A stretch of 30,939 nucleotides of DNA, from the IMG/VR virus record IMGVR_UViG_3300013126_000150, positions 1 to 30,939 of that record, one strand, 5' to 3'. Both the position numbers and the translations under genes were made by a program. Source of the stretch: a virus. The notes beneath the pieces are model-generated. The model was not told the DNA's origin. It did not search any database and worked only from the letters and a program-made list of their open reading frames with translations. Below, one piece after another: positions 1 through 30,939 of this stretch (the stretch's first letter is position 1; each line of letters starts with the position of its first letter).

Positions 1-1881
1 ACCACCAAGCAGACTAGTATTAGCAATAATGCTACCAATACGGGCTGAACCGCCATCAATCAACCCGATAACATTAGCAGCACCAGCATTTAATTGGGTA
101 TTAGCCGTGATTGTACCACCAAGAAGGCTGGTATTAGCAATGATGGTACCAATACGAGCCGATCCACCATCAATTCTGCCTATTACATTAGCAGCACCGG
201 TATTTAATTGGGTGTTAGCGGTAATCGTACCACCAAGCAGACTAGTATTGGCTATGATTGTGGCTATTCTGGCTGATGATGCATCAATACCACCTATTAC
301 ATTAGCAGCACCAGCATTTAATTGAGTATTGGCTGTTAATGTTCCACCAATAACTGTTGTAACAGCCGATAATGTACCAACATTAACTGTATTTGCATTG
401 GCTACACCAGCAATATTAGCTGATCCAGCATTTAATTGGGTGTTAGCTGTAATCGTACCACCTAATAAACTGGTATTAGCAATGATGGTACCAATACGAG
501 CCGAATCACCATCTATTCTACCAATTACATTGGCAGCACCAGCATTTAATTGAGTATTGGCTGTAATCGTACCACCAATAACTGTTGTGACAGCCGATAT
601 TGTACCAACATTAACTGTATTTGCATTGGCTACACCAGCAATATTAGCTGATCCAGCATTTAATTGAGTATTGGCTGTTAATGTTCCACCAAGAAGGCTG
701 GTATTAGCAATGATGTTACCAATACGGGCTGAACCTCCATCAATTAGCCCAATAACATTGGCTGATCCTGCATTTAATTGAGTATTGGCTGTTAATGTTC
801 CACCTAGTAAACTGGTATTAGCTATGATTGTTGCAATTCTAGCCGATCCACCATCTATTCTACCGATAACATTAGCAGCACCAGCATTTAATTGAGTATT
901 GGCTGTTAATGTTCCACCAATAACTGTTGTAACAGCCGATAACGTACCAACATTAACTGTATTTGCATTGGCTACACCAGCAATATTAGCAGCACCAGCA
1001 TTAAGTTGGGTGTTAGCCGTGATTGTACCACCCAGTAAACTAGTATTAGCAATGATTGTTGCTATTCTGGCTGATGATGCATCAATACCACCTATTACAT
1101 TAGCAGCACCAGCATTAAGTTGGGTGTTAGCCGTGATTGTACCACCCAGTAAACTGGTATTAGCAATGATTGTTGCAATTCTAGCCGATACACCATCTAT
1201 TCTACCGATAACATTAGCAGCACCAGCATTTAATTGGGTGTTAGCGGTAATCGTACCACCAAGCAGACTAGTATTGGCTATGATTGTGGCTATTCTGGCT
1301 GATGATGCATCAATACCACCTATTACATTAGCAGAGCCAGCAGAAAATGCAGAATTGACTGTTACATTTTCTGATAAAATATTTGCTGAATAAACTTCGA
1401 TAGATGTAATGTATGAATTGGCATTGATACCTAATGCTCTAATATTTCCTGATACAGTAAGAGTGTTTGCAATTGCAACTGCACCATTTAAAAATGTAGT
1501 GTTTGCAACATACAAGGATGGACCTTGATTATCATTATTTAAACCAGTTCCAATAATCTGAAGGTTCGCAATATTCGCAACACCATCTACTCTAAGCCCA
1601 AGCCCTGTTGTATTGGATGCTCGAATGGTGCCTTGAGTAACAGTTAAGTTATTTTGTATTGTTGCGCTTGAGCCTGAACCTGATACTTGAAGTGAACCCT
1701 GTACAATTGCATTGTTTGCAACTTGTAAACCAGTCCCAGAAGATTGAATAAGAAATGTACCAGAATCTTTTGTGTAATTATTTGCTGCAAGATCATTTGT
1801 CTCTGCTAGCACTGAATTGGTGGTTACAATCCAGTCACCAAAAGTATTCGATAAAGAGAGAGGTGTTATTTGATTAGCCAT
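1..1881 (-). CDS. Repeat-rich fibre-like virion protein, C-terminus cut by window edge
   Basis: Read from ATG at 1881 the frame stays open for 627 codons to base 1, so the C-terminus is missing. The first ~180 residues (starting MANQITPLSLSNTFGDWIV) are Asn/Thr/Ser/Ala-rich and non-repeated, with phrases such as LTVSGNIRALG that resemble the strand-turn repeats of phage fibre shafts. The rest is a tandem series of 38-residue units containing SARI, IIANTSLLGG and TANTQLNAG. There are no Cys residues in the repeats and no signal peptide. Its start overlaps the end of the 81-aa gene by 8 bases, so it is probably translationally coupled and last in the baseplate operon. I infer a fibrous adhesin or baseplate-attached fibre. 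No catalytic motif is visible and the receptor-binding end is not in the window. Confidence 0.75.
   Translation of the reverse strand, partial: MANQITPLSLSNTFGDWIVTTNSVLAETNDLAANNYTKDSGTFLIQSSGTGLQVANNAIVQGSLQVSGSGSSATIQNNLTVTQGTIRASNTTGLGLRVDGVANIANLQIIGTGLNNDNQGPSLYVANTTFLNGAVAIANTLTVSGNIRALGINANSYITSIEVYSANILSENVTVNSAFSAGSANVIGGIDASSARIATIIANTSLLGGTITANTQLNAGAANVIGRIDGVSARIATIIANTSLLGGTITANTQLNAGAANVIGGIDASSARIATIIANTSLLGGTITANTQLNAGAANIAGVANANTVNVGTLSAVTTVIGGTLTANTQLNAGAANVIGRIDGGSARIATIIANTSLLGGTLTANTQLNAGSANVIGLIDGGSARIGNIIANTSLLGGTLTANTQLNAGSANIAGVANANTVNVGTISAVTTVIGGTITANTQLNAGAANVIGRIDGDSARIGTIIANTSLLGGTITANTQLNAGSANIAGVANANTVNVGTLSAVTTVIGGTLTANTQLNAGAANVIGGIDASSARIATIIANTSLLGGTITANTQLNTGAANVIGRIDGGSARIGTIIANTSLLGGTITANTQLNAGAANVIGLIDGGSARIGSIIANTSLLGG
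202..308. repeat. 107-bp block identical to 1228-1334
   Basis: Bases 202-308 and 1228-1334 are identical over 107 positions and lie 1026 bp (nine 114-bp units) apart. Neighbouring units differ from each other at many positions, so this identity suggests recent duplication or gene conversion within the array. Confidence 0.9.
1228..1334. repeat. Second copy of the 107-bp identical block
   Basis: This is the partner of 202-308. Identity stops at 1335, where the array gives way to the non-repeated N-terminal coding region, and at 1227 on the other side. Confidence 0.9.
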
Positions 1882-2119
1882 TCGTTTCTTTGCCTAATAG
1901 TTTTATTAGTAGATTTTTGATTTCTGATACATCTTCTTTGACTGAACTTATTTCACTTTTTAAATTATTTATCTCTTCTTTTTGAGTTTTTAATAATTTA
2001 ACTTTCATTAAGTATTCATTCTTTGCAGTGAAGTCTCTATTGGACAGACCCATCGTGCTAGTGTCACGTATAAAATTAGTACCTTCCACTTTTACATTAT
2101 GTGTTTGTTTCGTACTCAT
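1874..2119 (-). CDS. Small coiled-coil protein, 81 aa
   Basis: The N-terminal half contains the phrase GTNFIRDTSTMGLSNRD followed by KNEYL. From about residue 38 to 75 the protein is a charged heptad-like helix (KLLKTQKEEINNLKSEISSV), a likely coiled coil. Small proteins with an F-x-RD motif near the N-terminus and a C-terminal coiled coil are, as I recall, common beside tail-fibre genes in cyanophage-type T4-like phages; their function is unknown to me. The start codon sits in an ATGA overlap with the stop of the 560-aa gene, and the end overlaps the next gene by 8 bases, so all three are probably translated in series. An oligomerising adaptor or fibre chaperone is possible, but this is inference. 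Confidence 0.8.
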   Translation of the reverse strand: MSTKQTHNVKVEGTNFIRDTSTMGLSNRDFTAKNEYLMKVKLLKTQKEEINNLKSEISSVKEDVSEIKNLLIKLLGKETNG

Positions 2120-3798
2120 CCAGAAATACCTTCAGGTAGAGCAATCACTCTAATGTCTTTGAGATAGGGTGCAAATGTGGTATCTGAAGAAGTCATAACC
2201 ACTTTGATTGCATATTTATAGAAGTCATTGTAAGTGATACCACTTGCTGCGCTGGTGTATGAAACAAAATTGTTTGGAATATTGTTAGTACCAGGTGCAG
2301 CTTCATATTCATATAACTGGCCATCAAATACTGAAAACTTATTTGAACCATTTACATAAGTCATTTTTTGCCAGTAACCATCTTCAAATACTTGCGTGTC
2401 GTTTCTGGACAATATCTTATAGTATACATGAATGTCTGTGTTGACTGGGCGATATGCTGTAAAAAATACTCTCAGGTCTCCTGAATCATTACCAGGTGCA
2501 AGTGTAACAGGATAGGTTTGATATCTAGCTATTGCATTGCCACCAGATGATGATGTTTCCCCTGTTACAATTACATTTGCAGGTACAGTATTTGCGGCAG
2601 TCACTGAAATTGTTGGTGTGGTCGAATAACCAGAACCTACTGTCGTAACATAAACTGCGATAATATTTCCTGACAGTACATTTGCGCTAACATATGCCTG
2701 TTGCCCACCGGGAACATCTGGAGCAGAAACGGTAATATCAGGTGCAGATAGATAACCACTTGATCCCGACATATACCCTTCACCTGTATTTGCAACTGAA
2801 ATTACACCATTGGAAAGCCCAAGATTATTGATTGAATTTCTTACTGTATAAAGTCTTAACGCATCATCGGCAAGAATTGGTGAAATTCTATTGTCTGTCG
2901 TTTGTAATGTGGCCGTAAGATAAAAGGAATTATTTGTATTTGGATTTATGATTCTTCGCCCATTAAAATCATTTAATTTAATGTTCGTATCCGTTGGTGT
3001 TCCAAATTCACCAGGGTTAATATTTTTCGCAGAAGTTAAAGTGCCATCACTTTCAATCGTTGTTCGATAAGTGTATGCGATATTTGTTCCTGTTGGCACA
3101 TAGTGAGTAGTTGAAGTATTGAATTCATCAAACTGTACATTTGCAACAATTGTTGTATTCAATGCCGTATTTGATTCAATTTGTTTAGTGTAGTATGCAC
3201 CTTGTGGCACAAAAAAATCAATGGAAGGATTTGATGCAGTATTGAACACACAACGATTTACAGTAAACATCAAATCTTTTGTGTCGTCTGGTGTATATGT
3301 AATACCATTTTGCGATTCAAAGAAAGAACCCACATAGGGGCTCTTTTGTATTTTACTTAGATTTGTTGGTGTTGGATCTGTAGGTAATAATTTAACTGAC
3401 GATGCAATTGGAAAATCATTTTGCTGCGCAACCCAAAGTTCATAACCCTTTGCATTAGATTGAATGACGATTGCATAAAGCACCGATGAGTTAATATAAA
3501 CAGGCGCAGGGAATGTAAATCTTGTATATGCATTTGAATCAAGATACTGAGGATTGCTGGACGTTTTTACGTCAGACGGCAATAAGTTCACAAGAGAATA
3601 GTCCAATACTGTTCCTGTTGGATATCCATTGAGTGTAGTAACAATAGAAATTGTTACTGGAATATTTACAGTAGGTTTTGTTTTAAAAAAAAGATCAATT
3701 GAACTTAGAAATGCGCCTCTTGGAAAAGAGGTATCATCAATAATAAATGATTGTGCAATTGGATCTAATAATACTGTACTTGTGCCTGTTATAGCCAT
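2116..3798 (-). CDS. Virion structural protein with GxGY module, 560 aa
   Basis: The N-terminus (DPIAQSFIIDDTSFPRGAFL, then IDLFFKTK and LNGYPTGT) matches a conserved opening I recall from large tail/baseplate proteins of cyanophage-type T4-like phages, where it often follows the DUF4815 protein as here. Residues ~1-310 look like a beta-rich assembly domain. Residues ~331-413 hold two GxGY-type beta repeats (TGEGYMSG, VGSGYSTTPTISV), also found in gp6, gp7 and gp8 of this window. A C-terminal beta region with FFTAYRPVNTDIHVYYKI follows. A weak Shine-Dalgarno (AAGGAT) precedes the ATG. It probably decorates the baseplate rim or anchors the fibre encoded downstream; that role is inferred from position. 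Confidence 0.75.
   Translation of the reverse strand: MAITGTSTVLLDPIAQSFIIDDTSFPRGAFLSSIDLFFKTKPTVNIPVTISIVTTLNGYPTGTVLDYSLVNLLPSDVKTSSNPQYLDSNAYTRFTFPAPVYINSSVLYAIVIQSNAKGYELWVAQQNDFPIASSVKLLPTDPTPTNLSKIQKSPYVGSFFESQNGITYTPDDTKDLMFTVNRCVFNTASNPSIDFFVPQGAYYTKQIESNTALNTTIVANVQFDEFNTSTTHYVPTGTNIAYTYRTTIESDGTLTSAKNINPGEFGTPTDTNIKLNDFNGRRIINPNTNNSFYLTATLQTTDNRISPILADDALRLYTVRNSINNLGLSNGVISVANTGEGYMSGSSGYLSAPDITVSAPDVPGGQQAYVSANVLSGNIIAVYVTTVGSGYSTTPTISVTAANTVPANVIVTGETSSSGGNAIARYQTYPVTLAPGNDSGDLRVFFTAYRPVNTDIHVYYKILSRNDTQVFEDGYWQKMTYVNGSNKFSVFDGQLYEYEAAPGTNNIPNNFVSYTSAASGITYNDFYKYAIKVVMTSSDTTFAPYLKDIRVIALPEGISG
2213..2220 (-). promoter_or_regulatory. Possible internal late promoter TATAAATA
   Basis: A perfect TATAAATA (T4 late-promoter consensus) lies on the minus strand inside the 560-aa gene, 93 bases upstream of the 81-aa gene. 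It also encodes Tyr-Lys-Tyr in frame, so in this AT-rich DNA it may be chance. Confidence 0.25.
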
Positions 3799-3821
3799 TT
3801 AAAATCCTTATCTTTTTATTG

Positions 3822-6800
3822 TTACCATTTGCAAACTGAATAAACATGTAATTTTAAATATGTTTTTAAACTTATATATTTCAGTTTCCAAGGTAAAAAC
3901 TTTAAATTTGTAAATAATAAATCGAAAACTTTTTCAATACATTCTTTGTCATCTTCATCTAAATGCAATGACATTAATTTTAATGTTTCATATGAGTAGA
4001 TTTTTTTAGCATTTCTTATTTCACCTTGTTCCACTAATTTTGCCACAGGCGACATGACTTCTTCTCTAAACTTTTTCCAGTCTATATTTTTATTTGCTAA
4101 AACTGGCCCTATTAAATCATAAATCTCTAAAGCAATTTTATCTTTGGTATTATTGGAATTTGCCATACTTTCATCACGTATTTTTCTTGCCATTTCCAAT
4201 TCGTAACAGTCATCAGCTAATCCTAACGTTTTTACTGCCGCAGTTGTTAGATAACAACCACTATCACCTCCACATGCACCTGCACCATCTGTACCCACAT
4301 CCGATAAAGCATCGTTGCATGTAGATTGTGAAGAATTATCTTGCCCAGCAGGTTCACCACCCGCATCGGTGTCATTTATGAATAGTGGACCATTATATGA
4401 ACCTACATCGTAATTAATTGATGGTGGTTCTGGAGGACCAACGGGCGAATCATCAAAATATGTTCTATCTATAGCAAAGGTATTATAACGAGTTTGTGTT
4501 GTTACACCTTTTGCTGTCGTTACTGATGGTGAATACTCTACATCCACAACTTTCTGTACAAGCCCCTGAGCATAGAATGTTGCTTGCCCATAAGTTTTTT
4601 CTGTGCCCGGATAGTTTATAAACTTAGATGATCCTAGATACTGAACATACCTATCGTCAAGTCTGAATACTCTTTCACCAACTGGGAAAAGCGCAGGCGG
4701 AACATAAAATACACCTGACACATTTCCAACTTCATCAGTTGTTATTTCATTATTATTCGATTCACCAATCGAATACACATCTCCATTTTGATATGAAATA
4801 TTACCACCCAATGTTGCAACTTTTGTGCTACCATTATATGCAGTAATTTTTACAAATCCACCATAACCGATGGAGGTCATACCTAAGAAAGAGCCTGTTA
4901 CAACATTAAAAAACATTCCAGTATAATAATCATTCGTAGAAGATGCTTTTGCATCAAGTGTGACCAAATTTGTTGCAAGTGATGGTCCGGCTGGAGAATT
5001 AATTTTACCCGCATAATGGGTTTGTGTGATATTAGATGCGCTTACTGATGCTGAAGAAGAAACATAAGTTCCTGATGCGTCAAAGGTAGCATTATATAAT
5101 GTTGTAAATGAACCTGTCGTATAAGATGTTGAATCTAGGTCATCGATCACATATAATATTTGTGAAGTTGACGAAAGATTTGTAACACTTAAAACTTTTC
5201 CAGTTTTTACAAATGTTGTTGATGTTGGTTTATATCCAACAACATCTCCTGCTCTAAATTGCCCAGTAATACTTGTACATCTTAATACATTAGGTCTTCT
5301 TATGAGCCTAGAAACTCTCGCATCATTGAAATAAGCATTTACTTTCGTGTTTGTTTTGAAACCTGTACCGACAAATTGAATTTGTTGTTGTCTTATATAT
5401 GAAATAAGTGAGACATTCGTAACATAAGTTGCAGTTAAATTGTTTGTTAAACTATAATTACCATAATAATCTGTTGCGCTTCTTGATTCCGAGATTGCTC
5501 TGTATCCAGTATATTGTGTTTCATATACTTTTTCACCTGTAACTTTTGTTCCAGGTATGGACTGCCAATCGCCTTCTTTCACCAATTGAAGATTGTTTAT
5601 TGATTGATATGTTCTTAGATTTGGATCAACAAAAAGAAGAGAGGGGGTTCTTACTGTCTCGACCCAATTATCCATTGGAGGGGAAAGTTCAATAAATCCT
5701 TCCACATTCCAAGAAGAAAATGCATTTACATCTTGACTTCGACTTGCAAGAGTTTGTTTGACAATTGCCTCTTCTGTGTAAGGTAAAGTTATAATGAACG
5801 AGTTACCATTTTTATGTAACTTATATCCTGCTGCCGTCTGCGCTGCTGAAGAAAGCGCACCAAAATTTTTATTATTAAGCGTAGCAGAATTTATAAGCTG
5901 AAAGTTTCTAATATTTTTTGCAGATTCAAGAACACCCTTGCGTGTGTTTATTGCGGCCAAAAAGTCATCATTAAATGTATCTGCAACACCAAATGTGGAA
6001 AAGTTATCAACTAGTAAACCATTTTTAAATCTATTTAAACCAAGCGCATCAGGTATTTGTAGTGTTGAACTATTTTGTTCAAGTAAATTCAAAGTTGAAT
6101 AATACTCAATATTATTGATTCTTTCGTTCAATGTGGTAATATCTTTCATTTGCCAATTCTTGTGTTGAACTGGCACAATTGAAAGATTAGAGACAGTTGT
6201 AATTATTTCATTTGGTACAAATGCTGTATATGGATCGTGTGTGAGCCTTGCAACTACCAATCCATTTGATGGGTCAGGAGGAAATTGTGGATTTATGGCC
6301 GGTACACCTTCTGCTAGAACAAACTCAGCATCTTTTGTAAGCGTAAGTAAATCTTTTCTGCCAAGATAGAAACTATAATCATTTGTAAATGCTGAGGTGT
6401 CAATCGGTAATAATGAACCGTATTGGTTGGTGCCTGTCGGTGTTACACTATATTTAAATGTGAAATTACTTGACGCATTTATTCTCGATGGTCTAAAATC
6501 AATACAGTCTCTTAACTGGTATGTTGTATTTTTCGAATTTGTATATGATGGTAATTGTGTATAAGTTTCATTTGTATATGAATTTACGCTAAAGTAACCA
6601 TCACCACCACTGTGCGCATAGAAATCAAAAAGTATCCATAGCCCACCCACCTTTGGTGCACCGGATCTTATACGAATATTTGCATGATCATAAAATGAAT
6701 CTCTCTGCCCATTATCAAAAATAAAATTTGCAGTTACATCTTTTGAAGTGTCTGAATAGTCAGCAAGAACAGGAGTAGCAACACCAACATTGATAATTTT

Positions 6801-9149
6801 TCTTATACGTTTAACGTCTGTTACATATAAAGATTGTGGTGTGACATACCCATCAACAGGAGGATTTGGAATGTAAATTTGCCCTTTTACCAAATCGATA
6901 TAAACACCATTGACGATACCTGAAGCGCCTGCTATACCTAATGATGTTGTGTCGGCTTCGACAAGTGTCTTGGTTCTTCTGATAACAGAAGTGTTGTCTG
7001 CATCTATAACATTAACTTTTGCAAATACTGTACCATCAAATGGATCCAAATCAGATGCGAAGAATGTTGCAATTTCTTTACCTGCATCAACAGTAACTGT
7101 TCTCGTAGGTGAATTTGTGAAATGAACAATATCACCTTTTGCAATCGTTGAATTTGTTTTTGGATCTGTTACAATCACAATGAAATTTTCTTTAATTGAT
7201 TCTGCCGATTCGGTCGAACCTGTTCGTATAAAGTTTACAACAGAACTAAAGGATCCGGACATTGAAATTTGCCCTTGAATACCGCCCGTTGTTGTACCAA
7301 AAGCAGTGCCTCTATATTCCTGAAGTGTTTGATATGAAGTGTCCGACATAGTAGAGACATATGATTGCCCAACCTCAAAAATCATCTGAGGTTCATCACT
7401 GTCTGCTAGAACTGTTGGGCTACTTAATGTTGCAGGGCTTCCTGATTTACCTAAAACGTCTATTGTTGCTTGCCCATACATTACCAAGTTTGAAGATATA
7501 CCTGGAGCCGCTTTAATTATCGAATTGATATTGTTGATACCAAACTTAAGTGTAAAGTTTGTTGCTGTTGTTGGTGTAGTAGAGAATGGTGCATCGACTG
7601 TTGCCGTTTTTGTCGAACCATCATACTCAATAATGTTTCGAATGTCACCTTGCCCCGGTCCACTTGTTAAAATAATTGATGTGCCCGTGTAAATGTTAGC
7701 TTTTGGGCTAAATTTATTTACGTTAGTATCGTAAAAAGTTATTGTCGTTGCAGTTGCTGAAGTCGCATTACTCTTCAATTCTTTTGAGGTGATATCAAAA
7801 ACGTGCGCTCTGTAAATGTATGAGATTGTGTTTGTTGAATCGGTATTACTTGACCCCTGATATTGAATACTTCGTACTCTACCGTTAGCTGCAACTGTTG
7901 ATGTATATGCAATCGTTGTCTGTGTATTGACTGTTTCTACGTTACCTAAATGGAAATCTACAAGATCACTTTGAGTGAAATCAATGAATGAACCGTTTGC
8001 ACCAAGTAAAGTATCGACATAGAAGTAAGTGCCATAACTTGGATTTATAGTATTATTGTTAACGCTTGCAGTTGTTCTTGCTCTGTTGCCATCTATTCTT
8101 AAACTGTACTGGTTTTCTGCTCTATACCCTTGTACATATGCAACACCAGGACCAGCTGTTAGAATATATTTGTCTGTGCCACCTGGAATAGTATTTGCAT
8201 ATGCATCGATTTTGAAATTCTTGACGATGTAATCACCGTTGGTTTCGTATGTTCGTTTTGCAAAGTAGTCATCAATAGCTGAGTAAGAAGTTTCATTTAC
8301 TTGTCTTACAATAGTGCCATTTTCAACTCGAACAAGTTCAATAAAGTTTTGATCATTAATAGTTGTATCTGTCAATGACTTTGTGGTAAGATCAAGCGTG
8401 ATTGTATAACGGTCTGCACCTGGAGCCTGATAGTTTGTTGCACCAATTGCAGGATCAAGTAATGAAGCATCAGTTACATAATCACTTATGAATTCGGAAA
8501 TTTCTAAACCAACACGCACATTTGGTGTATTTGTATACTTACCAAGTACGATAGTTTGTGGTTGAACTTGTACAAAATTTCCAATACTGTATTGTGAATA
8601 TGTTCCATCTGGATTTTGAACAGATGAATAGTTATATCCATTTACAACATAAAAAATGCCGTTTGCAATTGATGCAACTGATGCAGTACCAACGGCATCT
8701 GATGCAATAGCTTGTGCTATTGATGAGGATGTTTGTGAGATAACATTAGAACCATTTGCAAATTCGCCACCAGAATAATAAGTTACAATCAGTGTTGGAG
8801 GATCAGTACCTACTGTTTCTTCTGTTGCTATAACCTGCGCAAAAATTGTTCCTGTATCATCAGTAATAACTTGATTTAAAAAGTCTGCTGCCGTAACGTC
8901 ATTGTCTTGAAATGTTGGGTTTAATTTAATATACTTTACTTTGGTATTGATCGTTACATTCCCACCTTTAATCGGTGTATTTTGATTAAAGAAATGGTCC
9001 GCAAAATTACTAATTTGATTTTGCAGAATCGTCTGAGATTGTGTTAGTTCTCTTCCTTGAACTGCTCGCCCAGGCCTAAAGAGAATTCTATGAAAATTTT
9101 TATTAGGATCAAAATCGTCGTAATAAGGATCTACATTAAAATTAAGCAT
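3822..9149 (-). CDS. Giant DUF4815-type virion protein with CFI-box-like C-terminus, 1775 aa
   Basis: The N-terminus (YYDDFDPNKNFHRILFRPGR, then AVQGRELTQSQTILQNQI) is the signature I know from DUF4815 phage proteins, large baseplate/tail proteins of T4-like cyanophages. The long middle is Thr/Ser/Asn-rich and beta-strand-like, typical of a fibrous or peripheral baseplate component. Near residues 1595-1632 there is a Gly/Asp/Cys-rich linker, then a C-terminal domain starting CYLTTAAVKTLGLADDCYEL followed by ARKIRD. This resembles the CFI-box C-terminal domain (CxxTTAxxxxxGxxDDCYEL...LRxFRD), whose function is unclear. The last ~45 residues are Leu/Lys/Trp-rich and probably helical. At 5328 bp it is the longest gene here and lies between gp8 and the 560-aa gene. 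Confidence 0.85.
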   Translation of the reverse strand: MLNFNVDPYYDDFDPNKNFHRILFRPGRAVQGRELTQSQTILQNQISNFADHFFNQNTPIKGGNVTINTKVKYIKLNPTFQDNDVTAADFLNQVITDDTGTIFAQVIATEETVGTDPPTLIVTYYSGGEFANGSNVISQTSSSIAQAIASDAVGTASVASIANGIFYVVNGYNYSSVQNPDGTYSQYSIGNFVQVQPQTIVLGKYTNTPNVRVGLEISEFISDYVTDASLLDPAIGATNYQAPGADRYTITLDLTTKSLTDTTINDQNFIELVRVENGTIVRQVNETSYSAIDDYFAKRTYETNGDYIVKNFKIDAYANTIPGGTDKYILTAGPGVAYVQGYRAENQYSLRIDGNRARTTASVNNNTINPSYGTYFYVDTLLGANGSFIDFTQSDLVDFHLGNVETVNTQTTIAYTSTVAANGRVRSIQYQGSSNTDSTNTISYIYRAHVFDITSKELKSNATSATATTITFYDTNVNKFSPKANIYTGTSIILTSGPGQGDIRNIIEYDGSTKTATVDAPFSTTPTTATNFTLKFGINNINSIIKAAPGISSNLVMYGQATIDVLGKSGSPATLSSPTVLADSDEPQMIFEVGQSYVSTMSDTSYQTLQEYRGTAFGTTTGGIQGQISMSGSFSSVVNFIRTGSTESAESIKENFIVIVTDPKTNSTIAKGDIVHFTNSPTRTVTVDAGKEIATFFASDLDPFDGTVFAKVNVIDADNTSVIRRTKTLVEADTTSLGIAGASGIVNGVYIDLVKGQIYIPNPPVDGYVTPQSLYVTDVKRIRKIINVGVATPVLADYSDTSKDVTANFIFDNGQRDSFYDHANIRIRSGAPKVGGLWILFDFYAHSGGDGYFSVNSYTNETYTQLPSYTNSKNTTYQLRDCIDFRPSRINASSNFTFKYSVTPTGTNQYGSLLPIDTSAFTNDYSFYLGRKDLLTLTKDAEFVLAEGVPAINPQFPPDPSNGLVVARLTHDPYTAFVPNEIITTVSNLSIVPVQHKNWQMKDITTLNERINNIEYYSTLNLLEQNSSTLQIPDALGLNRFKNGLLVDNFSTFGVADTFNDDFLAAINTRKGVLESAKNIRNFQLINSATLNNKNFGALSSAAQTAAGYKLHKNGNSFIITLPYTEEAIVKQTLASRSQDVNAFSSWNVEGFIELSPPMDNWVETVRTPSLLFVDPNLRTYQSINNLQLVKEGDWQSIPGTKVTGEKVYETQYTGYRAISESRSATDYYGNYSLTNNLTATYVTNVSLISYIRQQQIQFVGTGFKTNTKVNAYFNDARVSRLIRRPNVLRCTSITGQFRAGDVVGYKPTSTTFVKTGKVLSVTNLSSTSQILYVIDDLDSTSYTTGSFTTLYNATFDASGTYVSSSASVSASNITQTHYAGKINSPAGPSLATNLVTLDAKASSTNDYYTGMFFNVVTGSFLGMTSIGYGGFVKITAYNGSTKVATLGGNISYQNGDVYSIGESNNNEITTDEVGNVSGVFYVPPALFPVGERVFRLDDRYVQYLGSSKFINYPGTEKTYGQATFYAQGLVQKVVDVEYSPSVTTAKGVTTQTRYNTFAIDRTYFDDSPVGPPEPPSINYDVGSYNGPLFINDTDAGGEPAGQDNSSQSTCNDALSDVGTDGAGACGGDSGCYLTTAAVKTLGLADDCYELEMARKIRDESMANSNNTKDKIALEIYDLIGPVLANKNIDWKKFREEVMSPVAKLVEQGEIRNAKKIYSYETLKLMSLHLDEDDKECIEKVFDLLFTNLKFLPWKLKYISLKTYLKLHVYSVCKW

Positions 9150-9158
9150 TTTTTTCCC

Positions 9159-10535
9159 TTAATAGCCTAAAACCAATTTAAATATTTCTGAGCCGTCTGG
9201 ATTTCTAACAATTGATTTTCTATTGTCTATGTATGCAATGTATCCAGAGTATGGTACTATCTGTGAATCTTGTTTTTGTAAAGCAACTCTTGCTGTCTGT
9301 GAACTATTTCCATATAAAATAGAATTAATCACAGGAGTTCCCAAGGTATTTAGTAGCTTTACTGTATTGGTAGTTGAATCGAAACTTAAAACTGTTGCTG
9401 TAAATGTAGCATCCTCAAGAGTACCATCTGGTGATTGATATACGGTTTCATCTGGAGTAAAATCACCAAATCCCTGTGATACAATAAAGTTTGTCGTTGT
9501 ACTATACGTTGACGAATTTGCAACATCAACAGTCACACCATAATATGCGTACGGATTTACTACTATACCAACTTGACGGAAGTCTATATCAGTTGGGAGT
9601 AATCCAGACTCACCATTAATAAATGAAGATGTTATCATTAAATGTGTTGCACCTAATTCGGCTGATGGATTAAAACCGTTTCCGCCAACTGGAGAAGGAT
9701 ATGCTACTGCAATTGCACCTGAACCATTTGCTGATGTAATAGATACATTTGCATATGTGTAATTTGAACCTGTATTTGCTACAGTCACATCAATGATTGA
9801 ACCAGAACTTACAACTGCATTTGCTGATGCATATTGCCCATCACCCGTGATTGTTATGAATACTGGAGATACCGCTTCATCGTATCCAGAACCACCTTGA
9901 GTAATGTTTATGGCATCTATACTTCCACCACCTGCAAACTTTAACAAAGGATTAGGTGGATTAAGTTCATATGGCACAGGCATCCATGATTCATCCATAA
10001 ATTTTATTTTTGTACCGGATGTAATCGTGTACATAAACTTCCATTTATAATCATCTGCGCCCTGAAAAACCTGGTTTGCATTGAATGTACCAGGTTGAAA
10101 GTACGGTTCTACTGTTGATTCGCCACCGTTATTATTCCATAAACATTTAAATACTTGGTCATATCTATTCTTAACATAAAATCTTCTTACTAATTTACCA
10201 TTACTATCCAATTCAAACATATCAACATCATCACGGTAATAACTATAGACAGTATCTGTTTGCCAATTAATTCTTTCTATAACAGGTGACATATCAAATG
10301 ATGTTACTTTTTTCATAAAGAAAATATTTTTAAATACTGTCTTTAAGAATTTTTGATCTTGTGTGGGAGTTGGAGGAGAACTTTCGTTATCCCATGGTAA
10401 AACTCTTGATAAAAAGCAATAAATTGATCCAACTGGTTTACCTGTTACCGGAAGTAGGGCTGTCGGTGAATAGTATACTGAACCTATTTGAAAAAGTTTA
10501 TCATTGTATGTTAAAATGGACGTATTTGAAGACAT
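9159..10535 (-). CDS. 8: Baseplate wedge subunit gp8-like, 458 aa
   Basis: Residues ~35-185 carry the pattern I associate with T4-like gp8: YCFLSRVLPWDNE, VYSYYRDDVDMFEL, VFKCLWNNNGGEST and YKWKFMYTI. In T4, gp8 dimers bind gp10 and gp7 in the wedge. Residues ~205-282 insert a beta module with two GxGY-like repeats (QGGSGYDEA, NTGSNYTYANVSI), absent from T4 gp8 as far as I know; the gp8-like part resumes near residue 290. An AAGGG Shine-Dalgarno lies upstream. It follows the fibre-like gene by 12 bases and precedes the 1775-aa gene by 9. Confidence 0.8.
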   Translation of the reverse strand: MSSNTSILTYNDKLFQIGSVYYSPTALLPVTGKPVGSIYCFLSRVLPWDNESSPPTPTQDQKFLKTVFKNIFFMKKVTSFDMSPVIERINWQTDTVYSYYRDDVDMFELDSNGKLVRRFYVKNRYDQVFKCLWNNNGGESTVEPYFQPGTFNANQVFQGADDYKWKFMYTITSGTKIKFMDESWMPVPYELNPPNPLLKFAGGGSIDAINITQGGSGYDEAVSPVFITITGDGQYASANAVVSSGSIIDVTVANTGSNYTYANVSITSANGSGAIAVAYPSPVGGNGFNPSAELGATHLMITSSFINGESGLLPTDIDFRQVGIVVNPYAYYGVTVDVANSSTYSTTTNFIVSQGFGDFTPDETVYQSPDGTLEDATFTATVLSFDSTTNTVKLLNTLGTPVINSILYGNSSQTARVALQKQDSQIVPYSGYIAYIDNRKSIVRNPDGSEIFKLVLGY

Positions 10536-10547
10536 TTTTAGCCCTTA

Positions 10548-11735
10548 TTATGCAGAAGTTATAGCAACAAATGTATTAGCTAAATCAGATTGTATGCTAA
10601 AGTATTTAAAATAACCAGAACTTGTGGCTGGTATTGTCACTGTAGTCGAATTTACTGTCGAATTAACTGCTGAACATCCATGTGTAACTGTTCTATTTGA
10701 ACCGCTTGTATTAGTAATCCACATTTCTACGATTTTACCTGGGACATAGTTAGTAAATGAAACTGTCATGTCAGAAACTATGTTAGCTTTAATCATTGAG
10801 TTTGCGGTAAAATCTACAGTTATGGCTGTTTGGTTACCCACTAATAGTGAAGGTACATATACAAATCCTTTTGTCGGAGAAACATATCCTGTAAAGTCTA
10901 CTTGGTCTCCAGTCATTGTTGCAATATTTACGGCTGTATTTGTATTGTTTGCTGTAGCCCAAAATTCTATTCTTGTGCCTTTTTCGGTGTCTGTAACGTT
11001 TTGATTTGCGATAAATTCAATTCTAGCATCGGCAAACTGACTGAATTTAGTTGTACCGTATGCATTACCTCCAAGACGCATAATTATATCACCTGCTTGT
11101 GCGGCTGTAGGTGATGCGGCTGTACCTCGTGCTCTACGCCCAATGAATGAAGCATAACCACTTGCTTTTGATGCATATGATTCTGCTACGATTCTATTGC
11201 CTTCTCCATCGGGGGAAACAGTTGTAATTGTATAACCAGGATTTGATGGAATTCCATACGCACCTCCTGCTGCTCCAGTAATCAATAGAAAAATTCCATT
11301 TCCGGGCATAGAAGAATTTTTAATTTCCATTCCATAATTTGAAGTGACATTTCCAGTTACAATTAGGTCACCAGTGATAGTTCCGCCTGTCTCTTGTACG
11401 GAAGTATTTGCTAGATCAAATGCTGCTTGAGTAAATAGATTAGCTGCCGCAATATTAGCATCAATTCTAGTATTAATTACCGAATTAGCCGAAGCCGCAT
11501 TAGCATCAATTTCACCTCTTAGTGTTGCAACATTAGCCGTAATTCTAGTATTAATTACCGAATTAGCCGAAGCCGCATTTGATGTAATATATGAATTTAC
11601 ATTTGAATATAAAGTTGATAGAGTAATTATACCAGTTGTATCACTATCAACGTCAACAACAACAAAGACTGTATTTGCTTCGTTCGTGTCTAGTGTAGAT
11701 ATATCTGGTAATTCTGTTATTTTTACTGTGGACAT
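10548..11735 (-). CDS. Tail-fibre-like protein, 395 aa
   Basis: The N-terminus (MSTVKITELPDISTLD) is like the head of phage fibre proteins that attach to the virion. Residues ~45-100 contain an Ala/Asn-rich repeat (NAASANSVINTRI twice), followed by GGTITGDLIVTGNVTS, typical of fibre shafts. The middle has GRRARGTAASPTAAQAGD, a phrase common in tail fibres ahead of C-terminal chaperone or binding domains. No peptidase S74 chaperone catalytic region is evident; the last ~120 residues look like a beta-rich tip. It lies between gp7 and gp8, where a peripheral wedge-bound fibre would fit. Receptor binding is inferred. Confidence 0.72.
   Translation of the reverse strand: MSTVKITELPDISTLDTNEANTVFVVVDVDSDTTGIITLSTLYSNVNSYITSNAASANSVINTRITANVATLRGEIDANAASANSVINTRIDANIAAANLFTQAAFDLANTSVQETGGTITGDLIVTGNVTSNYGMEIKNSSMPGNGIFLLITGAAGGAYGIPSNPGYTITTVSPDGEGNRIVAESYASKASGYASFIGRRARGTAASPTAAQAGDIIMRLGGNAYGTTKFSQFADARIEFIANQNVTDTEKGTRIEFWATANNTNTAVNIATMTGDQVDFTGYVSPTKGFVYVPSLLVGNQTAITVDFTANSMIKANIVSDMTVSFTNYVPGKIVEMWITNTSGSNRTVTHGCSAVNSTVNSTTVTIPATSSGYFKYFSIQSDLANTFVAITSA
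11463..11579 (-). repeat. Perfect 39-bp direct repeat, 78-bp period
   Basis: Bases 11463-11501 and 11541-11579 are identical and in frame, encoding the repeated NAASANSVINTRI of the fibre-like protein. The intervening 39 bases encode a diverged half-unit containing ANVATLRGEID. Confidence 0.88.
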
Positions 11736-11738
11736 TTT

Positions 11739-14700
11739 TTACCCTATTAATATTATTTTACCGTCTTGTGTTGTTAAACTTAAACCACTTTGTGTGGTTA
11801 TTTCAGACAAAAATCTTGTACCCAAATAATTATATATTAACACATCAGTGCTTTCTACATTTCTTCTAATTGATAAATTAGCACTTGTTGATGTGAAACC
11901 TACTGCGCTATTTAGTGTAATGATACCACTTGGATAATGAATCGCTGTTATGTACCCATCAAATTGGCTGGACGAATTTGATATTCTTACATTATCACCC
12001 GTGAATGCTATATCAATTAATTTATTTTGCGAATTGCTGTATTGCCCATTATTGATTAGATCATATTGATTTGTAATGGTAACTATATTTATTTGTGTAT
12101 TGGATGTTTCCACATTTGCAAAAGCAACATTTGCAAATGCTAAGAATACATTGTCCTTTATGATTGCTGTATTACTTACGTGATCAACTGATACGATTTC
12201 GGAAAATACATTTGGTCCTTTGGCGCTTCTTATTGTAATTTCTGCTCCAGTAGCAATAAATTCTGCCAAGTTTGCGCCAACCAAATCATTAAATTTTAGT
12301 ATATTATTACTTGTGTTTTCAAAAGTTCCATAGATATTGACATGTGAACCTGCATCACCAGTGTAATAACCAAGTGTGTGATTATTTGAATAATGTTCCT
12401 CTTTTTCATCTTTTACTATACCTTCAGCCTTCAGCGCATTATAAGGTATGATTTTTGTGCCTGAAGGATGCAATAGACCAAATAATACTTCTTGATACGC
12501 ATCAAACGATTTCTGTACTACAAGTTGATATGAAAAATTATTGTAGTCTTGATTTTGGAGAACTTGGAAGGAGCTAGGAAAACCATCATCGTTTAGGTAT
12601 TGCCCTTGCCCAACAATAAGCCCGTTTAGGAATCTAGCTGTAGCCCTTGCTGCACCGTTTCCATATGTTCTTATACCATTTGTGTAAACCGGATTACCTG
12701 ATGCATCTAATGTATTATATGATGTAACTAGGTCAAGATGAATGTTTGAACCTACAAGTCTATTAGTTACATTTAATTGTAAGTTTGTTTTTGTGCTTGA
12801 TGTGTAATTATAAACACGTAAAATATATTTTGAATCAAGTGGGTTACCGTCAGCTTCCAATAATTGTATTGAACTTACGTTTGCTTTAAATACTGCTTCT
12901 TCTAAAGAGTTTCCTTGATAAATTGCTTCATCAGTTTTTACTAGATTAGATGTTACAACATTCTTAACCACAAGGTCTCTAACACGCAACGAGACTTGAG
13001 GTGCAGAAATATAATCTTCACCATAATTTTCAATTGTAAAGGATGTGATTGCTCCGATACCTCTTTCGTCTGGTATTGCTTCTAGAATTGCACTGTCACC
13101 TAAAATACCACTTACACTTAGTTCCGCTCCTGATCCTGTAGATGGAGCACCAGACGAATCTACAATTGTAATTGTTGGAAGATTACCTTTTTTGTAACCC
13201 AAACCCCCCTTCGGATAAGTTATTATTTCCGATTGAGTATTTTGGTATGAATATTGTACAGAAATAATTGAGCCAGTTCCATTAACGGAAACATTTGCAT
13301 TAGCACCTACTCCTGTACCACCAGAAAATATAATCTTATCACCTTCCGAATATCCTGTTCCCGGAATATCTATGTTAATTGGACCAAGAATACCCAGTGT
13401 ACCAAGAAGCCCCTTTACTTGCCCCGCAGGATCTAAAGTATCATATATCGACAGCGCATCAGCAGTTGGAAGTGAGGTATAACCACCACCGCCATTGTTA
13501 ACTAACACCGATTCAATTGGATAGGTTGAAAAGCTTGCAAACGAAAGTGAATATGCTAGATTGCCAGTTAAATCTGCCGAGGTATTTGCAGGAAGAAATG
13601 CATATTCTGTTAGATTACCTTTGAATGTTATGCCTGTATTTGCTAATCTTACCCATGTTCCTGTTGGTGTACTGTTAGTGTTATCAATAAAGAAATATTC
13701 TGAATTTGCCACAGTTACAGTATAAGAACCATTTAAATTCAATTCACTATTTGCACCAACGATATGAATTGTATCACCTGTTGTTAACCCTGTTGTGCTT
13801 GTTGAATTGCCTGTAATGATTGTAGCATTAGCATAATAATCATGAAGGTATAATTGTAAAACACTTGCTCCACCTATCTCTGTCGATCTTATTGCGTTTG
13901 AGAGAAAATTTGTTGGAATAAAGTTAACATTGATTTCACCAGCTGGATCAACAGCAGATACGTTTGCAATTGCACCCGAGCCACCGCCCCCTGTAAATCT
14001 AATAACAGTATTTGGATCAGGTCTGTAACCATAACCACCATCTATAACATTGACTGCACGAATAGAACCTTGTGTAACTTCATTTACAAATGCAGTTGCT
14101 CCAATACCGTCAGTTGTATTTAAACCACCAAAGAAAATAACAGGATCACCCGTCTTGTACAATTGCCCTCTTTTAGCAGGATCAATATTAACTGTTGAAA
14201 TAGAACCTAATATTTTTGCCGTAAGAGCAGTCGAACCCGTTGTGCCTTGAGGAACAACTTTACTGTCTTTAAAATACAATGTTCTATTATTGCTGTCTAC
14301 TACTGTGACATTTTCACCTGATTGAAATAATCTTTGAATGTTGGAAATATAAACTTCTATTCTATTTCCTACGGCAATCGCCCTCTCTATTGTTGCGATT
14401 GATTTTGATGTGTCACCTACTACTCTTAAGTTGTCAGTAGATAGCCATTGTTCATCGTTTGTAGCAAGACGTAAACTTTTTGATATGTACCATTTACCAT
14501 CTGAAGCTTTGAAAACCGCATCTCTTGTTAGGAATATCTCAGCATCGGAATTGTACAGTGCTCTGAATAAAAATTCGTATGAAGCAGGAGTTCCTTTTTT
14601 TCCATAAAGTTGCTTTGCTATTTTTATTAATTTAGCTTTATCAGTTAGTACATCTTTAGGAAAATTTGGAAGAAATTCATTTAAATAATAATCAATAAAT

Positions 14701-14930
14701 TTATTATATGTTTCGCCTGGATTAATAAAATCTATATCATTATTATCTAAAAGATTTTGTGAACCTCTAATGACACCTTCTTTACCACCACCTATATTGA
14801 TTTGTTCCATCCATTCATAGTATGCTTGAATAAATGCAACAAATGTCTGATAATCACTTTCACTGCGAATGAATTCAGGTAACTGTTGAGATACCCTCGT
14901 CGAAATTCTTTTGGCGAAATCTGTACTCAT
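11739..14930 (-). CDS. 7: Large baseplate wedge protein, gp7-like, 1063 aa
   Basis: The N-terminus (FAKRISTRVSQQLPEFIRSE, SDYQTFVAFIQAYYEWMEQ) and the block LTDKAKLIKIAKQLYGKKGT, then FLFRALYN and FKASDGKW, match the long gp7-type baseplate proteins of cyanophage-like T4 relatives as I remember them. T4 gp7 (also about 1000 aa) joins the wedge core to gp8 and gp10. Residues ~286-335 and several stretches between ~460 and 650 carry GxGY/GGGGSGA repeats (GGYGYRPDP, GGGGYTSLP, GTGYSEGD, GLGYKKGN). Gene order 25-6-7-(fibre)-8 supports the name. It starts 2 bases after the gp6 stop with no clear Shine-Dalgarno, so coupling is likely. Confidence 0.75.
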   Translation of the reverse strand: MSTDFAKRISTRVSQQLPEFIRSESDYQTFVAFIQAYYEWMEQINIGGGKEGVIRGSQNLLDNNDIDFINPGETYNKFIDYYLNEFLPNFPKDVLTDKAKLIKIAKQLYGKKGTPASYEFLFRALYNSDAEIFLTRDAVFKASDGKWYISKSLRLATNDEQWLSTDNLRVVGDTSKSIATIERAIAVGNRIEVYISNIQRLFQSGENVTVVDSNNRTLYFKDSKVVPQGTTGSTALTAKILGSISTVNIDPAKRGQLYKTGDPVIFFGGLNTTDGIGATAFVNEVTQGSIRAVNVIDGGYGYRPDPNTVIRFTGGGGSGAIANVSAVDPAGEINVNFIPTNFLSNAIRSTEIGGASVLQLYLHDYYANATIITGNSTSTTGLTTGDTIHIVGANSELNLNGSYTVTVANSEYFFIDNTNSTPTGTWVRLANTGITFKGNLTEYAFLPANTSADLTGNLAYSLSFASFSTYPIESVLVNNGGGGYTSLPTADALSIYDTLDPAGQVKGLLGTLGILGPINIDIPGTGYSEGDKIIFSGGTGVGANANVSVNGTGSIISVQYSYQNTQSEIITYPKGGLGYKKGNLPTITIVDSSGAPSTGSGAELSVSGILGDSAILEAIPDERGIGAITSFTIENYGEDYISAPQVSLRVRDLVVKNVVTSNLVKTDEAIYQGNSLEEAVFKANVSSIQLLEADGNPLDSKYILRVYNYTSSTKTNLQLNVTNRLVGSNIHLDLVTSYNTLDASGNPVYTNGIRTYGNGAARATARFLNGLIVGQGQYLNDDGFPSSFQVLQNQDYNNFSYQLVVQKSFDAYQEVLFGLLHPSGTKIIPYNALKAEGIVKDEKEEHYSNNHTLGYYTGDAGSHVNIYGTFENTSNNILKFNDLVGANLAEFIATGAEITIRSAKGPNVFSEIVSVDHVSNTAIIKDNVFLAFANVAFANVETSNTQINIVTITNQYDLINNGQYSNSQNKLIDIAFTGDNVRISNSSSQFDGYITAIHYPSGIITLNSAVGFTSTSANLSIRRNVESTDVLIYNYLGTRFLSEITTQSGLSLTTQDGKIILIG

Positions 14931-14932
14931 TG

Positions 14933-17008
14933 TTATGATAAGTTATTGATTGTTACGTTAATGGAACGAGGATCGAATTCATCTAATGCTACTATTTTAT
15001 TGAATGTTGATGATAGTATTGTAGAATCTGGTACTACTGAAAGAGTAAACTGCCCAAGAGGATCATTTATATTAATTGGAGCAAAATCAGTTAAAGTAAT
15101 TAAACCTTTTTCATAATCTACTGTTCCTGCCGTAGGATTTAGAATTACTTTTAGATTGCTTGAGTTATAGTAGTAGGTCCTAAGCGCACCTAATTTACCT
15201 TCAAGCTCTGCTACGGCAAAAGCAAATCCACCTAAAGTGTCACCGGGAGCAGGGGTAATTGTGACAGTTGCTTGTGTGTAATTTGCTCCAGGATTGCTAA
15301 CAATGATATTTAACACTCTACCTGATGCAATGACTGCATAAGCTTCTGCTCCCGTGCCATCTCCTGAAATAGTAACAGTCGGCGCCCTCGTGTATCCAAA
15401 TCCTTGATTAACAACACTTATAGATGCTATGCCACCTGTAACAGTGGGTACTTCTTCGAAGAAAACATTTTGTCTTTGGAGATTATTTGAACTGGTATCT
15501 CTAATTGTAACACCAGGAAAAGAACTTATGCCCGCATTGAAATAATTTCTTTTTATTTTAAACCCAAAATTTAGTGAATAGGTTGTCGATGTTGTAAGAG
15601 ATGGATATAATTTTTTCTGTACTCTAACTGTCGTATCATTTGTTATGATTGATGCGTCTGTTGTCTGTATGTTTGTTATAAGTTCAGGTAATTTAAACGT
15701 TGAATTAAATGTATTTAATGTTTGCAACCCAAATGTTTTGATCGTATTGATGACACCATCTTTTATTTGCCCTGCGCTGGCCGTTGTCTTTCTTGCATCA
15801 TACAATACAGTTGTGTTCAAAAGTAAATAGTTATAATCTGGATCAACAATAACAGGTGAAACTGTCAGTACACTGATTGGTTTAATTACTTCTGTAATTA
15901 TTTTTTCTTTCTGCGTTGGTGTTAATGTAAATGCACCAAATGGTTTTATTGCGCAAAATAATTGCCCATAAACAGGCGGATCATTCTCTTCTCCTCCCCA
16001 AACAGAAACAGATTCTATTGGTAGTGATGTTGAATTATTTTTTATTAGAAAAATATAATCCTCTTTTGTTACAGCCCTTCCTTGTGTCAGATAAGCTTTT
16101 GGTGCAGTGTATTTAATTGATTCAATACTTTCTCTTTCTGCACCATTATATGCTGCTGTGATTGGTGAAACAATCGTATTTGAAAAACCCCCCACGCTTG
16201 ACATGATAGTAAAACTGTTTGCTCCTGATGCTAAAGAACCATTTGTGTTAAGATAGGTTACATTAACTAAATTATTATTAATAAGTTTTTTACCTAGAAT
16301 GCCATCCCCAAAATATATTTGATAATTACCATTCATACCTTCTTGGAGAAAATATACTTTGCTTTCAGAATTTAAGGACATATATTCTGTTGCAAGAGTG
16401 TATGTTTCTGATGATGTATTTGAAGATGACACTTGAACTGATACTGAAAGTGTACCAGTATCTATATTTGAATCTGGTATTTCAAAAATTTGTTGTGGGT
16501 TTGCTGCCGAATCATACAAAAAGTTATATGCTGCTGCAATTCCCTGAGAAATTTCTAGATCGTTGAATGTTGCAGTATTTGCCGTAACATTTACCGTAAC
16601 TGCATCCGTATTAACGAAGGTGTAATTAACACCATCAACAGATTCAGAAAGAAAAGAAGTGAACTTAGGTAATGTTAATGACCCAGCCGTAACTTGATTC
16701 ACGATAAGTTTGATAGTTGCCTTTGGTGCTACAGCAGATTTTGGAATGTAATTTAATAGTTTTGCATGAGATACCACTGAATTTCTTTGAACAGAAGAGT
16801 CCAAAAACATTTCGTTTGCTACCATATTTAAATAGTAAGCATTATACTGAGTGTTATATGCAAGTAGATCAACTAGAACAGAAAGCGCAGAACCTTCATA
16901 GTTATAGTCTTTAAGCGCATCTTGTTGCTTAAGAAAGGATTTAAGACTTTCTTTGATTCCACCAAAATCTAAATTTGTAATTTGTAAGCCTGAGTTAGCT
17001 GACGCCAT
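14933..17008 (-). CDS. 6: Baseplate wedge subunit gp6-like, 691 aa
   Basis: The N-terminus has the gp6 pattern: FGGIKESLKSFLKQQDALKD, YEGSALSVLVDLLAYN, then FLDSSVQRNSVV and LLNYIPKSA. T4 gp6 has the same layout (IKQNLIEWLNGQNEFLDYDFEG) and belongs to the Baseplate_J family; gp6 forms the inner baseplate ring that closes around the hub. T4 gp6 is 660 aa, so the length fits. Residues ~527-602 add two GxGY beta repeats (NQGFGYTRAPTVTISG, PGANYTQATVTI) that I infer to be an insertion near the C-terminus. Start and the gp25 stop share one base (TAATG), pointing to translational coupling. Confidence 0.88.
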   Translation of the reverse strand: MASANSGLQITNLDFGGIKESLKSFLKQQDALKDYNYEGSALSVLVDLLAYNTQYNAYYLNMVANEMFLDSSVQRNSVVSHAKLLNYIPKSAVAPKATIKLIVNQVTAGSLTLPKFTSFLSESVDGVNYTFVNTDAVTVNVTANTATFNDLEISQGIAAAYNFLYDSAANPQQIFEIPDSNIDTGTLSVSVQVSSSNTSSETYTLATEYMSLNSESKVYFLQEGMNGNYQIYFGDGILGKKLINNNLVNVTYLNTNGSLASGANSFTIMSSVGGFSNTIVSPITAAYNGAERESIESIKYTAPKAYLTQGRAVTKEDYIFLIKNNSTSLPIESVSVWGGEENDPPVYGQLFCAIKPFGAFTLTPTQKEKIITEVIKPISVLTVSPVIVDPDYNYLLLNTTVLYDARKTTASAGQIKDGVINTIKTFGLQTLNTFNSTFKLPELITNIQTTDASIITNDTTVRVQKKLYPSLTTSTTYSLNFGFKIKRNYFNAGISSFPGVTIRDTSSNNLQRQNVFFEEVPTVTGGIASISVVNQGFGYTRAPTVTISGDGTGAEAYAVIASGRVLNIIVSNPGANYTQATVTITPAPGDTLGGFAFAVAELEGKLGALRTYYYNSSNLKVILNPTAGTVDYEKGLITLTDFAPININDPLGQFTLSVVPDSTILSSTFNKIVALDEFDPRSINVTINNLS

Positions 17009-17403
17009 TATCTTGTCCTCTCAAGGATTAAGTTTATTGCTGTTGGTTCGACGTCATTACCAATAAAAAATTCTAGCCCAACACTATATCTATTATTGTC
17101 AATGTCTTCATCTACAGTAACTTGAGTTAGTCTAACCCTAGGTTCATAATAATTTATTGTATCTTCAATTTCTCTTTTGATTGACTGTGCAGTTAAGAAT
17201 GAAATGGGTTCAAAAAGAAAGTTTTCCACTCTTGAGCCTAAATTTGACTGAAATGGGCGTTCATATTTTTTAGTGAGAAGTAAATGTCTCACTGATCTGA
17301 TGACTGCCATCTCATCGTAGCTAACAGATATATCACTTTTTCCAGGTGTTCGTCTGAAAGAAAGGTCAATATCCGAATATAATCTTTTTATTGTCTGTGC
17401 CAT
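17008..17403 (-). CDS. 25: Baseplate wedge subunit gp25, 131 aa
   Basis: This is a GPW/gp25-family protein: YSDIDLSFRRTPGKSDISVS, then IRSVRHLLLTKKYERPFQ, the LGSRVENFLFEP segment, and the family's EPRV motif at residues 87-90. T4 gp25 (132 aa) has nearly the same length. It sits at the base of the sheath, contacts gp6 and is related to TssE of type VI secretion. The gene follows the only sizeable gap in the minus-strand operon (92 bp), and a NATAAATA box lies directly in front of it, so expression may restart here. Confidence 0.93.
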   Translation of the reverse strand: MAQTIKRLYSDIDLSFRRTPGKSDISVSYDEMAVIRSVRHLLLTKKYERPFQSNLGSRVENFLFEPISFLTAQSIKREIEDTINYYEPRVRLTQVTVDEDIDNNRYSVGLEFFIGNDVEPTAINLILERTR

Positions 17404-17409
17404 TTTTAT

Positions 17410-17417
17410 TATTTATC
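17410..17417 (-). promoter_or_regulatory. Possible late promoter GATAAATA before gp25
   Basis: GATAAATA on the minus strand fits the NATAAATA late-promoter motif reported for T4-like cyanophages. Only 6 bases separate it from the gp25 ATG, so by T4 spacing transcription would begin at or next to the start codon. Confidence 0.4.
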
Positions 17418-17495
17418 GTAGGAGTAAAATGACTTTTTAAAACTCGCAAACCAGTCGGAAAAAATTCTAGGCCGGAACGAGGATTTTCGAAATTT
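17418..17495. other. GC-richer non-coding gap between the 276-aa gene and gp25
   Basis: This is the longest non-coding stretch in the minus-strand operon. The core (about 17446-17482) is visibly richer in G and C than its surroundings, with CCAGTCGG, TAGGCCGG and CGAGG within 40 bases, and is flanked by AT-rich sequence including the 8-bp palindrome TTTCGAAA. I see no open frame with a start and no strong terminator hairpin. Confidence 0.4.
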
Positions 17496-18326
17496 TTAAA
17501 TTACCATATTATTTGACGTATTTGCCAAATTATTCTTCAAAGTTTCAGTACCAATCAAATTGTTAATTAGATATGTTTGAGTATTTCCTAAATTATTGAA
17601 AGTGCTTACAGTTACAGTATCTAAAACAATACTTGTTGCATTTGTGAAAAATTCCCAATCAGAAGTTCTTCTGTAATGAATGAAAGTATTCAAAGTCTCA
17701 AGATTAGTATTGATCGTCAATACTTGTGATTGAGTTACATTTGAAACACCCATTCCATTATCTGAATTATTTAGAGTAGTTAAATTTGAGTTAACCACAT
17801 ACACATTTGAATTGATCTCGGGACCTACAAAGAGGCTTGTCATACTTCCCAGTAATGGAGTAGTATTTTGAATTTTATCCGAAACACTTACAACACGTAA
17901 TAGAAAATTACCAATTGATGATGCGCTATCCAAACTAGGAATAGTATCCGTATTTGAGGTCATCACGTTTACACCCGAAACATTGTCCGTGTGTGAGGCG
18001 AAATAACCTAATTCATTTGCTAAATTCTGCGCAGTTATTAGAAGTGTATCATTTGCAGAACCCGAATCTGAATCAAATTCATGTGTTTGAATGAAATCTA
18101 TAATTGCAGTTGTGTTTGCAATTAATAAGTTACAATCATTTGCTAAAGGATTTTTGTAGTATTTTGTCAGTACCACATCTCCATTTGCAATATCATCCTG
18201 TTGCCATTGACTTAATTCAATTGGAGCAGCATTTAGATATGCCTTTGCTTGTGGAGTCAAATACTGCGCATCACCAAATTTATTGGTATCAAAGTTAAAC
18301 CCCAATCTTTCAAAAATACTAGCCAT
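17496..18326 (-). CDS. Conserved-type baseplate operon protein of unknown function, 276 aa
   Basis: I do not recognise a named family. The N-terminus (MASIFERLGFNFDTNKFGDA) is followed by AKAYLNAAPIELSQWQQDDI and VLTKYYKNPLANDC. The rest is Asn/Thr/Ser-rich with helical stretches repeating phrases like NTLNTxxxTLN and NANTTAII, suggesting a bundle of amphipathic helices. I have an unverified memory of similar proteins (xKAYLNQAP...W..DDI.NG) between gp5 and gp25 in cyanophages. A good Shine-Dalgarno (GAGGA) precedes the ATG. Position between the spike and gp25 suggests a hub- or wedge-associated structural part. Confidence 0.7.
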   Translation of the reverse strand: MASIFERLGFNFDTNKFGDAQYLTPQAKAYLNAAPIELSQWQQDDIANGDVVLTKYYKNPLANDCNLLIANTTAIIDFIQTHEFDSDSGSANDTLLITAQNLANELGYFASHTDNVSGVNVMTSNTDTIPSLDSASSIGNFLLRVVSVSDKIQNTTPLLGSMTSLFVGPEINSNVYVVNSNLTTLNNSDNGMGVSNVTQSQVLTINTNLETLNTFIHYRRTSDWEFFTNATSIVLDTVTVSTFNNLGNTQTYLINNLIGTETLKNNLANTSNNMVI

Positions 18327-18333
18327 GTATTCC

Positions 18334-19095
18334 TCACATTAATGGTATAGGTGTGCTTGTTCTTGGATGTCGATGCAAATTAAACAGAAGTCTGATTAAT
18401 TCCATCGATCCTCTTGCATCAGTGACTATTACTCCAGAATTCAATGGAGCAAAAACACTTATTGCAGAAACTATTGGTCCTAGAGTTTCAACACCTAAAG
18501 TTGAAAATAATTTAAATCCGGCCGTGACATTTTGCGCTGACGTAATTGATTGTTTTGCCGCAATCAATCCACCCACATTTAAATCACCATTTATATTAAC
18601 ACCACCTGCGGCAGTAAGTGAAATTTCACCTGTGGCGGATCCAGCTATAATATCCACATCACCATCTGAACGAATTCTAACATCTTTTGCTGAAATCCGA
18701 GAATTTCCTAAAACAGTTTGAAAACAATCCTTTTCTACCTGAGTATATGCATCACCTTTGATATTCAGTACAGAATCGCCTTCAACTGTAATATTGCACA
18801 CACCTTTAATCAAAACATTGTTATTTTTAGCAATGATTTCATATTTATCTGCAACTATTTTGTATATTTGTTGCCCATTTGATTGAATTTCTGTAAACGT
18901 ACCGGTCCTGTGCTGTAATCTCACTCTTTCTGCACCGGGAGTATCATCCATTTCAAATGTATGCCCAGATTCCGTCTGAATAACTTGATTAAGTGGATAT
19001 TTTGCATCCCAGTCGGATGCTGGCTCAGTCCATGAGTAATCACCTGCGGGCTTTAGATTAAAATACTGTTCTTCTTCTTTTGCTTGACTTGTCAT
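18334..19095 (-). CDS. Central spike (gp5 C-terminal-like) with HRH tip, 253 aa
   Basis: Residues ~38-65 (VIQTESGHTFEMDDTPGAER, then VRLQHRTGT) are the typical entry into the beta-helix needle of gp5/VgrG/gpV-type spikes. Residues ~70-175 are short-period strand repeats (KYEIIAKNNNVLIKG, DVRIRSDGDVDIIAG, EISLTAAGGVNINGD), as in the triple-stranded beta-helix. The C-terminus has HRHP (HRH at 241-243); HxH motifs bind an iron ion at the tip of several phage spikes (P2 gpV, phi92 gp138). It would form the membrane-piercing point below gp5. In T4 this part is the C-terminal domain of gp5; here it is a separate gene 2 bases after the OB-fold gene. Confidence 0.82.
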   Translation of the reverse strand: MTSQAKEEEQYFNLKPAGDYSWTEPASDWDAKYPLNQVIQTESGHTFEMDDTPGAERVRLQHRTGTFTEIQSNGQQIYKIVADKYEIIAKNNNVLIKGVCNITVEGDSVLNIKGDAYTQVEKDCFQTVLGNSRISAKDVRIRSDGDVDIIAGSATGEISLTAAGGVNINGDLNVGGLIAAKQSITSAQNVTAGFKLFSTLGVETLGPIVSAISVFAPLNSGVIVTDARGSMELIRLLFNLHRHPRTSTPIPLM

Positions 19096-19097
19096 GA

Positions 19098-20126
19098 TTA
19101 AGGTTTCCCATAAGTTTTTGGATTTGCTAATTGTTGCGCTGATTCTGCTGCTGCTCTACCATTTGCAACTGTCGTGATAGCTGTATTTGTCGTTGAAATT
19201 ACATCAGAAACTAAACCTTTAAATTCAGAAACTATTCCCGTATTTGAACCTCCCGATAGAGTAAATGACAATGCTGAAAGTAATGAATTTTGTAATGTGG
19301 CTAAACAATCCTGAAGCATTTTTAGTAAATATGCAGGTAAACTAAGTAGCCATGCGATCATGAGTCTTACTAATGTTATATATTGGGTGATGACTAATAT
19401 TACATCGTTAAAGAAATTCAATATTTTTTGTATTGTCCTGACAAATGCTCTCAGAGATTGAATTACACCTCTTATTTCAGTTGCAATTGTGCTACCTGAA
19501 GTAGAATCTGTGAGGGTTTGAACTGCTCTGATGGCGGCTTGAACAATTGCCAAGTCTTTAAGTGCTTTGATTGCTTCCTGAAACCTAATATTGTTTCTGA
19601 TATCACACACATGCGCACGATTATCATCAGATTTCTGTACACCAGTGCCCTTTTTGGTATAAACAAGCGCAGGTATTGTTGGGCTTCCTGGGCGCATTAC
19701 TTTCTGCGCAGGAGTGTCTGTGTATACAATTGGTGTATCACTTTTTGCGGCAGCCGCTACAGCAGGATCATTGTATCTTTTAGCATATGCAGAAAACGCT
19801 CTTGGTGTTTCATCGACAATATCATCTTGTGGAATTGAGACAAAAACACCTGTAACAACTGGTGCTTGTTTACTTTCTCCATCCAGAAAGAACCCCGTTA
19901 CCCAAGTGCCTTCGATTGGTGCGCTAAAACTTTTTCCAAAATTTGGTGAATATGCTACTGTGGCCCATGGTAAATTTTCTGTTGGCAGTTCATCTAGATT
20001 TGATGTGTGTGAACCGTAAATTCTAACTTTACATCTACCAGCATTTAGTGGATCTTCATGATTTTCTATAACACCAATCCACCAATTTAATCCATCATCA
20101 CCTAATTTATTTTTAAAATAATCCAT
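19098..20126 (-). CDS. 5: Baseplate hub gp5-like OB-fold protein lacking lysozyme, 342 aa
   Basis: Residues ~12-97 (LNWWIGVIENHEDPLNAGRC, KVRIYGSHT, LPWATVAYSPNFG, GTWVTGFFLDGESKQAPVV) form the gp5/VgrG OB-fold that sits on the hub trimer. T4 gp5 continues into a T4-type lysozyme domain and a spike; neither is present. Instead residues ~100-170 form a linker ending in VCDIRNNIRFQEAI, and residues ~180-342 are helical and hydrophobic (IQKILNFFNDVILVITQYIT, LSLPAYLLKMLQDC). The spike is the next gene. The start shares a base with the preceding stop (TAATG) and a GAGGT Shine-Dalgarno lies upstream. Confidence 0.82.
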   Translation of the reverse strand: MDYFKNKLGDDGLNWWIGVIENHEDPLNAGRCKVRIYGSHTSNLDELPTENLPWATVAYSPNFGKSFSAPIEGTWVTGFFLDGESKQAPVVTGVFVSIPQDDIVDETPRAFSAYAKRYNDPAVAAAAKSDTPIVYTDTPAQKVMRPGSPTIPALVYTKKGTGVQKSDDNRAHVCDIRNNIRFQEAIKALKDLAIVQAAIRAVQTLTDSTSGSTIATEIRGVIQSLRAFVRTIQKILNFFNDVILVITQYITLVRLMIAWLLSLPAYLLKMLQDCLATLQNSLLSALSFTLSGGSNTGIVSEFKGLVSDVISTTNTAITTVANGRAAAESAQQLANPKTYGKP

Positions 20127-21577
20127 TATAGTTTACCTCTTATGGCATTTTCTAAATCACCAGAATTAGTATAGTTATCAATAGAGCCACCGAGACTGTC
20201 TCTGACAACTTCAAGTATTGTTTCATACTTGTTATTAACGTCAATTATGTGTCTGACAGCCGTTATCATATAATTACCTGAGTGGTATATATCTTTATTA
20301 CCATTTTGTATTCCTGAACCATCTTTTCCACGATTAGATGGTAGACTTATGCTGATTATCATTCCAACTGTTAAATTAGGATCACCGGGAAGTGATATTT
20401 TTAACCTTGAATAATGTGAAAGCGCGATTTGAGCAGTTCTATTTGGTATTGAATTTTCTGAAAATGTATCATTTGCAACTGCCCAAGGTTTCTCAGAAAT
20501 GCCTTTAGCCTTTTTTTGATTTGAATTTGTCGTAACAACTTTCAGTACAGAATCAAAGCATTGATTTGCAGTTTTACCTAATCTATTTTTCAAATTCGGA
20601 ACGATGGGATATAAATTTAATGTGACGGATTTATCGAAATATTTTTGATAATCAAAGTTTGTTTCTTTATATGTCATCGTAAAGGGATCGATAGAAATTA
20701 ATTTATTTGCAAAAGCTCCTGTTGTGATTCCATATAAAGTGTCAAATGTGTCCAAGAAAGAAAAACTTTTAATTGATACTAGATTTCTGGCTATTTCAGA
20801 TGATAAATTTTCAATAATAGGTGCATTACCTAAATTTCTGGGAATGTATGCGTAGTAATTGTATGGGCTCTGTGAAAATAAATTTTGTAATGAGTAAAAA
20901 TTAAATCCTTCACTATTTTCATAGAACACGAAATCAGCACCAATTTTTCCTATCGGTATTGCATAGTTGGATAGCCAATTTATGGTCTGAAATGGATTTT
21001 TAAATGGTATAACGAAATCAAATATGCCATCCGTTTCCTGTATTCTTATGTATTTTTTGTCAATTTTCAAATAGTTGTATAATACATCAAATACTATTTC
21101 TGATACTTTTTTACCGGGATACGATTTACTAATTTTAATTTGCTCTGAAAGCAGTAATTCTTCCGAGCAGAAATGAATTGAATATGTTTCTGTTGCGTTA
21201 TTATTTAATAATCTTTCACTTACTCTATATACTCTGAAATATTTTTCTATTGTTGCTGCATCAGATGCATTTATTGTTTTACTGAACTTCAATTTGATAT
21301 AATCAAATCCAGAAATTCCTAGTCTTTCTATTAAATGTAGCGAATCGTTGATTACAATATTTCCACTTATAGAACCTTTAAAAATATCTTCATAGTAAGA
21401 TATTTCTACCAACATGTTTTTTAGGTTTCTTTGCCCGCTTGCTGTAATTATATAAACTTCTTCCAGATTATAGTCATCTGGTGTCAACATCGACTTTATT
21501 TGCTGTGATGGTCTTTCACCATAATTTGTCTGTATTGTTAGAGGTGAACCTCCTGCAACTTGAATTAATTCTGCCAT
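20126..21577 (-). CDS. 27: Baseplate hub protein, gp27-like, 483 aa
   Basis: The segment YNLEEVYIITASGQRNLKN, then VEISYYEDIFKGSISGNIVI, IERLGISGFDYIKLKF and YRVYRVSER-like text is a conserved pattern I associate with hub proteins of cyanophage-type T4-like phages. A four-domain organisation typical of gp27/gpD hub proteins is plausible from length (T4 gp27 is 391 aa) and from the late VGMIISISLP...YHSGNYMITAVRH region, which resembles the tube-like domain of that superfamily. The hub trimer would connect the tail tube to gp5. Position directly before gp5 and after gp53 agrees. The exact T4 equivalence is inferred, not shown. Confidence 0.65.
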   Translation of the reverse strand: MAELIQVAGGSPLTIQTNYGERPSQQIKSMLTPDDYNLEEVYIITASGQRNLKNMLVEISYYEDIFKGSISGNIVINDSLHLIERLGISGFDYIKLKFSKTINASDAATIEKYFRVYRVSERLLNNNATETYSIHFCSEELLLSEQIKISKSYPGKKVSEIVFDVLYNYLKIDKKYIRIQETDGIFDFVIPFKNPFQTINWLSNYAIPIGKIGADFVFYENSEGFNFYSLQNLFSQSPYNYYAYIPRNLGNAPIIENLSSEIARNLVSIKSFSFLDTFDTLYGITTGAFANKLISIDPFTMTYKETNFDYQKYFDKSVTLNLYPIVPNLKNRLGKTANQCFDSVLKVVTTNSNQKKAKGISEKPWAVANDTFSENSIPNRTAQIALSHYSRLKISLPGDPNLTVGMIISISLPSNRGKDGSGIQNGNKDIYHSGNYMITAVRHIIDVNNKYETILEVVRDSLGGSIDNYTNSGDLENAIRGKL

Positions 21578-22203
21578 TATCTAACCTGCATTAAGGAAGA
21601 AAATTCTTCTTCGAAATTACCAACATAAGAATTATTCAAAATTTTTATTTGTCTGCGACTTTCATTTAAATCATATTCATAGTCGAATATTGTTTTAGTT
21701 TCTTTTGTTGTTGAGACCGTTACGTTTGTATTTGCGACAGAATATGTTGTGTTTGATTGCACTAATGCATTATAGTCATCTTCAGTTATTCTAATAGTTG
21801 TGATATCTTCATTTTCATCATTTGTTATTTTTACAATTTTACTGTATGAATAAATTTCTGTATTTGTATATTCAAAAGGTGTCATTGCTGCCGTATTTGC
21901 ATCAGTTGCATACTTCGTATCAATATAAGCAAGAAAGTTATTGTAATCAAGCGGCCAATCCCACAATGGATTTAATAGTTCATTCGAAAGTAAAACCACC
22001 CAGTACCGATAAGGATTGCCATAGTATTTTTCTGCAACTATTTCTGGGCTGTCACCATCTTGAATTGCATATTCATAAAATAACATTGGATTATTTCTAA
22101 ATTTTTCTAGTAATCTTGCTCTTGCTATTAGATTAGTCAAAATAATAGGAGAACCATTTTGGTCTCTTGTCACTATTTTTGGTAAAGTATCGAAATAAAA
22201 CAT
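21577..22203 (-). CDS. 53: Baseplate wedge subunit gp53-like, 208 aa
   Basis: The start MFYFDTLPKI, then LTNLIARARLLEKFRNNPML and the LysM-like stretch GDSPEIVAEKYYGNPYRYWV (residues ~50-70) with LNPLWDWPL are the gp53 family pattern (T4 gp53 is 196 aa). In T4 gp53 binds gp6/gp25 and helps join wedges around the hub. The LysM-like fold there is structural and need not bind peptidoglycan. Both junctions are TAATG overlaps, so it is tightly coupled to the gp48-like gene before it and the gp27-like gene after it. A GAAGG Shine-Dalgarno is present. Confidence 0.88.
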   Translation of the reverse strand: MFYFDTLPKIVTRDQNGSPIILTNLIARARLLEKFRNNPMLFYEYAIQDGDSPEIVAEKYYGNPYRYWVVLLSNELLNPLWDWPLDYNNFLAYIDTKYATDANTAAMTPFEYTNTEIYSYSKIVKITNDENEDITTIRITEDDYNALVQSNTTYSVANTNVTVSTTKETKTIFDYEYDLNESRRQIKILNNSYVGNFEEEFSSLMQVR

Positions 22204-23288
22204 TAGTAACCTTCTTCGATTTTATTTTTATCGATGATAACTATTTCTTTAAATTGAAGTGACAATCTCGTTTGTACGGCTGATCCATCATTAAAAGTTG
22301 CCCATCCATTCGGTGCATAATCGACACTAATATTTTCCAGAACACACTCACCAATTCTATGAACATTTTTATTTTCCGCACCCTTGTAGAAAAAATTTAT
22401 GTTAAAGGTATCTGGAACTTTCAAAAACATTCCCTGACTAAAAAACGCTGTAGGATTTATTTCTGGTGCAGATGCGCTTTTAAATGCCTTTATGATTGCC
22501 TTAACCTGTTCTGCTTCTTCTTTACTTGATGGAGACAGAAGAAAATCAAATTGAAATGATCTAAAGCCTACACCTCTGAATAAAACTTGCAATTGTTCAT
22601 TCACTGCTTGCCCAATCTGTTTAAGAGCCAAATCTGGTAAATTGGATGTACCAAGTCTATTTTGTGCAAATTGCGACACAATTGTGCGCACAAATGGATC
22701 AGAACCGACTTTGTTTGCTATTCCATTTGCGTCTGTTTGCCCGCCCCCACCTTTGACATAATCAAATACAGAAGAACCAAGTTGTGCAGCGAAATAAGGT
22801 TTACCAAGAGATTCTGTTAAAGATAATTCATTATAACCACTTGAATATATAACATTTAATGTATCTGGAACATATAAACTTATCGTTGTAGAATCTTGCC
22901 TGACGACATCCAGTACCTTAAGCGCATCCAATACATTTTTAACATTTTCGGCTTGAAACTGTTGTGGAATTTTACTAACTGCATCTGTAATACCACTGAC
23001 TGTTGGGGTTGAAGTTACAGACTGCGCAGTATTTGCTGCAATATTTCCAATATTTATTGCAGCATTCAAAAAATTTGTTCCAAGTTGTTGTGTTGGTTGC
23101 TCAGATTGTGGTGCAGGAGTTCTTATCGTGAATCTAATTACATGTGCCCTAGCAGGATTTGCTCCTAAATCACTTGGATAACGATAAGTGCTTAATTGGT
23201 ATTTGTTACCATAAAGTGCTTTAAGTGGACCATTGACGGCACCAGGAATTGAAATACCTGCTATATTTGTTGGTATAGATATAGGCAT
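22203..23288 (-). CDS. 48: Baseplate tail-tube cap, gp48-like, 361 aa
   Basis: The motif YRYPSDLGANPARAHVIRFTI (in part) near residues 36-55 is the conserved opening of gp48/tube-cap proteins in cyanophage-type T4-like phages. Tube-fold signals come later: FRGVGFRSFQFDFLLSPSS, the EEAEQVKAIIKAFK helix, and FLKVPDTFNINFFYKG with ISVDYAPNG. T4 gp48 (364 aa) caps the hub and starts tube growth together with gp54. An Ala/Gln/Thr-rich insertion lies at ~60-110. The first gene of the minus-strand operon, it starts 32 bp from the divergent gp4 gene. gp54 is the main alternative. Confidence 0.75.
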   Translation of the reverse strand: MPISIPTNIAGISIPGAVNGPLKALYGNKYQLSTYRYPSDLGANPARAHVIRFTIRTPAPQSEQPTQQLGTNFLNAAINIGNIAANTAQSVTSTPTVSGITDAVSKIPQQFQAENVKNVLDALKVLDVVRQDSTTISLYVPDTLNVIYSSGYNELSLTESLGKPYFAAQLGSSVFDYVKGGGGQTDANGIANKVGSDPFVRTIVSQFAQNRLGTSNLPDLALKQIGQAVNEQLQVLFRGVGFRSFQFDFLLSPSSKEEAEQVKAIIKAFKSASAPEINPTAFFSQGMFLKVPDTFNINFFYKGAENKNVHRIGECVLENISVDYAPNGWATFNDGSAVQTRLSLQFKEIVIIDKNKIEEGY

Positions 23289-23315
23289 GATTATCTTTTT
23301 TAAATGGATTATATA

Positions 23316-23323
23316 TATTTATG
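23316..23323 (-). promoter_or_regulatory. Likely late promoter CATAAATA for the baseplate operon
   Basis: CATAAATA (minus strand) fits NATAAATA. By T4 spacing transcription would start near 23310, giving a ~22-base leader for the gp48-like gene. The box overlaps the ATG of gp4 on the other strand. The 32-bp divergent gap also contains an AT-rich run that may serve gp4, but no plus-strand box is clear. Confidence 0.5.
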
Positions 23324-23788
23324 TCTTATTCCGGCAGATTTCTACCAAAAAATCCTCAAAAATACAGAGGTGACCCCACAAATATAATTTATCGTTCTAC
23401 CTGGGAATGTAGAGTGATGAATTGGCTTGATCAAAATGAATCAATTATAGAATGGGGATCAGAAGAAATAGTTATTCCTTATCGATCTCCAGTGGATAAT
23501 AAAATACACCGTTATTTTCCAGATTTTTACGTGAAAGTTAAACAAAAAGATGATATAATTAAGGTTATGATATTGGAAATTAAACCTGCAAAGCAAACAA
23601 AACCTCCAGAAAAGAAAAAAAAGATCACAAAGCAATACATTAATGAAGTTGTTACGTGGTCAATAAATCAATCGAAATGGAGAAGTGCTATTGAATTTTG
23701 CAAAGATCGAAAGTGGAACTTTTATGTTGTTACCTCTAACGACGGAAGCAGTTTTAAATTGTTAAATGAAAATCAATTCTTAATATAA
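23321..23788 (+). CDS. 4: Head completion protein gp4, TnsA/PD-(D/E)XK nuclease fold, 155 aa
   Basis: The start MSYSGRFLPKNPQKYRGDPT followed by IIYRSTWECRVMNWLD is the gp4 (gene 50/65) family opening; T4 gp4 is 150 aa. The protein has the TnsA-like nuclease pattern: Glu29 in the first helix, HRYFPDFYV with Asp68, and ILEIKPAKQ with Glu86 and Lys88, so the PD-(D/E)XK residues are intact. gp4 acts in head completion after DNA packaging, before tail joining. There is no Shine-Dalgarno; the leader is AT-only. The conserved N-terminus fixes the start. It is the first plus-strand gene, divergent from the baseplate operon. Confidence 0.92.
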   Translation: MSYSGRFLPKNPQKYRGDPTNIIYRSTWECRVMNWLDQNESIIEWGSEEIVIPYRSPVDNKIHRYFPDFYVKVKQKDDIIKVMILEIKPAKQTKPPEKKKKITKQYINEVVTWSINQSKWRSAIEFCKDRKWNFYVVTSNDGSSFKLLNENQFLI

Positions 23789-23859
23789 TTTACATTTAAT
23801 GCTTCTGACATTTTTTGATTAAAATTGTCATAATAGGATTGACTAAAAAATAATTTCAT
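23773..23859 (-). CDS. Candidate 28-aa small protein, antisense to gp4 end
   Basis: A short frame, MKLFFSQSYYDNFNQKMSEA and eight more residues, starts at 23859 and ends at 23773, overlapping the last 16 bases of gp4 in the opposite sense. It has a strong Shine-Dalgarno (GGAAGG, four bases before ATG) and an AATAAATA box 28 bases upstream of the ATG. The gap between gp4 and the glycosyltransferase gene would otherwise be empty. The peptide is aromatic and polar with no membrane helix. I do not recognise it; the translation signals are the only support. Confidence 0.45.
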   Translation of the reverse strand: MKLFFSQSYYDNFNQKMSEALNVNYIKN

Positions 23860-23887
23860 GTTACCTTCCGTTCAGATATTTTTTATG

Positions 23888-23895
23888 TATTTATT
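23888..23895 (-). promoter_or_regulatory. Likely late promoter AATAAATA before the 28-aa ORF
   Basis: AATAAATA on the minus strand fits NATAAATA. Expected initiation near 23882 would give a ~22-base leader containing the GGAAGG site, a sound layout for the small ORF. Confidence 0.42.
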
Positions 23896-23901
23896 TTTTA
23901 T

Positions 23902-23922
23902 GAGGATAAAATGATAAAATGA
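23902..23922 (+). promoter_or_regulatory. Three-codon leader cistron overlapping the glycosyltransferase start
   Basis: ATAAAATG occurs twice in tandem (23906-23913, 23914-23921), giving two ATGs 8 bases apart. The GAGG site (23902-23905) is well spaced (5 bases) for the first ATG but 13 bases from the second. The first reads Met-Ile-Lys-stop, and its TGA overlaps the second ATG, which starts the long gene. Reinitiation may set the expression level of the enzyme. Confidence 0.4.
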
Positions 23923-25682
23923 TTAGATTACATGTATTAGCAGTTCCACATAGCGTATCAACTAAAGAGTACCTAGTGTGCGCATTTACACAAAAAGTTA
24001 TTAATTTTTGTAAAATGTTTAAAGATGAAGGTATGCACGTAATTCATTATGGGCATGAAAATTCTGATGTTATTTGTGATGAACATGTCACAGTTATGAC
24101 ACAGGATTTACTTGAAAAAGTCTATGGCGTTTATGATTGGAAGAACCGAGGGCTCCGTTACAATCAAAATGATGAAGTATTTAAAACATTCAATGAAAAT
24201 TGTATACGAGAAATAGCAAAACGAAAACAACCACATGATATTATTCTTTGCTTTTTTGGTGTAGCACAGAAACCAGTATGTGATGCTCATTCAGATTTGC
24301 TCTGTGTTGAACCCAGTATTGGTTATCCTTCACATTTTGCTCCATATAAAGTTTACGAATCATATGCGGTGATGCATGGATTACAAGGGCAGGAAAAAAT
24401 CTCCAATGCAGAATATAAGTTCTATGATGCGGTAATACCCTCTGCATTTGATTTTTCCGAATTCGATTTCAAAGATTGGAGTCAAAAAGAAGATTATTTT
24501 TTGATGTGTGGCAGAATTACGTGGTCAAAAGGTGTCTCAATTGCTGCTCAGGTCACAGAAAAGATTGGCGCAAAACTTATTTTAGCAGGGACAACCGATG
24601 GTCCAAGTTATTGTGAATTGGGCAATGAATGGCCAAAACATGTTGAGTATGTTGGTTATGCTGATGTTGAAACAAGAAGGCGTTTAATGTCTGGTGCAAA
24701 AGGGTTATTCTGCCCAACAATTTACAATGAACCTTTTGGTTATGTTGCAATTGAGGCAATGCTTTCAGGTACACCAGTTATCACAGTAGACTGGGGTGCA
24801 TTTACTGAGACTGTTCAGCATGGGGTAACTGGCTATCGATGTAGAACATTTGAACAGTTTGTATGGGCAGCAAAAAATATCAACACAATTTCACCATATG
24901 CTTGCCGACAATGGGCCACCGAAAACTATAACTTCAAAAAAGTCGGCAAAATGTACCGAGAATATTTCGAATCAATTATCAATGTTTCAAAGGGTACAGG
25001 TTGGTACACAGAAAATAATGAAAGAACGGAATTGGAATGGCTTACGAAAACACAACCAAGAGATCCCAAATCGTTCAAAGAAATACTGAATTGGTACAAT
25101 GAAAAGAAGGAAGGAAAATTAAAATTTTTGCAAATAGGTGCAATGGATGGGGTAAGTCATGATGAGCTTCATTCGTATGTAATGTGCTTTGACTGGGAAG
25201 GTGTTTTTGTTGAACCTCTACCTGATATGTTTGATAAGTTGGTGGATAACTATAGTCAGAAATATGGGCTTGAATTTGAATGCGCAGCCGTAACTGAGGC
25301 TGACGGAGAAACTGAAATATATCGGGTGCCACCGGGAACAGAAAATGTAGAAGACTGGATGTATGGTTGTTCCACTCTTGTTCCGGAAAAACATCTTGAA
25401 TATGTACGCCCTCTGATGGTCAAAGAAAATGTTAAGACAATATCTCTTAAAACTTTGGTTGAAAAATATCATTTGCAAGATGTTAATTTTGTTCAAATTG
25501 ATACTGAAGGTTATGATTTCAAAATCTTTATGCAAATGGAGGGCTTGATAAATCCTGATTTACTTAAGATTGAAATTGCACATATTACATATACCGATAC
25601 AGTATACATGAGATATACGCTTGATCAAAAAGGTTACAAGACCTTCATCGATGGTTACGATTTAATAGCTTACCGCTTCTAG
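23919..25682 (+). CDS. Glycosyltransferase (GT4-like) fused to FkbM-type methyltransferase, 587 aa
   Basis: Residues ~1-350 form a GT-B glycosyltransferase: CGRITWSKG (197-205) and YNEPFGYVAIEAMLSGTPVI (269-288) with the EX7E pair Glu271/Glu279, typical of retaining GT4 enzymes using nucleotide sugars. After a linker, residues ~400-587 carry an S-adenosylmethionine-dependent FkbM-like methyltransferase: FLQIGAMDGVSHD (403-415), GVFVEPLPDMFDKL and VQIDTEGYDFKIF (525-537). Together they could add and methylate a sugar on DNA, virion protein or host surface glycan; the target is unknown. It is a metabolic cargo gene between gp4 and tail genes, preceded by a three-codon leader. ATG 23919 is the only start that opens the long frame near the GAGG site. 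Confidence 0.88.
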   Translation: MIRLHVLAVPHSVSTKEYLVCAFTQKVINFCKMFKDEGMHVIHYGHENSDVICDEHVTVMTQDLLEKVYGVYDWKNRGLRYNQNDEVFKTFNENCIREIAKRKQPHDIILCFFGVAQKPVCDAHSDLLCVEPSIGYPSHFAPYKVYESYAVMHGLQGQEKISNAEYKFYDAVIPSAFDFSEFDFKDWSQKEDYFLMCGRITWSKGVSIAAQVTEKIGAKLILAGTTDGPSYCELGNEWPKHVEYVGYADVETRRRLMSGAKGLFCPTIYNEPFGYVAIEAMLSGTPVITVDWGAFTETVQHGVTGYRCRTFEQFVWAAKNINTISPYACRQWATENYNFKKVGKMYREYFESIINVSKGTGWYTENNERTELEWLTKTQPRDPKSFKEILNWYNEKKEGKLKFLQIGAMDGVSHDELHSYVMCFDWEGVFVEPLPDMFDKLVDNYSQKYGLEFECAAVTEADGETEIYRVPPGTENVEDWMYGCSTLVPEKHLEYVRPLMVKENVKTISLKTLVEKYHLQDVNFVQIDTEGYDFKIFMQMEGLINPDLLKIEIAHITYTDTVYMRYTLDQKGYKTFIDGYDLIAYRF

Positions 25683-25690
25683 TATAAATA
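25683..25690 (+). promoter_or_regulatory. Likely late promoter TATAAATA after the cargo gene
   Basis: A perfect T4 late-promoter consensus begins on the base after the glycosyltransferase stop. It would drive the 203-aa, tube, gp26 and tape-measure genes. Initiation by T4 spacing falls at about 25695-25697, on the start codon of the next gene. Confidence 0.5.
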
Positions 25691-25694
25691 GAGG

Positions 25695-26306
25695 ATGACT
25701 TCCACACTTACACAACTAGCAACACAAAAAACTGCACTGGAACAAGGATTCTTGTCCAGGCAGTCTGTTGCATGGTTTCAGGAAAAAATTAGAGAACTAA
25801 AAAAACAGCCAAAACAGTTGGCAGCAGAAATATTGAATGACAAAACAAGAAAGACACGTAGATTTGTAATGGGTGGGCTGTATCACTTTTTCTATGATCC
25901 TCTTATGAAAGATGGCAATAGATTGCCATATTATGATATTTTCCCTCTAGCAATACCACTACAAAAAGACATTGATGGATTTTTGGCGTTAAATTTACAT
26001 TATCTTCCTGTAAAATATCGAGCATTATTTATGGAGAAGTTAATGAATTTTGCATCATTAAATGCTGAGGATGATCCTAAGAGAATAAATGTTACTTACG
26101 ATATATTGAATGCAACAAAGAGATATAGTGAATTTAAACCATGTATTAAAAAATATTTAAATTCACAAATACAATCAAAAATTATTGCCATAGAACCTTT
26201 TGAATGGGAAACTGCTTTATTTTTACCTACTGCTATGTTTAAGGGTGCAACTCAATCTAAAATTCACAAAGAATCTATCAATAAAATAAAAGGTAGGAAT
26301 TACTAA
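25695..26306 (+). CDS. Conserved T4-like virion protein, possibly gp2-like DNA end protector, 203 aa
   Basis: The core, MGGLYHFFYDPLMKDGNRLP then YYDIFPLAIPLQKDIDGFLA and LNLHYLPVKYRALFMEKL, plus KPCIKKYLNSQIQSK and EPFEWETALFLP-TAMFKGA, is a pattern I recall as conserved in many T4-like phages. I believe it corresponds to the DNA end protector gp2 in some annotations, but I cannot confirm that; T4 gp2 is longer (about 270 aa), and its order next to 3 and 4 would fit. The N-terminal ~50 residues are a Lys/Gln-rich helix. GAGG abuts the ATG with no spacer, an unusual arrangement. The stop shares a base with the next start (TAATG). Confidence 0.7.
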   Translation: MTSTLTQLATQKTALEQGFLSRQSVAWFQEKIRELKKQPKQLAAEILNDKTRKTRRFVMGGLYHFFYDPLMKDGNRLPYYDIFPLAIPLQKDIDGFLALNLHYLPVKYRALFMEKLMNFASLNAEDDPKRINVTYDILNATKRYSEFKPCIKKYLNSQIQSKIIAIEPFEWETALFLPTAMFKGATQSKIHKESINKIKGRNY

Positions 26307-26983
26307 TGGCGGGCTCAATTGCAGAATTTAAATCAAGCTTTTCGAAGGATTTAGCAAGACCTAATAAGTTTGAGGTAGAAATACCGATTCCTATTGGAAT
26401 GATTCCTTATCTTGGAAAAGCTAGATCGCTCAGACTTAGGTGTGAGGCTGCTGATTTACCTGGCAGAACACTTGCAACGACAGAAATGAAAATTTATGGC
26501 ATTCAAGAGAAATTTCCATACATGACAAGTTATCCTGATATCACGATGACATTTATCGTTGCCGATGACATGATGGAGAAAAAGTTTTTTGATGCATGGA
26601 TCAACTGGATTAATCCAACAATAAATTACAACATTAAATACAAAAAAGATTATGCTGTAGCCATTCGTATAAAACAATATTCTGTTACAAATGAAGTTAG
26701 TTATTTTGTTGATTTACAAGATGCATATCCAATTGCAGTAAATGACCTAAATCTAGATTGGTCATCTGATGGATATCACAAACTCTCAGTTACATTTGCA
26801 TACACGCAATGGAGAAATACATCACTTGAAGCACTTGCAATGGAAGCACTTGAATATAATCTTGCAGAAATTGTAACTAATTCCACCCTTGGTTTTGATA
26901 GGGTTGATCCAGCAACACTTCTACAAGCTAATGTAAACGAATCACTTAGGGAATCTTCAGGAACTGATATAGGTCCGCTTTAA
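26306..26983 (+). CDS. Tail-tube-fold protein (gp19/gp54 family), 225 aa
   Basis: The order of motifs, ARPNKFEVEIPIPIG, RSLRLRCEAADLPGRTLATT, EMKIYGIQEKFPYM, then DITMTFIVADDMMEKKFFD, AWINWINP and VTFAYTQWRN, is that of T4-like tail-tube-fold proteins: an early beta strand pair, the ADLPGR loop, and a late FxYxxW strand. The size is between gp19 (163 aa) and gp54 (320 aa). A tube initiator such as gp54, rather than the major tube protein, is likelier because the gene lies next to gp26 and the tape-measure candidates, but this is inference. A TAATG overlap couples it to the preceding gene. Confidence 0.72.
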   Translation: MAGSIAEFKSSFSKDLARPNKFEVEIPIPIGMIPYLGKARSLRLRCEAADLPGRTLATTEMKIYGIQEKFPYMTSYPDITMTFIVADDMMEKKFFDAWINWINPTINYNIKYKKDYAVAIRIKQYSVTNEVSYFVDLQDAYPIAVNDLNLDWSSDGYHKLSVTFAYTQWRNTSLEALAMEALEYNLAEIVTNSTLGFDRVDPATLLQANVNESLRESSGTDIGPL

Positions 26984-27001
26984 TAAAATTATGGAGTGAA
27001 A

Positions 27002-27727
27002 ATGCCATTACCAAAAATTGATAATCCGATTTATGATCTTGTATTACCGTTGTCAAAAAAGAAAATAAAGTTTAGACCTTTTCTGGTCAAAGAGCAAAAG
27101 AATTTATTCATGGCAATGGAATCTGGTGATAGAGAAACGATTGAGCAAAATATAAAACAAGTTTTACACAATTGCACTTTAAATGATGATATTGACATTG
27201 ATAAACTTCCCGTACTTGATATTGAATATTATTTTATTCAATTAAGAGCAAGATCGATTGGTGAAATTGTTGAAAACAAATATCGTTGCGACAATGAAGT
27301 TGAAGAAAAAAAATGTGGAAACATTATGGAAGTTTCCGTCAATCTCCTCGATTTGCAAGTTACAAACTTGGTTGAAAATAAAGATGAGATACAAATAACA
27401 AATGAAATTTTTATAAAACTTAAATATCCAGAATACTCGATTCTTAAGAAAGTTACAGATAAAACTGATGTTACTGATATTGCATTTGAAATGATTGTAG
27501 ATTCCATTGAGCATGTTTATGATGGTGAACAATATTACTATGCTTCCGAAGTACCAAAACAAGAATTGATGGAATTTATTGAATCACTTAATCAGCAACA
27601 GTTTTCAAAAATTGAAGATTTTTTCACGAACTTACCAAAGTTAGAAAAGAAAATACAAATTAAATGTTCTAGATGTGGATTTGACCACTCTCTAGACGTT
27701 GAAGGTTTAGAAAGTTTTTTCGGTTAA
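27002..27727 (+). CDS. 26: Baseplate hub/assembly protein gp26-like, 241 aa
   Basis: LPKIDNPIYDLVLPLSKKKI, then KFRPFLVKEQKNLFMAME and DIEYYFIQLRARSIGE are the gp26 pattern of cyanophage-type T4 relatives (T4 gp26 is 208 aa). T4 gp26 takes part in hub assembly next to gp51. I chose ATG 27002 over GTG 26996 because GGAG (26993-26996) is 5 bases before this ATG. Cys96 and Cys105 plus the CSRC pair Cys222/Cys225 could form a split zinc site. The gene ends in a slippery T TTT TTC sequence one codon before its stop; a -1 shift would join it to the gp51-like frame that follows, giving a 306-aa product. Confidence 0.82.
   Translation: MPLPKIDNPIYDLVLPLSKKKIKFRPFLVKEQKNLFMAMESGDRETIEQNIKQVLHNCTLNDDIDIDKLPVLDIEYYFIQLRARSIGEIVENKYRCDNEVEEKKCGNIMEVSVNLLDLQVTNLVENKDEIQITNEIFIKLKYPEYSILKKVTDKTDVTDIAFEMIVDSIEHVYDGEQYYYASEVPKQELMEFIESLNQQQFSKIEDFFTNLPKLEKKIQIKCSRCGFDHSLDVEGLESFFG
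27715..27721 (+). promoter_or_regulatory. Candidate -1 frameshift heptamer T TTT TTC
   Basis: In the gp26 frame the last codons are AGT TTT TTC GGT TAA. The heptamer fits X XXY YYZ (UUUUUUC), letting both tRNAs re-pair with UUU after a -1 slip. The -1 frame then runs 66 codons without a stop and encodes the gp51-like sequence. Confidence 0.55.
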
Positions 27728-27921
27728 CTTTTTGTCATGACAATCTGAGAAATTATTATAAAACTAATTTCTCTTTGATGCAGCACCACAAATATAGCCT
27801 CACTGAACTTGAAAATATGATACCGTGGGAGCGAGAAATATACATTGCAATGCTTGTACAATATATTGAGGAAGAAACCCTTAAATTAAAACAAAGACAG
27901 AGCGAAAGAAAGAATAGATGA
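27721..27921 (+). CDS. 51: gp51-like extension of gp26, reached by -1 frameshift, 66 codons
   Basis: The frame reads RLTFCHDNLRNYYKTNFSLM, then QHHKYSLTELENMIPWEREI, YIAMLVQYIEEE and a basic tail. The YYKTNFSL...HHKYSLTELE..IPWEREIY pattern resembles, as I recall, gp51-type assembly proteins of T4-like phages. No ATG, GTG or TTG exists before the conserved YYKTNFSL segment except codons inside it; the first ATG (27778) has no Shine-Dalgarno and would drop the first 19 residues. The frame is open back only to 27703, inside gp26. The stop overlaps the next start as ATGA, showing the frame is translated. The product is probably gp26 fused to this domain. A sequencing indel in the six-T run is the alternative. 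Confidence 0.65.
   Translation, partial: RLTFCHDNLRNYYKTNFSLMQHHKYSLTELENMIPWEREIYIAMLVQYIEEETLKLKQRQSERKNR
27732..27773 (+). promoter_or_regulatory. Inverted repeats downstream of the slip site
   Basis: A perfect 12-bp palindrome TTGTCATGACAA (27732-27743) is followed by a perfect 9-bp stem GAGAAATTA / TAATTTCTC (27747-27755, 27765-27773) with a 9-base loop. These could form RNA structure that stimulates slipping, though the larger stem begins 25 bases after the heptamer, farther than usual. It would also hide the region before ATG 27778. Confidence 0.45.
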
Positions 27922-29582
27922 ACTATTACGAAGCAGCAAAAGTAAGAGGAACAAGCTTCGGAGATTTAATGAGACAAAAACTCATTTCTGGTGAAGGAGT
28001 TTTTTCTTCAATTCGTTCATCGTTTTCAGATAGAAAATTAGCTAAAAAGATAGGTAAAAAAGAAAAGTTTGACATTTTAAATATCGCAAAATTTTTAACC
28101 GGAGGTAGTACGTTAGCGCCTGTATTGGTGGGAAAATTATTGGGGCGATCAAAAGAAGATATTGAATACTTTAGTGGTATAAAAAAGAGAAAAACATATA
28201 CAAGACAATCATCATCGATGATTGAAAGAGTTTTGAGTAATAAAAATATGTCATCGGATAGTGAAGCAGTGCCAGTTCTAGAAGAAATATTCACTGTACT
28301 CAAACAAACTGAAGAAGAACGTGACCTAGAATTTGAAACATTAAAAGCTTTTGAAAAGGTACAAGCTAATCTAGAAAAGGATCGTCATCAAGAAGTAATG
28401 AATGTCTTTATTCGCGCTATTCGTAAAAAGAGGCGCGATTATATGAAATCTGGAAAGATTCAAATTGCACCCAAAAAGATGGGCTTAGATAAATTTTTAA
28501 CTGGTGGTTTGTTTGCGCTTGCTGGTGGTGCAGCATTTGCATCAATAAAACCACCTAAAGATGAAAAGCCTGAAATGATGCCTCCTTCTCCTCCAACACC
28601 TGATATAACACCCGAAAAACCATCAGATGATTTTGCTCGCCCGGTGGGTGTACGCCCCTCAACACCATTGAATCCGCCGGCCGTTTCAGAACGAGATATT
28701 CAAACCGGCGCTAGTACCTATACACGATTTGGGGAACCTGTTCGTCGCCCAACAGTCACACCTGTAGACTTGACTCCGCAACAAACTGCAACAAATATGA
28801 ATTTTGCAGAAAGAGTTGCACAAATATCAATCTTTGGAGAAACTGGTGTTAGAGGCAGAACACAAGCAGAAAAGAAAGTTGGGCAAGTAGTAGAAAATGA
28901 TCCATCACCTGGGGTATTTTCTTATGGTATTTTTGGTATGAACAGCGGATCTGGTTCTATTCAACGTTTTGTTGCAGGTAATCCTCAATTTGGATTTACT
29001 GCAAAACCAGGAACACGAGAATTTAATGAAGAATGGAAAAGAATTTCCGAAAGTAGAAGTAAGGAAATGTATGAAGCGCAATTACTTTGGTATCAAGGTG
29101 CAATATTAGATCCACTTAAAAAACAATTGGCAAATATATTACCTGACAATCTTGCAAAAGATGCGCGAGTCATTGCATACTTTGCTGATCGTCGCATTCA
29201 GTATGGAAATGTAATGGAAAAAAGCGCAATAACTTATTCACTTTCAGCTAAAACGCCAGAAGAATTTTTGCAAAGATTGACTGACTTTGATTTACAGAAT
29301 ATAGGCAAAGCATTCACGACATATCTCAGGAACAATCCACAAAATATAAGGGGGCTTAAGTCTAGAATACAAAATAGATTAAGTTCTGCTATGCAATTCG
29401 GTAGTGGTGATATGTTAGCTGATCGCTCTGTTGAAGAAGAAAATTTAAGAACAAGCTTAAGCGCATCATCTAGTGGACCTATAATTATTAATAGAACACA
29501 AATGGTTTCCGATGAAACATTAAATATGCCACCTCCCCCAACTAAACCTGATACAAATCCTGTACTGGAACGAAGAGGTTAA
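27918..29582 (+). CDS. Tail hub/tape-measure-like protein with lysozyme-like domain, 554 aa
   Basis: Residues 1-95 (AAKVRGTSFGDLMRQKLISG ... ILNIAKFLTGGSTLAP ... LLGRSKEDIEYFSG) are homologous to the start of the next gene. A helical region (115-175) and a short hydrophobic stretch (193-210) follow, then a Pro-rich linker (212-292). Residues ~296-490 resemble the chitosanase/lysozyme-like domain often found in phage tail proteins: ISIFGETG with Glu308 as candidate catalytic acid, PGVFSYGIFGMNSGSGSIQR (331-350), FNEEWKRI, YEAQLLWYQG and ADRRIQYGN. I infer a virion-borne peptidoglycan hydrolase for cell entry, notable because gp5 lacks lysozyme here. The start overlaps the gp51-like stop (ATGA). 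Confidence 0.75.
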   Translation: MNYYEAAKVRGTSFGDLMRQKLISGEGVFSSIRSSFSDRKLAKKIGKKEKFDILNIAKFLTGGSTLAPVLVGKLLGRSKEDIEYFSGIKKRKTYTRQSSSMIERVLSNKNMSSDSEAVPVLEEIFTVLKQTEEERDLEFETLKAFEKVQANLEKDRHQEVMNVFIRAIRKKRRDYMKSGKIQIAPKKMGLDKFLTGGLFALAGGAAFASIKPPKDEKPEMMPPSPPTPDITPEKPSDDFARPVGVRPSTPLNPPAVSERDIQTGASTYTRFGEPVRRPTVTPVDLTPQQTATNMNFAERVAQISIFGETGVRGRTQAEKKVGQVVENDPSPGVFSYGIFGMNSGSGSIQRFVAGNPQFGFTAKPGTREFNEEWKRISESRSKEMYEAQLLWYQGAILDPLKKQLANILPDNLAKDARVIAYFADRRIQYGNVMEKSAITYSLSAKTPEEFLQRLTDFDLQNIGKAFTTYLRNNPQNIRGLKSRIQNRLSSAMQFGSGDMLADRSVEEENLRTSLSASSSGPIIINRTQMVSDETLNMPPPPTKPDTNPVLERRG

Positions 29583-29585
29583 AAA

Positions 29586-30939
29586 ATGGATTATCAAGTA
29601 GCAAAAAATTTAAGAGGTCGCTCTTTTTCCTCTCTGGTAAGAGAAAAAATATATGCTGGTTCAGGTGTAAGTTCTGCGGTGGGGCGAGCAATTACAGCAA
29701 AACTAAAGGCCGCCGGGACAGGTATTTTGGAGAAAATTGATCCATTGAATGTGGCAAAGTTTGTAACTGGCGGAAGTAAATTAGCCCCTGCTATTTTAGG
29801 TAGATTGACTGGTAGATCGACACGAGATATAAGATACTTTGCTGGAGACAATCAAACAAGAAGGAGATATACACCTTTAGGTAGTAATACTGTAGGTGAT
29901 ACAGGGTTGGGAAATTCTTCAATTGATGTTTTAAATGAAATCCTTTCCTTTTTAAGAAAAAGTTACGAAAAGGAAAACGAAAGAAGAGAATTAGATAAAG
30001 CTTTTCGAGAAGAGAAACAATATGAAAGTGATAGAAGGCATAAAGAATTTATTGAAATATTAAAAACTTATACCACACTGCCCACTGCTCAAGTCGTTTC
30101 TGGCCCAGGAGAAACACCTGATAAAACTAGTGGCATTTTAGACACTATGAAAAAAATGATAGCGGCTGCTGTGGAAGGATTAAAAAAACTAATGGCAGGT
30201 ATGACTGCGGCGATCATGGCTGGTGTTTCTGCTCTGATTAAAAATGCATTAAAAGCATTTGAATGGATAAAAGATTTAAAATGGTTGAAAAATTTAAAAT
30301 GGTTGAAAGATATTACTAGCATTGGTTCCTTCATCACCTTACTCGGTAGATTTTTACCAATACTGAAATTTTTAGGGAGATTTGCTGGTGCTGCCGGGCT
30401 ATTGACATTTTTATATAGTGCATTAAAATACACTGCCAAAAATATACCTAATGCTTCTTCATTGTCACCTCAAGAGGCGTTAAATGTTTTGCAATCAAGA
30501 AATATTGAATTCATAAAAAAGGAAGGAAAGAGTGACGACCTTAAAACTGCTTATGATAATTTAAGTGATATGGTTTTATTAAGAAAATATATAGCAAAAC
30601 ATTTATTAACAAAGTTTGATGAAAACCCTGAAGATGAGGAGACACGAAAAAATATACTTGACATGGGAGGATTAGCTAAGGTTAAAGAAATTTCTGAATC
30701 ACCAAACATACATCCCAATGAAATACCATTAATAAGTGACATTTTACAATCGAATTATAGTAATATACCTCAGCCGTTAAGAAGTAGAAAACTTAGTTCT
30801 GAACAAGCTTGGATGAGAAATTTTGGTGATATATTTGATCCAGGTACATCAGAAAGATTAGGCTTTCAAGGTGAAGCATATCAAGTGCCAAGAAGATCAT
30901 ATTCACCTGCTCCACCTCCCATTTCCCCATATGAAACTG
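29586..30939 (+). CDS. Tape-measure candidate, paralogue of the preceding gene, C-terminus cut
   Basis: The frame from ATG 29586 stays open for 451 codons to the window edge. Residues 1-95 (AKNLRGRSFSSLVREKIYAG ... LNVAKFVTGGSKLAPAIL ... LTGRSTRDIRYFAG) match the start of the 554-aa protein closely. Residues ~118-165 are a charged helix; ~175-280 contain hydrophobic helices (AGMTAAIMAGVSALIKNALK, IGSFITLLGRFLPILKFLGR, AGLLTFLYSALKY), as in tape-measure proteins that pass into the host membrane. A tandem 6-residue repeat (DLKWLK NLKWLK) lies between them. A Pro-rich stretch begins near the edge. T4 gp29 is the likely functional counterpart, from position and character rather than detected homology. 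Confidence 0.7.
   Translation, partial: MDYQVAKNLRGRSFSSLVREKIYAGSGVSSAVGRAITAKLKAAGTGILEKIDPLNVAKFVTGGSKLAPAILGRLTGRSTRDIRYFAGDNQTRRRYTPLGSNTVGDTGLGNSSIDVLNEILSFLRKSYEKENERRELDKAFREEKQYESDRRHKEFIEILKTYTTLPTAQVVSGPGETPDKTSGILDTMKKMIAAAVEGLKKLMAGMTAAIMAGVSALIKNALKAFEWIKDLKWLKNLKWLKDITSIGSFITLLGRFLPILKFLGRFAGAAGLLTFLYSALKYTAKNIPNASSLSPQEALNVLQSRNIEFIKKEGKSDDLKTAYDNLSDMVLLRKYIAKHLLTKFDENPEDEETRKNILDMGGLAKVKEISESPNIHPNEIPLISDILQSNYSNIPQPLRSRKLSSEQAWMRNFGDIFDPGTSERLGFQGEAYQVPRRSYSPAPPPISPYET
30273..30308 (+). repeat. Tandem 18-bp coding repeat
   Basis: Two adjacent 18-bp units (30273-30290, 30291-30308) differ at one base and encode DLKWLK then NLKWLK, an amphipathic segment before the hydrophobic helices of the tape-measure candidate. 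Confidence 0.85.

Follow-up and report, generated by a model that had tools for sequence, protein, structure and literature searches.

A glycosyltransferase–FkbM methyltransferase fusion between gp4 and gp2 of a T4-like phage, a candidate for decoration of collagen-like fibres

Introduction

The presence of a gene for a glycosyltransferase (GT) joined to a methyltransferase (MT) among the virion genes of a T4-like phage raises the questions of whether the fusion is genuine and what such an enzyme might modify. The gene was examined in a 30.9-kb IMG/VR virus record, the whole of which is referred to here as the window. Baseplate and fibre genes occupy the minus strand of the window, and the plus strand carries gp4, the fusion gene, gp2 and the genes for the tail tube and hub. 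Pelagibacter phage HTVC008M (42.4%) and Methylophilales phages (41.5%) were first among the phage matches listed for gp6 of the window.

The fusion gene and its product

The fusion gene (coordinates 23919–25682, plus strand) runs from ATG to TAG and encodes a protein of 587 aa, identified from profile matches and homologues. Residues 2–366 match the glycosyltransferase family phrog_3408 (E 2.2e-123), and the Pfam domain Glycos_transf_1 (PF00534) was found at aa 185–311 (E 1e-16; 61.4 bits against a cut-off of 26.4). The GT half comprises aa 1–366 (coordinates 23919–25016, plus strand), with a predicted GT-B fold and GT4 relatives. The FkbM domain Methyltransf_21 (PF05050) covers aa 405–574 (coordinates 25131–25640, plus strand; E 1.5e-12; 48.4 bits against 22.7), and the C-terminal half alone scored 55.3 bits with TIGR01444 (FkbM; cut-off 37.7). 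Between the two domains, the alignment revealed a conserved C-terminal tail or linker of the GT half, GTGWY..R.ELEWLTKTQP (coordinates 24993–25064, plus strand), that is shared by alleles consisting of the GT alone and by L407, a bacterial homologue.

In all 28 aligned homologues, the window counted, E271 and E279 of the EX7E motif (coordinates 24729–24755) and R199 and K204 (coordinates 24513–24530) were invariant, as were G407–G411 of the GAMDG motif (coordinates 25137–25151), E432–P433, and D528, E530, G531 and D533 of the DTEGYD motif (coordinates 25500–25517), all encoded on the plus strand. E271 and E279 are the acidic pair of the EX7E motif, R199 and K204 are putative donor contacts, and GAMDG is putative SAM-binding motif I. 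An earlier note on this DNA had read one polypeptide with a complete GT4 motif set and an FkbM-type MT, and the profile matches and motifs bear this out; the loss of SAM-binding or EX7E residues that the note had named as a counter-argument was seen in none of the 28 homologues.

The note had also raised the possibility of a frame error joining two genes. An open frame of this length would arise by chance with a probability of ~2e-19 at the composition of the window under a simple base-frequency model. Both halves were matched at 81–85% identity by 15 further viral contigs, four of which are truncated where the contig ends. Inspection of 29 loci identified four with the GT alone, five running off the contig and 20 other fusion-type genes. 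One continuous frame is present in 17 of these 20 (15 of 587 aa and two of 585), and the GT frame is broken in L053, L054 and L056; full-length fusion alleles range from 585 to 590 aa. Comparison with seven relatives, with dS near saturation, gave dN/dS values of 0.047–0.063 for the GT half and 0.064–0.118, or upper bounds <0.153, for the MT half. Recurrence of the unbroken fusion in relatives, together with the dN/dS and open-frame analyses, rules out a frame error, and on these sequence data the GT4–FkbM fusion ORF is real. A search for the same domain pair, as the note had proposed, found the fusion in many viral contigs. That the FkbM half is a dead remnant was also considered and is ruled out by its low dN/dS and invariant motifs.

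The AlphaFold model of the full protein (mean pLDDT 82.9, pTM 0.58) shows two domains, each modelled for the most part with confidence, joined by a linker of low confidence at residues ~363–380. Residues 1–358, to which the fold comparison applied, matched tetrahydrobiopterin glucosyltransferase (9v0l; Z 30.4, rmsd 3.3, 318 residues aligned) and the alpha-1,2-glucosyltransferase tll1591 (8x3q_D; Z 30.0, rmsd 3.3, 317 residues aligned), two tied matches with only ~20% identity. In the model, the GT half has a GT-B fold resembling GT4 enzymes (Z about 30), and by fold it would be a retaining nucleotide-sugar transferase. The MT region of the full model displays a confident strand/helix pattern. 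Folded alone without an alignment, the MT half gave a useless model (pLDDT 40.8), and a PDB sequence search with this half returned no match. The absence of methyltransferases among the structural matches listed tests little, as the GT half fills that list.

An optional gene between gp4 and gp2

The genes located either side of the fusion gene encode a gp4-like head completion protein (coordinates 23321–23788, plus strand; profile matches) and a gp2-like DNA end protector (coordinates 25695–26306, plus strand; PHROG match). Among relatives, the gap between gp4 and gp2 was found in three states, namely empty, occupied by a GT alone, or occupied by the fusion. At 74 gp4/gp2 loci with no GT match, gp4 adjoins gp2 in 70 and one of the two genes is missing in four (gp4 in L030 and L031, gp2 in L092 and L109), confirming the statement in the earlier note that the gene breaks up conserved virion genes. 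Its description as cargo is likewise upheld, as an accessory gene lies between structural genes in some relatives and is absent from others. The GT-only alleles at L043, L046, L047 and L051 encode 381 aa and end after the tail GWYT..R.ELDWLTK, and further GT-only alleles were found.

Directly behind the stop codon of the fusion gene, and before gp2, is TATAAATA (coordinates 25683–25690, plus strand), which, with the general form [AC]TAAATA, is taken to be a T4-type late promoter motif. When [AC]TAAATA was sought within 110 nt upstream of the conserved part of gp2, it was found at 70/70 empty, 4/4 GT-only and 25/26 fusion loci. As the motif precedes gp2 in all three states of the site, the cargo is located between gp4 and the late-promoter motif. 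The single fusion locus missing the motif is L053, in which the gp2 match is broken.

A leader of its own had also been claimed for the gene. This holds for the window contig, where a 130-nt spacer (coordinates 23789–23918, plus strand) separates it from gp4, but not as a general feature. Among 12 other carriers compared, 11 have gp4 and the GT gene overlapping by 4 nt at stop and start, and in G012 an 11-nt gap parts them. Only the window contig has the spacer, and the 3' end of its gp4 is altered. A promoter within the spacer was considered and rejected because sigma-70-like matches across coordinates 23000–26500 are at the level of chance (18 found versus 16.8 expected) and because the spacer is not common to relatives.

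The methyltransferase half as an apparently exchangeable module

Sequence comparisons indicate that the MT half, METHYLTRANSFERASE, behaves as a module that is missing in some close relatives and swapped for another MT family in others. In L184 and L185, an MT of a different family (PF13489) is fused at the same position. On a GT tree of 57 rows, which was built without L367–L370 and in which the placement of long branches, for example L019 and L188, is uncertain, the states FkbM, other MT and none need 6 changes, and the starred branches force at least 4 changes for FkbM and at least 5 for none.

The GT halves of L013 and L016 are 99.5% identical and the MT halves 79% identical. DNA identity is 90–100% in the upstream windows (82% in one), 73–82% in the MT windows and 93–99% downstream, apparently reflecting exchange of an MT cassette between near-identical contigs; the L013 contig is only 6.8 kb and could be a chimeric assembly. 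The tail of the GT-only alleles could be viewed as the scar of a lost MT. This reading is unneeded, as L019 and the bacterial homologue L407 have a similar WLTK tail with no MT behind the GT.

Association with collagen-like fibre genes

The proposed acceptor is the product of the fibre gene fibA (coordinates 1–1881, minus strand), orthologues of which have collagen repeats further on in GT-bearing relatives. As fibA runs off the left end of the window after 627 aa, before that region, the collagen segment of the window's own fibre is not visible.

Collagen repeats (PF01391) were sought in 62 contigs, with an E-value limit of 1e-3 in the first scan and 1e-6 in the others. The GT was sought in the same 62, made up of 24 contigs (four searched short of the last base), 36 further contigs, and G025 and G026, which were included via their loci. 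A PF01391 match was present in 16/22 GT-bearing versus 3/40 GT-less contigs. The six GT-bearing exceptions are G002 and G005 (fibA truncated where the contig ends), G006 (without fibA), G025 (25.5 kb) and G026 (19.6 kb), which are short contigs judged by the PF01391 scan, and G036, in which 25 Gly-X-Y triplets were detected in fibA by pattern only. Collagen without a GT was found in G062, and in G027 and G045, whose contigs have no gp4. In the 42 contigs with gp4 and usable collagen data, 15 have both features, one has the GT only (G036), one has collagen only (G062) and 25 have neither, a group that takes in G037, where no GT was seen and the truncated fibA has 24 triplets by pattern. Fisher's test on this table gave p 2.5e-9 for contigs that are related, with phylogeny left aside, and independent pairs on the gp4 tree (~3 in the same direction, none opposite; p 0.25) were too few for significance.

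Within fibA, 31–86 Gly-X-Y triplets were found in all nine carriers of a GT at the gp4|gp2 site in which fibA reaches the relevant region (G001, G003, G004 and G009–G014), and no collagen was found in any of the seven GT-less contigs that have fibA (G007, G008, G015, G016, G019, G020 and G022). Two pairs of carriers are near-copies, G003 and G009, which look like the same phage, and G002 and G011. Two related contigs fall within the window's clade on the gp4 tree: G028 has a GT at the gp4|gp2 site, a fibA free of collagen and a collagen match in a different ORF; neither GT nor collagen was found in G029, its sister on that tree. In G018, gp4|gp2 is empty and fibA has no collagen, but a 54% identical GT lies beside three collagen-like ORFs. 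Taken together, the sequence data suggest that GT presence follows collagen-like (Gly-X-Y) genes.

Three controls were examined. A Gly-X-Y run was found in 0/74 GT-less gp4/gp2 loci, a weak control as the fibres are ~20 kb away, and the figures for fibA loci, 1/30 in GT-less contigs versus 4/7 in carriers, also form a weak control. Random 16-kb windows gave 0/660 in GT-less contigs versus 68/540 in carriers, but collagen was wholly absent from the GT-less contigs chosen, so that this comparison repeats the co-occurrence.

In the gp4|gp2 clade, the GT lies ~20 kb from fibA with no oxygenase adjoining it. The collagen repeats of this clade are mostly GPI/GPQ, with mostly Pro at X. Thr accounts for 5–14% of Y positions in seven contigs, for none in G004 and for ~77% only in G013; Thr is abundant at Y in G013 and G018, and the others have Ile/Gln there. 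As Thr is rare at Y, acceptor residues would be scarce unless proline is hydroxylated. The fibA product also has T/S/N-rich repeats, an alternative possible acceptor.

Homologues in other phages and bacteria

In each of the seven contigs with the GT outside the gp4|gp2 site (G018, G036, G040, G041, G043, G052 and G060), a match to the 2OG-Fe(II) oxygenase domain PF13640 was found upstream of the GT, at a distance of about 1–115 bp in five and about 580 bp in two. A collagen match above cut-off follows within 0.9 kb behind the GT in five of the seven; in G018 the match at 0.8 kb is below cut-off and matches exceeding it begin at 2 kb, and G036 has none. The oxygenase–GT order was also seen in L182, L186 and L204. 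No 2OG-Fe(II) oxygenase gene lies beside the GT in the window, its neighbours being gp4 and gp2, and in the 166-kb relative G001 PF13640 genes are present at positions not beside the GT.

When homologues were clustered at 90%, a run of at least 10 Gly-X-Y triplets was present in the flanks (1.5 to 8 kb) of 18 of the 25 clusters outside the gp4|gp2 clade. No long run was found for L178, L181, L184, L188, L368, L399 and L402, with only L368 clearly limited by a short locus. Several clusters represent the same contigs as above, so the neighbour-based and co-occurrence evidence overlap. The neighbours of the L188 GT resemble sugar-metabolism genes, as judged by eye. In L019, the GT4 is fused to a GT25 domain, and GT25 is the family of collagen galactosyltransferases; Glyco_transf_25 was not found by Pfam in the window protein.

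Nine bacterial MAG contigs carry homologues. Eight are titled Bacillota, Firmicutes or Hydrogenispora, and in seven of the eight a Gly-X-Y run is near the GT. The GT of Bacillota MAG contigs, 46% identical, comes after a BclA_C/collagen gene, and the gene before the GT in L407 and L404 has a BclA_C domain and collagen repeats. Other ORFs of L407 resemble ordinary chromosomal genes by eye.

Proposed function and alternatives

From the sequence data, the reading preferred here, with a probability of about 55%, is that the protein is a two-domain enzyme that decorates the collagen-like (Gly-X-Y) virion fibre of the phage. For the acceptor, sugar, methylation, reaction order, timing and benefit, we infer the following scheme. 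The GT4 half would attach a sugar to the collagen-like fibre either ahead of virion assembly or in its course, the acceptor being threonine or a hydroxyproline produced by a 2OG-Fe(II) hydroxylase. Hydroxyproline is a candidate because X is mostly Pro, Y is Ile/Gln in most contigs, and relatives have oxygenases. In a second step, the sugar would be O-methylated by the FkbM half and thereby capped or diversified. The gene is an optional element lying after gp4 and ahead of the gp2 late promoter, its MT half would be exchangeable, and the phage might gain in fibre stability, in receptor binding or through shielding. Several of the observations above speak against this reading: the small number of independent pairs, the ~20-kb distance to fibA with no adjoining oxygenase, the scarcity of Thr in most repeats, the collagen-free fibA of G028, the clusters lacking a long Gly-X-Y run, the neighbourhood of L188, the contigs with collagen and no GT, and the small-molecule or sugar substrates of the best structural matches.

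The main rival is an action of the enzyme on glycans of the host surface (LPS or capsule), blocking superinfection or altering receptors, with the collagen link as a by-product of shared ecology or fibre islands. In its favour, glycan pathways often contain FkbM and GT4 enzymes. Modification of host glycans is also the usual reading for phage GTs, and pelagimyophage GTs have been assigned to O-chain modification (PMC7029224); the L188 GT also lies in a different neighbourhood. However, modification of host glycans does not predict a link to collagen genes in both phages and Bacillota, nor the oxygenase–GT–collagen order, and no GtrA/GtrB-like family was detected among the 20 ORFs scanned in the window, which is a fragment. 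It is considered unlikely. The earlier note had offered both the phage's own virion and the host surface as targets, and the collagen-like genes and flanking oxygenase and collagen genes favour the former, leaving the host surface less favoured.

The sugar could instead be placed on a different protein of the virion or, within fibA, on the T/S/N-rich repeats outside the Gly-X-Y segment. The rarity of Thr in the Gly-X-Y segments of most contigs in the clade points in this direction, as does the glycosylation of mycobacteriophage capsid proteins reported in part of PMC11256854, citing Freeman et al. 2023. However, fibA lacks collagen in the seven GT-less contigs, so that it is the collagen part of fibA that goes with the GT, and a target elsewhere in the virion appears quite unlikely.

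A product in the form of a small glycoside or a free methylated oligosaccharide would agree with the best structural matches, as 9v0l and 8x3q_D act on small molecules or sugars. At ~20% identity a shared GT-B fold does not reveal the substrate, and no link to fibres would be expected, making this improbable. The thymidylate synthase family PF00303, which includes dCMP hydroxymethylase, had no match in 15/15 related contigs (several of them fragments), with 9/14 control genomes positive. A DNA base glycosyltransferase, for which there is precedent in the glycosylation of hydroxymethylcytosine by T4-like phages (PMC6024577), is thus disfavoured as highly improbable.

Decoration of the collagen-like fibre could be part of a broader picture, put forward tentatively and at somewhat less than even odds. 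The GT4 family may be a dedicated glycosylation system for collagen-like proteins, shared by bacteria (the BclA-like genes of Bacillota) and T4-like phages. It would travel as oxygenase–GT–collagen-fibre units or, in the window's clade, as a fibre-tracking gene at gp4|gp2, and the C-terminal MT (FkbM, another class or none) would be a swappable capping module that varies the glycan coat of the fibre between near-identical phages.

Comparison with known systems and implications

Both domains are already known, as are phage virion glycosylation and the glycosylation of collagen-like proteins. The GT half is 52% and 48% identical to the phrog_3408 proteins of cyanophages S-CAM7 and ACG-2014f, respectively, which also have collagen-like or fibre genes near the GT, and a 2OG-Fe(II) oxygenase gene that either follows the GT directly or lies one gene behind it. 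Unlike the window fusion, these GTs have no MT half. PHROGs files phrog_3408 as a moron glycosyltransferase. The C-terminal half resembles FkbM methyltransferases in exceeding the cut-offs of both TIGR01444 and PF05050, and differs from them in being fused behind a GT4.

In Clostridioides difficile, according to PMC7157674, SgtA adds beta-O-linked GlcNAc to Thr in the collagen repeat region of BclA3, and the GT gene is directly next to the collagen-like gene. SgtA, likened here by its description in that source, differs in having an N-terminal GT domain and another second domain. The Mimivirus collagen galactosylhydroxylysyl glucosyltransferase R699, also likened by description (part of PMC9546862), is virus-encoded, but it acts on galactosylhydroxylysine and belongs to an amoeba virus. 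Lys is not among the commonest X/Y residues of the phage repeats, except at 3% in G013. Mycobacteriophage-encoded GTs are thought to decorate their own virion, but there the target is a capsid protein in another phage group, and no fusion is mentioned in the relevant part of PMC11256854. None of 55 matched phage records covers 80% of the fusion query in one place, and a limited literature search found no description of a phage GT–FkbM fusion, of a modular MT, or of a collagen link for this GT family.

Phage glycosyltransferases tend to be filed as modifiers of host O-antigen or of DNA (for example, in PMC7029224). A GT family that tracks collagen-like genes, from the BclA-like genes of Bacillota to environmental T4-like phages, offers a concrete, testable acceptor. 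If true, these phages would glycosylate their own collagen-like fibres and, in this clade, perhaps methyl-cap them, with consequences for adsorption, fibre stability and recognition.

Structural genes of the window

The fibre gene at the left end of the window (coordinates 1–1881, minus strand) runs past that end; its product contains a tandemly repeated unit, of which TANTQLNAGAANVIG..IANTSLLGG is the pattern. The adjacent ORFs at 2116–3798 and 3822–9149 (both minus strand) match one ORF of ~2,080–2,190 aa in most relatives, the 166-kb G001 being an example; in a further related viral contig, G019, the counterpart is likewise split into two ORFs. The tandem ORFs at 27918–29582 and 29586–30938 (plus strand) have the same two ORFs as counterparts in G001, and the product of the first includes a VgrG3-like C-terminal domain (PF21277).

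The gp5-like hub is split over two ORFs (18334–20126, minus strand), one for the OB domain (19098–20126) and one for the trimerisation domain (18334–19095), each with a Pfam match below the cut-off. No match to a lysozyme domain was found in these hub ORFs.

Glycan-related genes and the fusion gene in relatives

One stretch of G001 (loci L135/L136; coordinates 117084–123398, minus strand) holds a second FkbM gene, a family 2 glycosyltransferase gene and one for HtrL_YibB. Two Bacillota/Firmicutes MAG contigs, L407 (4708–7128) and L404 (4944–7137), each carry a BclA_C/collagen gene followed by a homologue of the glycosyltransferase (46% identity).

In the homologue locus L019, a GT25 domain precedes the same GT4 as that in the window in one fusion (5326–7140), which is adjoined by a UvdE-like gene. 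The glycosyltransferase frame is interrupted in three relatives (L053, L054 and L056), which may reflect assembly error or decay. Comparison of the homologue loci L013 (5265–6014) and L016, on otherwise near-identical contigs, revealed that the methyltransferase half is far more diverged than either flank, a pattern that looks as if it arose from block exchange.

Follow-up and report, generated by a model that had tools for sequence, protein, structure and literature searches.

The gp26 gene of an uncultured T4-like myophage very probably encodes short and long tail assembly chaperone forms through a -1 programmed frameshift

Does the gp26 gene of this phage simply end at its stop codon, or do some ribosomes change frame just before it and continue into the gp51-like sequence that lies open in the -1 frame? 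The locus lies in the 30,939-base IMG/VR virus record IMGVR_UViG_3300013126_000150, all of which is called the window here. A tail tube gene lies upstream. The last codons of gp26 are GAA AGT TTT TTC GGT TAA, and the two phenylalanine codons (TTT 27716-27718 and TTC 27719-27721), together with the T that precedes them, form a heptamer in the X XXY YYZ register (Table 1). The original prediction had read this ending as a UUUUUUC slip site that carries gp26 into a gp51-like domain, analogous to G/GT, and the comparative data presented below strongly support that reading. We consider it very likely that gp26 serves an uncultured T4-like myophage (Kyanoviridae-type) as its tail assembly chaperone (TAC) gene, and that the short and long forms arise via -1 programmed frameshifting. 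That ribosomes slip here, how efficiently they do so and a chaperone role of the products are inferred from sequence.

Searches with the two reading frames placed the locus in the T4-like gp26/gp51 family. gp26 matched phrog_150 (E=2e-63) and Pfam PF12322, T4_baseplate (E=4.4e-59), and the -1 frame matched the C-terminal half of phrog_634, the gp51 family (E=1.5e-28). The -1 frame matched phrog_150 as well, at positions 231-276, an indication that fused gp26-51 proteins are among the database members of that family. The -1 sequence begins FFRLTFCHDNLRNYYKTNFSLMQHHKYSL, its first complete codon after the slip is CGG (27721-27723), and the predicted fusion would comprise 240 + 66 = 306 aa. In this frame, pN/pS was 0.38 over residues 4-14, 0.09 over the next 16 codons and 0.19 over the next 20; in the other frames, it was about 0.8 or more. 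By this measure, purifying selection acts on the -1 frame, beginning shortly past the slip site. We found no ATG, GTG or TTG before the conserved NYYKTNFS motif in the -1 frame of the window, where the earliest starts, TTG 27775 and then ATG 27778, both lie 3' of the motif. The -1 frame thus combines coding selection with, in the window, the absence of a start of its own. Its stop and the start of the following gene, ATG 27918, overlap as ATGA. On all these points, namely the heptamer at the end of gp26, the 66 family-like codons, the missing start ahead of the first conserved residues and the coupled stop, the original prediction was borne out.

Table 1 Features of the gp26/gp51-type locus in the window
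Feature	Position	Strand	Basis or remark
gp26, predicted short tail assembly chaperone form (TAC-N), 241 aa, zero frame; start ATG 27002, stop TAA 27725-27727	27002..27727	+	phrog_150, PF12322, fold
AAGG, weak Shine-Dalgarno-like element, in Glu-Gly codons	27702..27705	+	ends 9 nt 5' of heptamer
Slippery heptamer T TTT TTC, putative -1 shift site	27715..27721	+	in register in 223/223 homologues; internal control 12/124
-1 extension, 66 codons + stop TGA 27919-27921; predicted gp51-type C-terminal domain (TAC-C)	27722..27921	+	phrog_634, phrog_150, pN/pS
Zero-frame stop TAA, 3 nt past heptamer	27725..27727	+	equal spacing in 210/223 homologues
AT-rich hairpin, 3' of slip site	27747..27773	+	not conserved; probably not a stimulator
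Next gene, candidate tape-measure or lysozyme ORF	27918..29582	+	T6SS_VgrG3-like_C domain, residues 329-486

Related loci were drawn from IMG/VR and annotated phages, and the conservation count took in the gp26 homologues whose gp26 stop lies on the contig (n=223). The T-rich heptamer and the frame relation, which the original prediction had proposed to look for in such an alignment, were present throughout: every homologue carries a T6 heptamer in register (200 TTTTTTC, 22 TTTTTTT and 1 TTTTTTA), and each has an open extension, truncated solely where a contig ends. Cultured phages with the heptamer include P-SSM2, KVP40, Mosig, Melnitz-1, ORM_20, OLIVR6, Milchi and phiN3. As some of the 223 loci are near-duplicates, the controls were restricted to 106 lineages with <80% nucleotide identity. 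In these lineages, the terminal Phe-Phe was slip-competent in 105/105 cases, and Phe-Phe pairs in the interior of these genes in 12/124. The low internal frequency, set against the presence of the heptamer in all homologues, excludes a chance origin. T4-type gp26 keeps the terminal Phe-Phe, mostly as GAG TTC TTT and otherwise as GAG TTT TTT, with the preceding T absent; the heptamer was never present in T4-type gp26. A second in-frame T TTT TTC is located inside the gp26 gene of the window (27619-27625, + strand), where a -1 shift would reach a dead end after 14 codons.

These counts bear on the alternative explanations of the locus. If an indel from sequencing or assembly lay in the T run, one fused gp26-51 ORF would merely appear split, and it is true that homopolymers are error-prone and that T4-type gp51 is one continuous fused ORF. 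However, the 223 homologues, which stem from many different assemblies, share this frame relation, as do genomes of cultured phages. Consequently, the T6 run is not an assembly indel, a doubt that the original prediction had itself raised, and we assign this explanation, refuted by the comparative data, a negligible probability. Hardly any probability remains either for the heptamer as a by-product of the conserved Phe-Phe in an AT-rich genome, with the -1 ORF as a decayed remnant. The conserved Phe-Phe of T4-type gp26 and the status of TTT as the commoner Phe codon would fit such an origin, but it is refuted by the internal Phe-Phe control together with a -1 ORF that is under purifying selection and never interrupted.

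Termination-reinitiation, in which ribosomes restarting past the gp26 stop would produce a separate small gp51, fares slightly better but is still very improbable. It could account for the separate short gp51 ORFs annotated in database records (P-SSM2, KVP40 and others), and an ATG precedes the motif in the -1 frame of 95/195 unique loci, usually as codon 5. Yet 51 of these 195 loci, the window included, have zero ATG, GTG or TTG ahead of the conserved motif, and a Shine-Dalgarno (SD)-like 4-mer was found at none of the 27 -1-frame ATGs before the motif in representative loci; on these grounds, we rejected reinitiation as a general mechanism. Moreover, the third residue of the extension is conserved (R in 97%) though it is encoded 5' of the common codon-5 ATG, and reinitiation leaves unexplained both the invariant in-register heptamer and its absence in T4-type gp26. 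Homologues with a separate, well-initiated gp51 over this segment were of the T4 type only, and their gp51 corresponds to the full-length fusion.

How, then, does the frameshift fusion relate to the T4 proteins? Profile comparison was needed here because single-sequence BLASTP of gp26 against T4-type gp51 was only marginal (E=0.022, 23% over 69 aa). The fusion profile aligned with T4-type gp51 end to end (hhalign probability 99.7, E=3.5e-26, columns 1-297), gp26 alone aligned with the N-terminal part of gp51 (profile probability 99.0), and the gp26 profile also aligned with T4-type gp26. In T4 and its relatives, 26 and 51 are separate, divergent genes. Given these alignments and this arrangement, T4 gp26 is the counterpart of the short form and T4 gp51 that of the long form. 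T4-type phages thus have the two forms as separate genes and lack the heptamer, whereas the window would use a frameshift.

The fold predicted for gp26 was compared with solved structures. With the AlphaFold2 model (mean pLDDT 85.3), the best four matches, over gp26 residues 1-95, were 3klu, 3fgx, 2ob9 and 5ir0 (Z 7.4, 7.4, 6.8 and 5.2, respectively), followed after a gap by a match with Z 3.8. Among these, 2ob9 is the HK97 TAC, and 3klu, 3fgx and 2ob9 are classed as tail-assembly-chaperone structures (PMC9603447). A Foldseek search of the PDB with the gp26 model gave no significant match. As the Z scores are under 8 and Foldseek alone was not significant, the model provides moderate evidence that the gp26 N-terminal domain has a TAC-like fold. 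This fold, and the correspondence of the fusion to full-length T4-type gp51, point to gp26 and gp26-51 as the short and long members of a TAC pair.

On this reading, most ribosomes would end at the TAA (27725) and release gp26 as the short form of 241 aa (TAC-N). The remaining minority would slip one base back on U UUU UUC, pass the stop and read 66 further codons, giving a 306-aa long form (TAC-NC) with the gp51-type C-terminal domain. We hypothesize that the short and long forms would jointly chaperone the tape-measure protein in tail assembly, like lambda G and GT. In lambda, these two proteins have a common start, and the long form gains its extra C-terminal domain when ribosomes slip by -1 shortly before the short gene ends; Xu, Hendrix and Duda reportedly described in 2004 that this tail-assembly frameshift is conserved. 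The window would likewise have short and long forms, but its heptamer is T6C, the stop lies 3 nt on, and the family is gp26/gp51.

We also analyzed possible stimulators of slippage. In E. coli dnaX, an SD-like element is located upstream of the slip site and a hairpin downstream. Across the T4-like lineages, GGAG, GAGG or AGGA occurred at -20 to -8 of the slip site in 75/106, against 4.7% of control windows. At the conserved Glu-Gly, the Glu codon was GAG in 47/87 cases, and at internal Glu-Gly in 14/85 (Fisher p=2.4e-7, an indicative value, the lineages being related). Since this SD-like element lies ~25 nt from the common codon-5 ATG and is found also in loci without any start, it does not act as an ordinary initiation signal. 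That about 70% of lineages have an internal SD-like element 10-15 nt 5' of the slip site is possibly a new observation. In the window, only AAGG is left of the element, and the duplex predicted for it with the anti-SD reaches only -3.3 kcal/mol.

The two inverted repeats that the original prediction had noted 3' of the slip site do exist, the first as a 4-bp TTGT/ACAA and the second as GAGAAATT (27747-27754) pairing with AATTTCTC (27766-27773), 25 nt 3' of the heptamer; the usual spacer between heptamer and structure is 5-9 nt. As conserved stimulators they were rejected, the longer stem being fully kept (8/8 pairs) in 16/190 loci only. For 60-nt windows whose first base lay 0-12 nt from the start of the heptamer, mean folding z-scores were about -1.5 to -1.7. 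In some clades, a strong hairpin follows the slip site at a spacing of 5-6 nt. The P-SSM2 clade has a strong one 5 nt 3' of the slip; in more distant loci, its pairs mostly break instead of covarying. The window's clade has the distal AT-rich stem only and lacks a conserved hairpin at the spacing that is usual. The T4-like family resembles dnaX in its SD-like element ~10-15 nt upstream and, in some clades, its hairpin 5-6 nt downstream, whereas the gene and the slip sequence differ and both elements are weak in the window. We see an even chance that the T4-like TAC frameshift is dnaX-like, with the Glu-Gly SD-like element stimulating U6 slippage in most lineages and hairpins contributing in some clades, and with the window's clade depending on the heptamer and the adjacent stop, its stimulators being weak.

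Vladimirov, Gautam and Davidson (Virology 2022, 566:9-15) are said to have identified the TACs of T4-like phages, and their abstract reportedly describes frameshifting as conserved across many T4-like phages, with two genes in the T4 group instead. The original prediction had known of no established frameshift linking T4 26 and 51; on this point it was mistaken, as the link appears in later accounts of Vladimirov et al. 2022. One of these mentions poly-T -1 slippery sequences in the TAC-N genes of T4-like phages (PMC12846349, citing Vladimirov, Gautam and Davidson 2022), and another a short gene and a long fusion gene in place of the frameshift in some T4-like phages (PMC10885494, citing the same work). 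As far as these citing passages describe it, the gene kind and the arrangement are the same as in the window, which represents an uncultured relative. Because the cited work covers T4-like TAC genes, the window's predicted frameshift is a well-supported new instance of an already described system.

Our loci constitute a large independent set in which environmental T4-like phages would frameshift for their TACs and T4-type phages use two genes. The database entries named 'gp51, baseplate hub assembly catalyst' in frameshifting phages are probably mis-annotated C-terminal fragments of the fusion, and such an entry is sometimes absent altogether for want of a start codon. The records of S-WAM1 (KU686210.1) and ACG-2014h (NC_023587.1) carry no annotation for the gp51 extension; other phage records annotate the gp51 fragment only, from an internal start codon.

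It is plausible that the TAC gene lies directly before tape-measure candidates. The ORFs at 27918-29582 and 29586-30938 (both +) have N-terminal domains that are paralogous to each other (35% over 165 aa); neither ORF gave a PHROG match or resembled T4 gp29. The gp5-like hub gene (19098-20126, - strand) matches hub/lysozyme profiles over their first ~140 positions only, and the ORF after the TAC gene has the T6SS VgrG3-like C-terminal domain, a possible sign that the tail lysozyme was relocated to another gene. Elsewhere in the window, a 587-aa ORF (23919-25682, + strand), flanked by the head closure gene and a gp2-like DNA end protector, combines a glycosyltransferase (residues 2-366) with a methyltransferase-like part (392-575).
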